A DNA stretch of 64,000 nt from Ruficoccus sp. ZRK36 (GTDB lineage Bacteria; Verrucomicrobiota; Verrucomicrobiia; Opitutales; Cerasicoccaceae): contig NZ_CP080649.1 of assembly GCF_019603315.1 (NCBI RefSeq), positions 3,234,176 to 3,298,175 of the forward strand, in the 5' to 3' direction. The notes beneath the pieces are model-generated. The model was not told the DNA's origin. It did no database searches and saw only the letters and a program-made list of their open reading frames with translations. Both the position numbers and the translations under genes were made by a program. Below, piece after piece: positions 1-64,000 of the stretch (positions are counted from its first letter, which is position 1; each line of letters begins with the position of its first letter).

Positions 1-540
1 GCTGTAGTAGCACAGGCGGTTCACGTTCTTGCACGAGGGATCGATGCTCAGGTCGTGCTGACTCTTGTAGTAGGCCTCCACCATTTGGTAGTTCTCTGAC
101 CAACTGGCCTGAGAGTCAGGAATTAGGTGCAGAACCTTAAAGCCGTTTCCGGACGGACTCAGAAAGCAGGCAAGCGTATGCTCGTCTTCCACGAGCAGCT
201 GCCGCACCCGACTAACCTCCCCTGCGGACAGCTTATCGATGTCTACACAGATGATGCCATTAGGGTGTCCCTCAAGCTCTTCACGGGAATTGGTGGAACT
301 AAAGCCACTGAAAACCAGAACGGGTAGCTGCCCTTTCAGTCGCCTCCTTTGCTCGTCTTCACCATCCCTCAAATCTCGGATGGTCTGAATCAGGGCCTGT
401 AAACTGTGCCCCTTAAAATCGTGCCCACGACGGACCTGCTCAAGAGCCTCCCCGAGGACAATCTTTCTCATACTATGCTGCGCGGTATGGTTGGTGGCCG
501 CGCCGATTTCGGTTTTTGATGTGATGTCTTTAGCAGGCAT
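1..540 (-). CDS. VirE/BT4734-type primase-like protein, N-terminal part (partial)
   Basis: The frame opens at an ATG at 538-540 on the minus strand and runs 180 codons without a stop off the left edge, so only the N-terminal part is visible. I recognise the fold by pattern: a short basic lead, the segment GHDFKGHSLQALI, then LPVLVFSGFSS, an IICVDIDKL strand, and SPSGNGFKVLHLIP. This order resembles the VirE N-terminal / BT4734-like domain, a primase-polymerase-related domain found in replication proteins of mobile elements, often fused to a DUF3987 helicase. The helicase part, if any, lies outside the window. No Shine-Dalgarno is visible before the start. With tRNA-Lys 1.7 kb away, it probably belongs to an integrated element. 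The family call is from memory of motifs and is moderate. Confidence 0.6.
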   Translation of the reverse strand, partial: MPAKDITSKTEIGAATNHTAQHSMRKIVLGEALEQVRRGHDFKGHSLQALIQTIRDLRDGEDEQRRRLKGQLPVLVFSGFSSTNSREELEGHPNGIICVDIDKLSAGEVSRVRQLLVEDEHTLACFLSPSGNGFKVLHLIPDSQASWSENYQMVEAYYKSQHDLSIDPSCKNVNRLCYYS

Positions 541-1532
541 AACTGAGGGGGCCACCCGAGTGTTTCATCGAATGACCCCGCCTGCCTGCTGAACACGTAG
601 GCTGGATAAACCCAGCCCCAAAAACGAAGGTGATCTTAAAACAGCAGGCAGCACAGGGAAAACATCCCTAAAGACCAGAAAGGCATCATTAGATCAAATG
701 AATGGGAAGTTGTCAAGTAGAAAATCTTATGAAAGGCATTTTTTATCTTGTCCCTCGTACCCCCCCCATGCCCCTAATCCTTCAGACATCCGAGGACACC
801 TCCCATCCTTGCCTACGAAAGGCTTTATAGAGTTCTGTCCCCGTTGTCCCCGAATAAAATTCAGCTACCAGAGAAAGAGAGAGGCATCCCTCCAGGAATA
901 GGAGAGCAAGAGAAACGAAGTCGAAACCATCTGAGGACAGGGGACAGAGAGGACACATAAAACGTGTCACGGGGGGGGGCATACATCCGACAACCATGGT
1001 TTACATCCGAAACGGGGTCCGCGAATACATTGCCCCTCCCCAGAAATCATCCCCGCCTCGCGCGCAAAACGTACCCTCCCCGGCCACAATAATAAGCCCC
1101 TGCTAAGTAGCAATAAGCGCCACGAGGGCGCATTTGGGGGCCTTGTTATTGACAATAAGGACCAATTAACGAGTCCTTTTCTATACTTAGTGTTCCCTTA
1201 TTACTGTTTTACGTGAAAATTCTTACTAACATTTAGTAATTTAAATTTCACCCCGAAAGACCAACATCTCTCCAATCTTTTCACTATCCGTTCATATTAA
1301 ATAACTTACAGAAATATCGTCATTTTTTTAGCACCCTCAAAAACGCACCAAAAGCTTCCCCCCCCGGATTTCAGGATATTCCCGGTGCACGTTCGTTTTT
1401 GTTTTCGGCGTGATTTACGCCAACGAGGTCAAAAAAAGTCGGCGCAGAGGGCTGTTATGTGCCCGATGATATGTCGTTTCATGATAGCGAATACAGGGTT
1501 ACTTCCTCTCTCCCCTACCATCTTCCGGCCAC
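541..1532. other. about 1 kb gap without convincing genes; AT-rich core with inverted repeats
   Basis: No frame here reads like protein: the short open frames have erratic composition and overlap on both strands. The stretch contains long G or C runs (nine G near 970, C runs near 760 and 1361). An AT-rich core at about 1155-1350 contains a perfect inverted repeat TTACTAA-CAT-TTAGTAA at 1223-1239. A GGCGT-GATTT-ACGCC hairpin lies at 1407-1421. Lying between a primase-like gene and a small DNA-binding gene, it could hold an origin or operators of the element, but that is a guess. Confidence 0.4.
1223..1239. repeat. perfect 7-bp inverted repeat, operator-like
   Basis: TTACTAA and its exact complement TTAGTAA are separated by CAT inside the AT-rich core between the primase-like gene and the 161-aa gene. 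The size and symmetry suit a dimeric repressor or an origin-binding protein. No partner protein can be assigned. Confidence 0.4.
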
Positions 1533-2018
1533 TTATTCTCCATCAACGAAAGCTGCCGCATCTAAGGCATCTAGGAAACCATGCCGGTAGATGATGCGCT
1601 CGGACCGTTCCGTGTAGAGGTCCATGAGCTTGAGGTGCTCGGCCTTCAGGATTTGGATTTTGCCGACCTCTTCCGGGGTCAGTGTGCCGGGAAGTTTAAA
1701 ACGCGGTGGGGATAGTATCTCGAAGGCGGCGTCGGATTGCAGGACGGCGATGTAAAGTAACTGGCTATTCTTTAGGCCCTGGGGCACCTCCTGCCGCTCC
1801 TGCCGGAACTCCTCGACGTCCACTGGCTCCATCCCTTGGTGTACGAGCGTTTTGTTCAGCAGGTACCAGCCCTCCAGATCCCGGGCCTTCTTGATCTTAC
1901 CTTCATTGACCCAGCGGTGGAACGTCGCCTTGGGGATGGCCTTCAAAAAGACACGGTCAAAGTCCTCACGTCGGACAAAAATCTCGTTGTTGGGATCGTA
2001 CTTCGGGGCGGCGCTCAT
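1533..2018 (-). CDS. 161-aa putative helix-turn-helix protein of the tRNA-Lys element
   Basis: I do not recognise the family. The N-terminal third (about residues 14-60) has PKATFHRWVNEGKIKKARD followed by a short Trp-Tyr strand, which resembles the HTH-plus-wing layout of MerR/excisionase-like proteins. The rest is mixed helical with a Pro-rich LSPPRFKLPGTLTPEE stretch. No signal peptide or membrane segment is seen. The gene points away from the tRNA-Lys, and a tandem 12-bp repeat lies 60 bp upstream of its start. Together this suggests a regulator or directionality factor of the integrated element, by inference only. The start is the ATG at 2016-2018. Confidence 0.6.
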   Translation of the reverse strand: MSAAPKYDPNNEIFVRREDFDRVFLKAIPKATFHRWVNEGKIKKARDLEGWYLLNKTLVHQGMEPVDVEEFRQERQEVPQGLKNSQLLYIAVLQSDAAFEILSPPRFKLPGTLTPEEVGKIQILKAEHLKLMDLYTERSERIIYRHGFLDALDAAAFVDGE

Positions 2019-2078
2019 CGGGCAGGATTACTACCATGAGGACTATCCGTCCGAAACAGGTCTGAAAAGCTCAAAAAT

Positions 2079-2102
2079 AGTTGCCCAAAAAGTTGCCCAA
2101 AA
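2079..2102. repeat. tandem 12-bp direct repeat (AGTTGCCCAAAA x2)
   Basis: Two perfect, adjacent copies of AGTTGCCCAAAA sit between the 161-aa gene and the 3' end of tRNA-Lys. On the minus strand they read TTTTGGGCAACT. Tandem sites of this size next to a tRNA attachment site resemble integrase arm-type or excisionase sites, or an operator for the downstream minus-strand gene. A similar GCAAC pair with 11-bp spacing lies beside the tRNA-Phe fragment at 43578-43596. Confidence 0.5.
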
Positions 2103-2213
2103 ACAGGGGGTTTTTCGAGACTGAGCGAAATTTATTGAGACTGGATGAGACTCGGCCTCGGTGGTCTAAATTCCCTAAGTCGCTCCAACACAACGTAAAG
2201 TGTTGATTTTCAT

Positions 2214-2289
<76 letters not shown>

Positions 2290-2551
2290 GTAACCAATGT
2301 CAAATCCTCGTTGGGCATCACCAAAAGGCCAAACCCGTATTGAGGAAAACGGCTGATAGTAGGAGTGAGTCGGAAGGCGTCAAGCGGGAAAAAGTCACAA
2401 AAATGCATTTCTTTAAAAAAGTCAGTGGGAGCAGCGCAGATAGGTCGATCTCGCGCTCAGTAGCCGTCCTCCAAGACGTCTGCCATCAACGTCGAAAAAG
2501 AGGATGATCGCTTTAGAATCCCACAGTCAGGTTATCGCAGCAGTAGCCTGC

Positions 2552-3448
2552 TTAGGCCTTACCGGCAAAGGGCTTGAGTAATTTTTGGCGATACTCGCTC
2601 GCGCTGAGCCCGAAGTGCTGCTGGAACTGCCGGGAGAACAGCTTCGGCTCGTGCCAGCCCACGCGAGCTCCGATTTCACCGATGCGGAGGCGTGTCGTCA
2701 CCAGCAGCGTAGCGGCACGCTGCGCACGCAGGAGGGCGAGGTACTTCATGGGCGGCATCCCTACCTCTGCACTGAAAAGGCGGATCAGGTAGCTGCCGTT
2801 GAGCCGCAGCCGGCTAGCGAGCTTTTCCAGAGTCCAGTCCTGCGCGTATTCTGTGTGCAGCAGCCCCAACGCCGAGCGTACTGAGGGGTGGCGCTCCCCA
2901 TTACCTGAGGCCCATGACTCGGATTCGTTGCGCGCGTCTTTGAGGCAGTCTAAAACGAGTAGCAGCCTTCCCAGCAGCTCTGGGCGTACAGCTTGTCGCT
3001 GGTAGACGTCCTCCAGATCATTCAGGCGTTCTCGCACAATTTTGAAGCTACTCTTAGGTAAACTAAACTGCGTAATGTCGGTGCCGATCAGCGAATCCGA
3101 CCACCCCGGCAATTGAGCAAAGGGAGGCTCCGTCCGCAGCCAGCCCAGCTCGTTTTCGAGCAGTCCAGGGGAGAACAGACAGTTGATCAGCTCAAAGGAG
3201 CGACAGTGGGTGTACCCGTGCCAGGCACCACGCGGGATGAGGAGCACGTCCCCGCTACGGCAGTTCACCTCACCGCGCACCGTCAGGTGACGTGCTGAGC
3301 CATCCATCACAAAGACCAGCTCCACGTAGTCATGGTCGTGAGCCGATGCTGCCTCATGGTGGTAGACATGGTTCATGAAAAACCAGGTATCGGGAGACAC
3401 CTCGACGTGGCTCAGCTCGTTCTCCTGGGTGTGCAGTCGGATGGGCAT
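2552..3448 (-). CDS. AraC-family transcriptional regulator
   Basis: This 298-aa protein has a cupin-like sensor domain at about residues 10-110, with a HDHDYVELVFV entry strand and a GDVLLIPRGAWHGY turn. The C-terminal 100 residues form a double helix-turn-helix (LEKLASRLRLNGSYLIRLF, then IGEIGARVGWHEPKLFSRQF) typical of AraC/XylS activators. It is divergent from the GH78 gene at 3532 across an 83-bp gap. The natural inference is that it senses a sugar, perhaps rhamnose or a rhamnose-containing oligosaccharide, and controls that gene. The start is the ATG at 3446-3448. Confidence 0.9.
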   Translation of the reverse strand: MPIRLHTQENELSHVEVSPDTWFFMNHVYHHEAASAHDHDYVELVFVMDGSARHLTVRGEVNCRSGDVLLIPRGAWHGYTHCRSFELINCLFSPGLLENELGWLRTEPPFAQLPGWSDSLIGTDITQFSLPKSSFKIVRERLNDLEDVYQRQAVRPELLGRLLLVLDCLKDARNESESWASGNGERHPSVRSALGLLHTEYAQDWTLEKLASRLRLNGSYLIRLFSAEVGMPPMKYLALLRAQRAATLLVTTRLRIGEIGARVGWHEPKLFSRQFQQHFGLSASEYRQKLLKPFAGKA

Positions 3449-3531
3449 ATCAGCAACAATGTCAATTTATAGGAATTTTTTAAACAGAAAAACGGTAACG
3501 CTCAACGCTGGAATCCGCTATACTCCCGAAC
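3449..3531. promoter_or_regulatory. shared divergent promoter of the araC-type gene and the GH78 gene
   Basis: The 83-bp gap is AT-rich compared with its neighbours. TATACT lies 7 nt before the ATG at 3532, where a -10 box would give a leaderless transcript starting at or very near the ATG. No Shine-Dalgarno is present. Operator half-sites for the AraC-type protein are expected here, but I could not pick out a clear pair. Confidence 0.4.
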
Positions 3532-5883
3532 ATGCAATCAGCCCCCTCGTCTACCCCGCCCCCGGCAATCCTCACGCAGGCCAAATGGATATGGGCCTAT
3601 AAGCCAAACTGGGACCAGATCAACGCCTACGCCGTCTTTCGGAAGGACTTTACGCTCACGAGCGTGCCGATAAAAGCCCCGCTGTTCATCACTGCCGACC
3701 AGTCCTACCAGCTCACCATTAACGGTGAGTACGTGTGCCGCGGCCCCGCACGAGGGTTTCAGCACAGCTGGCCCTACGACGAGGTCGATGTCAGTCGCTG
3801 GCTAAAAAAAGGGAAGAACCTGATCGCCGTGCGCGGGCACAACCCATCCTTCAGCAATTTCCAGTACCTGACCCAAGGCTATGCGGGTCTGCTCGTCGCC
3901 GCTCAGTGGGGAAAAACAAAAATCCTCAGCGATGACACGTGGCAAGCACGTCGCCAGGAGAGCATCCGCAAGGACATGGTGCAGAGCTCTCTCCAGCTGT
4001 TCCAGCAGGAGGTCATCGATCTGCGCGCGGAGTCACCGGAGTGGATGCTTCCAGGTTACGACGCTAGCACCTGGCAGAACGCGTGCGTCATTAATGTCTG
4101 GAACGGGGAGCCGTGGTCCGACCTTGAACCCCGTGGGACTGCTATGCTGGAAGAGAATGAAATCCGCCCCGGCCGCGTTATCGGGCGGGCAGAGGGCAAG
4201 AACGCCGAGGACTATTTCACCACGCGCAACCTGAGCATCACCCGCTTCGAGGAAGGGCTCGCCCATGAACCTTTCGAGGGAGACATTGCAGCGATTCCAT
4301 TTTCGAAGACTCCCGCCAATGGTTGGCGTAGCGTTCTGATCGACTTGGGTAAGCTCCATATCGGCAGCGTCATTCTGGACATCAAGGGGGCCAAGGGCGG
4401 CGAAATCGTAGAGACCCACCACTACGAGACCATCAACGCGGATACGCTATGCCCGGACTTCATCCCCGGCGCGCATTGCCGCATGGCCTTTAGCCAGCGC
4501 CTCACGTGCCGTCCCGGCGATCAGCGCCACGCCTTTTACCACGCCTTTGGCTACCGCTACATGATCCTGACGGTACGCGACAGCGCCGGAGCGATCACCG
4601 TCTCCCCCAGCCTGTGCACGACCTTTTACCCGCTCAAGCACAACGGCTCGTTTACCAGCTCCGACACGGCCCTCAATGCCATCTGGGAAACCTGCGCGTG
4701 GACCCAGCGTGTGTGCAGCATGGACGCCTATGTAGACACCCCCTGGCGTGAGCAGGCCCAGTGGTGGGGCGATGCCCGCGTACAGGCCTGGAACACCTTC
4801 CACCTCGACGGCGATGACCGTTTGTTCCGACGCGGGATCAAGCAGATTGCCACGCAGAAGGCGGCGTCCGGGATCACCTATGGACACGCACCGACCATGG
4901 CCCATAACTGCGTGCTGCCGGACTTTACCCTGATCTGGATCGTGACCCTCTGGGACCACTACTGGCAGACGGGCTCACTGGAAGCCTTTGAAGCCCACCA
5001 GGACACCATCCAGAGTTCCTTGGCGTACTTCCGCGAGTGGACCGACGCCAAGACCGGGCTGCTCCACTACGACCCGCGCTACTGGCTGTTCCTGGACTGG
5101 ACGGGCCTCCGTAAGACCGGTTGCTCCAGTGTTTATAATCTGTGGCTGCTGCATGCGCTCGACCGGCTGGCGCAGATGTATGCGCTTAGCGGGGACAAGA
5201 AACAAGCCGCGACCTGTCGCCAGTGGGCCAAGACCCAGCGTACGAACCTGCTCAAGCTCATCGACAAGCGCAGCGGCCTGATGCGCGACGGCTATGACGA
5301 AAAGGGCAGGATCGACCCGTCCACCTCGGTCCATGCCCAGACACTGGCCATCATCACGGAGCTTTGCCCGAAAAACAAAAAGGTGATGCTCGAAAAACGG
5401 ATCGTGCCCTACCTGCGCGGCGAGTACACGACCGACATCCACCCCTCGGCCTACTGGATCACGTACCTGTTCACCGTACTGGGTGAAAACGGCTATGGAG
5501 CCGATGTGCTGGCAGACATCCGCAAGCGCTGGAGCCCGATGGCCGAGCACGGCACATGCTGGGAAAACTTCGAACCCCGGCGCGGAGACGAGAGCTTCTC
5601 ACACGCCTGGTCGGCCCACCCGCTCTTTCACCTCATGCAGATCCTCGGCGGGATACGGCAGACTGCTCCAGGCTGGGAAGCGGTCACCTGCGAGCCGCTC
5701 TTCGAAGGCGAGAGCGCAGAGGTCAGCATCCCCAGCCCAAGGGGGGACATCATCTCGCGCTGGGAGCGCAAGGACGGCACCATCAGTGGCCAGCTCAAGC
5801 TACCCCGCGGCGTCAAGGCCACCCTCACCCTACCCGGCCAGAAGCCGCTCAGTGTGACCGGCACGCACCGGTATAAGCTCTAG
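3532..5883 (+). CDS. alpha-L-rhamnosidase-like glycoside hydrolase (GH78)
   Basis: This 783-aa enzyme matches the GH78 layout. N-terminal beta domains carry the WIWA...FRKDF start, a sugar-binding LTINGEYVCRGPARG strand and an EVDVSRWLKKGKN motif. They are followed by an (alpha/alpha)6 catalytic barrel with VDTPWREQAQWWGDAR near residue 400, where GH78 enzymes carry the general acid. A later CWENFEPR...SFSHAWSAHP segment near residue 680 matches the second conserved acid and HAW motif. No signal peptide is seen, so it probably acts in the cytoplasm on imported oligosaccharides, releasing L-rhamnose. The divergent AraC-type gene likely controls it. The fine substrate is unknown. Confidence 0.85.
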   Translation: MQSAPSSTPPPAILTQAKWIWAYKPNWDQINAYAVFRKDFTLTSVPIKAPLFITADQSYQLTINGEYVCRGPARGFQHSWPYDEVDVSRWLKKGKNLIAVRGHNPSFSNFQYLTQGYAGLLVAAQWGKTKILSDDTWQARRQESIRKDMVQSSLQLFQQEVIDLRAESPEWMLPGYDASTWQNACVINVWNGEPWSDLEPRGTAMLEENEIRPGRVIGRAEGKNAEDYFTTRNLSITRFEEGLAHEPFEGDIAAIPFSKTPANGWRSVLIDLGKLHIGSVILDIKGAKGGEIVETHHYETINADTLCPDFIPGAHCRMAFSQRLTCRPGDQRHAFYHAFGYRYMILTVRDSAGAITVSPSLCTTFYPLKHNGSFTSSDTALNAIWETCAWTQRVCSMDAYVDTPWREQAQWWGDARVQAWNTFHLDGDDRLFRRGIKQIATQKAASGITYGHAPTMAHNCVLPDFTLIWIVTLWDHYWQTGSLEAFEAHQDTIQSSLAYFREWTDAKTGLLHYDPRYWLFLDWTGLRKTGCSSVYNLWLLHALDRLAQMYALSGDKKQAATCRQWAKTQRTNLLKLIDKRSGLMRDGYDEKGRIDPSTSVHAQTLAIITELCPKNKKVMLEKRIVPYLRGEYTTDIHPSAYWITYLFTVLGENGYGADVLADIRKRWSPMAEHGTCWENFEPRRGDESFSHAWSAHPLFHLMQILGGIRQTAPGWEAVTCEPLFEGESAEVSIPSPRGDIISRWERKDGTISGQLKLPRGVKATLTLPGQKPLSVTGTHRYKL

Positions 5884-5905
5884 CGATGAGCGACTCCGTT
5901 CTCTC

Positions 5906-5935
5906 CTGATAGCCCCTCTGATCGGGGGCTATCAG
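5906..5935 (+). terminator. hairpin after the GH78 gene
   Basis: CTGATAGCCCC and GGGGGCTATCAG form an 11-bp stem with one bulge around a 7-nt loop, about 25 bp after the GH78 stop. No U-tract follows, so it is either a weak terminator or an RNA-stabilising hairpin. Confidence 0.5.
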
Positions 5936-5994
5936 GGGGCAGATCACGGATTGCGTTTGACTGAACCTACCTCTGCGCGAAAAATGCCATATAC

Positions 5995-7134
5995 ATGGCT
6001 CAAGAGAAGCAGAGACCGGAATGGGTGCCCGAGGGTGCCGACGAGAAAACATTTACCACCGAGGTGATGAAGGGTGTCTCGGGCGGCCATGATGGCATGC
6101 CCGGCCAGACCGTTCACAATACGGCCCTGCGCACCCCGATCAAAAAGCGCCGCGTACTCTCCGCCGATGACTACATCGCGGGCATTCGTGCCAATGACCG
6201 CACCATCCTGGCCCGTGCGATCACCCTGATCGAGAGTAACGCCACCGCCCACCAGGAAATGGCTCAGCAGGTCCTCAATGCCGTCATCCCGGATGCCGGT
6301 AACGCGGCCCGCATCGGCATCACCGGCGTCCCCGGCGTGGGCAAGAGCACCTTTATCGAAGCCTTTGGCATGATGCTGTGCGAGATGGGTAAGAAGGTCG
6401 CTGTGCTGGCCGTGGACCCGAGCAGCACCGTCAGCGGCGGTAGTGTACTGGGGGACAAGACCCGCATGGAGCGCCTCTCGCGCTGCCCGGACGCCTTTAT
6501 CCGCCCCTCCCCCGCCGCCGGTACGCTCGGCGGCGTGGCCCGCAAGAGCCGCGAGACCATGGTCCTGTGCGAAGCGGCGGGCTTTGACGTCATCCTCGTT
6601 GAGACGGTCGGTGTCGGCCAGAGCGAGGTCACCGTGCGCTCCATGGTGGACTTTTTCCTCCTGCTCATGCTCTCCGGTCAGGGTGACGAGCTACAGGGCA
6701 TCAAAAAAGGCGTCATCGAGCTGTCCGACTCGATCTTTGTCAACAAAGCCGACGGCAGTAATGTCGACCGCGCCAAGGCCAAACGCTCCGAGCTGCACAG
6801 CGTGCTGCGCTACCTGCAGCCCCACACCGAGGGCTGGAAGCCGACGGCCGGGATTTGCTCGGCGGAGACAGGCTTTAACATCCAGGAAGTCTGGGGCACG
6901 ATTGAGCGCTTTTACGCCACCACGCAGGAGAGCGGCTTCTTTGAAAAGCGTCGCCAGAGCCAGCAAATCGAGTGGATGCACGCGCTGATCGAGGAGGGCC
7001 TGAAGACGCGCTTCTTCCGCGACCCGCTGATCAAGGACCGTCTGCCGCAGATGGAGGCCGAGATCCGCGCCGGGCAAACCAGCGTCGGCGCCTCCGTCGA
7101 GGAGCTTCTGCTGCAGTACTTCAAGAATCATTGA
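5995..7134 (+). CDS. meaB: MeaB/ArgK-family GTPase (methylmalonyl-CoA mutase chaperone)
   Basis: This 379-aa G3E-type P-loop GTPase has Walker A GVPGVGKST at about residue 111, the family motif DPSSTVSGGSVLGDKTRM, a switch region ETVGVGQSEV and the base-specificity motif NKADGSN. MeaB proteins gate cofactor loading and protect adenosylcobalamin-dependent methylmalonyl-CoA mutase. The length fits the family, with a slightly long N-terminal lead. The usual neighbour, the mutase, is not in this window. A small ferredoxin gene follows 48 bp downstream. No Shine-Dalgarno precedes the ATG. A short hairpin (CAAGAC-AAC-GTCTTG) sits just after the stop. Confidence 0.9.
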   Translation: MAQEKQRPEWVPEGADEKTFTTEVMKGVSGGHDGMPGQTVHNTALRTPIKKRRVLSADDYIAGIRANDRTILARAITLIESNATAHQEMAQQVLNAVIPDAGNAARIGITGVPGVGKSTFIEAFGMMLCEMGKKVAVLAVDPSSTVSGGSVLGDKTRMERLSRCPDAFIRPSPAAGTLGGVARKSRETMVLCEAAGFDVILVETVGVGQSEVTVRSMVDFFLLLMLSGQGDELQGIKKGVIELSDSIFVNKADGSNVDRAKAKRSELHSVLRYLQPHTEGWKPTAGICSAETGFNIQEVWGTIERFYATTQESGFFEKRRQSQQIEWMHALIEEGLKTRFFRDPLIKDRLPQMEAEIRAGQTSVGASVEELLLQYFKNH

Positions 7135-7135
7135 G

Positions 7136-7150
7136 CAAGACAACGTCTTG
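7136..7150. repeat. short stop-codon-proximal hairpin, possible minimal copy of the backbone repeat
   Basis: CAAGAC-AAC-GTCTTG is a perfect 6-bp hairpin with a 3-nt loop, starting one base after the meaB stop codon. It resembles the first hairpin of the larger repeats at 28554 and 30305 (GCAGGAC-AYA-GTCCTGC) in stem pattern, loop size and position relative to a stop codon. It is too short to be certain it is related. Confidence 0.35.
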
Positions 7151-7182
7151 AAAAAGACGGCGGGGCCTGTATGCTAGGTCCC

Positions 7183-7437
7183 ATGGCAAAGGTAACCTTC
7201 CTGCAATCCGGCGTCAGTGCCGAGTGGACCGGTGAACATGATAGCCTGCTGGAGCTGGCGGAGGCCGAGGGGCTGAGCCTGGACTTCGGCTGTCGCATGG
7301 GCAACTGCACCGCCTGTCAGCAACGGCTCGCCAGCGGCGAGGTGGACTACCCCGAGGGGCACGACGGTGTCCCCGACGATGATAATATCCTCCTGTGCTG
7401 CAGCGTCCCCAAAACGGACGTAGAGATCGACGCCTGA
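7183..7437 (+). CDS. small plant-type [2Fe-2S] ferredoxin
   Basis: The 84-aa protein has the beta-grasp ferredoxin pattern Cys37-x4-Cys42-x2-Cys45 (GCRMGNCTAC) and a late Cys pair at 72-73 that supplies the fourth ligand. An upstream in-frame ATG at 7171 would add MLGP; the ATG at 7183 is the better family start. TATGCT lies 14 nt before the 7171 start's downstream neighbour, that is 7 nt before neither codon but 7 nt before the 7183 ATG, compatible with a leaderless transcript. It probably donates single electrons to an unidentified oxidoreductase. A link to MeaB or B12 chemistry is suggested by position only. Confidence 0.85.
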   Translation: MAKVTFLQSGVSAEWTGEHDSLLELAEAEGLSLDFGCRMGNCTACQQRLASGEVDYPEGHDGVPDDDNILLCCSVPKTDVEIDA

Positions 7438-7495
7438 GGGTATCCATCGAGCAAGTGGTTGACCTCATCCCGGTTATGGGGCATTTTATTGGCCT

Positions 7496-8803
7496 ATGCC
7501 GGAGGATCTTCGCGGTATCCCAGTCAGCGCCACCTCAGAAACTGCGCTTCGGGCGACGAATAACTTTAATCGCCGCCTGCTCAGACTGGATGCAGGCATG
7601 GAGGAGCTGCGCCAAGCCCGGGATGAAGAGCCGGAAGATCCGCTGCTAAACCTCTACTCCGCCCTGGTCTGCCTCTATAGCCAGACCGCTGACGGACTGC
7701 AAGAAGCAGGACAATTCCTCGATCAGGTCGAGCGCCATATATCCCGCCTGACACCACGCGACCTCAGACTTCTGGAGGCCATGCAGCGTTTTCGGCGCGG
7801 GCATTTCTATGAGACGCAGGAACTTCTGGAGCAGCTCACCGAGGAGTTCCCCCGCGACCTGCTCGCGCTCAAGTTCTGCGAATACGTTTACTACACACTC
7901 GGCCAGCAGGACAGCGGCCCACGCTACCGCGCACACGTAGATCGCCTTGAGCATGCCAACGCCGGGGACCCGGACTTTCTGGGCATGCAGGCTTTTGCCT
8001 ACGAGCTGTGTGACCAGCTGCGGGAGGCGCAATCACTGGCCCGCCGCGCAATCGAAGCCGAACCGCGCAACGCCTGGGCACAGCATGCCCTCAGCCACGC
8101 TCTCATCCGCACCGGAGAGATCGAAACCGGTATCCGCGAGATGGAGAACTTTCTGCCAGCTCTGAAGACCTGCGACCGGCTCATCCAGAGCCATGACGGC
8201 TGGCACCTCGCCCTGCTCTATCTGGAACAGCTTGACGAGCAGAACACCCGCCGTGTCTTCGACGAAATCATCTGGCCGTACTCTCCCGATGCCGTCGGCG
8301 AGCAGGTGGACGCGATTTCGCTGGTCTGGCGGATGGATATGGCCGGGTTCGAGATGGACAAGTTTTGGCAGGAGATAGCCACCCGCGCGGCCCCGCGCGC
8401 CCGGGAAACCTTTATCCCCTTTCTCAGCGCACACTACGCCTATGCCTTTTCCCGAGCGGGTAACGACGACGCTCTCGGCGAGCTGCTGGAAACCGTCTGG
8501 AAGCGCTCCGAGGGGCACGACTCAGAGGCCCGCCAAATCTGGGCTCCCATTGGCCGAAACCTGGTCGAGGCGAGTGCCTCCTGCGGGCAGGGCCACCACC
8601 ACGAAGCTGTCGAGCTGCTGCGCCCCATCATCGAGCAGGTTGCCTGCGTCGGAGGCAGCGACGCTCAGGACGATCTCTTTCGCCTAGCGTACGCCCACGG
8701 ACTCGCCCAAACCGGACGCCATGCAGACGCAGATGCGTTCCGCGAGCACTGGCAACCGATCAAACTAACAACGCCGCTGGATGAAAAACTCTTTCGGCAA
8801 TGA
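7496..8803 (+). CDS. tetratricopeptide-repeat protein, TTC38-like
   Basis: This 435-aa protein is almost entirely helical pairs with TPR spacing, for example AHVDRLEHANAGDPDFLG followed by AFAYELCDQLREAQSLARRA, and NAWAQHALSHALIRTGEIE. The phrases NNFNRRLLRLDAGMEELRQA and HDGWHLALLYLEQLDE resemble the tetratricopeptide repeat protein 38 family, widespread but of unknown function. No signal peptide or membrane segment is seen, so it is probably a cytosolic scaffold. It lies 58 bp after the ferredoxin stop and may be cotranscribed with it. No Shine-Dalgarno is visible. Confidence 0.75.
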   Translation: MPEDLRGIPVSATSETALRATNNFNRRLLRLDAGMEELRQARDEEPEDPLLNLYSALVCLYSQTADGLQEAGQFLDQVERHISRLTPRDLRLLEAMQRFRRGHFYETQELLEQLTEEFPRDLLALKFCEYVYYTLGQQDSGPRYRAHVDRLEHANAGDPDFLGMQAFAYELCDQLREAQSLARRAIEAEPRNAWAQHALSHALIRTGEIETGIREMENFLPALKTCDRLIQSHDGWHLALLYLEQLDEQNTRRVFDEIIWPYSPDAVGEQVDAISLVWRMDMAGFEMDKFWQEIATRAAPRARETFIPFLSAHYAYAFSRAGNDDALGELLETVWKRSEGHDSEARQIWAPIGRNLVEASASCGQGHHHEAVELLRPIIEQVACVGGSDAQDDLFRLAYAHGLAQTGRHADADAFREHWQPIKLTTPLDEKLFRQ

Positions 8804-8895
8804 GGCATTTTGTGAAAGCGACGTCATATTTTGCAAATGCAGACGAGTTGCGTTGACGTAGGCTGTTTTTTTCTGATCCATATGAGTCTTACCTC

Positions 8896-9765
8896 ATGAA
8901 GGTTCCGCCACCTCAGTTTTCCTCTGAAACCCTGCGGCTGTCACTCTGCCTGGCCTACTGCCTGAGCTGGGAGACCGGCGGCAAGATGATGCGTGAAAAC
9001 TGGACAACCCTGCGGGAGATCGTCCAACAGCTGGACACCCTCAAGCCTGAGGACCGGCGACTGATCGAGCTCTACGAAGAGAGCGCACCGACGGTCAACG
9101 AAGAGCGCTACCTGACACGGCGCATCGAGAAGCTCGTACCGACCCCCAAGGCCCGCCAGGCCCTGGGCACCTGGATACTGAGCTGTCTGCCCGAGGACCT
9201 GAGTGTCACCGCCGCCCGACACCCGCTGATCCGGGATTGGCTCACGCCTGGCCAGCGCGGTCTGCCCTTCATGCTGCTCCGCCGATCCCGCAGTGTATCT
9301 GCTCAAACAGAGGAGGACAGCCTCCCGGCTGAGTCGGAGCGCGAGGAGGATTTCGCACAGTTTTTGGCCATGCCCGGCTTCGAGAAAACATTCGAGCAGT
9401 ACTGGCACCGCGACCCCAAAGACCGCACGAACAAGCTGACCCGCGCGCTGGTTACCATCGGGGCAATCCTTTCCCACTTTTTCTCCGCCGAGCAGTTTAA
9501 CAAAGGCTCAGCGGTGCGCTCGTACCTGAAGGGCGTTTGCCACTTTTCGGATATTACGGTGGATGAACTATGCGACATAGCCCGGCAACTGGAGTCGCAC
9601 TGGTACCAGAGCACAGACCTCGCCTACCGCCTGCTCGTCGATGCCCGCCTGCGTGACCGCCTGAACATCGACGAGATGGTCAGCACGCTGGATCTGGATG
9701 AGCGCACAACCCCCGAGGACCGCCAGACCTTCCACGAAGTGCTCTCGCTCACCGGCAGTGCGTGA
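8896..9765 (+). CDS. hypothetical 289-aa protein
   Basis: I recognise no family. The protein is soluble, charged and mostly helical, with a conspicuous acidic linker (AQTEEDSLPAESEREEDFAQF) near the middle and no signal peptide or membrane helix. The N-terminal 30 residues read poorly. A start at the downstream ATG pair (8985/8988, MMREN) is possible and would give about 259 residues. TATGAG lies just before the 8896 ATG, and no Shine-Dalgarno is seen. A copy of the backbone hairpin repeat abuts its stop, between it and convergent cimA. Confidence 0.6.
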   Translation: MKVPPPQFSSETLRLSLCLAYCLSWETGGKMMRENWTTLREIVQQLDTLKPEDRRLIELYEESAPTVNEERYLTRRIEKLVPTPKARQALGTWILSCLPEDLSVTAARHPLIRDWLTPGQRGLPFMLLRRSRSVSAQTEEDSLPAESEREEDFAQFLAMPGFEKTFEQYWHRDPKDRTNKLTRALVTIGAILSHFFSAEQFNKGSAVRSYLKGVCHFSDITVDELCDIARQLESHWYQSTDLAYRLLVDARLRDRLNIDEMVSTLDLDERTTPEDRQTFHEVLSLTGSA

Positions 9766-9766
9766 T

Positions 9767-9810
9767 CAGGGCGAGTCCTGGGCCTGTGATGCTTACACAT
9801 CACGGATGGC
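9767..9810. repeat. backbone hairpin repeat, copy D
   Basis: Two modules are visible between convergent genes. CAGG..CCTG lies at 9767-9780, followed by the linker GGCCT and the hairpin GTGATG-CTTACA-CATCAC at 9786-9803. The order and linker match the copies at 28554 and 30305 (GCAGGAC hairpin, ACCT, then GTGATNC hairpin). The position suits a bidirectional terminator or a REP-like element. Confidence 0.55.
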
Positions 9811-9875
9811 ACTACGTGAAGAAATGCAGACCGCAGGCCAGCCCAGAACAAGTCTGAGAGCGTGAGTCCAGCCCC

Positions 9876-11462
9876 CTACTGCTGTTGAGCGTCGAGGAGA
9901 AGCTTGTACTCGTAGGAGTCCAGAAGGGCTTCCCAGGAGGCCTCGATGATGTCATCGGAGGCGCCAACGGTGCCCCAGATTTTCTCGCCGTCGGTCGACT
10001 CGATCTGCACACGGATGATGGAGTCGGCCCCCTGCTTACCGTCAAGGATACGGACCTTGAAATCCATCAGGCGCACACTGCTGATCTGCGGGTAGACCTG
10101 CTCCAGCGCACGCCGGATAGCCAGGTCGAGCGCACCGACCGGACCAGTCGCCTCGGCCACCGTGTGGTAAACCTCGCCGTTGATACGCAGCTTGACGGAG
10201 GCCTCGGAGGTGAGCTCGTCCTTCCACTCACCGTGTACGTCGATGACGCGGTAGTGGATGACTTCAAAGTGATCGGGCTTATTCTTGAGGAAGCGGGCCA
10301 GCATGAGCCGGAAGGACGCGTCGGCGGCCTCGTACTCGTAGCCACGGTATTCGAGGCCTTTCAGCTCCTCTAGAAACTCCTTCATCTGCGGGGACTTCGG
10401 GTCCACATTCAGGCCCATTTCGTTGGCCTTCATCATGACCGATGAGCGCCCGGACATATCCGAGACAAGCACGCGGGTGCGGTTACCCACGGCCTCGGGG
10501 CTGATGTGCTCGTAGGAGTGCTTCACCTTGTTCACCGCGTCGGCGTGTACCCCACCCTTGTGGACGAAGGAAGCCGCCCCGACGAAAGGCGCGCGGATGT
10601 CGGGCCGCAGGTTTGCCATCTCATCCACGAAGAGCGAGATGTCGCGCAGCTTGTTCAGCTTCGGGGCGCAGTTGACCTGATAGCCGAGCTTGAGCGAAAG
10701 GTTTGCGATGATGCTGGTGAGGTTGGCGTTACCGTTGCGCTCGCCAAAGCCGTTCATCGTGCCCTGAACAATGCAGGCCCCCTCGCGGACGCCCGCCAGG
10801 CTGACGGCGACACCCAGGCCGCAGTCGTTGTGGCAATGCATGCCGATCTTCGCATCCGGGAAGCGCTCGACCACGCTTTTGACGACCTCGGAGACTTCAT
10901 GCACCATCATGCCGCCATTGGTGTCGCAGAGCGTGAGAAAGTCCGCCCCACCGCGCTGAGCGGCTGCCAGCGTACTAAGCGCATACTCGGGGTTGTCCTT
11001 GTAGCCGTCGAAGAAGTGCTCGGCGTCATAGTGGACTTCGCGGCCGTTGCTTTTGAGGTGGCGGACGGTGTCCTCGATCATGGCGAGGTTTTCCTCAGCC
11101 GTGGTGCGGATGACCTCGGTCACATGCATCAGCCAGGTCTTACCAAAGATAGTGACGACCGGCGTCTCGGCGTCGATGAGGAGCTGCACCTGCGGGTCTT
11201 CCTCGACGGGGGTGTTGGCGCGGCGGGTGGAGCCGAAGGCCGCGATCTTCGCGTGGCTCAGCTCCAGCTCTTTGGCCTGCTGGAAAAAGTCCACGTCGCG
11301 GGGATTCGAGCCGGGCCAGCCGCCCTCGATGTAGTCCACGCCGAACTGGTCGAGCTTCTCGGCCACACGGAGCTTGGTCGAGACGGAGAAGGATACGCCC
11401 TCGCCCTGCGTACCGTCACGCAGGGTGGTGTCATAGATAAAAACTTTGGAATCGGGGTTCAT
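9876..11462 (-). CDS. cimA: citramalate synthase
   Basis: The 528-aa enzyme has the HMGL-like TIM barrel with DTTLRDGTQGEG at residues 10-21, the GGWPGSNP motif, DTNGGMM, and the metal-binding HCHNDCGLG. A C-terminal LeuA-type regulatory dimer domain follows. The GWPGSNPRD signature and the length separate the citramalate synthase type from 2-isopropylmalate synthase. It condenses pyruvate and acetyl-CoA to (R)-citramalate, the first step of threonine-independent isoleucine synthesis. The gene closes an all-minus block of aspartate-family genes. TAATAC lies 10 nt before the ATG and no Shine-Dalgarno is present. Confidence 0.9.
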   Translation of the reverse strand: MNPDSKVFIYDTTLRDGTQGEGVSFSVSTKLRVAEKLDQFGVDYIEGGWPGSNPRDVDFFQQAKELELSHAKIAAFGSTRRANTPVEEDPQVQLLIDAETPVVTIFGKTWLMHVTEVIRTTAEENLAMIEDTVRHLKSNGREVHYDAEHFFDGYKDNPEYALSTLAAAQRGGADFLTLCDTNGGMMVHEVSEVVKSVVERFPDAKIGMHCHNDCGLGVAVSLAGVREGACIVQGTMNGFGERNGNANLTSIIANLSLKLGYQVNCAPKLNKLRDISLFVDEMANLRPDIRAPFVGAASFVHKGGVHADAVNKVKHSYEHISPEAVGNRTRVLVSDMSGRSSVMMKANEMGLNVDPKSPQMKEFLEELKGLEYRGYEYEAADASFRLMLARFLKNKPDHFEVIHYRVIDVHGEWKDELTSEASVKLRINGEVYHTVAEATGPVGALDLAIRRALEQVYPQISSVRLMDFKVRILDGKQGADSIIRVQIESTDGEKIWGTVGASDDIIEASWEALLDSYEYKLLLDAQQQ

Positions 11463-11722
11463 GGGAAAAGTCGTATTACGCGAAAAAAAAGAAACGTGCC
11501 TGGCAGCGAAAAAACGCTGCCCCGCCGTGAGCTTAACGCCCTGCCCGGAAAACCCTTCCGTAAATCACATGCCAACCAAGGCCCGGAAAGGATCCCGGGC
11601 TACCGAATTCGCGCAATAGCGAGAGTGGTGACGATAAACTGCATGTGAAAGGCGATTAATGAAAATGGCTTTCGCTGCTATGACAATGCTTTATTTCATC
11701 CCCTCCGGGGGCCACCGAGGCC

Positions 11723-12880
11723 TCAATAGCTGATCCCAATGCCCATCGTCAGCGTGATGTCGGTCGACTTAGGGGTGTTGCCGCTGGAGTCCACCTGCGG
11801 ATAGGCCAGGTACTCCCACTGCAGGGACCAGATGAGGTCGAGCAGATTCGTCATCGAGTACGAGAGCGTGGTGGTAAAGTTACCGTTCACGAGGCCTGCA
11901 TTTTTGTTCGTGATAAAGAGCTGGTTATAGCTCTCCAGACGCAGGTCCGACAGGATCTGGTAGTGCAGGTTGGCCTCGACAAAGGCGGCAATTCCGTGAA
12001 TCGACTTCGAGGCCCCGGTCGGGACGGTCTCGTAATAGGTCGCCTGGTAGGCGGGGCCGGCCACGACGTTCAGGCCGAGCTTCGAAGTCCGGAAGAACTG
12101 GTAGCCCACACCGGCCCCGATCGTCCCCTGGAAGTCTATGTTCTGAAAGGGGTTGCGGTAATACTGGAGAAAGGCCGGGCGCACAAAGAACTTCTCCGAG
12201 AGGAAGTAGTCGAACGCGCTGGTGACGAGTTGGTCGTTCTGGGTAACCTCGTTGTTCGTGATGGTATAGTTACCCATGTAGTAGATGATAAAGCGTGTCA
12301 GCTCGGTCTCACGCTTGATGTCGACAAAGGCGCTGTACTCGGTCTCCTCCGTATTACCGGTCTCGTAGTCGATACCGACCCCGAGGCTGAAGGACCAGTT
12401 ATCGAGTTCGCTTTTATGGGCGGAGCCCAGCTCGACCACCTCGTCCTTAGGGACGGTTTTTACCTGACCGTCCGGAGCAGTGATCTGGACCACCTTGTCA
12501 TTGAGCTGAACCGTCCCCTCATAGGTCTGCTTGTCCTCCAGCTTGGTCACAATGGGCTTCTCGCTCTGGATCTCGACGACCTGATCCCATGAAATGGAAA
12601 CCGTCCCCAGCAACTTACTGGATATGATCAGGGTGCCCCCATCCATGCTGATGATCTTGCCCATGATCTTCTCGCCCGTGACGAGTGTGACCCAGTCCTG
12701 GCCATCCGAGGAGTAGCGCTTGCGCACGGTAGGGACGCTCACATTGAGCGACTCGCCACTGGCAAACCCCAGGCCCATATCCTCCCCCCACTGCGCATGC
12801 ACAGTCGGAGTGCCGATCAGTACGGCTCCTGCCAGTAATAGGGCCTTAGCGAAATTCACGGGCAAAAGATTGGGACGCAC
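11723..12880 (-). CDS. DUF481-family outer-membrane protein
   Basis: This 385-aa protein begins with a signal peptide (basic start, LLLAGAVLIGTPTVHAQ). A periplasmic portion with two short SH3-like strands (VTLVTGEKIMGKIISMDGG and ETYEG-type repeats, about residues 60-150) comes next. A 12-strand-type beta-barrel region follows with alternating hydrophobics (YETGNTEETEYSAFVDIKRE), ending in GIGISY with a C-terminal Tyr. This fits DUF481, salt-stress-associated outer-membrane proteins of unknown transport role. It lies between thrC and cimA in the same direction, but its subject looks unrelated to amino-acid synthesis. Confidence 0.8.
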   Translation of the reverse strand: MRPNLLPVNFAKALLLAGAVLIGTPTVHAQWGEDMGLGFASGESLNVSVPTVRKRYSSDGQDWVTLVTGEKIMGKIISMDGGTLIISSKLLGTVSISWDQVVEIQSEKPIVTKLEDKQTYEGTVQLNDKVVQITAPDGQVKTVPKDEVVELGSAHKSELDNWSFSLGVGIDYETGNTEETEYSAFVDIKRETELTRFIIYYMGNYTITNNEVTQNDQLVTSAFDYFLSEKFFVRPAFLQYYRNPFQNIDFQGTIGAGVGYQFFRTSKLGLNVVAGPAYQATYYETVPTGASKSIHGIAAFVEANLHYQILSDLRLESYNQLFITNKNAGLVNGNFTTTLSYSMTNLLDLIWSLQWEYLAYPQVDSSGNTPKSTDITLTMGIGISY

Positions 12881-12925
12881 GCCGGACCTGCCAAGGGGAA
12901 AAACCTCAGTCCGGGCACTTTACAT

Positions 12926-14287
12926 CTAAAGTTGGGCGTGCTCCTCGATAAATGCGCGCACCGCATCAATGTCCGCCGGGAGGAGGTGCTTAACGATTTC
13001 CTTCGACTTGAGCTCTTCCAGCGCGGGCGAGGTCGACTCCACCCCGATGGCTTCAGTGATCGTATCGGGGAACTTGGCCGGGTGTGCCGTCGAGAGGACC
13101 ACGGCGGTCTTGGCCGGATCACGCTCGACAAAGCCGCAGGCCGTGTGCGGATCGACCACGTAGTTGTACTTCTTGTAGACATCGGCGATGATCTCGCGGA
13201 TGCCCGCATCCGTGGTATGCGAGGCGGTAAAGACGTCGGGGTCAAACTGCTCGAAGCTGTGCCGCCCGTTGTCCTTGAAGGCGCTCATAACCTCGCGGAC
13301 CTTGGCCGGGTCGCGCCCCTCCAGATAGTACAGGAAGCGCTCGAAGTTTGAAGCCACCTGAATGTCCATCGAGGGAGCCAGGCTGGGAACGACTTCATCG
13401 ACCTGATACTGACCGGTGGTAAAGAGCCGGTAGAGGATGTCGTTCTGGTTCGTCGCCACCCGGAAGGATGCCGCCGGCAGGCCCATACGCTTGGCCAGCC
13501 ACCCGGCCAGGATGTTACCAAAGTTACCGGTGGGCACGATGAACTCGACCGCCTCGCGGCGCTCCGGCGGGAGCTGGAAGTAGGCGTAGAAGTAGTAAAC
13601 GCACTGCGCCAGAATGCGGGCCAGGTTGATCGAGTTGATGGCCGAGAGACGATACTGGCGCTTCAGGTCGAGATTACCGAAGAGCTCTTTGACGATCAAC
13701 TGCGCGTCATCGAAGCTGCCCGAGATGGCAATGGGGAAAACATTGGCAGCGCCGGTGGTCGTCATCTGGCGCTCCTGCAGCGGGGAGATGCGCCCGTCCG
13801 GGTACAGGATGAAGATGTTGACCCCGTCCTTACCGAGCAGGCCGTGAATGGCCGCCGAGCCGGTATCGCCGGAGGTAGCACCGAGGACGTTAATGTGCTC
13901 GCCGCTCTCCCGGATCTGCTCCTCGTAGAGGTTGCCCACCAGTTGCAGCGCAAAGTCCTTGAAGGCCAGCGTGGGGCCGTGGAACAGCTCCAACACGTAA
14001 AGGTCGTCGCTGAGCGCGACCAGCGGCGCGATCTTCGGGTCGGTAAAGCGGGTGTAGGAATCATCGACCAGACGGCGCAGGACGGACTCGTCCATGTCCG
14101 TAGCGAAAACCTTGAGGAACTCGTAGCACAGCGCCGGGTAGTCCAGGCCTTCCCACTCGGCCAGCTTACCCGAGAGGTCGGGCAGCTCCCTGGGCAGGTA
14201 CAGCCCGCCGTCCGGGGCCAATCCGGCCGCAACCGCCTGCGTGAAACTTACCGCTTCGCTCTGCCCGCGCGTACTGACGTATTCCAT
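12926..14287 (-). CDS. thrC: threonine synthase
   Basis: This 453-aa PLP enzyme converts O-phosphohomoserine to threonine. It shows the family start YVSTRGQ, the AGLAPDGGLYLP segment, the PLP-binding Lys at about 110 in GPTLAFKDFALQ, and the phosphate-binding GATSGDTGSAA loop. The length fits the long fungal/proteobacterial class. Unusually for this region, a clear Shine-Dalgarno (GGAGG) lies a few bases before the ATG. It follows hom and lysC on the same strand, so the three cover the route from aspartate to threonine except aspartate-semialdehyde dehydrogenase and homoserine kinase. Confidence 0.95.
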   Translation of the reverse strand: MEYVSTRGQSEAVSFTQAVAAGLAPDGGLYLPRELPDLSGKLAEWEGLDYPALCYEFLKVFATDMDESVLRRLVDDSYTRFTDPKIAPLVALSDDLYVLELFHGPTLAFKDFALQLVGNLYEEQIRESGEHINVLGATSGDTGSAAIHGLLGKDGVNIFILYPDGRISPLQERQMTTTGAANVFPIAISGSFDDAQLIVKELFGNLDLKRQYRLSAINSINLARILAQCVYYFYAYFQLPPERREAVEFIVPTGNFGNILAGWLAKRMGLPAASFRVATNQNDILYRLFTTGQYQVDEVVPSLAPSMDIQVASNFERFLYYLEGRDPAKVREVMSAFKDNGRHSFEQFDPDVFTASHTTDAGIREIIADVYKKYNYVVDPHTACGFVERDPAKTAVVLSTAHPAKFPDTITEAIGVESTSPALEELKSKEIVKHLLPADIDAVRAFIEEHAQL

Positions 14288-14359
14288 AAGCCCTCCAAGA
14301 AACCGCCCCCCTCCCCACTCGACAAGGGGAAAGTGCGCCTTTTCGACGAGACTTTTCGG

Positions 14360-14920
14360 CTACGGACTCGACGGGTACAGCCAGCGGGCAAAGACGCGGC
14401 TGAGAAACGGCATGACGAAGAACGCCATCAAGAAGGTGACAATCGGCACGGAGATCAGCAGGCGCGCCCACAGTGCCATGTCGCCCACCAGCGGCCCGAA
14501 CAGATAGAGCACGAGATTCACCAGCGGGTACACACACAGGAAGCTCATGATCCACATCTTCCACTTGCGGGGCGGCGGCGGGCCACCGGCACTGGCCGGA
14601 GGCGGGAACCACGGCTCAAAGCCCTGCAGGCGAGACATGTGCTGGTCCTCGATCAGGTGCTCGATCTTCGCGTACCACTGACGGCACACGTCTGAATCGA
14701 CCCAGCTGGCAAGCGCATGGGTGCTCTCAAAGTGCACGATCACATCAAAGATGTCGCAGTCGTCACCCTGGCGCTCCAGCGTCTGGCTACCGAGGTAGCC
14801 GGGCCACTTCGAGCACTCGGCTCGGATGCCCTTTGTCCAGGCCTGAATCTCCGCCTCATGCCCGAGCTTCACCCGGCGCGATATAAAGAGCGAAACCGGG
14901 CTGGAAGAGGACATAGGCAA
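14360..14920 (-). CDS. ABM-domain protein with C-terminal membrane anchor
   Basis: The first about 110 residues look like an antibiotic-biosynthesis-monooxygenase-type ferredoxin-like fold (ISRRVKLGHEAEIQAWTKGI, GYLGSQTLERQGDDCDIFDVIVHF, ALASWVDSDVCRQWYAKIEHL). The last 70 carry two membrane helices (IMSFLCVYPLVNLVLYLFGPL and a second ending AFFVMPFLSRVFARWL). Such fusions are common, but their substrate is unknown. The gene lies between lysC (12 bp away) and thrC, so it is probably cotranscribed with them; no link to threonine synthesis is evident. Confidence 0.75.
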   Translation of the reverse strand: MPMSSSSPVSLFISRRVKLGHEAEIQAWTKGIRAECSKWPGYLGSQTLERQGDDCDIFDVIVHFESTHALASWVDSDVCRQWYAKIEHLIEDQHMSRLQGFEPWFPPPASAGGPPPPRKWKMWIMSFLCVYPLVNLVLYLFGPLVGDMALWARLLISVPIVTFLMAFFVMPFLSRVFARWLYPSSP

Positions 14921-14932
14921 AAGGGCTGCGAC

Positions 14933-16156
14933 TTAGTCGGGCTGCTTATCCAGCCCGAAACCGTCGTGGACAGCCTGACAGGCCTTGACCGCATCCTCAA
15001 GCGCGATGGCGACCGAGATACGGATCTCCGAGGTGGTGATCATCTGGATGTTGACCTCATGCTCGGCCAGGATGCTGAAGAGCGTGGCGGCCACACCGGC
15101 GTGGCTGCGCATCCCCACCCCGACGACGGAGACCTTGGCGATGTCACCCACGTAGTTGACGGTGCCCCCGCCCATCGCGGCGAGCGAGTTCTCCACCGCC
15201 TCAACCGCGCGCGGCACATCGTCCTTGCTCACGGTAAAGGTCAGGTTGGCAGCGCCCCCGCGGCCGATGTTCTGCACAATCATGTCCACCATGACGTTGG
15301 CATTGCCGAGGGCCTGAAAGACCTTGGCGGCGGTGCCGGGCAGGTCAGGCAGGTCGGAGACGGCGATCTTCGCCTGGTTCTGGTCGAGAGCGACGCCGCT
15401 CACGACGACATCTTCCATGGAAGGGACTTCGGCTTTCACAATGGTTCCGGGGTTGTGGTTAAAACTGCTGCGGACTTCAAAAATGACGTTGTGCTTTTGG
15501 GAGAACTCGACCGCACGGGCCTGCATGACCTTGCTGCCCATAGAGGCCAGCTCGAGCATCTCCTCGTAGGAAATTTCCTGAATTTTGCGGGCATTGGGGA
15601 CCACACGCGGGTCGGCGGTGTAGACACCCTCCACATCGGTGTAGATCTGGCAGACATCGGCCTTCAGGCCAGCAGCCAGCGCCACGGCGGACAGGTCGCT
15701 GCCCCCACGGCCAAGCGTGGTGATCTCGCCCTCTTCGGTCTTACCCTGGAAACCGGCCACGATCACGACCTTGCCCTCGGAGAGGCGGTCGGGGATGTCC
15801 CCGCCGGTGATGTCACGGATGCGGGCGCGGGTGTGCGCGTCGTCGGTGTGGAAACCAGCCTGATAGCCCAGACGTGAAACCGCCGGAACCCCCAGCGAAT
15901 GCAGAGCCATCGCGGTCAGCGCGATGGTTTCCTGCTCACCGCAGGCCAGGAGCATGTCCATCTCCCGGTCATCGGGGCGCGGATTTAGCTCCTTGGCGCG
16001 CGAGACGAGCTCGTTAGTCACACCGCCGCGGGCGGATACCACCACTGCGACCTGGTGACCTTCGTCCACCGTCTTCTTGATGCGCTGGGCAACGTTCCGG
16101 ATGCGATCAACATCCTTCACCGACGTGCCACCGTATTTCTGTACAATCAGGGCCAT
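14933..16156 (-). CDS. lysC: aspartate kinase
   Basis: The 407-aa enzyme begins with the kinase motif VQKYGGTSV and carries GRGGSDLSAVALA and the TDVEGVYTADPR segment. Two ACT domains complete it from about residue 265 (KIAVSDLPDLPGTAAKVF and KVSVVGVGMRSHAGVAATLF), the class regulated by lysine and/or threonine. It phosphorylates aspartate, the entry step to lysine, methionine, threonine and isoleucine. It lies downstream of hom and upstream of thrC. The 291-bp gap from hom contains a copy of the backbone hairpin repeat, so lysC may have its own promoter. Confidence 0.95.
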   Translation of the reverse strand: MALIVQKYGGTSVKDVDRIRNVAQRIKKTVDEGHQVAVVVSARGGVTNELVSRAKELNPRPDDREMDMLLACGEQETIALTAMALHSLGVPAVSRLGYQAGFHTDDAHTRARIRDITGGDIPDRLSEGKVVIVAGFQGKTEEGEITTLGRGGSDLSAVALAAGLKADVCQIYTDVEGVYTADPRVVPNARKIQEISYEEMLELASMGSKVMQARAVEFSQKHNVIFEVRSSFNHNPGTIVKAEVPSMEDVVVSGVALDQNQAKIAVSDLPDLPGTAAKVFQALGNANVMVDMIVQNIGRGGAANLTFTVSKDDVPRAVEAVENSLAAMGGGTVNYVGDIAKVSVVGVGMRSHAGVAATLFSILAEHEVNIQMITTSEIRISVAIALEDAVKACQAVHDGFGLDKQPD

Positions 16157-16260
16157 GACAAAACCGCCAAAGATGGTGAATTTCCCGCCTACTTCAAGGC
16201 CATTTATCGATCCGCGCCGACAGGGATTGTATATTTATCTCACACAGAGGACACAGAGCA

Positions 16261-16448
16261 GAAACATGCAGCCATCAAATCGCCTTCGGGGCAGCGAACG
16301 CAGTGGGCGACATGCACCACGGCGATTGTCGCCAACTCAAACGAACTCCGCTCGCCGACACAGGCCGACGACGAACCCTGTAGGCAAATTGGTATTGGCT
16401 GCGAGCGATGGGGCAAGGCCCCATCATTGTCAGGTGCGGTCACGCACC
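16261..16448. repeat. backbone hairpin repeat, copy C
   Basis: The gap between hom and lysC holds several tight hairpins: GGCGA-TTG-TCGCC at 16321-16333, GATGGGGC-AAG-GCCCCATC at 16407-16425, and GGTGCG-GTCA-CGCACC at 16433-16448, which ends at the hom stop codon. The segments GCAGCGAACGCAGTG, CAAACGAACT and the GATGGGGC hairpin followed by ATT are shared with the copy at 30305-30461. No open frame here is convincing. Confidence 0.6.
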
Positions 16449-17785
16449 TAGGCCTGGAAGATGCGCAGCAGGAAGGGCGTTTCGAGGACGGAGCCGAGGC
16501 GCTTGAGGCGCTTGAGGGTAGCAGCCATGACCTTTTCGTTCGACTTATGGGTCGTGAAAAGCAGCGTCGCGGTGCCCTCCTCAGGCTCCTGATGCTGGGT
16601 CATGGTAGCGATGGACACGCCTTCACGCGAAAGCAAATCGGTCACCTTGGCCAGGACACCGGGCTTGTCCTTGACCCGCAGGCGCAGGTAGTAGGCCGAG
16701 CAGATGGACTCGGGACCGGCCAGCTCGACACCGTCGTGCAGATCGGCGTAGACGTGCTCGTCCTCCTCGCAGATGCGCGGCGCGGGCCAGCCCTGCAGGG
16801 CGTAAACGGCATCCGCGATGTCACTGATAACGGCGCTGGAGGTGGCGTCCTGCCCTGCCCCACGGCCCACCAGCAGCGTGGTGCCGACGACATCACCGGT
16901 CAGGCTGACGCCGTTGTAAACCTCGTCCACACTGGCCATCATCTCGCGGCGCGAGATCAGGGCCGGGTGCAGACGCACGCTCAGGCAGTTGGTGGAAAAG
17001 TCACGGGTGATGACGGCCAGCAGCTTGATCTTGTAGCCCAGCTCGCGGGCGTAGGCGATATCGTACTGGGTGATGCCGCGGATGCCCTCGACGAGCATTT
17101 CCGACGGCTTGACCCAGCGACCGTGCGCCAGGTAAGCGAGGATCACCGCCTTGTGGGCAGCATCCCAACCGTCGAGGTCGAGCGACTCGTCCGCCTCGAC
17201 ATAGCCGAGAGCGCGCGCGTCGTCGAGGATGGCGGGGAAGCTCAGCCCCTCGCGCTCCATCCGGGTCAGGATGTAGTTCGAAGTGCCGTTGAGGATACCG
17301 AAAATGAGCGGAAAGCGGTTGGCGACCAGACCTTCGCGCAGGGTCTTGATGATGGGGATGCCCCCGGCCACGCTGGCTTCGAAAAAGTAATGGGTGCCGT
17401 TTCGCAGGGCGGCGGAGAAAATCTCCTGCCCATGCTTGCAGATGAGAGCCTTGTTCGCAGATACGACGATCTTACCGGCCTTGAGCGCGCGCAGCGTAAG
17501 CGTACGGGCCAGCTTGGTGCCACCGATCAGCTCGCACACGATGTCGATCGAGGGATCGTCAACAACCGCGTAGGGGTCATCCGTGATCTTGGAAGCGGGG
17601 ATCTTGACGCCGCGCTTTTTCTTCAGGTCCGAGACCGCAGCCCGAACCAGATCGAGTTTAACGCCCAGGCGGCGCTCCAGCTCGGAAGCATCCGCATGGA
17701 GGTGTTTCCACACGCCCTGCCCCACTGTGCCGAAGCCCAGCAGTCCGATACGAATGACCTGTTTGCTCTGTTTTTTCTGTTCCAC
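16448..17785 (-). CDS. hom: homoserine dehydrogenase
   Basis: The 445-aa enzyme has the NAD(P) loop GLLGFGTVGQGVW near residue 15, the catalytic region LDGWDAAHKAVILAYLA, and a C-terminal ACT domain (KPGVLAKVTDLLSREGVSI) for feedback control by threonine. It reduces aspartate semialdehyde to homoserine. The start is GTG at 17783-17785; no upstream ATG in frame gives a better N-terminus. It heads the minus-strand aspartate-family block. A stretch of 157 bp separates it from the GPH symporter stop, without a clear promoter call. Confidence 0.95.
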   Translation of the reverse strand: MEQKKQSKQVIRIGLLGFGTVGQGVWKHLHADASELERRLGVKLDLVRAAVSDLKKKRGVKIPASKITDDPYAVVDDPSIDIVCELIGGTKLARTLTLRALKAGKIVVSANKALICKHGQEIFSAALRNGTHYFFEASVAGGIPIIKTLREGLVANRFPLIFGILNGTSNYILTRMEREGLSFPAILDDARALGYVEADESLDLDGWDAAHKAVILAYLAHGRWVKPSEMLVEGIRGITQYDIAYARELGYKIKLLAVITRDFSTNCLSVRLHPALISRREMMASVDEVYNGVSLTGDVVGTTLLVGRGAGQDATSSAVISDIADAVYALQGWPAPRICEEDEHVYADLHDGVELAGPESICSAYYLRLRVKDKPGVLAKVTDLLSREGVSIATMTQHQEPEEGTATLLFTTHKSNEKVMAATLKRLKRLGSVLETPFLLRIFQA

Positions 17786-17942
17786 GAAGCGGCTGATTTA
17801 GACGGATTTTTCCCCTTGCGGAAAGGGAAATCGACACAAGCGCCCGAAGAATCTTCCTACGCCTGCCACCCGTCACCGAGTTAACAGGTCACCGAAAAAG
17901 GGTAAGGCACGGCCCCTATCGCAAGGAGCCGTGCCAAAATCA

Positions 17943-19370
17943 TTAAACGCTGCCGCGGCGGGTCTCGAGCTCGTCACGGATGTTCTTCATCTTCTGACGG
18001 TCCAGCGGATAGCGCCAGATGAAGTACAGGGTGCAGCTCCACAGGACAAGCGGCAGGATGATGTAGAGCCACTTCATGCGGAAAAGCACGTCGTCGGGCT
18101 GTCCACCACCGAGGGCAGAGTCAAAACCACTCAGGTCCAGCACGAAGCCCCCAAGCCCGGCTCCAATCGTACCGCCGACCTTGGCGAACCATGAGTAAAA
18201 GGCGTTGAGCGAGCCTTCGCGACGAGTGTTGGTATCGATTTCGTCGTAGTCGGCCACGTCGCCCTTCATCGAGGGGATAAACATCCAGACGGCACCGATG
18301 GCACCGGCCTCAAAGACGGCGGACACCAGCCACAGGTAGGGCCTCTCAGGGCTCAGGCAGACAAGGTTCAGCAAGTGACCGAATACGCTACCGGCCAGCA
18401 TGATCGTCACAATGATCTTCTTGTCCAGACGCTCACTCAGCCAGGCCCACAGCGGAATACCGCAGATACCGACAATCATCACACCGGTCGAGCGCCAGCC
18501 GTTGAGGATAGAGGCTGAGTCGAGTTTACCCTCATAGAGGACGTAAATGCTCATGTACTGCCCCAGCGTGTTCGCGATGGACGAGCCCAGAATCAGGAAG
18601 AAGGTGATCCCGATCAGGTACCACAGGGGCTTGCAGTGCAGGGACTCGCGGATGCTCTGGATCAGGCGGGTACGGTGCCCGGACTTGACCGTGGCAGCGT
18701 AGTAGCGCTCGCGGACGAAGAGCGTCGGCAGCAGCCCCATCACAACAATGATGGCGGCAATAATCCAGCTGGTGGCACGCATGCCCTTTACAAAGTCGGC
18801 TTCACCCGTCACAGCATCAGCAAAAAGGCTACAAGTGGCAAAGGCCATCACCCAACCGCCGCCGAGGTACACCAGCTTACCGACGATGGCCACCCACGCA
18901 GCCAGGCGGGTGCGCTCGTCATAGCTCGGAGTCAGCTCCATCTGGAGGCTGTAGTACGGCACCGACCAGACGGTGAAGCAGGTGTAGAAAGCGATCCCCA
19001 GCCCGCCGAGAGCGAGGTACTGGTGCGTCAGGCTCATCCCCTCGGGCAGTCGCCACAGGCAGAGGTACAGCACAGCGGTCAGCAGCGCACCGATCCCGAT
19101 ATACGGGCGGCGGCGCCCCCAGCGCGTGCGGGTGTTGTCCGAGACATTCCCCATCACCGGGTCGGTGATGGCGTCCCACCCACGCAGCACCATCATGATA
19201 ACCGCAAGCACGGACGGGGATATCCCCAGTCCGATATTAAAAAACGGCATCCAGAGGATACCCATGGTCAGGCCCGAGGCCAGGTAGTCCACACCGTAGC
19301 CCATACTGAAGGCGGCTTTTTGCGGCGCTGGGATCCGGTCTGATTCTTTTACACGTGGTGCTGTGCTCAT
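17943..19370 (-). CDS. GPH-family sugar:cation symporter (MelB-like)
   Basis: The 475-aa protein has 12 hydrophobic segments. It also has the glycoside-pentoside-hexuronide signature: RGWDAITDPVMGNVSDNTRTRWGRRRPYI in pieces near residues 65-95, and a central PALWAWLSERLDKK-type loop (IPLWAWLSERLDKK). GPH symporters import sugars or glycosides with Na+ or H+. The basic cytoplasmic tail RYPLDRQKMKNIRDELE is typical. It is divergent from an SGNH hydrolase and a LacI regulator at 19597-22097, which may define its substrate. The substrate cannot be read from sequence. Confidence 0.85.
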   Translation of the reverse strand: MSTAPRVKESDRIPAPQKAAFSMGYGVDYLASGLTMGILWMPFFNIGLGISPSVLAVIMMVLRGWDAITDPVMGNVSDNTRTRWGRRRPYIGIGALLTAVLYLCLWRLPEGMSLTHQYLALGGLGIAFYTCFTVWSVPYYSLQMELTPSYDERTRLAAWVAIVGKLVYLGGGWVMAFATCSLFADAVTGEADFVKGMRATSWIIAAIIVVMGLLPTLFVRERYYAATVKSGHRTRLIQSIRESLHCKPLWYLIGITFFLILGSSIANTLGQYMSIYVLYEGKLDSASILNGWRSTGVMIVGICGIPLWAWLSERLDKKIIVTIMLAGSVFGHLLNLVCLSPERPYLWLVSAVFEAGAIGAVWMFIPSMKGDVADYDEIDTNTRREGSLNAFYSWFAKVGGTIGAGLGGFVLDLSGFDSALGGGQPDDVLFRMKWLYIILPLVLWSCTLYFIWRYPLDRQKMKNIRDELETRRGSV

Positions 19371-19596
19371 CTCAATGTCATGGGGCGTGCAAGCTCCCTA
19401 AGGGCAGCTTGCGGGTTGGTTGGGGTCATTAGATATACTCATTCAGCGCAGGTATGACCCGGCCGCAAACTGAAGGTTACTCAACTCGTTTAGTGCCCAA
19501 TAAAAAGGCTTTAAACCCTTTCCGGGACCGACCATGATCCAAGCAAAGATGGGCCGCCCCAATATGTACGGCCATTCCCCCCAACCCGTAACTGTG

Positions 19597-21027
19597 ATGA
19601 TCCATACCGCTCAACGCGTCCTGACCCGTTTCCAATCCACTTCGGCCCTGTTGCTGGCCGCCCTGTTTCTAGGGCTGTCCCTGCCTGCGATTTCCACGGC
19701 CGAAACCCGCCAGCCGGAGATGTTCCCGGATGGCGCACACTGGAGCGCTGTTGGCGATAGCATCACACACGGCGGCACCTACTACGCCTGGGTCTACCTT
19801 TACTACACCACGCGCTTCCCCGAGCAGGATCTGAGCGTCGCCAACTGCGGCATCTCCGGGGACACCTCCTGGGGCACCAACAGCCGCTACGACTGGGATG
19901 TCGCTCCCACCGAGCCGACCGTCGCTACGATCATGCTCGGCATGAACGATGTCGGCCGCAACTACTACGGTCAGGAAGCCACCCCCAACATCCAGCAGCA
20001 GCGTGAAAAACGTGACGACTCCTACCGCAAGAACATGCGCAAGCTCGTCAAGAAGCTCAAGGATCAGGGTGCGACCGTCATCCTGCTGAGCCCCACCCCC
20101 TATGACGACACAGCGGACATCGAGACCAAGAACCTGAAAGGCGTTAACGCCAAGCTCGGTGCCTACGGTGACTTCGCACGCGAACTGGCTGAGGAGGAAG
20201 ACCTCACCGTGGTAGACTTCAACGGCCCGATGACTGCGCTCAACGAAAAGCTTCAACAGGACGACCCGACCTTTACCCTGATTGGACCGGACCGCGTCCA
20301 CCCGCGCACTCCCGGCCACCTCATCATGGCCTATCTGTTTCTCACTGCACAGGGTGCGCCCGCCGAGGTATCCAGCGTGAAGATTGACAGCAAGAGCCTC
20401 AAGGCCAGCGCCGACAATGCCACCGTCACCGACCTCGCCCGCAAAGGCGACAGCCTCAACTTCACCGTGAAAGAGAACGCCCTGCCCTTCCCCGTTCCGT
20501 CAGATGGCGAAGTCGCCCTCGAATACATACCTTTCACCGAAGACCTCAACCAGGAGCTGCTCACCGTGACCGGGCTCGCTCAGGGCTCTTACACGCTGAA
20601 CATTGATGGCAACAGCGTCGGTACCTTTACCCAGGCAGAACTGGGCAGCGGAGTGAATCTCGCCACCCTGACCAACACGCCGCAGTACCAGCAGGCCCAG
20701 AAGGTTCTCGCGCTGGTCAAGCAGTGGCGCTCTCAGGTGGCCACCCTGCGCGGCATCGCCTATGTCGAGCACACGCGCCTGAAGGATGACCCCAAGCCGA
20801 TCGACCTGGAGCAGGTGCGCCCGAAGCTTGAAGAGCTCATGAACAAGTACAAGACAACGGATGCTGACAAGCCGCATGCCGGGTACTACGCCCGCGCTAT
20901 CGAAAACTACCTGAAGAACAAGACCAGCCAGGAGGAGATCAGCCAGAACATCGAGAAGCTCCAGACACAGATCAAGCAGGCTGCCCAGCCTGTCGCCCAC
21001 GAATACTCGCTGCAACTCTCCCGCTAA
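19597..21027 (+). CDS. secreted SGNH/GDSL hydrolase (carbohydrate esterase-like)
   Basis: The protein starts with a signal peptide (AQRVLTRFQ, LLLAALFLGLSLPAISTA). The SGNH blocks follow in order: AVGDSITHGG (nucleophile Ser), NCGISGDTSWG (Gly), LGMNDVGR (Asn) and DRVHPRTPGH (Asp-x-x-His). The C-terminal half adds a beta domain and a helical region (QKVLALVKQWRSQVATLRG) of unknown role. I chose the ATG at 19597 because it places the signal peptide at the N-terminus; upstream ATGs at 19534 or 19564 would add 11-21 residues. It probably deacetylates sugars in the periplasm. The LacI-type gene follows 29 bp later. Confidence 0.8.
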   Translation: MIHTAQRVLTRFQSTSALLLAALFLGLSLPAISTAETRQPEMFPDGAHWSAVGDSITHGGTYYAWVYLYYTTRFPEQDLSVANCGISGDTSWGTNSRYDWDVAPTEPTVATIMLGMNDVGRNYYGQEATPNIQQQREKRDDSYRKNMRKLVKKLKDQGATVILLSPTPYDDTADIETKNLKGVNAKLGAYGDFARELAEEEDLTVVDFNGPMTALNEKLQQDDPTFTLIGPDRVHPRTPGHLIMAYLFLTAQGAPAEVSSVKIDSKSLKASADNATVTDLARKGDSLNFTVKENALPFPVPSDGEVALEYIPFTEDLNQELLTVTGLAQGSYTLNIDGNSVGTFTQAELGSGVNLATLTNTPQYQQAQKVLALVKQWRSQVATLRGIAYVEHTRLKDDPKPIDLEQVRPKLEELMNKYKTTDADKPHAGYYARAIENYLKNKTSQEEISQNIEKLQTQIKQAAQPVAHEYSLQLSR

Positions 21028-21056
21028 GCGGCGAGCAGCAGTCTCTTAGTTGAATA

Positions 21057-22097
21057 ATGCCAGATAATTCTCAGCCGATCACACTGCAGAGCATCGCCGA
21101 TGCCAGTGGTTATGCTCGCTCTACGGTCTCTCTGGCGCTGCGTAATCACCCGAGCATCCCCGCGGATACGCGGCAGAAAATTCGTGAGGTAGCCGACCAA
21201 CTGCACTACCGCCCCAACCCGCTGGTAGCTGCACTCATGTCGCAGCTCAGGGACCGCAACAACAAGCATCAGGAGCGACTGGCTCTGATATGCAGGTTTA
21301 AAAACAAGCTCCCCCATACCAATGGCGAGGGGCTGTTTTATAACCTGCTGTATAAGGCACTCATCGATAACGCCGAAAAGCAGGGGCTCGGCATCGATGA
21401 GTTTTACATGGGGACCGAGAACTTCACCGACCATCGGCTGTCCAGCATTCTTGTCTCCCGAAACATACACGGGGTCATCTTCTTCCCCGGACTGGATGAG
21501 AAGGTGCAGGAGTTCCCCGAGCTGGAGTGGGAGAAGTTTGCCACGGTACTGATCGGCTACAACACCACACGGGAAAATCTCCACCAGGTCGCCTCCAACT
21601 ACACCTACGACATCGACTACGCTCTGGAGCGCATTCGCGCCACCGGCGTGACACGGATCGGCTTTGCCATCGACGAGATCGTCAACCGCTCGACAAATGA
21701 GGCCTGGCTGTCCCGCTACCTGCTGGATCAGTACCGGCGTCCCCCCGAGCAGCAGATCCCGCCCTTTCTCACGCCCAACCGCATGATCCCGCCTCAGAAC
21801 CTGCTAAACTGGCTGAAGCAGCACCGACCGGAGGTCATCCTGGTCGCGGGTGGCACCATCCCGAAGCTTCTGACCTCCCAGGGGGTTCGCATCCCGCAGG
21901 ACGTCAAAGTCGTCAATCTCATTCAACGCCATGAGCCTGGTCTGGCGGGAATCGACCCGCATACCGATGAGGTCGGGCGCGCAGCGATCAGCCTGCTGAC
22001 CGCCCTCCTGCAGGGGAATCACCTCGGGCCGCCTGATTTCCCGCAATCGATCTCCGTCAAGGGGCAGTGGATTCCCGGCGATTCCTTTCCCGAATAA
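21057..22097 (+). CDS. LacI-family transcriptional regulator
   Basis: The 346-aa protein has the LacI N-terminal HTH and hinge (ITLQSIADASGYARSTVSLALRNHPSIP, then VADQLHYRPNPLVAALM) and a periplasmic-binding-protein-type effector domain with GVIFFPGLDE and AGIDPHTDEVGRAA near the end. It follows the SGNH hydrolase closely and probably controls it and the divergent GPH symporter in response to a sugar. A bidirectional terminator follows at 22134. Confidence 0.9.
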   Translation: MPDNSQPITLQSIADASGYARSTVSLALRNHPSIPADTRQKIREVADQLHYRPNPLVAALMSQLRDRNNKHQERLALICRFKNKLPHTNGEGLFYNLLYKALIDNAEKQGLGIDEFYMGTENFTDHRLSSILVSRNIHGVIFFPGLDEKVQEFPELEWEKFATVLIGYNTTRENLHQVASNYTYDIDYALERIRATGVTRIGFAIDEIVNRSTNEAWLSRYLLDQYRRPPEQQIPPFLTPNRMIPPQNLLNWLKQHRPEVILVAGGTIPKLLTSQGVRIPQDVKVVNLIQRHEPGLAGIDPHTDEVGRAAISLLTALLQGNHLGPPDFPQSISVKGQWIPGDSFPE

Positions 22098-22133
22098 CAC
22101 ATCGCTGTCCGCCCGAGATCGGCTGCGACAAAA

Positions 22134-22175
22134 AAGCCCCTGCATCACCCCGATGAGGGGCCGATGCAAGGGCTT
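22134..22175. terminator. bidirectional terminator between convergent genes
   Basis: AAGCCCCTGCATC pairs with GATGCAAGGGCTT around a GC-rich inner hairpin (CCCC..GGGG). A-rich sequence lies on the left and T-rich sequence (TCTTCTTCTTTTT) on the right. It sits between the LacI-type stop and the end of the minus-strand beta-barrel gene and could serve both. Confidence 0.75.
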
Positions 22176-22235
22176 GAAAGTCTTCTTCTTTTTATACGCA
22201 GGGTCGGTACGCCCTGCTCCGAATATCTCGCGAGG

Positions 22236-23054
22236 CTAGAACTGGAAGGTCCCACCGATGCCCCATCAGAAGTTGGTAGCGCGCTCGCCAATGTTGTTAT
22301 CCTTACCGGCATCGTTAGTTGAGAAACGGGGACCGGCGAAGACCGAGAAGTTCTCATTGTAGGTGTAGACAACATCCACTGCCATCTCGACGTAGAAGTA
22401 CGAGACCTTGTCCACCTCGTTCTGCAGATAACCGAAGGCAACCCCAGCGGCCAGAGAAAGTCCGTCCACGGTGTACTCACTCAGGTCAAACTCGTAGCTG
22501 CTGACGATGATGCACTCAAGCTGGTTGAGGTTCAGGTCGTAGTTGAGCTCGAAACCGGGGTTCAGCAGTACATCTGCCGCGATCCCGAAGTTCAGCTCCC
22601 AAGTGTGGTTCGGGTCGGTATTGAAGTCCGGATACAGGTAATAAGTAGCGCCTGCCGTAGCACTCAGCAGATCGTCCATAAAGGACATGCCATAACCGGC
22701 GTAGATATTGTATTCATCAGAAAACTCGTCGTTCGTCCAGTTCCCACCGGGATTGGAGTCCAGAGGCATATTAGCCCAGACGCCGGCATAGAACCCATAG
22801 TAGGCGAACTCTACGTTCGGCTGCAGCGACTCGTAGGCACCCTGCGCACCTGAGGTGACATACATCGACTCATAGTCGATCGTCGCAAAAGCGTGCAGCT
22901 CGACCTCACCCTCATCCTCAATCACAGCGGTCTCCCGTTCCTCTGCCTCAGTGGTAGCATCTACCCCCTGGAAAATCTCCGACTGGGCGTATCCTGCACT
23001 TGTGCCAAGCAGGAAGGATACTGCGAGAAGTTTACTGATTGTTTTAATAGTCAT
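22236..23054 (-). pseudogene. beta-barrel-like secreted protein interrupted by an in-frame TGA near its end
   Basis: The frame gives 262 residues to a TGA at 22266-22268. It has a signal peptide (MTIKTISKLLAVSFLLGTSAGYA) and repeated amphipathic strands with Asn, Gly and aromatics (PNVEFAYYGFYAGVWANMPL, VSYFYVEMAVDVVYTYNENFSVFAGPRF), like TorF/TonB-independent outer-membrane proteins. After the TGA the same frame continues WGIGGTFQF and then a TAG at 22236-22238, right before the terminator. WGIGGTFQF with a terminal Phe is a textbook last strand of an outer-membrane barrel. The original protein was therefore probably 272 residues and is now truncated, unless the TGA is read through or is a sequence error. 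The family is not identified. Confidence 0.65.
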
Positions 23055-23087
23055 AGCATTATCGGTATCGTGTTAATGAAGACCGAT

Positions 23088-23129
23088 CCTATCTTCGACC
23101 GCCAAGTAGCTTTTTAGCGGAAGGATAGG
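23088..23129 (-). promoter_or_regulatory. long hairpin in the leader of the beta-barrel gene
   Basis: CCTATCTTC at 23088-23096 pairs with GAAGGATAGG at 23120-23129 (one bulge), with an inner CGC/GCG pairing. The hairpin lies about 35-75 bp upstream of the ATG at 23054, where the transcript leader should be. It may be a regulatory RNA structure or a terminator of upstream transcription. The rest of the gap to 23404 is AT-rich with no gene or other structure I can support. Confidence 0.45.
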
Positions 23130-23404
23130 AATGAGTCCGCGTCTCAATTCTGTATCATTTGGATCCCTAATTAATTCTCATGGACACAACTGAGACACAG
23201 CAGCCATGAATCACCGTCAGCCCCACCCCTCAATCGTGATTGTGAGATTCATTTTCAATCCGACCAAAAGGTCAATTTTGTTATGAGCGAGGGGATAAAG
23301 ATAAGTGAGTTTCAAGCACCATAATTAGAAAATCTTATCACCCCATCAATGCATCAAATCCGCACCTCTACCCAACCAATATCGTACGGCCTTCAATCAT
23401 GCCT

Positions 23405-23435
23405 AAAAAAAGGCGCCCCCATGCAGGAGGCGCCT
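23405..23435 (-). terminator. rho-independent terminator of mscS
   Basis: On the minus strand AGGCGCC and GGCGCCT form a GC-rich stem around a 10-nt loop, followed by a run of seven T. It lies about 35 bp after the mscS stop codon. Confidence 0.85.
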
Positions 23436-23467
23436 GTCGTAAAAAACAAATACGTATAACAGATAGA

Positions 23468-24337
23468 CTAAGCCGAGGGCTTGGGGTCGACCTGATGCAG
23501 ATGGACGTCCTGCTGCGGGAACGGGATAGAGATCCCCTCTTCGTCGAAGCGCAGCTTGATCGTCATGTTGAGGCGGAAAAAGGTCGGCCAGTAATCCGAG
23601 CTGTTAACCCAGGGCCGCACCGCAAAATTGACGCTGCTGTCGGCCATTTCGAGTACGCCGATCGTGTAGGTCGGGTCCTTCAGGACGCATTCATCATTGT
23701 TGAGAATGTCCTCCAGGACTGCCTGCACCTTACGCAGATCATCCTCGTAGCTGACGCCTACCACCAGGTCCATACGGCGCGTGTCGTGGGCGGAGAAGTT
23801 TGTGATCGGCCCGCTGGTGATCTGGCCATTGGGGACCACTATCTTCTTGTTATCCGGCGTTTTGAACTGAGTTTCAAACACGCTCAACTCGACGACACTC
23901 CCGCTGATACCGGCGGCCTGGATAAAGTCCCCGACGCGAAACGGCTTGAAGACCAGGATCATGACCCCGGCAGCGAAGTTACCCAGTGAGTCCTTTAGAG
24001 CGAAACCGATGGCGACCGTACACGCGCCCACGATGGCCACGGCAGAGGTCGTGTTAATACCCACTTCTTCGAGCGCCGCGATGATCGCGATGGCGAGCAA
24101 AATAAAGTAGAGTACATTACTGCAAAACGAGATCACGGCTGCCTCGACCTTTCTTGCGGTCAAGACCTTACGGAATATCTTGCAGATGAACTTGGCCAGG
24201 ATACGGCCAACGATCAGGATAATAATGGCATAAATCGCCGGGAAGGCGTAGGTTTCCACCAAGTGCATGATGGTGCTGGTTTCTTCGTCCATAGATGAGG
24301 ATGGTAAGTTTGCGATTAGGAGCTGTCCGGTCGTCAT
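23468..24337 (-). CDS. mscS: small-conductance mechanosensitive channel (MscS family)
   Basis: The 289-aa channel has three membrane helices. TM3 holds the family pattern GACTVAIGFALKDSLGNFAAGVMILVFKPFRVGDFI, read in pieces from about residue 105. A beta domain (VVELSVFETQFKTPDNKKIVVPNGQI) follows, then a C-terminal alpha/beta domain. It opens under hypo-osmotic membrane tension to release solutes. The frame is open far upstream, but that part overlaps the divergent gene at 24386 and reads as non-protein. I start at the ATG at 24335-24337; the ATG at 24290-24292 (MDEETS, 274 aa) is equally possible. No Shine-Dalgarno precedes either. Confidence 0.9.
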   Translation of the reverse strand: MTTGQLLIANLPSSSMDEETSTIMHLVETYAFPAIYAIIILIVGRILAKFICKIFRKVLTARKVEAAVISFCSNVLYFILLAIAIIAALEEVGINTTSAVAIVGACTVAIGFALKDSLGNFAAGVMILVFKPFRVGDFIQAAGISGSVVELSVFETQFKTPDNKKIVVPNGQITSGPITNFSAHDTRRMDLVVGVSYEDDLRKVQAVLEDILNNDECVLKDPTYTIGVLEMADSSVNFAVRPWVNSSDYWPTFFRLNMTIKLRFDEEGISIPFPQQDVHLHQVDPKPSA

Positions 24338-24385
24338 TTTTTGCTCGGACCGGTACAGAATCGGCGCATAGAATGAACACTTTAT

Positions 24386-26311
24386 ATGAAAACGTCCAGC
24401 ATCTCCCTGCGCGTCGCTGATTTCCTCAAGCAGCACCCCCCCTTTGAATTTTTCGGGCTGCAGGACCTTGTACAGCTTGCCGGTACGGGGAGGGTCAAGT
24501 TCCACGAAGAGGGAGAGCACGTTTTTGATGAGGGCGAGCCCCGCGGGCGGCATTTTTACGTCATCCAGCAGGGTACGGTAAACCTCTACTCCCGCTCCGC
24601 CAAGGGTGGTGAAGAGCTGATCGACGTGCGTGTCGAGGGGGACCTGCTGGGCATCTTCTGGCTGATGGGAGAGCAACCCTACCGCTACACAGCTATCACC
24701 GCCAGCGACACCCTGTTGTACGCCCTGCCCTTTGAGGACTTTCTGCCGCTGGCTGCCCGCTACCCCGCCGCCACCCGCTACCTCGTCGATTATTTCTCGG
24801 AAATGTCCGGCCCCAAGGGGGATCATACCGATGAGAGCAGCCCCGGCCATGAACAGGGCCTGTGGCTCCAGAAGTCCGGCCCGCACCACACCTTTGAGCC
24901 AGAGGACTTCCTGAACTGCTCCCCCGGCGAGAGCATCAAAGATGTCGCCTCCAAGCTCTCCTCCCACCACCAGCAGGCAGCCATCATCACCGATGACAAA
25001 AGCTACCCGCTGGGTATCGTGACCGAGGCAGACCTGTGCCGCCGCGTGGCCACAGCGGAAGTCTCCCCCGATGAGCCGGTCGAGCTGCTGATGAGCTCAC
25101 CGGTACGCACAGTCAGCCCGGACCTTAATGCCGGGGACCTGCTCCTGCTCATGCTCCGGCATCGCCTGCGGCACCTGTGCGTGACGCAGGACGGCTCGCC
25201 CGACTCACCCGTCCTCGGATTGATCTCCGAGCGTGAGCTGCAGATGAACTACGGGCGCCTGCCCAATGCGCTCGGGCGTCAGATACTCTCCGCCCCGGAT
25301 GTGCGCACCCTCTCCCGGCTACGCGACCGGGCCGATCAGCTCCTGATCGAATACCTCGAGAGCGAAGCCCATATGGGCTTCCTGACAGACTTTGTGGCCG
25401 AGATCGACAGTCTGGTGCTGAACCGCGCGCTCGTTCTCGCTGAGCGCCACCTGATTGATCGCGGTCTTGAGAAACCCGACATCGACTTCTGCTGGCTGGC
25501 CATGCATAGCGAGGGCCGCAAGGAGCGCCTGATCCGCTCCTCCCAGCGTACCGCTCTCGTCTATGCAGACCCGCCGATGGAGATCAGCCGCTACTGCCGC
25601 CGCTGGTTCCTGCACCTGGCCGAAGAGGTCAGCCACATCCTCGTCGGCTGCGGATTCCCCTTTGACACCAATGGCCGCCTGGCCAGCAACACCGAGTGGT
25701 GCCAGCCCTTTACGACCTGGAAGGCCTACTACAGCCGCTGGATTCATGAGCCAATCGACAGCAATATCGTTTCGCTGACCACGCTGTTTGACCTGCGGGC
25801 AGTAGGCGGAAACCCCGAGCTGGCCGACGCCCTGCGCAGCCATATCCGCGCAGAGATTAAGGAAAGCCCGAACTTCATCCCGCTGCTGGCCAACGACGCC
25901 ATGGCAAACCTGCCCCCGGTCACGATCTTCCGGGACTCGGTCATGGACAAGGCCGGGATCCTCTGGAGCTGTATCGACACCAAGATGCACGCCCTCTACC
26001 CGCTCGTCGATGTGGCCCGTGTCTTTGCGCTGGAGTACGAGCAGGAAGACTGCACGAACACGATGGAACGCTTTGAGCGCATGGCAGAGCGTCTGCCCGA
26101 GGACCGCGAGCTTTTCCGCGCGGCTGCCGAGGCCGTAAGTGCCAGCCTCGCCCTGCAATCGCTGATCGGCCACCGGCGCGGCGATAACGGCCAGTTTATC
26201 CGCCCGCACGAGCTAACGAAGGCCGACCAGGAGCACCTCAAGGGCGTTTTTCGCACGATTGTTCGCCTCTTGGACTACGCAGCGGCACACTTTAAGCTTA
26301 AACTCGACTAG
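24386..26311 (+). CDS. cNMP-binding / CBS-pair / DUF294 nucleotidyltransferase-like protein
   Basis: The 641-aa protein has four parts. Residues about 15-125 form a cyclic-nucleotide-binding-type barrel (FHEEGEHVFDEGEPRGRHFYVIQQGTV, read in pieces). Residues about 180-310 are two CBS motifs (GIVTEADLCRRVA, GLISERELQ). Residues about 345-480 are a DUF294 putative nucleotidyltransferase with FCWLAMHSEGRKER. A DUF294 C-terminal helical domain ends it. The architecture is common in aquatic bacteria and is thought to couple nucleotide sensing to a transfer reaction whose target is unknown. It is divergent from mscS across about 50 bp and precedes the exonuclease by 35 bp. Confidence 0.85.
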   Translation: MKTSSISLRVADFLKQHPPFEFFGLQDLVQLAGTGRVKFHEEGEHVFDEGEPRGRHFYVIQQGTVNLYSRSAKGGEELIDVRVEGDLLGIFWLMGEQPYRYTAITASDTLLYALPFEDFLPLAARYPAATRYLVDYFSEMSGPKGDHTDESSPGHEQGLWLQKSGPHHTFEPEDFLNCSPGESIKDVASKLSSHHQQAAIITDDKSYPLGIVTEADLCRRVATAEVSPDEPVELLMSSPVRTVSPDLNAGDLLLLMLRHRLRHLCVTQDGSPDSPVLGLISERELQMNYGRLPNALGRQILSAPDVRTLSRLRDRADQLLIEYLESEAHMGFLTDFVAEIDSLVLNRALVLAERHLIDRGLEKPDIDFCWLAMHSEGRKERLIRSSQRTALVYADPPMEISRYCRRWFLHLAEEVSHILVGCGFPFDTNGRLASNTEWCQPFTTWKAYYSRWIHEPIDSNIVSLTTLFDLRAVGGNPELADALRSHIRAEIKESPNFIPLLANDAMANLPPVTIFRDSVMDKAGILWSCIDTKMHALYPLVDVARVFALEYEQEDCTNTMERFERMAERLPEDRELFRAAAEAVSASLALQSLIGHRRGDNGQFIRPHELTKADQEHLKGVFRTIVRLLDYAAAHFKLKLD

Positions 26312-26346
26312 CCACTCTACTAACTGCCTGAACTTCGGATACTGCC

Positions 26347-27024
26347 ATGAACCTCTTCGGAGATACTGACGACATCCAGCTCTACCACGAGTCCTTCGAC
26401 GACAGCTGGAGTGACAGCGACACGCTGGACCATGTCCGCTTCGTCGTGCTCGACACCGAGACCACCGGCCTGGACGCCCGTAAGGACGCCATCGTCACGA
26501 TCGGGGCCGTCGCGGTGCGCCGTAACCAGATCATGCTCGATGACCAGTACGAGGCCATGATCAAGTTTGCCTACAACACCTCCTCGGTCGTGGTACACGG
26601 GGTCACCCGCGAGTCGGCTCAGGAGGGCGGCGTCGAGGAACCGGTCGCACTGCGGCAATTTCTCGCCTATCTGCGGGACGGGATCATCGTCGGCCATCAC
26701 ATCGGATTCGACGTGGAAATACTCGGCGAGCGCTGCCGCCAGCGCTTCGGGCTCGACCTGCAAAACCGCTGGATCGACACCATGGAGCTCACCTTGAGGC
26801 TGGAGGATCTGGGCGCATTCCCCGAACAGGAGCACCTGAAAAAGGACTTCTCACTGGACGGGCTGTGCCGCCGCTTCGGCATCCCGCCGCACGACCGCCA
26901 TACCGCTCCGGGCGACGCCTTTATCACCGCACAGGTTTTTCTGAAACTTTTACGCCTGGCCCGGCGTTATAATATGACAACGCTGGCCGACATCTCCCAA
27001 CGCTGGCAGCCCCCCGAGGAGTAA
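26347..27024 (+). CDS. 3'-5' exonuclease, DEDDh family (DnaQ-like)
   Basis: The 225-aa protein has Exo I VVLDTETTGLDARKD, Exo II HHIGFDVEILGERC and Exo III HTAPGDAFITAQVF, giving the four acidic residues and the His of DEDDh exonucleases. It may be the Pol III epsilon subunit or a stand-alone editing nuclease. In related bacteria this gene often follows a CBS/DUF294 gene, as here, which suggests a shared but unknown role in nucleotide or signal turnover. GATACT lies 4 nt before the ATG. Confidence 0.9.
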   Translation: MNLFGDTDDIQLYHESFDDSWSDSDTLDHVRFVVLDTETTGLDARKDAIVTIGAVAVRRNQIMLDDQYEAMIKFAYNTSSVVVHGVTRESAQEGGVEEPVALRQFLAYLRDGIIVGHHIGFDVEILGERCRQRFGLDLQNRWIDTMELTLRLEDLGAFPEQEHLKKDFSLDGLCRRFGIPPHDRHTAPGDAFITAQVFLKLLRLARRYNMTTLADISQRWQPPEE

Positions 27025-27096
27025 CACGGGTCGCGCCCTTTGGCGCCAGTACGCGGGAGATTGTTCCAAGGGCCAGTTTACAAATCGATCTGCCCC

Positions 27097-27561
27097 ATGA
27101 AAAAGCTCATCTTCCGCCGTGTGCTGAACCTCCTGCTGTGGCTCAGTGCCTGTTTCCTCGCCGCCACCGGCTTTGCGCTCAAGTGGCGTTTCCCTCACGG
27201 AGGGGGACATCGTGGAGGCTCGGGTGGCCCACCCGTCATGCTGGGGCTAGATAAACACGAGTGGGTGGACCTGCACACCTGGGTCGGCGTGGGATTCGCA
27301 GTGCTGATACTCGCCCATCTTTACCTGGCCTGGCCCTGGCTTAAAAACGCAGCCGCGGGCAAGAAGCGCCTCTGGGCGGTCTTCGGCGGGCTCGCCACCG
27401 GTCTGGCCATGGTGGCGATACTCCTGCTTGCTCCCGTCAGCAGTCAGACTCTAGCCGAGTCCAGCGACTCCACACTCCAGACGCAGGGCGGCAGCTATGG
27501 TGGGAATGGACCGGGCGACGGCACCGGTAACCGCTGGAGGCAGCAATCTGACGACGAGTAA
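27097..27561 (+). CDS. DUF4405-family membrane protein
   Basis: The 154-aa protein has an N-terminal helix (LNLLLWLSACFLAATGFAL), a His/Gly-rich loop (HGGGHRGGSGGP), a DLHTWVGVGFAVLILAHLYLAWPWL helix with His residues placed like haem ligands of small cytochrome b-like proteins, and a third helix (GLATGLAMVAILLLAPV). The C-terminal tail is Gly/Ser-rich. DUF4405 proteins are of unknown function, possibly haem-binding. The ATG at 27097 is preferred over 27040 because it puts basic residues directly before the first helix. Confidence 0.75.
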   Translation: MKKLIFRRVLNLLLWLSACFLAATGFALKWRFPHGGGHRGGSGGPPVMLGLDKHEWVDLHTWVGVGFAVLILAHLYLAWPWLKNAAAGKKRLWAVFGGLATGLAMVAILLLAPVSSQTLAESSDSTLQTQGGSYGGNGPGDGTGNRWRQQSDDE

Positions 27562-27609
27562 GGTTACGCTTTCCAACCCGCTCACAGGGCGTATAAATGG
27601 ACGGTCTGC

Positions 27610-28578
27610 ATGAGCGCGGTATATCCATGGGGCCACGAAGGCCGTTATAATGACTTCACGCGAGCCTTCCGGCGGCGCTTCGAGGGGCGCGTGCAAAAGG
27701 TATCCGTGGACGGCGGCTTTACCTGCCCCAACCGCGACGGCACCCTCGCCTGCAGCGGCTGCGCCTACTGCAACAACGAGAGCTTTAACCCGGACTACTG
27801 CCGCGAGCAGCCCAGTATAGCCGCGCAGCTGCGCGAGGGCATCCAGTTCTTCTCCCGAAAGTATCCCTCGATGGGCTTTCTGGCCTACTTTCAGGCCTAC
27901 TCAAACACCTATGCTCCGCTGGACATCCTGCGCGAACGCTATGAGGAAGCCCTCGCCCAGCCCGGCATCGTCGGTCTGGTGCTCGGCACCCGCCCGGACT
28001 GCGTGACCGAGGAGGCCCTCGACTATCTGGCCGAGCTGGCGCGCGAGCACACCGTCATGATCGAGTACGGCGTCGAATCCGTAAAGGACCAGACCCTGCG
28101 CCGCATCCGGCGTGGCCATAGCTACGCCGACTCGGTCCGGGCCATCGAGAAAACCGCTCAACGGGGCATCACCGTGGGGGCTCACCTCATGCTCGGCCTG
28201 CCCGGCGAAACGTACGAGGACTGGATAGCACAGGCACAGGCTGTCTCCGCCCTGCCCCTTGATCACCTCAAGCTGCACCAGCTCCAGATCGTGCGCGATA
28301 CAACGCTGGCCGACGAATACCTGGCAGACCCGTCGCGCTTTCACCTTTTCAGCCCCGAGGAGTACCTCGAAACGGTGGTCGATTACCTGGAGCGCCTCAA
28401 CCCGCAGATTGTCGTCGAACGCTTCACCAGCGAAGCCCCCGCGGACCTGCTGCTGGCCCCGGACTGGGGAAAGCTCCGCAACTACCAGTTTGCGATGAAG
28501 GTCGAGAAACGCCTGCGCGAACGCGACACCTACCAGGGCCGCCTCTACGCTGAGCAGGACATAGTCCTGCACCTGTGA
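27610..28578 (+). CDS. TIGR01212-family radical SAM protein (YhcC-like)
   Basis: The 322-aa protein has the iron-sulfur cysteines in FTCPNRDGTLACSGCAYCNNESF (pieces; CxnCxxC type), followed by the SAM-binding region LVLGTRPDCV, IEYGVESVKDQTLRRIRRGH and HLMLGLPGETYEDW. This order is characteristic of the TIGR01212/YhcC family, whose substrate is unsettled. The last codons (AEQDIVLHL and stop) lie inside the first hairpin of the backbone repeat, so the repeat encodes the protein's C-terminus. TATAAA lies 12 nt before the start. Confidence 0.85.
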   Translation: MSAVYPWGHEGRYNDFTRAFRRRFEGRVQKVSVDGGFTCPNRDGTLACSGCAYCNNESFNPDYCREQPSIAAQLREGIQFFSRKYPSMGFLAYFQAYSNTYAPLDILRERYEEALAQPGIVGLVLGTRPDCVTEEALDYLAELAREHTVMIEYGVESVKDQTLRRIRRGHSYADSVRAIEKTAQRGITVGAHLMLGLPGETYEDWIAQAQAVSALPLDHLKLHQLQIVRDTTLADEYLADPSRFHLFSPEEYLETVVDYLERLNPQIVVERFTSEAPADLLLAPDWGKLRNYQFAMKVEKRLRERDTYQGRLYAEQDIVLHL

Positions 28579-28755
28579 TGCTCACGCATCACTGATGACT
28601 CCGCTAAGGCGGAGCCATAGGCCGAGTTGCATCCGGTGGCAATAATGCTGTCTCCAGATCACACGAACTCCTCTTGCGCAATCGAAAGCTAAAGGGGTAG
28701 GCACGCAGTGCCGTAGGGGCGAAGCCCCTCAATGCCACCGGGTGCAACCCGGTCA
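28554..28755. repeat. backbone hairpin repeat, copy A (array of at least six hairpins)
   Basis: The stretch between two convergent genes is almost all tight hairpins. They are GCAGGAC-ATA-GTCCTGC (28554-28570), GTGATGC-TCAC-GCATCAC (28575-28592), CTCCGC-TAAG-GCGGAG (28599-28614), GGCAC-GCA-GTGCC (28700-28712), AGGGGC-GAA-GCCCCT (28715-28729) and CCGGGT-GCA-ACCCGG (28738-28752). TTGC..GCAA encloses 28627-28642. Loops are mostly 3-4 nt. The first two modules are shared with copies at 9767 and 30305, with paired base changes that keep the stems intact. It could act as a bidirectional terminator, RNA stabiliser or REP-type element. Confidence 0.7.
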
Positions 28756-29649
28756 CGCACCCATCACATCGCCCATGTGGGCGTAGAGTTCGCGTCCGGC
28801 GGCGGTATGCTCTAAAAGGTCGGCGGACAACTCCACCCGGCCGGGCTCAAAGAGCGTGATGCACATTGAGCCGCCGAAGCCGAAGTAACCCTTTTCGCCG
28901 CCCTTGGGCGTGTACTGGCCGGGCACATGCGTCTGCACGATCGTGCCCACACAAGTCGCGCCAACCTCCAGGCAGAGTATCTGCCCAAAGCTTTCCGTCT
29001 TCAGTCCGGTCAGGGCACGCTTGTTTTCCCACAGGACAGACAGCCGCTGGCGCAGGCACACCGGGTTGACGGAGTAGAGGCTGCCGTTGACGAGCAGCGT
29101 CTCACCCGGCACGCCCTCGGCCGGATAGTGAAAACGGTGATAGTCCACCGGGCACAGCCGCGAGATGACCATCGAACCGCCGCTGTATTGGTCCGCCAAT
29201 ACGGGATCGCCGAGCAGTTTCTCCAGGTCCATACGCTGGCCCTTGGCGTAAAACTGGTCCGATGCGCTCACATCGGCAAAGCCCAGATGCCGACCGTCGG
29301 CGGGGAAGACCACGGTGGCCTCGTCCGCGTCAATCGGCCGAGCCTCGGGCTTGAGGTGGCGCGAAAAGAAATCGTTAAAATTTTGGAAGTGGTCCGGCGG
29401 TCTCGCCATCTCGTTGATATCGAGCCCGTATTTTTCGATGAAGGGGACGATCTTGCGTGCGCTGGAGCGACGGTCCATCCGCCAGCCGTACCAGCGTGAG
29501 AACCACGCGCGCTTGGCCGCGAGCTCGACCGTGAGCCGCCCCAGCGGCTTGTTATAGGCCCAGTCCAGCCAAGCCTCGCCGTAGACGGACTCGCGCTCGA
29601 TCTGGCCGGTCAGGCGATTAAAAAACTCGGGGCCTTGGGATTCGCTCAT
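28753..29649 (-). CDS. psd: phosphatidylserine decarboxylase
   Basis: The 298-aa proenzyme makes phosphatidylethanolamine at the membrane. It has FNDFFSRHLKPEARPID, the catalytic-site region VDYHRFHYPAEG, and the self-cleavage motif GGS within YFGFGGSMC near the C-terminus, where cleavage would create the pyruvoyl Ser. The start at 29647-29649 (MSESQGPEFF) is chosen because the 24-residue upstream extension reads poorly and runs into the opposite-strand leader. The gene end overlaps the last hairpin area of repeat copy A. It is convergent with the radical SAM gene. Confidence 0.9.
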   Translation of the reverse strand: MSESQGPEFFNRLTGQIERESVYGEAWLDWAYNKPLGRLTVELAAKRAWFSRWYGWRMDRRSSARKIVPFIEKYGLDINEMARPPDHFQNFNDFFSRHLKPEARPIDADEATVVFPADGRHLGFADVSASDQFYAKGQRMDLEKLLGDPVLADQYSGGSMVISRLCPVDYHRFHYPAEGVPGETLLVNGSLYSVNPVCLRQRLSVLWENKRALTGLKTESFGQILCLEVGATCVGTIVQTHVPGQYTPKGGEKGYFGFGGSMCITLFEPGRVELSADLLEHTAAGRELYAHMGDVMGA

Positions 29650-29803
29650 GCGGGGCACAGGTTTTAGCAAAAACACCGCCACGCCAAGCGGGAAAGTCAT
29701 GGCCACGAAGAGTCCCGGCACGGGCCGGAATCTTGACAGCCCTCAGGCCTCGGCCCTATTGTTGCAACCCTATTGCATCTTTAACGTTGTACCGGTTTCC
29801 GTC

Positions 29804-30301
29804 ATGAATGCCAAGCCCCCCGCCGTCAGCCAGTCCGACAACCCCAACCTGATCCCCCCGAGCGGCCCAAACTGGCGCCTGATTGGAGCCGCGATTGTCG
29901 CCCTGGCGATTATCGGCAGCATCGTATCGATCCCACTCTACGAGCGCTGGCAGACGGAGAAGGCCGCCCACATCGAGCGCGGCAAACAATTTGGAGCGCT
30001 CTACCCCATCGAAATCAACGGCCAACCCTACGAGCTGGAGCTCGGCTGGGGCCGCAAAAACCTCATCATCCTGACCGAGCCACTCCTGCCCACGGATACG
30101 CAGATCACTGTCAGCGGGGACTTCGGCACGGAGACGCTCGCCTGGAACGAGGAGTACAAGATATTCGGCCCCTCGCAGCTCCCCGTCGATCCCGCCGCCC
30201 ACCACAAGGTCACCGTCACCATCAAGGACGCTGACGGCAACCTGCTGTGGAAAGGCAAACGCTGGGCCTGGGGCATCGTCAGCGAGCATCACCACCACTA
30301 G
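29804..30301 (+). CDS. membrane-anchored hypothetical protein with a natural His4 C-terminus
   Basis: This 165-aa protein has a short Pro/Asn-rich cytoplasmic lead, one membrane helix (LIGAAIVALAIIGSIVSIPL) and an extracytoplasmic beta-rich domain (YELELGWGRKNLIILTEP, TQITVSGDFGTETLAWNEEYKI). It ends SEHHHH. I do not recognise the family. The ATG at 29804 is chosen over the more upstream one at 29648, which would overlap the divergent psd start. The stop abuts repeat copy B. The terminal His run could bind metal, but no evidence for this is present. Confidence 0.6.
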   Translation: MNAKPPAVSQSDNPNLIPPSGPNWRLIGAAIVALAIIGSIVSIPLYERWQTEKAAHIERGKQFGALYPIEINGQPYELELGWGRKNLIILTEPLLPTDTQITVSGDFGTETLAWNEEYKIFGPSQLPVDPAAHHKVTVTIKDADGNLLWKGKRWAWGIVSEHHHH

Positions 30302-30304
30302 CAG

Positions 30305-30461
30305 GCAGGACACAGTCCTGCACCTGTGATCCTGTCGGATCACTGAGGCCAACGCTTTAAGCGTCGGCCTGGGCAATGGCGGTTGCGCCGATTCAAACGA
30401 ACTTCTCTTGCTCTATATAAAAGAGCAGCGAACGCAGTGAGCGATGGGGCAGAGCCCCATC
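30305..30461. repeat. backbone hairpin repeat, copy B
   Basis: Between a plus-strand gene and convergent clpB lie GCAGGAC-ACA-GTCCTGC (30305-30321), GTGATCC-TGTC-GGATCAC (30326-30343), AGGCC-ACGCTTTAAGCGT-GGCCT nested at 30346-30370, and GATGGGGC-AGA-GCCCCATC (30443-30461). The second hairpin differs from copy A by a C-G in place of a G-C pair, a covariation that supports structure. The right part (GCAGCGAACGCAGTG, GATGGGGC hairpin, CATT) matches copy C at 16261-16448. Confidence 0.7.
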
Positions 30462-30468
30462 ATTCGCA

Positions 30469-33075
30469 TCACATGCCGAGCATGTGCAGTTCGCCGTCCC
30501 TGACGGTGAAGGTGACGGTGGAGCCGTCGCCGACATCACCGGCGATGATGGCGCGGGCCAGGCGCGTCTCGACCTGCTTCTGGAGGAAGCGCTTGAGCGG
30601 ACGGGCACCGTAGACCGGATCAAAGCCCTTCTCCGCCACCCACGAGCGAGCGTCTGCGTCGAGCGCGACCTTGACGCCACGGTCTTCGAGGCGGTGGTTG
30701 AGGTCGGCCACCAGCAGGTCCACGATCTTCGTGATCTCTTCGAGCGTAAGCGGTTTGAAGAGCACGATGTCGTCGATGCGGTTGAGGAACTCCGGGCGGA
30801 ATCCGGCGCGCAGCTCGGTCATGACGGACTCGCGGACAGACTCGGGGATTTCCCCACCGGCAAAGCCGTCAATGAGGAAGCGTGAGCCGACGTTCGAGGT
30901 CATGATGATGACCGTGTTCTTAAAGTCCACGTTGCGGCCCTGCGAGTCGGTCAGGCGACCGTCGTCGAGGATCTGCAGGAGCGCGTTGAACACGTCCGGG
31001 TGCGCCTTTTCGATCTCGTCGAAGAGCACGACGGAGTACGGCTTGCGGCGGACGGCCTCGGTGAGCTGACCGCCCTCCTCGTAGCCGACGTAGCCGGGAG
31101 GCGCGCCGATGAGGCGGGCCACCGCGTGCTTTTCCATGTACTCGGACATGTCGAGGCGGACGATGTTCTGCTCGGTGTCAAAGAGCGACTCCGCGAGGGT
31201 CTTGGCCAGCTCGGTCTTCCCCACCCCGGTCGGCCCGAGGAAGAGGAACGAGCCGATCGGGCGGCGCGGGTCCTTGATGCCGGAGCGGGCGCGCAGGATA
31301 GCCTCGGAGACGAGCGTCACCGCCTCGTCCTGCCCGATCACGCGATCGTGCAGGATGTTCTCCAGGTTCAGGAGCTTTTCTTTTTCGCCCTCGACCAGAC
31401 GCGAGACGGGTATGCCCGTCCAGCGGCCCACAATCTCGGCGATCTCCTCGGCAGAGACTTCCTCCTTCACAAGGGTGTCGCCGGAGCGTACCTCCTGCTT
31501 TTCCTGGGCTTCGAGTTTCTTCAACTCGTCTTCGAGTTGAGGCAGCTTACCGTGGCGCAGCTCCGCGAGCTTCTGCAGGTTGTAATCACGCTCGGCCTGC
31601 TCCATCTCGCGGCGGACCTGCTCGATCTGCTCGCGGACTTTCTGGGCCTTGCCCAGCTCGGCCTTCTCGTTTTCCCAGCGTGTGCGCATAGCGTGCGTCT
31701 GCTCGCGCAGCTCGGCCAGCTCCTTACGGAGGTCTTCGAGGCGCTTCTTCGAGGCGTCGTCCTTTTCCTTCTGGAGGGCGGCCTCCTCGATCTCCAGCTG
31801 CATGACGCGGCGGTTCAGCGCGTCCAGTTCGGCGGGCATGGAGTCCATCTCAGTGCGGATCTCGGCACAGGCTTCGTCGACAAGGTCGATAGCCTTGTCG
31901 GGCAGGAAACGGTCGGAAATATACCGGTGCGAGAGCACGGCGGCCTGCACCAGGGCGTTGTCCTGGATGCGCACACCGTGGTGCACCTCAAAGCGTTCGC
32001 GCAGCCCGCGCAGGATCGAGATGGTGTCCTCGACCGTGGGCTGATCGACCATGACGGTCTGGAAACGGCGCTCAAGGGCCGCGTCCTTTTCGATGTATTT
32101 GCGGTACTCGTCGAGCGTGGTGGCACCGATACAGTGCAGCTCACCACGGGCGAGCATGGGCTTGAGCATGTTACCCGCGTCCATGGCGCCCTCGGTCTTA
32201 CCCGCGCCGACGATGGTGTGCAGCTCATCGATGAAGAGCAGGATGCGCCCGTCACTGCTTTTGATCTCCTGCAGCACGGCCTTAAGGCGCTCCTCGAACT
32301 CACCCCGGTACTTGGCACCGGCCACGAGCGAGGCCATATCGAGCGCGAAGATGGTCTTGTCCTTCAAGCCCTCGGGCACGTCCCCGCGCACAATGCGCTG
32401 AGCCAGCCCCTCGACGATGGCAGTCTTACCGACGCCGGGCTCGCCGATGAGCACGGGATTGTTCTTCGTCTTGCGCGAGAGGATGCGGATGACGCGGCGA
32501 ATTTCCTCGTCGCGCCCGATGACGGGGTCGAGCTTGCCCTTTTTGACCTGCTCGACCAGGTCGATGCCGTACTTCTTCAGCGCCTCGTAGGTGGCCTCCG
32601 GGTTCTCGGAGGTCACACGCTGGTTACCGCGCACCTGCTGCATGGCGGTGAGGGCCTTGTCCGCAGTGAGCCCGACGCTGGAGAAAAGCTTCTTCAGCTT
32701 GGCGTCACCGGACTCAAGCAGCCCGAGAAAGAGGTGCTCGACGCTGATGTACTCGTCCTTGAGGCGCTTGGCGGCAGCCTCGGCCTTGGTGATAGCGTCC
32801 TGCAGCGCCTGGGTGATGTAGATGCGCGAAGCGTCCACGTCCCCGGTGACAGCGGGGAGCTTATCCAGCTCGCGCCCGACGGCCAGCGTCACTGCGCTGG
32901 GCTGCACATCGAGCTTCTCCAGAATGGCCGGCACGATGCCGTCCTGCTGGTTCAAGAGAGAGAACAGCAGATGCCAGGTGTCGATCTGCTGGTGATTGCG
33001 GCGGCGGGCCTCAGCCTGCGCCTCCATAAAGCCTTCACGGGCCTTTTGGGTAAAAGTGTTTAAGTCCATACTCAT
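30469..33075 (-). CDS. clpB: ATP-dependent disaggregase ClpB
   Basis: The 868-aa Hsp100 chaperone has an N-terminal Clp domain, NBD1 with Walker [14 protein letters not shown], the long M-domain coiled coil (about residues 405-535, dense in Lys/Glu heptads), and NBD2 with [14 protein letters not shown] and the family motif [14 protein letters not shown]. It works with DnaK to rescue aggregated proteins. The start is at 33073-33075 ([14 protein letters not shown]); 33069 is equally plausible, and the longer open frame upstream reads as non-protein. Upstream to 33366 I see no heat-shock-type inverted repeat or other clear signal. Confidence 0.95.
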
Positions 33076-33366
33076 GGTGAACGGATTTGCACAAAGCGTT
33101 CCACCCGATTTTCGCTGTGCGAAGTCGAGCGGAAACATTCATAAGATACTATATAACAACTGACTAAAAAGCCAACACCGTACACACCAGTCATCTACAG
33201 GCACCGCCATTTCTGGGACAAAACGGCCCGCCCTGCGTCAAAATTTCACGTCTCTGTCCTAAGAGTAATCACAGCAACTGGCAATACAGATCATACCCCC
33301 AAAATGAGACAGCTTGATCAAATTAGGATTGCCACCCCCGAGTCATGACCCTACTTGCAAATAGGC

Positions 33367-33723
33367 ATGATACCCCTTCCGTTCAGACACTGTCTGCTGG
33401 GAGCAGTCCTTGTTCTTACCTGTAGCTCTTCCCATGCCCTTTTCGATAACAGCTGCATGCTGTTCAACATCGCGTCCCGCGATCACCCGCTGCCCTCGGG
33501 ATGGCTCGCCGACAGTCTCTTTGACCTCAGCGCAAAAAAGATGAGCGTGGCGCAGATTCGCAGCCTCAAGTACTCCCTGAGCGACGAGGATGTGCGAAAG
33601 ACTACCGATAGCTCCACCTACTATCTCGTGGATGGTGAGATCCGCTTTATCGCTCCCGAGGATACAACCTCTCAGCCAGCACCAGCCAACAAGAGCCAGG
33701 CGAACGCCGCCTCCGAAAAGTAA
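33367..33723 (+). CDS. hypothetical small secreted protein
   Basis: The 118-aa protein starts with a signal peptide (PFRHCLLGAVLVLTCSSSHA) and has a short soluble body (SCMLFNIASRDHPLPSGWLADSLFDLSAKKMSVAQIRSL) and a Ser/Gln/Pro/Ala-rich tail. No family is recognised. The LVLTCSSS segment might be read as a lipobox (LTC), but a signal peptidase I site after SHA fits better. The ATG at 33367 is preferred over 33355. It stands alone between clpB and an SGNH hydrolase. Confidence 0.55.
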   Translation: MIPLPFRHCLLGAVLVLTCSSSHALFDNSCMLFNIASRDHPLPSGWLADSLFDLSAKKMSVAQIRSLKYSLSDEDVRKTTDSSTYYLVDGEIRFIAPEDTTSQPAPANKSQANAASEK

Positions 33724-33934
33724 GCCTACCGCGAGCAAGAGTAATTCGAGATCTGAGCGGGCAACCGATCCTCAATGGGGTCGATCTGAAACGCTTTCGG
33801 GCTTCAACCTGAGTCTACAGCTTACACGTATGTGTGAGCAAAAATTGACTGGCGAGACAGTAGCGTCCTAAGAGATGCTTAGGCCTTTCCTGCACGGCCT
33901 TCCCAAAGGGCCTTTATCTCCTTTGTTTCCCATC

Positions 33935-35194
33935 ATGAAAAGCAAACTGATCCATCTGAGCTTGTTGAGCGTGCTCGCCACGCTGACCCTCTCCCACGCA
34001 CGGGCCGGTGAAAACCTGGTCCAGAACCCGTCCTTTGAGCAACTGAGCTCGAAGCAGAATCCGCGCTACTACTCGTCGTTCTTCCCCAAGGCACCGGCCA
34101 AAAATGCTGACGTTGTCGGGCAAGGCGACCTGTCCATGGTCCTCGTGGATGACTCCACCGCTCACAGCGGGAAGTACTCCCTGCGCCTTTCCTCGGATAA
34201 GCCCGTGCGCATCGCCATGGGCCAGAGCAAGCTGCCGTTCATCCCCGGCCAGACGATCCGCGTCACCGCCTGGATGAAGGGTGAAAACCTGAAGGCCACC
34301 AGCAGCATGCCCGCCGGCGTGATCCGCTTCGCCTTCAGCGCTCCGGATAATAAAGACATCCATCAGGATATCTACAAGCAAAGCGGCTGGCTCAAGGCGC
34401 CCTCCAGCGACTTCGACTGGACCGAGCTGACGACCACCGTCACCGTCCCCGAAGGCACCGAAAACGTCAACATGCAGTGCTTCCTGTGGGAAGGCACCGG
34501 CACGGTCTGGTTTGACGACCTGAGCGTCGAGGTCATCGATGGTCCGGCCAATCCGCCTGACAGCCTCCCCGACCCTGACCAGCTCCGCCGCTACCAGGAC
34601 GAGAACGCCAAGCTGCCCGCCAAGGAAGCCGGCACCACGCGCGTCGTGTTCCTCGGCGACTCCATCACGGACATGTGGAAGCTTGACCGCGACTTCCCCG
34701 ACATGGGCTACATCAACCGCGGCATCGGTGGCCAGGACACCGCCCAGATGGTCGGCCGCCTCGATCAGGATGTGCTCGCGCTGAAGCCGGACGTGGTCTG
34801 GTTCCTCGGTGGCACCAACGACATCCCGAAAAAGTTCTCCGCCGAAGCTACGCTGAACAACGTGCGCCAGATCGCTGAGACTTGCCGCAAGAACGGCATC
34901 CAGATGATCATCTGCTCGATCCTGCCGGTTTCGGATTACCACAAAGACCGCCAGGCTCGCCTGGAGCGCACCAAGCTGCGCCCCCCGGCCAAAATCCAGA
35001 AGCTCAACGAAGGCCTCAAGAAGATCGCCAAGGAAGAAGGCGCGATCTACCTCGACCTTTACGACGTGATGGTGGACGAAAACAACCAGATGCCTGCCAA
35101 CCTCGCTAACGACGGCCTGCACCCGAACACCGACGGCTACAAGATCATGGCCCCCTACGTGCAGAAGTCTATCGATCAGGCTTCCGCCAAGTAA
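33935..35194 (+). CDS. secreted SGNH/GDSL hydrolase with N-terminal carbohydrate-binding-like domain
   Basis: The 419-aa protein has a signal peptide (KLIHLSLLSVLATLTLSHARA). A jelly-roll of the galactose-binding/CBM type follows, opening NLVQNPSFEQLS and closing TVWFDDLSVEVID (about residues 25-195). The SGNH domain then shows VVFLGDSITDMW, YINRGIGGQDTAQM, LGGTNDI and NDGLHPNTDGY. It most likely removes acyl groups from polysaccharides outside the cytoplasm. The ATG at 33935 sets the signal peptide at the N-terminus. A strong terminator follows at 35243. Confidence 0.85.
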   Translation: MKSKLIHLSLLSVLATLTLSHARAGENLVQNPSFEQLSSKQNPRYYSSFFPKAPAKNADVVGQGDLSMVLVDDSTAHSGKYSLRLSSDKPVRIAMGQSKLPFIPGQTIRVTAWMKGENLKATSSMPAGVIRFAFSAPDNKDIHQDIYKQSGWLKAPSSDFDWTELTTTVTVPEGTENVNMQCFLWEGTGTVWFDDLSVEVIDGPANPPDSLPDPDQLRRYQDENAKLPAKEAGTTRVVFLGDSITDMWKLDRDFPDMGYINRGIGGQDTAQMVGRLDQDVLALKPDVVWFLGGTNDIPKKFSAEATLNNVRQIAETCRKNGIQMIICSILPVSDYHKDRQARLERTKLRPPAKIQKLNEGLKKIAKEEGAIYLDLYDVMVDENNQMPANLANDGLHPNTDGYKIMAPYVQKSIDQASAK

Positions 35195-35242
35195 CTTCTC
35201 AATGAAGCAAAACGGGCGGCATCCAAGTCACCGCCCACGATA

Positions 35243-35280
35243 AGGCTCACCGGGATGATCCCGGTGAGCCTTTGTTTTAT
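35243..35280 (+). terminator. rho-independent terminator after the SGNH gene
   Basis: AGGCTCACCGGGA and TCCCGGTGAGCCT form a perfect 13-bp stem around TGA, followed by TTGTTTTAT. It lies about 50 bp after the SGNH stop and is the cleanest terminator in the backbone. Confidence 0.9.
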
Positions 35281-35467
35281 CCAGAGTCGCATCTGCGCGT
35301 CAGAGCCGCAGGTCATCCTGAGTATCGGCGGAGAATCCATCTTTCTGGTCGCTTTACGCGGCAGGAAATTCGTTCGCCAGCGGTTTAAACTTTCTCTAGG
35401 CAACGGTGTTGTATCACACGTCGCAGGCTGAAAACCGCTCGCGGCGCTTGATGTGAATCGCTCCGCG

Positions 35468-37096
35468 ATGATGAAAAAAGCTCTCACACTCATCCTGACC
35501 GTTGCCCTGCTCGGCCTGAGCGCCTGGCTTGCCTGGTCACTCGGGCGCGCCTCGCATTCCCGTGAGGCAGGAGAGCCCGCAGCTCAGTCATTCCTCTCCG
35601 AGTCCCCTTCCCCGCCTCCTTCTGAGACCAAAGCCGCGCCCATCTCGTCCGAGCCCTTTTCCCTGAATTACCCGGAAGCACCGGCGGGCTCCCTGCGGGG
35701 TGAGGCTACGCTGGTCTTTGACAGTCAGGATGAGTATGAGCAGGCACTGGCCTGGCTGCGTGCGCAGGGTGTAGACGTACGGGACCTTTTACCGGGCCTC
35801 AATGCCATCCGCATCGGCACCTATGATCCGATCTGGAAACGTCTGGGGGCCGCCCCCGATCAGGTCGGCTACAACTTTCCCATCACCCCGCCGCCGCCTG
35901 TCGCTGATTCGCCCTACCTCTCCGCCCACAACGCCGCCTTTGGGGCGGGAGTGCTGGAATTTCTCGGCGTGGATGAAGTTGATGCCAGCTGGGGCGAAGG
36001 CGTCATCGTGGCCGTGCTCGACTCGGGTGTGGAGACGGACCACGCCGACCTCAAGGATGCGCACCTGCTCACCCTCACCCGCGAGGGCCGTAGCGACCCA
36101 GTCGGCCACGGCACCGCCGTCGCATCATTGATCGCCGGGCAGGAATCACCCGTACCGGGGCTGACCCCGGGCGCCACCATCCTGAGTCTGCCCGTGCTCG
36201 ATGACAAAGGCCGGAGCGATACCTTTCGGGTGGCCGAGGCGATTCTGTTGGCCGTGGATCAGGGAGCTCGGGTTATTAGCATGAGCCTGGGTGCCTATGG
36301 AGACAGCCGCGTCCTCAGAGAAGCGGTCAAGTACGCTGCCGCACATGATGTCATCATGGTGGCATCCGTCGGTAACGACGGGGCCGGGCAGGTCGCCTAC
36401 CCCGCCGCCTATGATGACGTCGTCGCCGTGGCTGCCGTCGATGCGCTGGGCCAGCCCGCTTCCTTTTCCAACTACGGGCCGCAGGTCGATATCGCCGCGC
36501 CCGGTGTCGGCGTACCGGTCGCCTGGAACGGTAACCGCTACGCGAGTGTATCGGGTACGTCCTTCAGTGCGCCCCTGGTGGCTTCAGCCATCGCACTCGT
36601 CCTGCAACAGGAGCCGGGGATGAGTGCGCACGAGGCCATAGGAACCGTCCTCGACAACGCCAACGAAGGGGCCACGCCCGGTAAGGACGAATTCGTCGGC
36701 CAAGGAATTCTCAACATCGAGCGCATCCTCGAGCGCAACCAGCGCGGGATCTTCGACGCTGCCACCGCAGGGTTTAGTGTGAGCACCGCAGAGGGCACCC
36801 CATCCGGGCTGATCGAAGTCATGGTCGAAAACCGCGGAACGGAGTACCTGCGCGAGGTCTGGCTGACCATCGAGTACTCCGACCACGAGGAATCCATCGC
36901 ACTCGGTGCCCTCGGCCCGGGCGACGTTTACGTGCAGCCAGTTCAGATCACACCGGACCCCTTGAATGCCTCGGATCTTACGGAAGTTCACGCCACCGTC
37001 GGCATCAACGGCAGCGACTCACGCCCCGGCAATGACAGCTTCACCGGTCAGGTGCAAACCCGGCCAACCAGCGAGGCAGTCACACCTGAGCGTTAG
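35468..37096 (+). CDS. S8-family serine protease (subtilase)
   Basis: The 542-aa protein has an N-terminal hydrophobic segment (LTLILTVALLGLSAWLAWSL) serving as signal or anchor, then a Ser/Pro-rich linker and a prodomain-like part. The subtilisin triad follows: Asp in VIVAVLDSGVETDHADLK, His in VGHGTAVASLIAG, the oxyanion Asn in ASVGNDGAGQ, and Ser in SGTSFSAPLVASAIAL. The last 110 residues form a CARDB-like beta domain (GLIEVMVENRGTEYLREVWLTIEY). It is an extracytoplasmic protease that stands alone. The ATG at 35468 or 35471 is preferred over 35453. Confidence 0.85.
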   Translation: MMKKALTLILTVALLGLSAWLAWSLGRASHSREAGEPAAQSFLSESPSPPPSETKAAPISSEPFSLNYPEAPAGSLRGEATLVFDSQDEYEQALAWLRAQGVDVRDLLPGLNAIRIGTYDPIWKRLGAAPDQVGYNFPITPPPPVADSPYLSAHNAAFGAGVLEFLGVDEVDASWGEGVIVAVLDSGVETDHADLKDAHLLTLTREGRSDPVGHGTAVASLIAGQESPVPGLTPGATILSLPVLDDKGRSDTFRVAEAILLAVDQGARVISMSLGAYGDSRVLREAVKYAAAHDVIMVASVGNDGAGQVAYPAAYDDVVAVAAVDALGQPASFSNYGPQVDIAAPGVGVPVAWNGNRYASVSGTSFSAPLVASAIALVLQQEPGMSAHEAIGTVLDNANEGATPGKDEFVGQGILNIERILERNQRGIFDAATAGFSVSTAEGTPSGLIEVMVENRGTEYLREVWLTIEYSDHEESIALGALGPGDVYVQPVQITPDPLNASDLTEVHATVGINGSDSRPGNDSFTGQVQTRPTSEAVTPER

Positions 37097-37101
37097 CGGA
37101 T

Positions 37102-38412
37102 TTATCCAATGATCGCGCCTTGCGCTGCGAGTGTTTCGCGCAGGTGGGCAATGTCCAGACCATCGATAACGCCGGGCAAATCACACGCCAGAGCGGCAGC
37201 CGTCCCGGCAGCCTGCCCCGTGGCCATCGCCGCCGGCAATACGCGGACAGCGGCCAGTGCTTCGTGCGAAGCCGAAGCACAGCGCCCGCAGGCCAGCAGA
37301 TTATTTTCACCCTCCGCGACCAGGCTGCGGAACGGGATCGTGTAGTAAGCACCCTCGGGCAGAAAGCGATGGTTGTACAACGTCGCCCCGCCATCCGGGC
37401 TGTGAATATCCACCGGATAGCTGTTACAGGCGATGGCATCGTCAAAGACTTTGCAGGAGGTCAGGTCCTCGGCCTGCAGGACATACTGGCCCTGAATACG
37501 CCTCGTCTCGCGCACGCCGATTTTCCAGCCGATCTGCGTCAGGTAGCAGTTTTCATAGCCGCGAATATGGGGCCTCAGAAACTCCTCGATGAACTCCTCG
37601 ATCTGGTAGCGACCCTCCTTCTCGGCCTGCGCCAGCTGACGACTGTCCGTCCCCTTGTCCACGAGGATGCGGGTGACATTCATCATGTAAACGCCGGGCT
37701 TACCGGGGACTTCCTGCGCCCCGGAGAGCGCGGTTCCGTCGCGCGGATTGCGCCAGTTCTTACCCTCTGCCCGCAGGCGATCCCAGGTCTGTTGAATCTC
37801 ATCCCAAGACATTTTCTCCTTAGCCACGCCGCCCAGCGTAAAAACCAACGTCATGGCCTGCGTCTTACCATCGCGCTGCCGTCCCATCGGCGTGGGCAGC
37901 CCCGCCAGTCGGGCCACCTGAGCATCGCCACTGGCATCGACAAAGCACTTCGCACGGGTGCGCAGGACTCCGTCTTTGCTGTAAAAATCCGCCACCCGCA
38001 AGTGGCCGTCCTCGCGCCCCAGGTGCAGGAGCGGAGCATGAGTGATCAGCTCGACACCGGCCTCATCGAGGAGATGCGTGAGCTCGATTTGCAGCGCCTC
38101 GCAGTCAACGGGTAGCCAGTCCTCCTCGCGAACATCCCGCGTGAACGCGCCGCGCTTTGAGAGTCGGTCCATCAGCTCCAGCGGGATGCCTGCCACGGCG
38201 AGCTCCGGCGCGTGCGCGGTGCGAAATGTCGCCAACGGCAAGCCCGTCGTGCTGTTCCCGCCCAGATAGGGCATCGCCTCGGCCAGCAAGGTGCGCGCAC
38301 CGTTACGGGCGCTGGCTACCGCTGCCACGCAGCCTGCCAAACCGCCGCCCACCACGATAACATCGTACTGGCCAGCTTCTTCCATCTCCATCGGGATCAT
38401 CACTTGCGTCAT
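37102..38412 (-). CDS. FAD-dependent oxidoreductase (FAD_oxidored family)
   Basis: The 436-aa protein has the Rossmann FAD motif DVIVVGGGLAGCVAAVASARNG near residue 18, the PYLGGNSTTGLPL segment and the late binding motif LLACGRCASASHEALAAVRVLPAAMATGQAAG (pieces). This fits the PF12831 type common in polysaccharide-degrading Verrucomicrobiota and Planctomycetes, whose substrates are mostly unknown. I start at the ATG at 38410-38412; a longer frame to 38466 would overlap the divergent promoter. It is divergent from the AraC-type gene at 38496. Confidence 0.85.
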   Translation of the reverse strand: MTQVMIPMEMEEAGQYDVIVVGGGLAGCVAAVASARNGARTLLAEAMPYLGGNSTTGLPLATFRTAHAPELAVAGIPLELMDRLSKRGAFTRDVREEDWLPVDCEALQIELTHLLDEAGVELITHAPLLHLGREDGHLRVADFYSKDGVLRTRAKCFVDASGDAQVARLAGLPTPMGRQRDGKTQAMTLVFTLGGVAKEKMSWDEIQQTWDRLRAEGKNWRNPRDGTALSGAQEVPGKPGVYMMNVTRILVDKGTDSRQLAQAEKEGRYQIEEFIEEFLRPHIRGYENCYLTQIGWKIGVRETRRIQGQYVLQAEDLTSCKVFDDAIACNSYPVDIHSPDGGATLYNHRFLPEGAYYTIPFRSLVAEGENNLLACGRCASASHEALAAVRVLPAAMATGQAAGTAAALACDLPGVIDGLDIAHLRETLAAQGAIIG

Positions 38413-38495
38413 GGTTTCGATCCTGACAGAGCCCACTCCAGACCCCAGTCTATACGATTGCAACAAGTTCGGATTAAGTTATATATTTTGCGCAC

Positions 38496-39368
38496 ATGAT
38501 GGTAGCAGACGGGGAATTAATGCCTTTTGATTGGATGTCTAAACTCAGTACATGCATCCACTGGGCTTACATCAACCGCTCCCCTTCACACATGAAGACC
38601 TACTGCCCGCACCCGCAGGCGGCCTGGCTGCTGCGCAAGGGGAGCCTGCTTTTGCGCTTTGGGCAGGAGCGCGAAACCTACGCCGCCGGGCAGTGGATTT
38701 TTCCCCGCGCCGAGGACGGGCTGCAAACCTTCAGCGAAGATGCTGAGCTGTTATCAATCCGGTTCACGCTGGAGTGGCCGACCGGCATTCCACTCTTTGA
38801 TCGCAGCCATAGCCACAGCGTTGCCGCAAGTGAGGTCCGGTCCTACACCCAGATCAGTGAGCGGCTCCTCCACTATGTGGAGCAGCACTTCCCGCAGGCA
38901 GACCCCCACCTGCGCAATGTCCAACTCGGCCTCGACCCGTACTTCGAGCTGCAGGAGATTTTCGCGCAGTGGACGAGCCAAACCCTAAAACTGCTACGAT
39001 CGCTCAAGGTGCCGACGACGAGCCCAAGCCACCTCGACCCGCGCATACGCGACGCACTCCAGCGAATCGGGCGACAGAGCTGGACCGACCCGATGACGAC
39101 GGCGGACCTGGCCGTACAGGTGGGGCTGAGCCTGAGCCAGTTCAACCGGCTCTTTCTCCGCGAGACGGGGCTGTCCGCCGGGCAGTACCGCGAGCAGCTG
39201 CGCAGGCGCGCCGTGCAGGCTGCGCTCATGGACCACTCCCTCACGGTCAAGAGTATCGCTATGGAGTACGGGTTCAGTTCGCTGCCGCACTTTTCCGCCT
39301 GGGTCCGCAAGCACTTCCAGACCTCCCCGCGCGCTTACCGTCAGGCCGTCCAGGAAAGCACTCTGTAG
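38496..39368 (+). CDS. AraC-family transcriptional regulator
   Basis: The protein (up to 290 aa) has an N-terminal cupin-like sensor part (GSLLLRFGQERETYAAGQWIFP) and a C-terminal double HTH (MTTADLAVQVGLSLSQFNRLFLRETG, then VKSIAMEYGFSSLPHFSAWVRKHF, read in pieces). TATATT lies 8 nt before the 38496 ATG, as for a leaderless transcript, while ATGs at 38520 and 38535 are also possible. It sits between a divergent FAD oxidoreductase and a downstream GH5-like gene, either of which it may control. Confidence 0.85.
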   Translation: MMVADGELMPFDWMSKLSTCIHWAYINRSPSHMKTYCPHPQAAWLLRKGSLLLRFGQERETYAAGQWIFPRAEDGLQTFSEDAELLSIRFTLEWPTGIPLFDRSHSHSVAASEVRSYTQISERLLHYVEQHFPQADPHLRNVQLGLDPYFELQEIFAQWTSQTLKLLRSLKVPTTSPSHLDPRIRDALQRIGRQSWTDPMTTADLAVQVGLSLSQFNRLFLRETGLSAGQYREQLRRRAVQAALMDHSLTVKSIAMEYGFSSLPHFSAWVRKHFQTSPRAYRQAVQESTL

Positions 39369-39458
39369 GCGGCCATCCCCCATCTTCTCAATAGCGAGAA
39401 TCACCGCCCTTGCTTCGCAGCGAGGACGTTGCCACCGTGAGGTTTTACGAACAGCCCA
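39369..39458. other. short gap with two hairpins before the GH5-like gene
   Basis: TTCTC-AATAGC-GAGAA and CTTGCT-TCGC-AGCGAG lie side by side between the AraC-type stop and the GH5-like start. They resemble the hairpin-array style of the backbone repeats but share no clear module with them. Confidence 0.35.
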
Positions 39459-40835
39459 ATGACCGCAGCCATGCAAGACACATCCGGCCTTACGCCATCA
39501 TCCACTCCCGTCCGCTACTTTGAGGAGAACGGAAAAACGTTTATCCCCATCGGCCTGAACCTCTGCTTCCCGCGCTTTATCAGTAACGAGCAGGAGGGGC
39601 TGGACCTCTACGCACAGTGGATCAAGCGGCTGGCCGATGCAGGCGGCAACTACATGCGCCTGTGGCTGGGGCATGCTTTTTTCGACCTTGAGCCGGAGCA
39701 GGCCGGTGTCTTTTGCCCACGGGTTGCCTCGCGGCTCGACCGGGTCCTGAAGATGGCGCATGAGCGTGGCATCCGCGTAAAGCTCACCCTCGACCATTTC
39801 CGGTCGATCTCGACCCAGGCCCAGGCGGAGATCTTTCCCGGCGCGGCCTCCTTCGACAAGCCCGTTTACGCCAAGGCCAACGGCGGCTGTGCGGAGGATA
39901 TGGACGCGTTCCTCACCCATCCCGACGGGCAGGCCCTTTACCTGAAAAAACTCGACTGGCTCAGTGAACGCTATGCCGAGCATCCCGCGATTTTCGGCTG
40001 GGAGCTGTGGAACGAAATGAACTCCGTGAACAGCTCCCACTGGCCGCAGTGGACCCGCCTCATGCTGCCTGAGCTGCGCAAGCGCTTCCCCCGGCACCGC
40101 GTGATGCAGAGCCTCGGCTCCTTTGACCGGGAAAGCCAGAACGCCCTCTACGCCGACTACGCGACCATGCGCCCGATGGACCTCGTGCAGGTCCACCGCT
40201 ATCTCGATCCGGCGGCGGGTTTCACGCAGTGCCAGGGACCGGCAGACCTGATGTGCGCAGATGCCGTCAACACCCTGCGGGAAATGGCCCCCGACCTGCC
40301 CGTCATCCTGGCAGAGACCGGCGCGGTCGAGGCGAACCACTCCGCCCCGGCCAAACTCTATGCGTCCGATACCGAGGGGCTGCTCCTGCACGACCTGATC
40401 TTCGCGCCTTTCTTCAGCGGATCGGCGGGCTGTGGGCAGATGTGGCACTGGGACTACTACGTCACCAAGCACAACCTGTGGTGGCACTACGGACGCTTCG
40501 CACGCGCCATCGAGGGCTTCAATCCTGCCGGGGACGGCCCCGTACATACCTCTGTTTGGGAAACAGATGACCTGCGGGCCTACGGCCTTAGCGGCCGCTG
40601 CCAGTCCCTCATCTGGCTGCGCGACACCTCCTCTGACTGGCGCAGTGAAATCATCGATGGCCAGCCAGCTCCCTTACGGCAGCCGAGCACCTTTGCCCTC
40701 CCCGATTCGCTGCCCCGCACGCAGACCATCACCTGCTACGACCCGTGGGAAGATCGCGAAACCGTCGCCGAGCGCACAGCTGAGGGCGTACAGTTACCCG
40801 CCTTCCGGCGCTCGCTCGTGCTGCGGCTAAAGTAG
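39459..40835 (+). CDS. GH5-like glycoside hydrolase (cellulase/mannanase superfamily)
   Basis: The 458-aa protein is a clan-A-type TIM barrel. The acid/base is Glu186 in FGWELWNEMNSV and the probable nucleophile is Glu286 in VILAETGAVE. Aromatic residues line the first strands (YMRLWLGHAFFDLE). A small beta domain closes the C-terminus. No signal peptide is evident, so it probably works on imported oligosaccharides, or its start is mis-set; the ATG at 39471 is an alternative. It lies upstream of a convergent sulfatase, which suggests a sulfated or modified glycan as the overall target. The exact subfamily is not determinable. Confidence 0.8.
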   Translation: MTAAMQDTSGLTPSSTPVRYFEENGKTFIPIGLNLCFPRFISNEQEGLDLYAQWIKRLADAGGNYMRLWLGHAFFDLEPEQAGVFCPRVASRLDRVLKMAHERGIRVKLTLDHFRSISTQAQAEIFPGAASFDKPVYAKANGGCAEDMDAFLTHPDGQALYLKKLDWLSERYAEHPAIFGWELWNEMNSVNSSHWPQWTRLMLPELRKRFPRHRVMQSLGSFDRESQNALYADYATMRPMDLVQVHRYLDPAAGFTQCQGPADLMCADAVNTLREMAPDLPVILAETGAVEANHSAPAKLYASDTEGLLLHDLIFAPFFSGSAGCGQMWHWDYYVTKHNLWWHYGRFARAIEGFNPAGDGPVHTSVWETDDLRAYGLSGRCQSLIWLRDTSSDWRSEIIDGQPAPLRQPSTFALPDSLPRTQTITCYDPWEDRETVAERTAEGVQLPAFRRSLVLRLK

Positions 40836-40860
40836 GCTCTGTCCGCGACTAACACTCGAA

Positions 40861-42204
40861 TCAGGCGAAGGGCCGGGTCGACCACCAAGCCTCCTCGGCT
40901 TTGCTGAGGCGATCGATCTGCTCAGCGCAGGCCGGGACCTCGCTCAGGTCGTTAAGCTCGTATGGGTCCTCGTCGAGGTGGAAAAGCTGGATGCGCTCCG
41001 TACCACAATCGCGACGCTCACTGTGGCGGTAACGGATAAACTTCCATTGCCCATCCGAGGCCATGCTCTGCACGTCCTTGTAGGCCGCGGTCAGGATACG
41101 GGCGGGCGGCTCTTCGCTCTTGAGCATGTAGGGGCTCATGTCGACCCCGTCGCTGCCCTCGACAGCGGGCAGACCGGCCAGCGAGCTCAAGGTCGAGATC
41201 AGGTCCGTGTGATTCGTCATCGCGTCGCTGCAGCCCTGAGGAGCGGCACCCCCACCGATGATAAGTGGCACACGCACACTCGGGTCGTAGACGTTTTGCT
41301 TACCCATCAGCCCGTGGCTGCCCACGCATAGCCCATGGTCGGAGGTGTAGATGACGAGCGTGTTTTCCCACAGGCCCTGGACCTTCAGCTGCGACATGAT
41401 CGTGCCCATAAAGGCGTCGTGGTGCGAGATCATCCCGTAGTAGTCGGCCACTTCCTTCTGCACGCGCTCGGGGGTGCGCGGATGCGGGGCGAGTGTCTCA
41501 TCGCGGATCATGAGCTCGCCGTTGTCAAAGGGATGCTCCGGCATAAAATCCGCCGGCACCGGAATGTCCTCGGGGCGGTAGAGCGAGGCGTAGGGCTCGG
41601 GGGGCATGCGCGGGTCATGCGGCGAAGTCAGGGCCACTGTCAGGAAAAAGGGCCGCTCCTCATCGCGCGCATGCAGAAACTCACGGGCACTGCGGGCAAA
41701 GACCTCGGTGGAGAAGCCACCAGCGGAGGTAACAAGCTCCTGCGGATACTCTCCGGTCGGATCGTAGGGACGGATCGGAATGTCGTCCTGACGTCCCATC
41801 CCCCCGAGGAAAATCGATCCCCCCCCCTCGAAGCCACGATTCAGGCTCACTTTGTCATTGTGCCATTTGCCGACAAAGTGCGTCTGATAGCCGTTGTTGC
41901 GGAAGTGCTCGGGCAGCATGAGGTTTTCCGGGGCAATCGTGCCCATCGCTCGTTCCTGACAGGGGTCGGTGGCCGTCATGGCCGTAAAGAGGTCCTTGCC
42001 GGTGTAGATGATCGCACGACTGGGGACGCAGACTGCCCCCTGCATACCGCCCATGCAGTGGTGATGCCTCAGCAGGAAACCCGTGCGCGCCAGCTCATCA
42101 AAATACGGCGTCTGCACGGTGGGATTACCCATGCAGCCGAGAGCGTCGAAGCGGTGGTCGTCGGCCACGATCAGGAGGACATTCGGGCGGGATTGCTTAC
42201 TCAT
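40861..42204 (-). CDS. formylglycine-dependent sulfatase (type I)
   Basis: The 447-aa enzyme has the sulfatase start NVLLIVADDHRFDALGC with paired Asp metal ligands, the maturation motif CVPSR at about residue 58 (C-x-P-S-R, with Cys converted to formylglycine), FVGKWHNDK, and the later YTSDHGLCVGSHGLMGKQNVYDPSVRVP (pieces). The lack of a signal peptide suggests a cytoplasmic enzyme acting on imported sulfated sugars. A maturase gene is not in the window. I start at the ATG at 42202-42204. It is divergent from a LacI-type gene 56 bp away, its likely regulator. Confidence 0.9.
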   Translation of the reverse strand: MSKQSRPNVLLIVADDHRFDALGCMGNPTVQTPYFDELARTGFLLRHHHCMGGMQGAVCVPSRAIIYTGKDLFTAMTATDPCQERAMGTIAPENLMLPEHFRNNGYQTHFVGKWHNDKVSLNRGFEGGGSIFLGGMGRQDDIPIRPYDPTGEYPQELVTSAGGFSTEVFARSAREFLHARDEERPFFLTVALTSPHDPRMPPEPYASLYRPEDIPVPADFMPEHPFDNGELMIRDETLAPHPRTPERVQKEVADYYGMISHHDAFMGTIMSQLKVQGLWENTLVIYTSDHGLCVGSHGLMGKQNVYDPSVRVPLIIGGGAAPQGCSDAMTNHTDLISTLSSLAGLPAVEGSDGVDMSPYMLKSEEPPARILTAAYKDVQSMASDGQWKFIRYRHSERRDCGTERIQLFHLDEDPYELNDLSEVPACAEQIDRLSKAEEAWWSTRPFA

Positions 42205-42260
42205 GTCCCCAGAATACCGCTTGACAGCCCCTATGTACAACGCGCACCTTACTGAAACAT

Positions 42261-43337
42261 TTGAGTAAGACAAATAAAGCACGTGTACGCCTCAAAGACA
42301 TTGCCGCCGACCTTGGTTTAAGTGTGTCGGCGGTCTCGATGGCCCTGCGTGAAGACGCCTCCATCCCCACAGAAACGGTGAAGCGTGTCAAAGAAGCCGC
42401 GCAACGCCTCGGCTATGCGCCCGACCCGGCGCTGAGCGCACTGGCTGCCTACCGCAGCGGCTTAAAGGTGCGCGAAGACTTCAACGTCATCGCACTGGTT
42501 TCAGACATATCGCCGGAGGGCAGATGGCTATCCAGCAACAGCGCGCAAAAGCTGATCGAGGGCGCCACCGAGCGCGCACGCACCCTCGGCTACACGCTCC
42601 AGTACTTCAACGCCTGGAACGACGGCATGACCCCGCAGCGCCTCAGTAAGGTCCTCCGCGCGCGGGGTGTTCGCGGGATCATCATCGGGCCGATGGCCGA
42701 CCCCTCAGCGACGCTCGATATGGACTGGAAGCGCTTCTCCGTGGTCATGGTCGAGCGGGCTTTCCAGTACGGGCACTTTCACCATGTCGTCCCCAACTAC
42801 TACAACGACATGATGCTCGTGCTGCACCACCTCCGGGCCAAGGGCTACAAGCGCCCCGGCATGATCCTCTACCAGTCGCTGGCTGAGCGCGTCGGCCACC
42901 GCTGGGAGGCTGCCTACGCCGTCGGCTGGCCGGAGAAAACCGGTGACATCCCCGCCCTCATTCTGACCCCGGACATGCTGGACGGCAACGTCCTGGACTG
43001 GTTCCGGCGCTATCGGCCGGATGTTATCATCGGTCGCGGGATGCTCATCATGCGCACCCTTGAGCAGGCCGGGATCGCAGTCCCCGGCGATGTCGGCTAT
43101 GTCGCGCTCAGCGCACTGGATGAGCCAGCCGGCGTCAGCGGCATCATCCAGCACCGGGACGCTATCGGCGCCGCCGCCGTGGACATCCTCAACTCCCTGC
43201 TCCACCGCAACCACTGCGGCCCGAACACCATTTCCCTCGGCACCCATGTGGACGGCACCTGGCACGAAGGCCACACCCTGCGCCCCACCCCGGTCTCGCT
43301 CCGGGCAGAGATACCGAGCCGCGCCATCAACGGCTGA
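42261..43337 (+). CDS. LacI-family transcriptional regulator (TTG start)
   Basis: The 358-aa protein has VRLKDIAADLGLSVSAVSMALREDASIP (pieces) as its HTH, the hinge AAQRLGYAPDPALSALAAYRSG, and a ligand-binding domain ending near VSGIIQHRDAIGAAAVDIL. The only start that keeps the whole HTH is TTG at 42261. It is divergent from the sulfatase and probably represses it and perhaps the GH5-like gene. A terminator follows at 43352, then the island boundary. Confidence 0.9.
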   Translation: MSKTNKARVRLKDIAADLGLSVSAVSMALREDASIPTETVKRVKEAAQRLGYAPDPALSALAAYRSGLKVREDFNVIALVSDISPEGRWLSSNSAQKLIEGATERARTLGYTLQYFNAWNDGMTPQRLSKVLRARGVRGIIIGPMADPSATLDMDWKRFSVVMVERAFQYGHFHHVVPNYYNDMMLVLHHLRAKGYKRPGMILYQSLAERVGHRWEAAYAVGWPEKTGDIPALILTPDMLDGNVLDWFRRYRPDVIIGRGMLIMRTLEQAGIAVPGDVGYVALSALDEPAGVSGIIQHRDAIGAAAVDILNSLLHRNHCGPNTISLGTHVDGTWHEGHTLRPTPVSLRAEIPSRAING

Positions 43338-43351
43338 TTTTGCCCATAAAA

Positions 43352-43384
43352 AAAACCCGCTCAGTCGTAGACCAAGCGGGTTTT
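43352..43384 (+). terminator. rho-independent terminator after the LacI-type gene
   Basis: AAAACCCGCT and AGCGGGTTTT form a perfect 10-bp stem around a 13-nt loop, flanked by A and T runs. It would end the LacI-type transcript and may also act on the opposite strand. Confidence 0.85.
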
Positions 43385-43390
43385 CTAAAA

Positions 43391-43444
43391 TGGTGGCCAG
43401 AACGTGAATCGAACACGTGACACAAGGATTTTCAGTCCTCTGCT
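43391..43444 (-). other. tRNA-Phe 3' fragment: attachment site at the island's left boundary
   Basis: On the minus strand 54 nt match the 3' part of tRNA-Phe. They include the anticodon arm with loop CTGAAAA (anticodon GAA), the variable region GTGTC, the T arm ACGTG-TTCGATT-CACGT, the acceptor strand TCTGGCC, discriminator A and encoded CCA. Upstream of the anticodon stem the sequence departs completely from a tRNA: no D arm and no matching GGCCAGA acceptor strand. This is what integration into a tRNA 3' end leaves at the distal end of an island. The integrase gene begins 195 bp further right. Confidence 0.85.
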
Positions 43445-43577
43445 TATGTATGCCTAGTTGTTTCATGTTCTGACAGGTTTGTTATTCAAATATATGTTAA
43501 TTAGCGATTTATGAAATTATTGATGAAGTTTGAATTCTGAGCTTGGCATATCTAGGCAGGACTCAGCACCCCCAATT

Positions 43578-43596
43578 TAAGCAACAAATAAGCAAC
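43578..43596. repeat. direct repeat TAAGCAAC, 11-bp spacing, next to the integrase
   Basis: TAAGCAAC occurs at 43578-43585 and again at 43589-43596, between the tRNA-Phe fragment and the integrase. Helical-turn spacing suggests same-face binding sites, as for integrase arm sites or an autoregulatory operator. Confidence 0.45.
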
Positions 43597-43638
43597 TAAG
43601 GCTTGCTTGCCTCGACGAGAAATACTAAGATTGAATAC

Positions 43639-44949
43639 ATGAAATCGTCCAAAGGAACACTAGACTATTGGTATGACCGTATCCGCAAGAATTCGTTCAA
43701 ACGTACAGATGGCTCCACCTACACCAGCCCAGAGTATGAGATTTATATGTCCGTCGGAGGCAAGCAACAGCGTTTCAAATTGGGTACAGGCAACAAAGAG
43801 GTTGCCGCAGAGAAAGCATTGGAAATCTACATGTACAACCGTGCTAACGGTGCCCAAGCTACTCTTGAAAAGTACAAACAAAAAAAGACTGTGGCGGTTG
43901 ATGATCCAACCGTTGGCCAATTTCTGGAAGAAATTGGCCGCCTTCGGCTAATAAAACAGACAACTTTCACCGACTATTCGCGAAAATTCCGAACCGTAGT
44001 CAGCGGCGTCTTTCGTATCCCTGCGGACAAATCACGGTGCTATCACCGTGGCGAGGCTGTTAAAGCGTGGCGCAACAGGGTTGACTCGATAAAGATATCG
44101 GACTTGAGCGCTAGCAGAATAATGCAGTGGAGGGCGAACTATCTTGATGGACTAGAGCAAGACCCCATTGCCCAAAGACGGGGGAAGGCCACCGTGACAT
44201 CACTCCTACGCAACTCAAAAGCTTTATTTAGTCCGAAGTATGTTAAGCACCTCACTTTTAAGCTACCTCAAAACCCTTTCGATGGACTCGTAATCGGTGG
44301 CTCTACGACTCGACAGTACAAGTCTGAGGTCGATTTCATGTCCTTGGCAAACAAGGCGAAAGAAGAGCTGTACGCGGAACTGTCTGATCTTCCGGCTATT
44401 GACGATAAACAGATGCGGAAAAGCACGATCGCTCTCAATAAAGCACTATCAAAACGTGAGCAGTTTAAGATAATCTTGCTGTGCTTGGGGTGCGGAATGC
44501 GGCGAAGCGAAGCGGATACCCTGCTCTGGACCAACGTCGATTTTAAATCGAATAAAATTCGCGTCGAAGCAACCGAGTATGGGGACGTAAAAGGAGCATC
44601 GAGCGAACGCGTGATTGATGTCGATGCAACCGTCGTGGAGCTACTCGCGAAATTTAAAGAAGAGGCCTCCGGTAGCTTTGTGATTGAAAGCAATCGCAAA
44701 CCAAAACCTTCCGTGAGATACCATTATTATCGATGCGACCATCATTTCAAGCGACTTATCGCTTGGTTGCACACTCAGGGAATCACGCAAAGAAATGCGA
44801 TCCACGAATTGCGCAAGGAATTTGGTTCGCAGCTCACGGAGCAATTTGGCATCTACGTCGCTTCAAAAGCACTTGGACATTCTGAAGTAACGACAACAGC
44901 CCGGAGTTACCTAGAGAAGAAAGGCCACAAAAGCCTGGCAATCTTTTGA
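43639..44949 (+). CDS. int: tyrosine recombinase (island integrase)
   Basis: The 436-aa protein has an N-terminal arm/core-binding part and a C-terminal catalytic domain with Arg288 (GCGMRRSEADTLL), His389-x-x-Arg392 (HELRKEFG), His414 (LGHSEVTT) and Tyr424 (ARSYLEKK), the complete R-H-R-H-Y set. The ATG at 43639 is chosen; a TTG at 43603 would add 12 residues. It sits just inside the tRNA-Phe-derived attachment site, so it is the likely enzyme for integration at that tRNA. Base composition is clearly lower in GC than the backbone to its left. Confidence 0.95.
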   Translation: MKSSKGTLDYWYDRIRKNSFKRTDGSTYTSPEYEIYMSVGGKQQRFKLGTGNKEVAAEKALEIYMYNRANGAQATLEKYKQKKTVAVDDPTVGQFLEEIGRLRLIKQTTFTDYSRKFRTVVSGVFRIPADKSRCYHRGEAVKAWRNRVDSIKISDLSASRIMQWRANYLDGLEQDPIAQRRGKATVTSLLRNSKALFSPKYVKHLTFKLPQNPFDGLVIGGSTTRQYKSEVDFMSLANKAKEELYAELSDLPAIDDKQMRKSTIALNKALSKREQFKIILLCLGCGMRRSEADTLLWTNVDFKSNKIRVEATEYGDVKGASSERVIDVDATVVELLAKFKEEASGSFVIESNRKPKPSVRYHYYRCDHHFKRLIAWLHTQGITQRNAIHELRKEFGSQLTEQFGIYVASKALGHSEVTTTARSYLEKKGHKSLAIF

Positions 44950-44963
44950 GGTCACATTTGAAC

Positions 44964-45398
44964 TCAGGTCGCTTTGCGAATCCCGCGCTCCTCGGCAATC
45001 CGGTTCACTTCATCCAGATAGTACCGACATGATGTTCTCGACATCCTGATCTTTGTTAAGCCCCAATCCTTGGCCCTTCGGCTGAAGTAGCGAGGATTAT
45101 AGCCTAGAATCCTTGCTGCGTCCCTACCGCTAATTTGCTGCCTTCCAAGTTTTTCGGGTACGTTCGACTTTTCAGATTTTTCGACCGGGGCATTCGCCCC
45201 GATAATTTCGATAATCTCAGACTTAGGAATCGAGTCGATAACTTGCCTGCGGATACTTGAATCTGTCAATGCTTGCCTAATAATTGCTGAAGCAAAACTC
45301 GCGATGTCGCCTTGAATTGCGGGGTGTTGAATCAGCATACTCAAGAATCCCGAAGTGTCGCTCTGCAATTTCATATCCATGTTCAGAGTATATCGCAT
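44964..45398 (-). CDS. 144-aa putative HTH protein (excisionase or regulator)
   Basis: Residues about 85-140 read as a MerR/excisionase-type HTH with wing (ISGRDAARILGYNPRYFSRRA, then a basic strand and YYLDEVNRIAEERG). The N-terminal half is helical, with a charged linker. It is convergent with the integrase (14-bp gap) and divergent from the 262-aa gene. That position and fold suit a recombination directionality factor or an element repressor. The start is at 45398, with the ATG at 45380 as an alternative. The family is not certain. Confidence 0.6.
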   Translation of the reverse strand: MRYTLNMDMKLQSDTSGFLSMLIQHPAIQGDIASFASAIIRQALTDSSIRRQVIDSIPKSEIIEIIGANAPVEKSEKSNVPEKLGRQQISGRDAARILGYNPRYFSRRAKDWGLTKIRMSRTSCRYYLDEVNRIAEERGIRKAT

Positions 45399-45471
45399 TT
45401 CTCTGGAAAGAATAGGGAATCTCGCTGAGGGAGTATTACCGAATTATCAGGACGATGGAATTTTTTGACGG

Positions 45472-45490
45472 ATTGGTGCATCCGACCAAT
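45472..45490. promoter_or_regulatory. operator-like inverted repeat between divergent island genes
   Basis: ATTGGT-GCATCCG-ACCAAT is a perfect 6-bp inverted repeat with a 7-nt spacer in the 128-bp gap between the 144-aa and 262-aa genes. It is a plausible binding site for the HTH protein encoded on its left. Confidence 0.4.
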
Positions 45491-45526
45491 AGTCCGTTTT
45501 ATGATGAATTTTAATTTCTGAAAATA

Positions 45527-46315
45527 ATGTCTGGAGTTGATAATTGTCCACTGGTGGCCAGCGAGGACTTTATACATGAATTAATGAGCAGTGAGTCCGA
45601 GGCAAGATTAGCTGCGTTTTATGATCTTTGGCGATCATCAGAGAGTCTTAGGAGGCAGATACGACAGATTGTTGATAATGAAATTATCGACAACGCATCG
45701 CCCCCGCCTGGCAGCGCTTCAACCGAAAAATCACGCGACAGACTTTTTAAGACTACTTGCAGCGATGGGGGCAATGAGGCCTTAACGGATTTTGCGAAGA
45801 TTGCGCCCGAAGTCGAAAAACGTCTAACCTGCGCCTACGGCGGGCTAAGCCGTAAAGAATTGTTGATATTGCTAGATAGGCACAGAATTGGCAGGCGTGA
45901 CCCGGGGACCTATTTATTGATTCGAGCTTGGAAAAGGCATACCGACAGTTCCGATAACTCGCCGGATTTCCGATTAAAGCGACTGACGCTAAGCTATATC
46001 GAGCGAGCGATCATTGAGAACCGTGCGGATTTTTTCCGTGATACCGCTGACATCCTCGAATTCCTCAAAGACGGCGAATTTTGCGAGAACGGTCGGTGGG
46101 ACCATGACCCCGGACAGTTTTGGCAATTCCATTTGCTGCTCTACATCTTAGAGCATCCAAAAGAAAAATACACGATACGGGAGTTTGGAGCCTACTTTGA
46201 GCGTGAAGTGGGTGCCAATGAAATGCCGACCGCAAAAACCATTCGAGCGTTTTGCCGATCAAACGGCATTTCCTTGGATTCCACTCCCGGCGCACCGAAA
46301 AAAGTGAGCACGTAG
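45527..46315 (+). CDS. hypothetical 262-aa island protein
   Basis: No family is recognised. The protein is soluble and charged. The N-terminal third is helical with a Ser/Pro-rich linker, and the C-terminal region (KYTIREFGAYFEREVGANEMPTAKTIRAFCRSNGI, in pieces) could be a DNA-binding HTH. It is divergent from the 144-aa gene. Directly after its TAG stop the same frame stays open for about 38 more codons (ending STVDKLASAYGK), which may be chance or a lost C-terminus. Function unknown; a role in element maintenance is inferred from position only. Confidence 0.6.
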   Translation: MSGVDNCPLVASEDFIHELMSSESEARLAAFYDLWRSSESLRRQIRQIVDNEIIDNASPPPGSASTEKSRDRLFKTTCSDGGNEALTDFAKIAPEVEKRLTCAYGGLSRKELLILLDRHRIGRRDPGTYLLIRAWKRHTDSSDNSPDFRLKRLTLSYIERAIIENRADFFRDTADILEFLKDGEFCENGRWDHDPGQFWQFHLLLYILEHPKEKYTIREFGAYFEREVGANEMPTAKTIRAFCRSNGISLDSTPGAPKKVST

Positions 46316-46672
46316 CCGCTCCGTTCACTTGCAAAAAAAAGCCATGTGGCTCCGGCAGCGATCAGCAGACCGAGCCCCGAGTTGCATCTGTCCACTGTTG
46401 ATAAGTTGGCCAGCGCCTATGGTAAGTAAGCTTGGCAATTACTCCGTTTAGGGGCCGCAGGAGTCGGGAGGAGACTCTTATTGTTCCAATAACTGGTAAA
46501 GATATAAGGGAGGAAGTAAGAAATAATGATTTTGAATTACTGCTAACCAAATGCTGGAATCAGGCGATCAACATCTGACACATAGGCTGTACTTCCTTGC
46601 TTCCCGATATTTTACAGCAGCTAAAACGTTCGTACTTGCAGAAATCAGCTTTGTAGAGAGCCTAATTTAGGC
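46316..46672. other. gap with possible gene remnants
   Basis: This 357-bp gap has no full gene. A 48-residue frame from TTG at 46432 to TGA at 46578 reads plausibly (contains EETLIVPITGKDIREEV and LLLTKCWNQAINI) and may be the tail of a degraded gene, but it has no ribosome-binding site or recognisable family. The first 110 bp continue the frame of the preceding gene past its stop. Confidence 0.35.
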
Positions 46673-48253
46673 ATGGACGGCAAAGCAGCCCCAAGAGTAT
46701 TTATATCGTATTCTCACGATTCCCCTGAACACAAGCAGTGGGTCAGCGAATTCGTGACTGAACTACGTCTGAGCCACGGAGTCGATGCCATATTGGATCA
46801 ATTGCACCTAGGGCCGGGTGATGATTTTGTCTACTTCATGAGAGAGGCCATCGGCAAGGCTGAGTGGATATTGATTGTTTGCACTGACCCATACATTGAG
46901 AAGGCGAATTCGAGAACAGGAGGCGCAGGATATGAGACTATCATCGTCGAAGGTGAGCTAATTCGTGACCTCAAAACGAAGAAGTTCATTCCCATATACC
47001 GTCTATCCGACGGTTCATGTCGTGCGCCAGATTCTTTATCGACCCGTTTTGGCGTAAACTTCCACAATTCCGTTGATCGTGAAGAGGCATTTCGGCAGTT
47101 GGTAAACTGTTTGCATGGAATCCCTCCCGACATTCCACCAGTTGGCGGAGGTCCCAAACCAAAGAAGAGTAATGCAATAACATCCCCTACTACGGTAAAA
47201 CCAGTACAAGTGAGTCCAAACTACACCAAGGAGCCACCTGGTCAGATTGATGTTTTGCAGCCCTATTCAAAAGAGCCCCCCGGCGTAATCCCTGTCTTTC
47301 CTGAACCGTCAGATGCCACAGGAGAATTCTACGAGGACGCCTTGAACTACGCGACCATTGGGAATCGCACAATCTGGCGTCGCCAACTTGATTCAAGAAT
47401 TAAGATCGCGTTCATGAAGCTGTTTGAGCTCAGGGAGTCTTGGGATCGCGCGCAATACACACAAGAAGATTGGGAACCTGAAAGTTTTCCCCAAATAGCT
47501 TTTGAATCTTTAGCAGTATTCAAAGAAGTGTTCTGCATGGGTTTAGCAGGCATCGAAGCAGCGAATCAGGGATTCAATCGCCAAACTTCACTGATACAAG
47601 AGTTAGTTGACCCACCCGATTGGGATTGGGCTGGATCGGTTGTTACTCGCTCGATTCCCGAATTACTTGTGTTTTGCTTTCAAGCATTGGCCGGAGCAAT
47701 GAGCGTCAAATCCGAGCAACCACACATCATATTTGGTATGGCGAATTTGCCAGTTAGTCGGAGATTCCAGTCGGACAGCACAACATTATGGCAGCAAACA
47801 AATCACATTGGTTGGCCGGAAACACTTGGCCGGAATTGTGTTAACGCATGGAATTTCCTCATGCGCCTACACGCCGAAGTCGAATGGATTTCAAAAATAT
47901 TCGATGGCAAATCGCTTAAGGGGCTCGTATGCGCACACTATGCCCTGTTATCCGTAAATGAATTTCTGCACTTTCTAGATGAAAAGCCGAATCTTGAGAC
48001 CTACCATCATGGCATACCGACAATGTTTCTAGGGCATGACAACTTAGAGCGTGGTCTTCAGTACCTTTATCGGAGCAAAGTCGAAATCAGGGAATGTATT
48101 TTGTCAGGACACGATATTCGAAAGCTCAATGAATACTGGATTGTATGGGTGAAACGATCGTTGGATTACTATGCCAAATTGAATCGTATCGGAATTTACC
48201 GCGATGCTCGACTAGGCGGATTTAAAGACCTCCTACCCAATTTATTAAGCTGA
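46673..48253 (+). CDS. SEFIR/TIR-like domain protein, candidate defence or signalling effector
   Basis: The 526-aa protein opens with RVFISYSHDSPEHKQWVSEF and continues DAILDQLHLGPGDDF, EWILIVCTDPYIEKAN and KKFIPIYRLSD, the strand pattern of SEFIR domains, relatives of TIR (about residues 8-160). A low-complexity linker follows with two imperfect repeats, YTKEPPGQIDV and YSKEPPGVIPV. The C-terminal 300 residues are helical with no family I recognise. Bacterial SEFIR and TIR proteins are often found in anti-phage systems or NAD-related signalling. It stands alone here, so a single-gene effector is possible. GC is low, in keeping with the island. Confidence 0.75.
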   Translation: MDGKAAPRVFISYSHDSPEHKQWVSEFVTELRLSHGVDAILDQLHLGPGDDFVYFMREAIGKAEWILIVCTDPYIEKANSRTGGAGYETIIVEGELIRDLKTKKFIPIYRLSDGSCRAPDSLSTRFGVNFHNSVDREEAFRQLVNCLHGIPPDIPPVGGGPKPKKSNAITSPTTVKPVQVSPNYTKEPPGQIDVLQPYSKEPPGVIPVFPEPSDATGEFYEDALNYATIGNRTIWRRQLDSRIKIAFMKLFELRESWDRAQYTQEDWEPESFPQIAFESLAVFKEVFCMGLAGIEAANQGFNRQTSLIQELVDPPDWDWAGSVVTRSIPELLVFCFQALAGAMSVKSEQPHIIFGMANLPVSRRFQSDSTTLWQQTNHIGWPETLGRNCVNAWNFLMRLHAEVEWISKIFDGKSLKGLVCAHYALLSVNEFLHFLDEKPNLETYHHGIPTMFLGHDNLERGLQYLYRSKVEIRECILSGHDIRKLNEYWIVWVKRSLDYYAKLNRIGIYRDARLGGFKDLLPNLLS

Positions 48254-48273
48254 TTTCTGAATCAAATACTAAC

Positions 48274-49806
48274 TCACCGCTTACGCTTGGCCTTCGCCCA
48301 CCAGTCGCAAATCTTACCGTCCAGTCCAATGGGCGGCACGGTCATTTTCTTCCAACCCTGTTCGCAGTGCTGTACCACGCACTCAAACTTCCGCAGTTTG
48401 CGAAATTCATACGGCTGGATGATGTAGCGATCTTCCTTGTGCTTGTTAAACGAATGTTTACCCCCGGAGACGCCTTGCGACTTGCGCCAGACTTCCCGCT
48501 TGCCTACGCAGTCTGCGGCGGTTTTGGCGCTTTCTTCATCGGCAGCCTTGAAGATCACCCGATTGCCCATGTTGGCGATAAAGACTTTGGCTTTATCCGC
48601 GCCCATAGGCGGAACCAAGCTTTGTGTGGATTGCGTGCCCGTCATGACCATGACGCTCGCTTCCCGCAAGGTGTCCACGGTGTTGTAGTCGCTCAAGCCC
48701 GCTTCGTTGGCGGTGGCTGTCTTCTGGAATTCGTCAAAGAGCCCAACCAGCAGATTCAGGCCTTCGCGTTCCTTGGCGGACTTGTCGAAGCGTTGCAGGC
48801 CGTGATTGTAGAAGCTCAGTTTTAGGAGCGTGTAGATATAGCGGCGCTCAACCGAGAATTTCTGAGGCATGGCGACCGTGGCGATTTTACCCTTGTCCAG
48901 ATCGGTAAAGGTGAACGTTGACGGCTCCTCGGAGCAGAATACCTCTGCAATTTGGGGACTGGTGAAGTAACTCAAATAACCCGCGATGGTCGATTGAACC
49001 CCTCGAAAGGTTTCTTCATTGAGACTCAGGTAGCTGGTTGCGAAATGATCAAGCACCTCATTTGCTTCCGGCGTATCGAACTCAGCCAGCGTTTCGCCCA
49101 TTTTTTCTAAGTATTCTTCGTCAGTCAGCAGATCGAAGCAATTGAGGATGGTAACCGGCTGACCAAGCGCTTTCAAAAAGCGAAATCCCCATTCGATATG
49201 GATGGTCGCCTGTTGCTGAAAAAACGGATTCTCATTGCCTTTTTTAGTAAGGGAACTGGCGACATCCACAATCGTCTTGGCATGATTGGAGTACGGAATA
49301 CCCGGCACTTCGAGAAAGTTGAACGTGACCTTGGGTTTCCAGTCCGCAGGCGCGTTGTCGGGACGGACCTCCAGGACAATCAAGTCGCTTTCATCTTTGG
49401 CGGGGTGATTTTTGAAGATGCCTTGTAAGACCTCAATAAAGGCGCCCTTTTCATCCAGAATAAGTCCGCCCCAATTCGGCGTATTCTGGCAAAGCTGCCA
49501 GATCACCCGTCGAAAGAAAAAGGTTTTGCCGCTGCCCGTTTGCCCGGAAACAAACCAGTGGCGGCACGCTTCGGATTGGCGCCAGACGAAGCGGCCAAAC
49601 CGGAAAATCACCGGATTTTTATCAACGGCCTCCGGTTTTGCGGGCTTGCTTTTGCTCCGTGATCGACTGCATTCGCAGTAAAATTGCCATGCGGCCAGTG
49701 CGCCAAAAGCATAGGCGGAGGCGGCAAGCATTTCCTTTGGACTCCATAGCAAGACGTAGGCTATAGAACCGGAAAAAATGCTTAATATGAGGTTGCCGAA
49801 GGGCAT
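48274..49806 (-). CDS. VirD4/TraG-type coupling ATPase
   Basis: The 510-aa protein has a short N-terminal membrane region (LILSIFSGSIAYVLLW and AASAYAFGALAAWQF), Walker A GQTGSGKT at residues 88-95, a Walker B-like LVGLFDEFQKTA, and the ending motif SVMVMTGTQSTQSL with FIANMGNRVIFKAADEE, as in type IV coupling proteins that hand DNA-relaxase complexes to a conjugation channel. No relaxase or channel gene is visible next to it, so the island may be mobilised in trans or its transfer genes lie further right. A 26-bp gap to the 124-aa gene on the same strand suggests one transcript. Confidence 0.85.
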   Translation of the reverse strand: MPFGNLILSIFSGSIAYVLLWSPKEMLAASAYAFGALAAWQFYCECSRSRSKSKPAKPEAVDKNPVIFRFGRFVWRQSEACRHWFVSGQTGSGKTFFFRRVIWQLCQNTPNWGGLILDEKGAFIEVLQGIFKNHPAKDESDLIVLEVRPDNAPADWKPKVTFNFLEVPGIPYSNHAKTIVDVASSLTKKGNENPFFQQQATIHIEWGFRFLKALGQPVTILNCFDLLTDEEYLEKMGETLAEFDTPEANEVLDHFATSYLSLNEETFRGVQSTIAGYLSYFTSPQIAEVFCSEEPSTFTFTDLDKGKIATVAMPQKFSVERRYIYTLLKLSFYNHGLQRFDKSAKEREGLNLLVGLFDEFQKTATANEAGLSDYNTVDTLREASVMVMTGTQSTQSLVPPMGADKAKVFIANMGNRVIFKAADEESAKTAADCVGKREVWRKSQGVSGGKHSFNKHKEDRYIIQPYEFRKLRKFECVVQHCEQGWKKMTVPPIGLDGKICDWWAKAKRKR

Positions 49807-49832
49807 TCAGTCAAAGGGGGTTCAGTGGGAAA

Positions 49833-50207
49833 TCATTCCGATGAAGGCTGGATGTTATTCTTTTCAGAGATCGAGATTTTCTCAATAAATGGCGATCCTT
49901 GCGGACATCGCGCCATGAGTCGCTTATCGTTCGCTTTGATCCACTCGACGCTGAATTTCGCTATGCGTTCAAATAATGGTTCCAAACGAACGCCCTCCAT
50001 ACAGACCTCATGCGAGGAATAATGAAGCGTAATCCGCTCAATTTCGTTAAGATTTTCGTAGTCTCCATTGATGAAGTGAATCCAAGGGAATATTCGGCGT
50101 AGCCCGTCCTGAGTTTTTATGAGCAGCGTGGGAGCGCCTTCGCTGAGCGAAGCGCTGAGGACGCCTTCCGGCGGCCTCATTTCCTGAGTGGTGTTCCCGG
50201 TTTCCAT
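49833..50207 (-). CDS. hypothetical 124-aa island protein
   Basis: No family is recognised. It is small and soluble with a beta-rich N-terminal half (APTLLIKTQDGLRRIFPWIHFINGDYE, in pieces) and a helical C-terminal half (PLFERIAKFSVEWIKANDK). It lies directly upstream of the coupling ATPase on the same strand. Its start overlaps the end of the interrupted frame at 50177-50689 in another reading frame, a layout normal for a mobilisation operon. A transfer-related role is inferred from position only. Confidence 0.55.
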   Translation of the reverse strand: METGNTTQEMRPPEGVLSASLSEGAPTLLIKTQDGLRRIFPWIHFINGDYENLNEIERITLHYSSHEVCMEGVRLEPLFERIAKFSVEWIKANDKRLMARCPQGSPFIEKISISEKNNIQPSSE

Positions 50208-50689
50208 ATTGGTTCGCCTAACATTGATTGTCGCATACTCCGACTTTGGCTCCGTCTGAACGTGCGGCGGGGCGGTTCGATACGCTGGCGGGGCTCTGGC
50301 GGCGCCACGTGAAATTTCTTAAGCATTCGCTGTTGGAGTTCCTTGATAATAAGTTTTGAGGTCTATTGGGCGTGATCTATTCCCTGACGATTCAATTGCC
50401 TGCCCTTGTCATTTGATTTCGCAAAGTCCATCGCCAAAGTGCGCTCGCCGAGGCGTAGTAGATTTTCGCGCAGAGCTTCCTCGTCAGAGGTATATATTTT
50501 AATTTTCGACGCGCCCGCGAAATCGACACGTACCGCTGGTTGCGATTGGTCGCAGCCCGATTTTGCGAGTCAGAGAACAGAACCGTATCTACGGTTTTGC
50601 CCTGCTAAGGCGAGTAATCGTCTTTAGATTGATTTTAGACCAAAATGCTTTCTGTCGCACCCAGTTATTTCATGTGATCGCATTTCCAT
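50177..50689 (-). pseudogene. decayed island gene with three in-frame stops
   Basis: A good ribosome-binding site (GGAGGAG) precedes an ATG at 50687-50689. From there one frame of 171 codons reads like protein throughout but is cut by TAA (50624-50626), TGA (50570-50572) and TAG (50363-50365). Between the stops are LLALAGQNRRYGSVL, then a 67-residue stretch with VRVDFAGASKIKIY and ALRENLLRLGERTLAMDF, then KLIIKELQQRMLKK and a Pro/Arg-rich tail ending PGTPLRK. The last part, from ATG at 50326, could still be made as a 49-aa protein. The family is not recognised; it precedes the 124-aa and coupling genes, so a mobilisation role is likely. Confidence 0.55.
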
Positions 50690-50777
50690 GGAGCTCCTCC
50701 TACGTACACATGGCTCTATTTGGACTGAGCCTGATTCAAGTGAAAGAAGGTGCTTGACATATCCCTCTCATCTCGTC

Positions 50778-51194
50778 TTGAAATCGATAAACGTGCGTGC
50801 TAAGAAGAAAATTGTAGCCCTGTTAATTGGCCTTGTCGCTTGGAACGGAGTTCTGGGTGGGGTTGATGGGTTATTAATGTGTCTGCACGCGGCAGGATCA
50901 TTACATATTGCCAGCATTGATCCTGTGAAGGAATGCTGTCATGGAACTGATGAAGCATCAATTCATGAATGTAACAATTGTAATGATGTTGAGCTAAGCA
51001 GTGTCGATATGCTTGCTTTGCGGGACGGTGATTCATTGCTTAATAATCTTCCCGCCGATGCTCCTGAAATAGTTGTGCGACCCGAGTTTGTCTGGAAAGC
51101 TGAAAAAGTTCTCGGACCGACTCCGACACGCGCTCCTCCGCATAGTGTAGATGTTTGTCTGCTGGTAGCAGAGACAGTCGTGCTACGCATTTGA
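50778..51194 (+). CDS. small secreted Cys-rich protein heading the metal-efflux operon
   Basis: The protein (about 138 aa) has a basic start, a signal-like helix (KIVALLIGLVAWNGVLGG) and cysteine/histidine motifs CLHAAGS, CCHGTDEASIHECNNC that could bind metal, then a disordered Pro-rich tail. No family is recognised, though small proteins of this kind often precede RND metal pumps. The start is unsure: TTG at 50778 or GTG at 50793 fits the signal peptide, while the ATG at 50688 adds a non-signal lead. The TolC-type gene follows about 95 bp later. Confidence 0.55.
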   Translation: MKSINVRAKKKIVALLIGLVAWNGVLGGVDGLLMCLHAAGSLHIASIDPVKECCHGTDEASIHECNNCNDVELSSVDMLALRDGDSLLNNLPADAPEIVVRPEFVWKAEKVLGPTPTRAPPHSVDVCLLVAETVVLRI

Positions 51195-51289
51195 AATCCT
51201 GATCAACGTTGATGGGCGTCTCCATTCTGGAGCCGCTTTTTGCATGCCCCATTCGGGCGCGCAGTCACCAACTTGCATCAGGATTTTCC

Positions 51290-52561
51290 ATGTACTTTTA
51301 TAAATATTTATCCACATACACTCTAATTTTTTCTATCCCTCTAGGGACACTATTCGCGCAAACGCCAACCGGTTCTGAGCCGGAACCAGTTACATTTGCA
51401 GCAGCCCTACATCGAGCAATCGACAACGATCCTCGGCTCAATATAAACGCTGCTGAAGCGGAAGCCGCTGAGGGACAAATCGATCAGGCGGATTTACCCC
51501 CGAATCCGGTTATTGGTTTTGAAGCGGAAAACTTCTCGGGCACCGGTCCAATAACCGGAGTTCAAGGGTTGGAACTCACTTTAGGGATCAGCCAAGTCAT
51601 TGAAACGGCGGACAAACAAGAACGCCGGACCGCTCTAGCCCGAAAGGAGCGCGCTCTGGTTGACTGGCAACGTGAAGTCTTGCTAACCGAATTGGAAGCG
51701 AACGTCAGGGCGGCTTTTGTCGATGTCTTGCTGGCTCAGAATTCCGTCGCACTGCGTAAAGAACAGTTGACGCTGGCTCAGGAAAGCGAGAGCGAAACCG
51801 CTCGACTCGTCGAAGCCGCCCGCTCGCCACAGGTGGAGCTGACACGCGCTACGCTCGCCGTTCGCCAACAGCAGTTTGCCTTGGACAAAGCTCAACGTAA
51901 CTTATCTACGGCTAAAACCACGCTCGCGGCTTTATGGGGAGCCGAGCCCGAACCATCTTTCATGGTTGAGGGCAACGTTGCTTTGGAACCTGAATTACCG
52001 GGTTTTACCCAACTAGCTTCCCGGTTACCAAGCACAGCGCAACTGGCCCAATATGAAGCTGTGCTCCAGAGCCGTGAAGCTGCATTGGAGCTGGAGAAGG
52101 CGCGTGCGATACCCGACGTGGAGATCTTTGGCGGCGCTCGTTATTACAACGAAGATATGGGCAACTACGGATTTGTTGCGGGCGTCAATATTCCTTGGCC
52201 CCTCTTCGACAGGAATCAGGGGAATATTCGCACCGCCCGAGCACATGTGAGAGCAACAGAATACGAGCGGGAGGCTGTACGGCGAGAGATGCTCATTCAA
52301 CTCAACCGCGCCTATCGGACACTGGCCAGTGCTCATGCCGAGGCGCTTTCAGTGCAAAAAGACCTGCTTCCCAGTGCAGAGCAAACACTGGCCGACACCA
52401 ACGCCGGGTACGAGCGCGGCCAATACACTCAACTTGCCGTTCTGGAAAGCCGGGAAGTTCTGTTTGAGGTGCGTGAGGCTTATCTCGACGCCCTGCAACG
52501 CTACGCCTCCGCTCAAGCGACTATTGAGGCCCTGACGCGTCCAGCGAGCCTGCAACAGTAG
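51290..52561 (+). CDS. TolC-family outer-membrane channel of an RND metal pump (CzcC/CusC-like)
   Basis: The 423-aa protein has a signal peptide (YLSTYTLIFSIPLGTLFA) and the twofold helical-barrel repeat of outer-membrane efflux proteins: VTFAAALHRAIDNDPRLNINAAEAEAAEG, later GVNIPWPLFDRNQGNIRTA and LAVLESREVLFEVREAYLDAL (in pieces). It forms the exit duct for the periplasmic adaptor and inner pump encoded next. The ATG at 51290 follows an AGGA ribosome-binding site. A longer open frame from 51209 lacks a signal peptide at its start. Confidence 0.9.
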   Translation: MYFYKYLSTYTLIFSIPLGTLFAQTPTGSEPEPVTFAAALHRAIDNDPRLNINAAEAEAAEGQIDQADLPPNPVIGFEAENFSGTGPITGVQGLELTLGISQVIETADKQERRTALARKERALVDWQREVLLTELEANVRAAFVDVLLAQNSVALRKEQLTLAQESESETARLVEAARSPQVELTRATLAVRQQQFALDKAQRNLSTAKTTLAALWGAEPEPSFMVEGNVALEPELPGFTQLASRLPSTAQLAQYEAVLQSREAALELEKARAIPDVEIFGGARYYNEDMGNYGFVAGVNIPWPLFDRNQGNIRTARAHVRATEYEREAVRREMLIQLNRAYRTLASAHAEALSVQKDLLPSAEQTLADTNAGYERGQYTQLAVLESREVLFEVREAYLDALQRYASAQATIEALTRPASLQQ

Positions 52562-52606
52562 TCAATCAATCGTCATTACCTTAATTTTAAATTCATAATT
52601 ATTTCC

Positions 52607-53737
52607 ATGAAAACATTTTCAAACTACATAAAATTACTTTCTATCGGGTTTATAGTTCTGGGGTCGTCCGTGACAGTACGCGGTCAGGAGCATGCTGGCC
52701 ACGACCACGAGGAAGAGGTCGGTCACGGCGAGACTCATGAGCAACACGAGACGCACGACGCGCACGCCAGTAAAAAAGGCGAAGCGAGCGCACACGATCA
52801 CTCCGAAGAAGCGAAACACGGGGAATCCCATCAGGCCCATAAAGAGCACGACGACCATGCGGATACTGACGACCACGGCAATCATGACGGTCATGGCGAC
52901 GAACATGGTGGCCCTATCCGGCTCGATTCAAAGGACATGCAAGACTTTGGGATACGTGTAGCAACGGCTGGGCCTGGAGAGATTCATGACGAACTGCGTC
53001 TTCCTGGAGAAGTGCGCATAAATGAAAATGCCATGGGGCATGTCAGTCCTCGTTTCGATGGAATCGTTTCTAAAATCCATGCCCGCCTCGGAGATCAGGT
53101 GAAGAAAGGAGAGGTTTTGGCGGAGATGGAGAGCAATGAAACACTCAGACCGTTTAATCTGATAGCCCCCATAGATGGGACGGTCGTCGCCTTTCACATC
53201 ACGCCAGGTGAAAGCCTCGCTGCTGGAGATGTGGCCTACACGGTTGCAGATACAAGCACAGTCTGGATCGATCTCCGCGTTTATCAACGAGATCTCCCCA
53301 AAGTGCATAAGGGGCAAACGATTCGGCTGTCGGCTGGTCACGAGTATCCCCAGAGTGAAGGGGAAATATCCTATGTGGGACCTGTGGTTGATGAGACTAG
53401 CCGGACAGGTTTCATTCGCTCGGTTGTACCCAATTCACAGGGACACTTTCGGCCTGGACTTTTTGTGATCGGCAACGTGCTGCTGGATGAATATCGCCTG
53501 CCGGTCGTTGTACCGCGATCCGCTGTCCACACGTTAAATGATACCAATGTGGTATTCGTTCAGACCGACGAGGGAGATGGCTATGAGGCGCAAGCTGTTC
53601 GCATTGGACGTGGTGACACGAAAAGTGTCGAAGTAATTGAGGGGCTGAAACGTGGCCAGACCTATGTGTCTCAGGGAGGTTTTTTTCTGAAAGCTGATTC
53701 GCAAAAAGAAAACTTCGGTGACGGCCACGCACACTAA
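52607..53737 (+). CDS. periplasmic adaptor of an RND metal pump (CzcB-like), His-rich N-terminus
   Basis: The 376-aa membrane-fusion protein has a signal peptide and then about 75 residues extraordinarily rich in His, Asp and Glu (HAGHDHEEEVGHGE, HADTDDHGNHDGHGDEHGG), a likely metal-binding or metal-buffering segment. The MFP core follows: GEVRINENAMGHVSPRFDG, the lipoyl-like half-motif LGDQVKKGEVLAEMES and LIAPIDGTVVAFHITPGE, and a beta-barrel domain with LPVVVPRSAVHT. It bridges the TolC-type and CzcA-type proteins. No Shine-Dalgarno is obvious. Confidence 0.9.
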   Translation: MKTFSNYIKLLSIGFIVLGSSVTVRGQEHAGHDHEEEVGHGETHEQHETHDAHASKKGEASAHDHSEEAKHGESHQAHKEHDDHADTDDHGNHDGHGDEHGGPIRLDSKDMQDFGIRVATAGPGEIHDELRLPGEVRINENAMGHVSPRFDGIVSKIHARLGDQVKKGEVLAEMESNETLRPFNLIAPIDGTVVAFHITPGESLAAGDVAYTVADTSTVWIDLRVYQRDLPKVHKGQTIRLSAGHEYPQSEGEISYVGPVVDETSRTGFIRSVVPNSQGHFRPGLFVIGNVLLDEYRLPVVVPRSAVHTLNDTNVVFVQTDEGDGYEAQAVRIGRGDTKSVEVIEGLKRGQTYVSQGGFFLKADSQKENFGDGHAH

Positions 53738-53757
53738 GCTGAAAGGATAAAACATAT

Positions 53758-56700
53758 ATGAAACGCTTAGTAGAATTTGCGCTGCACTCGCGCCTCTTGA
53801 TCGTCGTGATTGCCTTGCTCGTTATGGCTGCAGGCTATTGGGGCTACAAAAAACTACCGGTCGATGCATTCCCCGATGTCTCGCCAAACCTCGTGCAGGT
53901 CTTCACCGTAACGGAAGGACTTGCACCAGAAGAAATCGAAAAATACGTGACCTTCCCCGTTGAATCATCTATGAACGGTCTGCCGGGGATTGAGAACATT
54001 CGATCCGTTTCCAACTTCGGACTATCGGTGGTAAATGTCTATTTCGAGGACGGGATGGATATCTACTTTTGTCGGCAATTAGTTGGCGAACGTTTGAACG
54101 AAGCACGTGAAGCAATCCCTGCGGGATTCGGGGAACCCGAGATGGGCCCGATCTCTACTGGTATGGGGTTGGTTCTCTTTTACTACCTCGAAGACACAAC
54201 TGGCCAGTACTCACTGACGGAACTACGTTCGATTCAAGACTGGATAATCAAGTTCAATCTCCAGAATGTCCCAGGAGTAACCGAGGTGCTTGGGATCGGC
54301 GGATTTGAGAAGCAATTCCATGTCGTGGTTAATCCCCTCGCGCTAGAACGTTACGGCTTTACCGTGCAGGAAGTCATCGAGCGGTTGGAGGACAACAACC
54401 TCAACATCGGTGCACAGTTCATCGAACGCAATAACGAGGAATACGTCGTGCGTTCGGTGGGGCTCGCAACGACAACAGCAGACCTAGAATCTGTGCTCAT
54501 GGGGAGTAGTGATGGTGTGCCAATCACCGTGGGCGATGTTGCCGAAGTAAAGGAAGGTGCAGCTATACGCCGTGGCCTGCAAACGAAGAACGGGACCTCC
54601 GAGGTGGTCGCCGGACAGGTTATAAAACTCTTCGGGACAAATGCCTCGACTGTCATTCAAGGGGTTGAGGACAAGATTGAGACGATTAATGCAAGCCTGC
54701 CCGAAGGTGTTCATATTGTTCCCTACTATGAGCAGAAAACACTTGTGGAGTCCGCCGTGAGCACGGTCACATCGGCACTGGCTCAGGGCATTTTGCTGGT
54801 GGCGCTTGTTCTAGTCGTCTTTATGGGCGGCCTGCGTCCGACACTGGTTGTTGCCATAGCTTTGCCGTTTTCGGTTCTATTTGCGACTTTGGGCATGTAT
54901 TACTTTGGCATATCCGCGAACCTAATGTCGTTAGGTGGATTGGCCATTGCTATTGGAATGCTGGTCGACGGCGCCATCGTCGTAGTCGAGAATGTCGACC
55001 AACATCTGAGAGCCGCCAATCCAGGAGAAACGAAACTCCAGATCGTAGCCCGAGCCTGCGGTGAAGTGGCGCGCCCAGTCGGTTTTGCCGTGGCTATCGT
55101 CATCCTCGTCTTCCTGCCCCTGTTCACGCTTACTGGAGTCGAGGGCAAAACTTTCCGGCCGTTGGCTTACTCTATCGCTTTGGCCATGAGTGGAGCATTG
55201 ATTTATGCGTTGATCGTTGGGCCCACACTAGCTTATTTCCTGATGCGTAAGCCCAAGCGAAAAGAAGCTCAAGCAGGAGCCGACAAGCGTGAGAGCCTGA
55301 TTGTACGCGTGCTGCAAGCACCTTACCGACCACTGGTGGGCTTTCTTGTCAATCAGCGATGGTTGGCAGTTCTGGGTGCGGTGGCGTTGCTGGGTCTCGG
55401 GGCATGGGTTTTCCCAAAACTAGGTACCGAGTTTACCCCCGAACTCAACGAAGGTACGGTCGTGGTTAAGCTGAAAATGGCTCCGTCCATCTCAATCGAA
55501 ACATCGAAGCAAATGACACAGGCTATCGAGCGGCACATACTTGAAGTGCCAGAAGTGACAAAAGTCGTTACAAGGATCGGGCGAGGCGAAGTCGGCGCAC
55601 ACGCCGACCCGATCAACGCCGCTGAACTATATCTGATTATGACGCCTCCGGAGGAATGGCGCGAACCTTATGATCAGGAGGAGATGGTCGAACATATTCG
55701 GGAGGCCATAGGCGAACCACCCGGCGTAATAGTCAACTACACGCAACCCATCGAAATGTCTGTCGACGAGTTACTCGAAGGGGTGCAAGCCGAACTTGCG
55801 GTCAAGCTCTTTGGCGAGGATCTAGATGTCCTCCTCGACAAGGCCAACGAAATCGCCGCTACTTTAGGCGAGATCGAAGGGGCCAGGGATGTCCAAGTCG
55901 ACCAAGTCACGGGTTCACCACAGTTGCTAATAAAAATCGACCGTCAAGCCGCCGCGCGCTACGGTCTAAACATCGGAGACATCCAACGGGTTGTCCAAGC
56001 GGGTATTGGCGGGACTGAAGCCGGACTCATTTTCGAGGGCATCCGCCGCTACGAAATCCTTGTTCGTTATCCCGAAGCATACCGGAATAATGTGGATGCA
56101 ATCAAAGAGACAATCATCCGCAGTTCAGACGGGGCACTCGTTCCTCTCGACGAAGTGGCCGCAGTAGAGGAAATTGTCGGCCCACGGCAGATCACGCGGG
56201 AACGCAGCCAACGCTTCATTGCCATTCAAGCCAATGTCGTTGGCCGCGATATTGGCGGCTTTGTCGCTGATGCTGAAAAGGCCATTGCCGCCGAGGTTGA
56301 TTTACCTTCTGGCTATATAACGGTTTGGGGTGGTTCCTACAAGCTTCAGCAAGAGGCGAATAAGCGTTTCGCGCTCGTCATTCCCATCACCTTGCTGCTC
56401 ATCCTTTTGATGATCTATGCCGCACTAGACTCGTTTAGAAACAGCCTACTCATCTTACTCAACATTCCCTTAGCGCTAGTTGGTGGAATTGTCGCACTAT
56501 GGATTAGTGGGGAAAACCTCTCTGTGCCTGCGACTGTGGGCTTTATAGCGTTGTTTGGCATCGCATTGGGGAACGGCTTAGTGCTTATCACCTACATCAA
56601 TCAGCTCGTATTAGAAGGGATGGACGTTGGCTCAGCCTCGATTGAGGCGGCCTGTCGCCGCTTACGTCCGGTTCTAATGACTGCTATCACCACTGGTCTT

Positions 56701-56856
56701 GGATTGTTGCCGTTGCTGCTGGCAACAGGTACTGGTAGCGAGGTGCAACGACCACTGGCGCTCGCCGTAACCGGTGGCTTGGTGTCATCGACATTGCTCA
56801 CACTCCTCGTTGTACCAGCCCTGTATAAATGGTTCGCGATCAGTCCAGAAAAATAA
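53758..56856 (+). CDS. heavy-metal efflux RND pump (CzcA/CusA family)
   Basis: The 1032-aa inner-membrane antiporter starts MKRLVEFALHSRLLIVV and shows the HME-RND TM4 motif GMLVDGAIVVVENVDQHL, the APEEIEKYVTFPVESSMNGLPG porter segment and twelve membrane helices in two repeats. It uses the proton gradient to export metal cations from the periplasm or cytoplasm. The substrate (Zn/Co/Cd/Ni versus Cu/Ag) cannot be assigned from the motifs I can see. A Shine-Dalgarno (AAAGGA) precedes the start. A PII-like gene begins 17 bp after the stop. Confidence 0.9.
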   Translation: MKRLVEFALHSRLLIVVIALLVMAAGYWGYKKLPVDAFPDVSPNLVQVFTVTEGLAPEEIEKYVTFPVESSMNGLPGIENIRSVSNFGLSVVNVYFEDGMDIYFCRQLVGERLNEAREAIPAGFGEPEMGPISTGMGLVLFYYLEDTTGQYSLTELRSIQDWIIKFNLQNVPGVTEVLGIGGFEKQFHVVVNPLALERYGFTVQEVIERLEDNNLNIGAQFIERNNEEYVVRSVGLATTTADLESVLMGSSDGVPITVGDVAEVKEGAAIRRGLQTKNGTSEVVAGQVIKLFGTNASTVIQGVEDKIETINASLPEGVHIVPYYEQKTLVESAVSTVTSALAQGILLVALVLVVFMGGLRPTLVVAIALPFSVLFATLGMYYFGISANLMSLGGLAIAIGMLVDGAIVVVENVDQHLRAANPGETKLQIVARACGEVARPVGFAVAIVILVFLPLFTLTGVEGKTFRPLAYSIALAMSGALIYALIVGPTLAYFLMRKPKRKEAQAGADKRESLIVRVLQAPYRPLVGFLVNQRWLAVLGAVALLGLGAWVFPKLGTEFTPELNEGTVVVKLKMAPSISIETSKQMTQAIERHILEVPEVTKVVTRIGRGEVGAHADPINAAELYLIMTPPEEWREPYDQEEMVEHIREAIGEPPGVIVNYTQPIEMSVDELLEGVQAELAVKLFGEDLDVLLDKANEIAATLGEIEGARDVQVDQVTGSPQLLIKIDRQAAARYGLNIGDIQRVVQAGIGGTEAGLIFEGIRRYEILVRYPEAYRNNVDAIKETIIRSSDGALVPLDEVAAVEEIVGPRQITRERSQRFIAIQANVVGRDIGGFVADAEKAIAAEVDLPSGYITVWGGSYKLQQEANKRFALVIPITLLLILLMIYAALDSFRNSLLILLNIPLALVGGIVALWISGENLSVPATVGFIALFGIALGNGLVLITYINQLVLEGMDVGSASIEAACRRLRPVLMTAITTGLGLLPLLLATGTGSEVQRPLALAVTGGLVSSTLLTLLVVPALYKWFAISPEK

Positions 56857-56873
56857 TCCTAACGAATCTATCT

Positions 56874-57200
56874 ATGAAAGAAATCAAAGCATACATTAAA
56901 GCGATCAAACAAGACGCCGTTACTCGTGCGTTGCATGAAATCGAAGGGCTCTCTGGGGCCAGCTTTTCCAACATACTCGGTTTCGGTCGCGGCAAAAACC
57001 AGACTTCGGGATATAATCCTGATGTCGACCCATCCGGCTATGTGCATCACGTCAAGGTTGAAGTCGTCTGTAACGACGACCTCGCCGATGCCGTCATCAG
57101 CGCAATTCATCACGCAGCCCACACTGGGCTGCGCGGTGATGGGCGTATTTTTGTAAGTTCCGTGGAGAGTGATGTACGGATTCAAAACGAACCATCCTAA
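56874..57200 (+). CDS. PII-like signalling protein 1 (metal-pump-associated type)
   Basis: The 108-aa protein starts MKEIKAYIKAIKQDAVTRAL and has GASFSNILGFGRGKNQ in place of the classic T-loop lead. A shortened T-loop region (SGYNPDVDPSG) lacks the uridylylated Tyr context. VKVEVVCNDDLADAVISAI and the C-loop GLRGDGRIFVSSVESDVRI follow. It is a trimeric ferredoxin-like fold by family. PII variants beside HME-RND pumps are known as a separate group with no established ligand. It most likely senses a nucleotide or metal and gates the pump. The ATG at 56874 fits the family start. Confidence 0.85.
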   Translation: MKEIKAYIKAIKQDAVTRALHEIEGLSGASFSNILGFGRGKNQTSGYNPDVDPSGYVHHVKVEVVCNDDLADAVISAIHHAAHTGLRGDGRIFVSSVESDVRIQNEPS

Positions 57201-57238
57201 ATCATGCCCATCAGCGTGCGCAGATAAGCCGTTGTCTC

Positions 57239-57505
57239 ATGAGTTCAAAGGCAAAGCGACCAGGAAAAAAGTCTAAGAAGTTACTTAGGCAGGAAGCTTT
57301 GTATGCAAAAGAGAAAAAGCAACGCAGGCAAGTGGCGCTGTCATTGCTAGTAATATCTTTAGTATTCATTGTGGCAACTGTACTGATAACCCTGAGAATC
57401 TCCAAGCCATACGGTCACTTGCATTATCCGGTGGGGCTAATTGCGTTTGATGCTTTGTTCTCCCTGTTCGCATCCTTTGCAGTAATCGACTGGATAAAAT
57501 ATTAA
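57239..57505 (+). CDS. small two-helix membrane protein with basic N-terminus
   Basis: The 88-aa protein has a very basic lead (SSKAKRPGKKSKKLLRQEALYAKEKKQRRQ) read in pieces, one membrane helix at about residues 32-51 (ALSLLVISLVFIVATVLITL) and a second at about 63-85 (PVGLIAFDALFSLFASFAVI). No family is recognised. Lying between the two PII-like genes, it could be a membrane partner of one of them, as AmtB is for classic PII, but this is speculation from position. Confidence 0.6.
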   Translation: MSSKAKRPGKKSKKLLRQEALYAKEKKQRRQVALSLLVISLVFIVATVLITLRISKPYGHLHYPVGLIAFDALFSLFASFAVIDWIKY

Positions 57506-57513
57506 TTATCAAA

Positions 57514-58002
57514 ATGAAAAATATTTTAATAATATCATGCGCGGCACTTTTGCAAACAGCCTGCACCAGCGATGCAGTCTGGGCTAGTTCCGATATCCGT
57601 CTCCCAGCAGGAATGGCCGCGGAGAACCAAGCATCATCCCGCCCCTCATTAACGATCAAAAATGAGGGCAAGGCGGTGGAAGTCAGCCGTGCCGTGGCTA
57701 TGGCTAGGGACGAGGACACCCTGATATCGATGCAGGTGACCCGTAGAAACTATCAATCACTTCCTCATGGTGCGCATATTGATTTATTGATATACGGTCA
57801 TGACAATCAGCCTATAGAAACGAAGACAAAGAGTCTGCGCTCCCATCAGTTTCGACATCGCCCCAATGGCAGTTTCCTCCCCGCAAACATCAATGTTTCT
57901 ATTGGCAGCCATCGGGACGATATCGCAAGGGTGGAAATCATCACGCACTCAGAAAACCATTCGGAACACTCGACAACCCTTATTGGCAATGAAGAAAATT
58001 AA
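57514..58002 (+). CDS. hypothetical secreted 162-aa protein
   Basis: The protein has a signal peptide (NILIISCAALLQTACTSDAVWA, cut probably after VWA; LQTAC is a weak lipobox). Its beta-rich body has several His clusters (LPHGAHIDLLIYGHDNQP, RSHQFRHRPNGS, THSENHSEHS) that may bind metal. No family is recognised. It begins 8 bp after the previous gene and overlaps the second PII-like gene by 14 bp, so it belongs to the same transcript. A periplasmic metal-binding role is plausible but unproven. Confidence 0.6.
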   Translation: MKNILIISCAALLQTACTSDAVWASSDIRLPAGMAAENQASSRPSLTIKNEGKAVEVSRAVAMARDEDTLISMQVTRRNYQSLPHGAHIDLLIYGHDNQPIETKTKSLRSHQFRHRPNGSFLPANINVSIGSHRDDIARVEIITHSENHSEHSTTLIGNEEN

Positions 58003-58372
58003 CGCAATCATTCGGGCTTCACGACTTCAGACCGTCATTAAGGAGTTGCAAACCATACCCGGCTTGACCGGCGTAACCATGTCCACTGTTCGTGGGTATG
58101 GATGCCATACCTGGACCACGTCCGAAGAAATACCTCCACTTTTTAAAAATTCGCGAACAATAAAGGCAGAGGCTCATACCAAAATAGAAATTATTTGTGC
58201 TGATCATGTGGTGGAGAAAGCCGTCTCAGCGATAGAAATCGCCGCGAAGACCGGTAGGCCGGGCGACGGAAAAATAACGATCTTTCCAATTGATGACGTA
58301 ATTCGCATACAAACTGGAGCCAGGGGAGAACAGGCGATAGAACAGCAAGGAATCATTAGCGATCATGATTAA
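57989..58372 (+). CDS. PII-like signalling protein 2
   Basis: The 127-aa protein is a second, divergent PII homologue. It begins KKINAIIRASRLQTVIKEL, has VTMSTVRGYGCHT where the T-loop starts, a Pro/Thr-rich T-loop stretch (TTSEEIPPLFKNSR), TKIEIICADHVVEKAVSAI and the conserved C-terminal signature TGRPGDGKITIFPIDDVIRIQTGARGE (pieces), which is closer to canonical PII than copy 1. The T-loop has no Tyr in the usual place. The start at 57989 overlaps the secreted-protein gene by 14 bp, and its own end overlaps the 172-aa gene by 8 bp. Confidence 0.85.
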   Translation: MKKINAIIRASRLQTVIKELQTIPGLTGVTMSTVRGYGCHTWTTSEEIPPLFKNSRTIKAEAHTKIEIICADHVVEKAVSAIEIAAKTGRPGDGKITIFPIDDVIRIQTGARGEQAIEQQGIISDHD

Positions 58373-58883
58373 AACAATGGTCATTAACCAAGCGGAGGTT
58401 TTACCAGAGGTTTCATTGATTGAAGATCCCTGCGTCCACCGCTTGGTCGAGCGGATTCATAACCTCTTTCCGCGCCAAGTTCAAGTTGCCGTTACTCCAG
58501 CGATAAAGGATGAAATCGAAAGCTATGAACTAAAGGTTGTCTATAACGACCATCATATTTCAGGGGCTTACCTGCTCACTCATGTCAAGCGCGTCGGGTC
58601 TCTCCTGCTTCGAGATCATAAACACGCCTACTGGGCGATTTACCAATCACTTTCCAAGCAACAAAAAGAGGAGTTGTTGAAAGGCGTCAGTTCCATTCCG
58701 GGAGAGAGCTTTGTTGCCATCGATGGTCATGGTTTTCTCTGCGTCGAGTATTCTGCGGGAGCTAAAAAATTCGAAGCATATTTAAATGCGTACCTGGACG
58801 AATTCTTTAAAAGGATTACCCTTAATAGACTAAGCAATGAGCGAGCACCATCATCACGATCACGGAACAGAGCAAGTCAGTGA
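58365..58883 (+). CDS. hypothetical 172-aa protein of the metal-PII operon
   Basis: No family is recognised. It is soluble, mixed alpha/beta, with VHRLVERIHNLFPRQVQVAVTP, strands YELKVVYNDHHISGAYL and VGSLLLRDHKHAYWAIYQSL, and FVAIDGHGFLCVEYSAG, plus several His that could bind a ligand. The last dozen residues (APSSRSRNRASQ) are encoded in the 47-bp overlap with the CDF gene and read like a by-product of it. It is translationally coupled to PII 2 and the CDF exporter, making it a candidate PII target or regulator. Confidence 0.6.
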   Translation: MIKTMVINQAEVLPEVSLIEDPCVHRLVERIHNLFPRQVQVAVTPAIKDEIESYELKVVYNDHHISGAYLLTHVKRVGSLLLRDHKHAYWAIYQSLSKQQKEELLKGVSSIPGESFVAIDGHGFLCVEYSAGAKKFEAYLNAYLDEFFKRITLNRLSNERAPSSRSRNRASQ

Positions 58884-59763
58884 TAAAGTTCTGCTATGGA
58901 CTACCTTTGTTAATATTGGCCTGTCTGTTTTTGAATTCATAGCCGGAGCAATTGCGGGAAGCGTCGCGCTCATGGCTGACGCATTGCACAACACCAATGA
59001 TGCGGCGGCGCTGCTCATTGCCTATATCGCCCGCAAGGTATCCAGAAAGGGCGCAGATGAAAAATTCACTTTTGGCTATCGTAGAGCCGAGTTGATTGGC
59101 GCAATGATACAATTGACGGCCCTCATCCTCGTTGGTCTCTATCTGGTCTACGAGGCGATCAGGAGGTTTTTCAGCCCCGAACCACTCGAAGGCGGTTGGA
59201 TTATGGCGGCAGCCGGAGTTGCCTTGTTTGTTGATGTAGTCACCGCTTGGCTGTTGTGGTCAATGTCGAAAGGGAGCATGAATGTGAAGGCAGCTTTCCT
59301 GCATAATCTAACAGACGCTGGCGCTTCGGTTGCGGTATTAGTGGGTGGAGCAACGATTTACTTTTGGGGGTGGAACTGGGTCGATCCAATCCTCACCCTA
59401 TTGATTGCAGGCTATATTCTTTACATGTCCTTAGGCATGCTGAGAACAACCTGCCGCATCCTCATGGAAGGCGCTCCACCTGATTTATCCATGGAGCAAG
59501 TGCAAGCAACGATGATGGATGTTCCTGGAGTCGAAGGTATTCACCATCTGCATGTATGGGAGTTGGATGAACACCATCAGGCTTTGGAAGCCCACGTCGT
59601 GGTAAAACGATCTCAGGCCGATCACGACCATGAATTGAATATTCGCCGAGCACTAAAACAGCGATTGCAAGAGCGCCATTCCATCCAACACTGCACGCTC
59701 GAACTCGAATATCCGGGCGATCCCTGTGGTTCCTCAACAAATAACCTGATCGAGCATGAATAA
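58837..59763 (+). CDS. czcD: cation diffusion facilitator metal exporter (CzcD-like)
   Basis: The 308-aa CDF protein has a His-rich start (SEHHHHDHGTEQ), six membrane helices, the metal-site pairs HNTND in TM2 (ADALHNTNDAAALL) and HNLTD in TM5, and a C-terminal cytoplasmic domain with VEGIHHLHVWELDEHHQALEAHV. It exports Zn2+ or similar ions from the cytoplasm to the periplasm, where the RND pump can take over. The start overlaps the upstream gene by 47 bp and the stop overlaps a small Cys-rich gene by 8 bp. Confidence 0.9.
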   Translation: MSEHHHHDHGTEQVSDKVLLWTTFVNIGLSVFEFIAGAIAGSVALMADALHNTNDAAALLIAYIARKVSRKGADEKFTFGYRRAELIGAMIQLTALILVGLYLVYEAIRRFFSPEPLEGGWIMAAAGVALFVDVVTAWLLWSMSKGSMNVKAAFLHNLTDAGASVAVLVGGATIYFWGWNWVDPILTLLIAGYILYMSLGMLRTTCRILMEGAPPDLSMEQVQATMMDVPGVEGIHHLHVWELDEHHQALEAHVVVKRSQADHDHELNIRRALKQRLQERHSIQHCTLELEYPGDPCGSSTNNLIEHE

Positions 59764-59923
59764 TACTGAGACCACCACAAACAAAGTTCCGGTGAGAAAG
59801 CCGGGACTGCTAAAGCGCATCATAACCAGTCTTGACTGTGCGATGAAGCAAAAGGCTGACGCGCAGCGTCAAAATGATAGTTGTTGCGGCAAGAAGGACC
59901 CTAAAGACGGTAAATGCTGCTGA
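59756..59923 (+). CDS. 55-aa Cys-rich small protein between CDF and permease
   Basis: A 56-codon frame from ATG at 59756 overlaps the CDF stop by 8 bp and the permease start by 10 bp. It reads as a basic helix ([20 protein letters not shown]) and a C-terminal metal-binding-like motif with two Cys pairs ([15 protein letters not shown]). The overlaps on both sides argue strongly for real translation. It may be a metal carrier or sensor that serves the permease. Small proteins with CC endings are seen near PF03773 permeases in other bacteria, to my recollection, but no family name is known to me. Confidence 0.7.
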
Positions 59924-60873
59924 AGCTAGTCGACTTGCTAATTTATGAGTGGGCAGGGTTCGCTCCTGATTCCCGGCTGGGCGGAGCCATTCACTTTTTT
60001 GTCTACGACTCGTTAAAGATACTTCTGCTTCTACTCGGTTTGGTTTTTATTATCGGCATCGCCCGCACCTATTTACCTCAAGAGCGTCTGAAACAGTGGA
60101 TCAATCGTGGCGGGATCTGGGGCAACACCGTGGCCGCTCTCCTGGGCGCCGTAACACCCTTTTGCTCATGCTCAGGCATTCCGATATTTATCAGCCTCCT
60201 CAAGGCGGAAGCTCCACTTGGAGTTGCTTTCTCATTTCTCATCACCTCTCCCATCATCAACGAATACCTCGTTGTGTTGATGGCCAGCGAATTCGGAATG
60301 CCGATCACCTTCGCCTATATCGTCTGCGGCCTGACCATTGGGATTCTGGCCGGTGCGCTGATGGGTAAAATGAAATTGGAGCGCTATCTCGAACTTGATA
60401 TTATGAGGGGCGCCTCTGAAGAAGAGTCGGTTCGGCGCTACACCATTGCCGAGCGATTGCGCTTCGGATGGGGTGAAGCGGTTACAATGTTCCGGCAAAT
60501 CTGGCACTGGATTCTGCTTGGTGTCGCTGTCGGAGCCGTAATCCACAGTTACGTTCCCCAAGCAGCCATGGAGCGTATTATCGAGGCAACTGGCGTCTTT
60601 TCCGTTCCAATCGCCACCACCTTAGGCGTGCCCATGTATGCCAATTGCGCCGCCATCGTTCCAGTTGCCATCGTTCTTTTCGAGAAAGGCATACCGCTGG
60701 GAACCGCCTTATCCTTTATGATGGCCATGGCAGCGCTCAGTTTGCCGGAAGCGATCATGCTGCGGCGTGTCATCAAACTACCTCTCATCGCCATCTTTTT
60801 TGGCATCACCGCAGTCGCTATTATTGCCACAGGTTATTTACTGAATGAATTGGAGCCTTTTCTTTCACGCTAG
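59914..60873 (+). CDS. PF03773-family permease (ArsP/DUF318 type)
   Basis: The 319-aa protein has about eight membrane helices and the family hallmark [16 protein letters not shown], with [18 protein letters not shown] and the second-half partner [22 protein letters not shown]. The Cys pair in PFCSCS is thought to be part of the transport site in relatives that export arsenicals, and other members have unknown substrates. It is the last gene of the overlapping chain. It probably exports a metal- or metalloid-containing compound handled by the small CC protein. Confidence 0.85.
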
Positions 60874-61071
60874 CTCAAAACGATGCTTTCACTCCATAGA
60901 AGCGACAGCCAAGTTTTACTGCGAAAGCAGAGCGGGCAAACTAATTAACACTGAGTCTTGATCCGCGATGAGCAGCATCCGCTACGCCATCACGAATTGC
61001 CGGGCCGCCGTTAATAAACCCGACAAGTATATTTTCATACAGCCAGAAACACCAGAACCACGAGTCTTAGT
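60874..61071. other. gap before the IS66 element
   Basis: The 198 bp between the permease stop and the IS left end show no convincing gene. Part of this stretch was once continuous with the sequence after 63597, which now leads to a TolC-type gene. Confidence 0.4.
61064..61071. repeat. 8-bp target-site duplication, left copy (GTCTTAGT)
   Basis: GTCTTAGT directly precedes the left inverted repeat and is repeated exactly at 63590-63597 after the right one. Eight bases is the usual duplication length of the IS66 family. Confidence 0.95.
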
Positions 61072-61142
61072 GTAAGCGTCATACCAAGTGCCGTTGATTT
61101 ATTCTGCCCGCGGGGGCGGGGGTTGTCGTATATTCGGTAGGC

Positions 61143-61565
61143 ATGGAGATTACGCCTTGTCCGCCAGAATGTGATGCCGGGAGCGCAGGCTTGAGTGAGC
61201 TTGAGTTGCTGAGGCGGGAGCTGGCTGGGGTGTCGAGGGTGTCGCCCGGGCAGCGAGAGTTGATCTTGGATGCGTTCGAGCGTAGCGGGCTGAGCGAGCG
61301 AGCATTTGCGGAGGGTCTGGGGGTGAGGGATGGGACGTTCAGGCGGTGGGTGCGGGCGCGGCATCGTGTTCTTAGCGGGGAAGCCGGGCTGACCGGAACG
61401 ACCGGCCCTATTGCGCTGGTTGAGGCGGTGTTGGATGGGGGCGCGGGCACTGGAGGCTCTGTCGAGGTGGAGACGCCGGGCGGGCTGAAGGTGCATATCG
61501 CCCGGCGTGAGGATATTGCCCTGGCGGTGGCGCTGCTGCGGGCCTTGCGGGAGGAGTCATGCTGA
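61143..61565 (+). CDS. tnpA: IS66 TnpA (accessory DNA-binding protein)
   Basis: The 140-aa protein has an N-terminal HTH of the transposase-8 type (LILDAFERSGLSERAFAEGLGVRDGTFRRWVRA, in pieces) and a C-terminal strand-rich tail (GSVEVETPGGLKVHIAR). IS66 elements need this small protein together with TnpB for transposition. The stop overlaps the tnpB start by 7 bp. Confidence 0.85.
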   Translation: MEITPCPPECDAGSAGLSELELLRRELAGVSRVSPGQRELILDAFERSGLSERAFAEGLGVRDGTFRRWVRARHRVLSGEAGLTGTTGPIALVEAVLDGGAGTGGSVEVETPGGLKVHIARREDIALAVALLRALREESC

Positions 61566-61915
61566 GCTTCAGCGGGAGTCTGCGTGTGTTCGTGGCGCTG
61601 GAGCCTTGCGACATGCGCAAAGGGTTTAGTGGACTGGAAGCGCTGGTGACGCAGCGCCTGAAGGAATCGGTGCGCGGGGGAGCGCTGTTTTTGTTCACGA
61701 ACAAGCGGCGCACACGCCTGAAGGCGCTTTACTTCGACGGGACGGGTTTGTGGCTCCTGAACAAAAGGTTGGAGGTTGGTCGCTTCAGTTGGCCAGTCTC
61801 GACGGACCCCACGGCAGTGAAGCTGCGGCTGCGCCCGGAGGCGTTTGTGCTGTTGTGCGACGGGGTGCAGATGCAGGGGGCAAAGTTTTTACCCTGGTAT
61901 GAACGCGAGCCGTGA
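61559..61915 (+). CDS. tnpB: IS66 TnpB (Orf2 accessory protein)
   Basis: The 118-aa protein matches the IS66 Orf2 family from start to end: VFVALEPCDMRKGFSGLEALV, LFLFTNKRRTRLKALYFDGTGLWLLNKRLE (pieces) and the closing Gln-Met-Gln-Gly region. It is coupled to tnpA by overlap. Its biochemical role is unknown, although it is essential in tested members. Confidence 0.9.
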   Translation: MLSFSGSLRVFVALEPCDMRKGFSGLEALVTQRLKESVRGGALFLFTNKRRTRLKALYFDGTGLWLLNKRLEVGRFSWPVSTDPTAVKLRLRPEAFVLLCDGVQMQGAKFLPWYEREP

Positions 61916-61960
61916 TAATGAGCTTTACTGTCATGCTAAAATGGATACAGTGATGGCATC

Positions 61961-63478
61961 ATGACCGACCGCGAAGCCGCCCTCGAAGCCAAACTGGAGG
62001 CGGCTCAGTTGGAAAACCGGTTGTTGCGGGAGAAGATCGACGCGCTGGTGCGTGCCCTTTACGGCAAAAAGAGCGAGAAGCTGGACCCCGCGCAACTTGA
62101 GCTGCTCGGAGGGCTTGCGGAAAAAATAGACGAGGCTCCCGCCGCCGTTGAGCCGCCCGCGGGAGTCACCCAAAAGGCTCCGAGCAAGCCCCGCCGCCCC
62201 GGTCCGCGCGTGCCCGAGCACCTGCCGGTGAAGGAAGTCGTGCTCGACCCGGACGAGGTGCTGGCTTGCCCGCAAGAGTGGCGGCTGATGGGCGAAGAGG
62301 TCAGCGAGCAGCTCGATTACGAGCCGGGGCGCTTTTACCGTCGCCGCCTGATCCGGCGCAAGTACGTCCGCAAGGACGCTCCCTTTACCGCGCCGGTGAT
62401 CGCGCCGCTGCCTCCGTGTATGCAGGAACGCTGCCTGGCCACCCCGGAACTGATCGCTCAGGTGGTGATCGGCAAATATGCCGATCACCTTCCGCTTTAC
62501 CGGCAGTCGCAGATTTACCGGCGCGCAGGCGTGGAGCTCTCGCGGCAGACCCTGTGTCGCTGGGTGGACCTGGCCGCCGATACCTGCCAGTTGCTCTACG
62601 AGTGGATGGCCCGCGAGCAGATGGCCCACGCCTACCTGCAAATCGATGAGACGCCCATCCCGTACCTTGATCCGGGCCGGGGCCAAACCGCCAAGGGCTA
62701 CCTGTGGGTCTGCTCCCTGCCCAACGGCTACGTCATTTACATCTGGCATCCGAGCCGCTCAGCCGAGTGCCTCCAGCAGATACTCCCCGAGCACTACCGA
62801 GGCATTATCCAGTGTGACGGCTACGCCGCCTATCCCAGTGTGGCCAGACAACGCGCCGGACCGGACCTGGAGCTGGAACAGGGACCGGTTCAGTTGGCCA
62901 GTTGCTGGGCCCATACCCGGCGCAAGTTTTTTGAAGCTCGCGAACACGCCCCGAGCGTGGCCGGATGGATACTCGGGCAGATCGCCCAGCTTTACCGCGT
63001 TGAGCAACGCCTGCGTGACGACAAGGCCGGACCCGCCTTGCGGTCAGCTCGGCGTGCCACGCAGTCGGCCCCCGTCGTGGCCCGCCTGAAAAGGGCCTTG
63101 CCCATCCTGCGCCAGCGCTACCGCCCCCAGTGCTCCATGGCCAAGGCCATCGACTACGCCCTGGGCCAGTGGAGCGGACTGGAAGCCTTCCTCCAAAACG
63201 GGGCCATCGACATCGACAACAACGAGGTCGAGCGAGCCATCCGCCCCACCAAGATCGGCGCCAAAAACTGGACCTTTATCGGCTCGGAAACATCAGGAAG
63301 AACCGCTGCCATCCTTTACACCCTCATCGAGTCTGCCAAACGATACGGACTCGACCCCTACCAGTACCTCCTCCTCCTGCTCAGGGAACTCCCCGCCGCC
63401 ACCAACTGGCAAATCCAAGCCTACACCCCTGCCGCCATCGCCAAGAGCAAACGACTCCTGCCGGCAAACGCCGCCTGA
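61961..63478 (+). CDS. tnpC: IS66 TnpC transposase (DDE type)
   Basis: The 505-aa transposase has an N-terminal coiled coil with LLREKIDALVRALYGKKSEKLDP and a zinc-finger-like/HTH central part (ADHLPLYRQSQIYRRAGVELSRQTLCRW, in pieces). The catalytic core has Asp in LQIDETPIPY, Asp in IIQCDGYAAYP and Glu in NNEVERAIRPTKIGAKNW, and the C-terminus has YQYLLLLLRELP. No frameshift or truncation is seen, so it may be active. Confidence 0.95.
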   Translation: MTDREAALEAKLEAAQLENRLLREKIDALVRALYGKKSEKLDPAQLELLGGLAEKIDEAPAAVEPPAGVTQKAPSKPRRPGPRVPEHLPVKEVVLDPDEVLACPQEWRLMGEEVSEQLDYEPGRFYRRRLIRRKYVRKDAPFTAPVIAPLPPCMQERCLATPELIAQVVIGKYADHLPLYRQSQIYRRAGVELSRQTLCRWVDLAADTCQLLYEWMAREQMAHAYLQIDETPIPYLDPGRGQTAKGYLWVCSLPNGYVIYIWHPSRSAECLQQILPEHYRGIIQCDGYAAYPSVARQRAGPDLELEQGPVQLASCWAHTRRKFFEAREHAPSVAGWILGQIAQLYRVEQRLRDDKAGPALRSARRATQSAPVVARLKRALPILRQRYRPQCSMAKAIDYALGQWSGLEAFLQNGAIDIDNNEVERAIRPTKIGAKNWTFIGSETSGRTAAILYTLIESAKRYGLDPYQYLLLLLRELPAATNWQIQAYTPAAIAKSKRLLPANAA

Positions 63479-63589
63479 GGCCGACCAGCCCAATCCCCGG
63501 GGACACGGCGTACGCGCCCCCCTCCAACGCAAGCGACACCGCAAACGACGCGGCAAGCAAAATCAAACGGTGCTTGGCATGACGCTTAC

Positions 63590-63597
63590 GTCTTAGT
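63590..63597. repeat. 8-bp target-site duplication, right copy (GTCTTAGT)
   Basis: This is an exact copy of 61064-61071 on the far side of the IS, confirming the element's ends. Confidence 0.95.
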
Positions 63598-63662
63598 GGC
63601 CTCATAAAAAACAACTCTTGACTTCATCAGTTTCTGATTATCAAATGCCAACATGCGCATAT

Positions 63663-64000
63663 ATGCGACTATTAATGAGCAACCGACTAATACAACGAAC
63701 TCTTAGGGTGGCATGGCCATTATTTCTGCATACCAGCAGTTTGCTCCAAGGAGAAACTGTGGCTTTGTCGGATGGCAGCCTTGGTGGAGAGTTGCAGGCT
63801 CTTAAAAGCGTTGAGCCGCAATATACGCCCTCATCTGATTACATCTTTGAGGAGCTTGAGGGGGAGATCACGCTCCTTGATGCCTTTGCTGCCGTGTTAC
63901 TCAATAACCCCAGGCTGGCGCAATACGGATGGTCCGTGCGGATAAGCGAAGCTGAGACCTTGCAGGCCGGCCTTTTGCCCAATCCTCAGATTGGAATAGA
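63663..64000 (+). CDS. second TolC-family outer-membrane protein (partial, N-terminal part)
   Basis: The frame opens at ATG 63663 (or 63675) and runs 112 codons to the window edge. It has a signal-like lead (RTLRVAWPLFLHTSSLLQGE) and then the start of an outer-membrane efflux domain (ITLLDAFAAVLLNNPRLAQYGWSVRISEAETLQAGLLPNPQIGI, in pieces), which matches the first helices of the CzcC type at 51290. A TTGACT/TATCAA pair lies upstream near the IS end. A second RND pump probably follows beyond the window. Confidence 0.75.
   Translation, partial: MRLLMSNRLIQRTLRVAWPLFLHTSSLLQGETVALSDGSLGGELQALKSVEPQYTPSSDYIFEELEGEITLLDAFAAVLLNNPRLAQYGWSVRISEAETLQAGLLPNPQIGI

Follow-up and report, generated by a model that had tools for sequence, protein, structure and literature searches.

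The multi-hairpin intergenic repeats of Ruficoccus sp. ZRK36 are often pinned to stop codons, and this is the main new finding here. Half of the sense-oriented copies (39 of 78) start between 4 nt before and 7 nt after a stop codon, while random placement gives a mean of 8.6 and a maximum of 18 in 2000 trials. In three other genomes of the genus (G001–G003; the ZRK36 genome is G000) the same applies to 9 of 15 sense copies. We give an even chance to the explanation that the copies are modular palindromic mobile elements, non-autonomous mosaics of MITE/BIME-like type, which insert next to genes that were already there and favour positions flush with a stop codon. They look like a new form of the miniature mobile repeats already known, not like a novel regulatory RNA; a gene-end role is possible but unproven.

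The family was recognized in a 64,000-nt stretch of the chromosome (the window), where the original prediction described an intergenic repeat family, built of several hairpins whose stems covary and located at the ends of backbone genes. This description is supported by the many further copies found and by the pairing they retain. A covariance model (R1, 17 training sequences) gives 130 matches in the window's genome (E≤1) and 58, 49 and 46 in the three congeners (E≤1e-3; 49 in G002), with 1–7 weak matches in 5 of 50 other genomes. As far as searched, the family is confined to one genus. Overlapping and opposite-strand matches are retained as separate rows, and the analyses of context and pairing use the 98 of 130 matches that score at least 30.7 bits, with genes called by a home-made hexamer gene finder that is weak within the window's island. 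A sense gene precedes 78 of these 98 copies, and only 2 lie in divergent regions. The spread along the ZRK36 genome is uneven (chi2 47.7, 14 df), and 400 kb of G002 (C35:1-200k, C20:1-180k + 205-225k) contain no R1 match at E≤0.01 despite the 49 genome-wide. A 163-nt copy has no match among plasmids and phages, nor do viral contigs match one exact 25-base pattern. In Rfam searches the window yields a tRNA alone above the gathering score, and three further loci (L162, L325, L347) yield RNase P RNA and tRNA, both outside the elements; the elements scanned fit no family.

The four main copies in the window (predicted at 9767, 16261, 28554 and 30305) are present as described and all match R1, with E-values, for 464 kb searched, of 3.4e-31 (30303), 2.8e-19 (28552), 5.5e-6 (9764) and 1.4e-5 (16302); the first is a match by construction, since that copy is among the training sequences. 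Their features are listed in Table 1. Three (9767, 28554, 30305) do lie between convergent genes, and 16261 lies between two codirectional ones. The paired change in the second hairpin, GTGATGC..GCATCAC to GTGATCC..GGATCAC, is seen in the sequence, a radical SAM protein (PF04055, PF16199) does take its last codons from the 28554 copy, and the island at 43–61 kb is free of R1 matches at E≤0.01. The supposed minimal copy at 7136, a short hairpin that follows a TGA stop, is unmatched by R1 at E≤0.01 and is therefore left out of the copy count. On folding, both copies between 28554 and 30461 do better than every one of 200 shuffled sequences (z -5.35 and -7.73). In the relatives, the radical SAM protein of G001 and G002 ends differently and the element is absent. 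For the 30302 copy, G001 and G002 have no element at the end of the best match to the upstream gene, and neither G002 nor G003 has one at the end of clpB. The intergenic region of the 16302 copy, inspected by eye, holds a fuller copy in G002 and none in G001 and G003.

Table 1. Features of the hairpin elements in the window (positions in window coordinates).
Feature	Position	Strand	Basis and context
Degenerate copy, H1 (CAGGGC..GTCCTG) then H2-like hairpin	9764..9865	+	R1 28.9 bits; H1 starts 1 nt past TGA stop of gene 8896-9765; convergent with gene carrying HMGL-like and LeuA_dimer domains
B-left linker GGGGCAGCGAACGCAGTG	16288..16305	+	Sequence
Truncated F1 body (hairpin H4 + CAAACGAACTCC)	16302..16359	+	R1 27.5 bits
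B hairpin GATGGGGC..GCCCCATC	16407..16425	.	Sequence
T2 hairpin	16434..16447	-	Opposite-strand reading; directly after TAG stop (CTAG, 16448-16451) of gene 16448-17785
F1 copy with nested T3 hairpins	28552..28752	+	R1 73.5 bits; flanked by radical SAM gene and phosphatidylserine decarboxylase gene
H1 hairpin GCAGGAC-ATA-GTCCTGC	28554..28570	+	Doubles as ...QDIVLHL codons of radical SAM protein
H2 hairpin GTGATGC-TCAC-GCATCAC	28575..28592	+	Includes TGA stop of radical SAM gene, 28576-28578
F1 copy with B module, best preserved in window	30302..30468	+	R1 113.4 bits; begins immediately past stop TAG (in CTAG, 30298-30301)
H1 hairpin GCAGGAC-ACA-GTCCTGC	30305..30321	+	Sequence
H2 hairpin GTGATCC-TGTC-GGATCAC	30326..30343	+	Sequence
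B hairpin GATGGGGC-AGA-GCCCCATC	30443..30461	.	Sequence

The copies have a mosaic build of interchangeable hairpins, in which two kinds of body (F1 and F2) occur behind a common two-hairpin head, and modules may be duplicated and nested in one another (e.g. at 1329481 and 3334863). Pairing is strong and is kept across the additional copies. In the heads of the 98 copies, both-side changes occur at 11 of 14 stem pairs, and of the 1335 cells 90.3% are paired, where 500 shuffles reach 79.5% at most and slid partners give 33–37%, although copies taken from a structure-scoring model are biased towards paired ones. The F2 stems, from a model of the core of the 245-nt element, have near-perfect arms with both-side changes at 12 of 20 pairs. 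Covariation among paralogous repeats can, however, stem from processes at the DNA level and need not imply a functional RNA. The mispairs are strand-symmetric (46 G.T, 48 A.C), which argues against purely sense-RNA selection, and the functional-RNA reading is further weakened by a link between F2 and IS630-type MITEs of the sister species.

This link is provided by G002 and G003. Of 14 F2 loci viewed there, 7 have the F2 core with a CTAGTGT... repeat at one or both ends; the other 7 show no such repeat with the search pattern, which counts against the MITE reading. The exact repeat pattern occurs 45 times in G002 and 26 times in G003 (0 for a reversed-pattern control), and like ends bound an intact IS630-family insertion sequence of ~1.15 kb in G002, which encodes a 365-aa DDE_3 transposase and is present in four copies with 100% protein identity. 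The repeat-bounded copies of the sister species thus share terminal inverted repeats with an intact IS630-family element, as IS630-derived MITEs do. Ten of them have both ends visible, and six show CTAG at both ends while in four one end is altered, a count made on the copies themselves. A further point against the MITE reading is that G003 has no DDE_3 match despite its 26 repeat ends. The H1-headed copies of the window's species lack terminal inverted repeats (none are seen by eye on F1); this genome has one exact repeat end, and when up to 4 substitutions are allowed, the stretches searched contain two loci.

Most sites are empty in the relatives. The element is missing from 18 of the 20 corresponding gene ends in congeners, where by eye the stop mostly keeps its approximate position; only 2 of 20 sites are shared with congeners, one found by script and the other by eye. 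Correspondence here means the best blastn match, at least 200 nt long, with synteny not confirmed case by case. The word CTAG is found at 14 of 39 pinned stops against 37 of 350 in the comparison, a threefold enrichment (p=1e-4). It is depleted six- to ninefold overall, with 275 sites in 464 kb against 1708 expected from base composition and 153 in G002 against 1419, and the remaining sites are concentrated at stops (39 of the 275 and 33 of the 153, respectively). Repeat ends fall exactly at a stop codon in 16 of 39 cases, two of them in the window's genome; for five of the 16 (L354, L355, L357, L359, L360) the upstream gene is truncated at the border of the segment examined, and one (L289) has TTAG instead of CTAG. 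A preference of IS630 for CTAG is given in the title of a work cited in PMC2170065. TA alone would be too weak a target, as intergenic TA outnumbers stop TA by ~15:1.

If the elements are mobile, an IS630-type transposase may target the TA inside CTAG, which is rare here and clusters at amber stops, and insertion at C-TA-G would rebuild the stop, as the element begins with G; pinning would follow from these two properties. The copies of the window's species would then descend from such elements that lost their outer repeats and swapped hairpin modules, and the identity of the hairpin arms would be maintained mainly by DNA-level processes (template switching, or single-stranded DNA or cruciform steps) and less by selection on the sense RNA. 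Were this targeting real, it would offer a concrete route for a mobile element to insert some hundred copies into a compact genome while doing little damage, since the target word lies mostly at stops or between genes and the stop is restored. Against such targeting, 25 of 39 H1-headed pinned copies lie away from CTAG and 7 of 39 are at TGA, and the nested copies that were read show no TA at the junction.

The pinning at all three stop codons could alternatively reflect selection for position. It is also an argument for selected 3'-end modules, copied between genes, which stop transcription or protect mRNA ends and must adjoin the stop codon. The orientation bias noted above agrees with this, and terminator-like sites are rarer where an element is present, both at convergent ends (3/32 vs 26/68, p=0.004) and in an unbiased sample (1/19 vs 66/212, p=0.016); by eye, where this genome carries the element at 1509394 and 14553, a T-tract terminator stands in a relative. 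The elements are nevertheless unlike intrinsic terminators (a GC hairpin, then a T-tract): no T-tract is seen by eye 3' of their hairpins, and among 53 pinned ends a permissive scan finds terminator-like sites at 9, of which ~3 look convincing on inspection. Downstream of the elements at 113391 and 246497 there is a native-type terminator. The mismatch symmetry and the few sites shared by congeners also speak against such modules, as do gene ends without element markers, where an excess of stop-adjacent hairpins is little (G000, 21/228; shuffled mean 11.9, maximum 21) or none (G002, 7/178; mean 10.2), while element ends have 11/20 against a mean of 1.4. The idea that all gene ends here bear such a hairpin is rejected by the element-free ends. 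Overall, we regard selected 3'-end modules as somewhat unlikely. A combined form, in which mobile, swappable modules deliver themselves to stops, rebuild the stop and replace native terminators in 3'-end formation or protection, so that many backbone genes of the genus have 3' UTRs made of hairpin cassettes shuffled from a mobile pool, is speculative and a little less probable still. Gene ends with and without elements offer a natural set for tests of 3'-end formation in these bacteria.

An account without transposition, in which intergenic regions are rebuilt through template switching, tandem duplications and recombination among hairpins, would explain the duplicated and nested modules and the near-perfect F2 arms, and such a mechanism is described in PMC8794818. 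We consider it improbable, as the same module order over 112–245 nt at dozens of unrelated gene ends seems to need copying and insertion. Less probable again, with only a slim chance, is a REP/BIME origin, with a RAYT (Y1 transposase) as mover and its later loss. Mosaics of 15–20 nt palindromes, intergenic and nearly absent from divergent regions, would fit, the F1 tail contains a GTAG (CTGTAGGCAAATT), and the verrucomicrobium O. terrae is described in PMC3733652 as rich in GTAG REPs. Against this, no constant GTAG/CGTC foot at H1 is seen by eye in 98 heads, and PF01797 is below cut-off or absent in G000, G002 and G003, each with tens of copies. The RAYT-type transposase suggested by the original prediction thus has no match over cut-off in the window's genome; G001 has four PF01797 matches, three above cut-off. 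Reverse transcriptase and DDE_3/IS630 likewise give no match over cut-off in the window's genome (assembly 98.6% complete), and all three are rejected as resident movers there. Given this and the single exact repeat end, its ~100 copies are not moved by a resident IS630, and we can only infer their mover.

Returning to mobile elements settling at stops, several known systems are similar. IS630/Tc1-mariner insertion sequences share the DDE_3 transposase and CTAG ends seen in G002, but not in the window's genome, which lacks an IS630 match. REP/BIMEs with RAYT are likewise mosaics of short palindromes, intergenic and near gene 3' ends; the present elements differ in their longer fixed module order, the missing H1 foot and the missing RAYT match (window's genome, G002, G003). 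Correia/NEMIS and ERIC, listed in a table of PMC2229807, are also small structured repeats with TA at the termini; the description there mentions neither the modular swapping nor the stop pinning seen here. RUP of Streptococcus pneumoniae (107 bp, 108 intergenic copies) is described in PMC2229807 as a MITE with TA targets and IS630-family-like inverted repeats, thought to be mobilized by IS630-Spn1. The present family resembles it in its intergenic copies, a putative TA target and, in the sister species, inverted repeats of IS630-family type; such ends, however, are on only part of the sister-species copies and missing from those of the window's species, which instead are mosaics of exchangeable hairpins, often flush with stop codons.

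The copies at 9767, 16261, 28554 and 30305 are in the sequence as originally predicted, and many more occur in the genome, as found both by a DNA search and by a covariance model of the family (R1; 112 positions, built from 17 own-genome copies). With the 30305 copy as query, at least 51 matching pieces were found in the window's own genome (40 of 137 candidates scored), while R1 gave at least 130 matches there at E≤1 (150 of 2044 candidates scored, a lower bound). Nine of the 54 genomes searched have R1 matches at E≤1e-3: 68 in the window's genome, 58, 49 and 46 in three genomes of the same genus, and weak matches, 1 to 7 each, in five genomes beyond it. At E≤1e-5, the ten family genomes have 96, 49, 35 and 39 matches within the genus and 0 to 4 in the other six. 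The ClpB encoded in the window's genome is nearest to records of Opitutae type, which makes the host probably a verrucomicrobium of that type. R1 matches are absent from 400 kb of one congener, G002 (C35:1-200000, C20:1-180000, C20:205001-225000), although its whole genome has 49, and the elements are likewise unevenly distributed on the window's chromosome. The stretch at 43000-61000 has no R1 match; a gene finder whose training set was the remainder of the genome calls few genes in it (atypical codon use). The supposed minimal copy at 7136 does have a hairpin but does not match the family model: a short CAAGAC-AAC-GTCTTG (7132-7160) lies immediately 3' of a TGA stop.

In the loci read, the elements have a two-hairpin head made of H1 (GCAGGAC..GTCCTGC) and H2 (GTGATSC..GSATCAC), and the body behind it is of several kinds. 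The B, T2 and T3 modules are joined, duplicated and nested within one another. Two similar loci, L320 (window's genome) and L330 (congener G001), whose flanks seem by eye to differ, and also L172, are composites resembling two element ends in inverted orientation.

Bodies and modules of the elements, and associated mobile elements of G002
Feature	Position	Composition or context	Basis
F1 body		H3, H4, linker CTCAAACGAACTTC, variable hairpin, conserved stretch with TTGACTGCGAG at its end	loci read
F2 body		GGCATTTTCAGGAGAAAATGCC, linker, core with 20-bp stem	loci read
B module		GATGGGGC..GCCCCATC with GGGGCAGCGAACGCAGTGAGCG	
T2 module		GTGCGTGACCGCAC	
T3 module		CGGGTTGCACCCG	
Intact IS630-family IS, CTAG ends	L350:1-1148 (G002:C1)	abuts ~154-bp MITE with same kind of ends	
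Three repeat-bounded MITEs, end to end	L347:1069-1637 (G002:C12)	CTAG junctions in common	

The predicted covariation of the stems holds in further copies. In an alignment of 98 heads, pairing holds for 90.3% of 1335 cells (shuffles, at most 79.5%; slid partners, 33–37%), with both-side changes in 11 of 14 pairs. The 20-bp stem of the F2 core is variable in sequence and nearly perfect in pairing (99.2% in 18 copies, both-side changes in 12 of 20 pairs). Mispairs that are G.U in the sense RNA should be in excess if selection acted on that RNA only, yet they are as common as those that are G.U in the antisense RNA (46 vs 48; 19 and 28 in the 77 well-formed heads). From these modest counts we infer that the covariation arises mostly at the DNA level, and it may be likened to the published template-switching model, a DNA-level process (PMC8794818).

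The elements lie at gene ends, as the original prediction had it. Among the 98 R1 matches scoring ≥30.7 bits, which were used for the context and pairing analyses, 52 follow a sense upstream gene with a convergent neighbour and 26 a sense gene with a codirectional one; 18 lie between antisense upstream and antisense downstream genes, and 2 are divergent (genes called by a home-made finder; sampled intergenic regions are 66/360 convergent and 64/360 divergent). Half of the copies with a sense upstream gene (39 of 78) are pinned, beginning -4 to +7 nt from its stop codon, vs a mean of 8.6 and a maximum of 18 in 2000 random placements within the same spacers. In a further 7 copies the stop is in the H1 loop region, and in 6 between H1 and H2. 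Pinned stops are enriched in TAG (24/39 vs 104/350 overall, p=1.2e-4) and CTAG (14/39 vs 37/350, p=1e-4). A pattern search of the available loci of the three congeners G001–G003 located 21 heads; 15 have a sense upstream gene, and 9 of these are pinned. Starts of H1 (35/108), T3 (15/53) and T2 (9/37) fall -12 to 8 nt from an upstream sense stop, mostly at 0–3 nt, the remaining hairpins being deeper in arrays; H2 and B hairpins close to a stop peak at 22–23 nt. In convergent pairs, the opposite stop too has a hairpin no more than 6 nt away for 22 of 52 copies; over a similar window, this is so for 21/228 ends lacking element markers.

For 20 sense-oriented copies a matching upstream gene end was available in stretches of G001–G003 (best blastn match, synteny not confirmed one by one). 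Eighteen of these ends are empty in the congeners (17 without a marker, 116803 with one), including those of the copies at 28554 and 30305; the occupied ones are 2355908 (marker motifs) and 246497 (by eye, one marker). By eye, the stop is usually at about the same place in the congeners, and the element therefore arrived at a pre-existing stop, with the last codons altered at 28554 and 2631406. In the region of 16302, G002 has a fuller copy whereas G001 and G003 lack one; the region of 1741711 has a different copy in G001. At G000:C1:116803-120050 (L241), two convergent genes, argS-like and hisB-like (named by eye), are separated by about 3 kb that contain several called genes; in G002 just a few tens of bases separate their stops. 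Each gene end in the window's genome has its own element, in opposite orientations.

A role of the elements at gene ends is possible. Terminator-like sites are rarer at pinned convergent ends (3/32 vs 26/68 without elements) and at element ends in an unbiased sample (1/19 vs 66/212), and at 1509394 and 14553 a relative has, by eye, a T-tract terminator in place of the element. At 113391 and 246497 a terminator remains downstream of the element.

The F2 core, searched with a model of its own (R2), links the family to IS630. At E≤1e-6 R2 has 98, 85, 25 and 12 matches in the window's genome and G001–G003, respectively (opposite-strand echoes counted), and one in 1 of 6 other family genomes. Seven of 14 such loci viewed in G002 and G003 carry the repeat CTAGTGTNNCGTNAGCYWAGTT at one or both ends; complete repeat-bounded copies measure ~207–213 bp, and ends of this kind also bound a 154-bp MITE. 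Exact matches to the repeat pattern number 45 in G002, 26 in G003 and one in the window's genome; G001 has none, and the reversed-pattern control is absent from all four. In G002, an IS of ~1.15 kb has such ends and encodes a protein of 365 aa containing DDE_3 and HTH domains (four copies at 100% identity, two at 59–60%); G001 has a fragment, and the window's genome and G003 have none. A search for DDE_3 found 4 matches in G001 and 12 in G002; the other two genomes have none. The TAG of the repeat end is the exact stop codon of the upstream gene in 16 of 39 ends (3 of these 39 being antisense), all from loci picked for holding such repeats and counting only ends with an upstream gene. CTAG itself is scarce, with 275 occurrences in 464 kb of the window's genome (base composition predicts 1708; 39 lie at stops) and 153 in 400 kb of G002 (1419 predicted; 33 at stops). 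CTAG is reportedly preferred by IS630, to judge from the title of one study cited in PMC2170065. Targeting of CTAG would account for the pinning of repeat-bounded MITEs to stops. IS630-type elements are described as targeting TA, which is duplicated on insertion (PMC2170065), and the pneumococcal MITE RUP is believed to owe its mobility to an IS630-family transposase (PMC2229807).

Searches of titles and abstract openings, with subscription papers mostly outside their reach, found no description of these elements or of CTAG-mediated stop-codon targeting, and we class them as a novel variety of MITE/BIME-like element. In the window's genome, where a RAYT-type transposase had been suggested as a possible associate, nothing matches an IS630, RAYT or reverse-transcriptase gene above the cut-off. 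Like the repeat-bounded MITEs, copies in this species have the F2 core and show pinning, but they lack the repeats, and most of their pinned junctions are not CTAG. We infer a history in which repeat-bounded MITEs would have given rise to H1-headed caps. At L235 of G002, and also at L184, a repeat end lies at a CTAG stop and an F1 element begins 96 nt further on, an arrangement that may be an intermediate.
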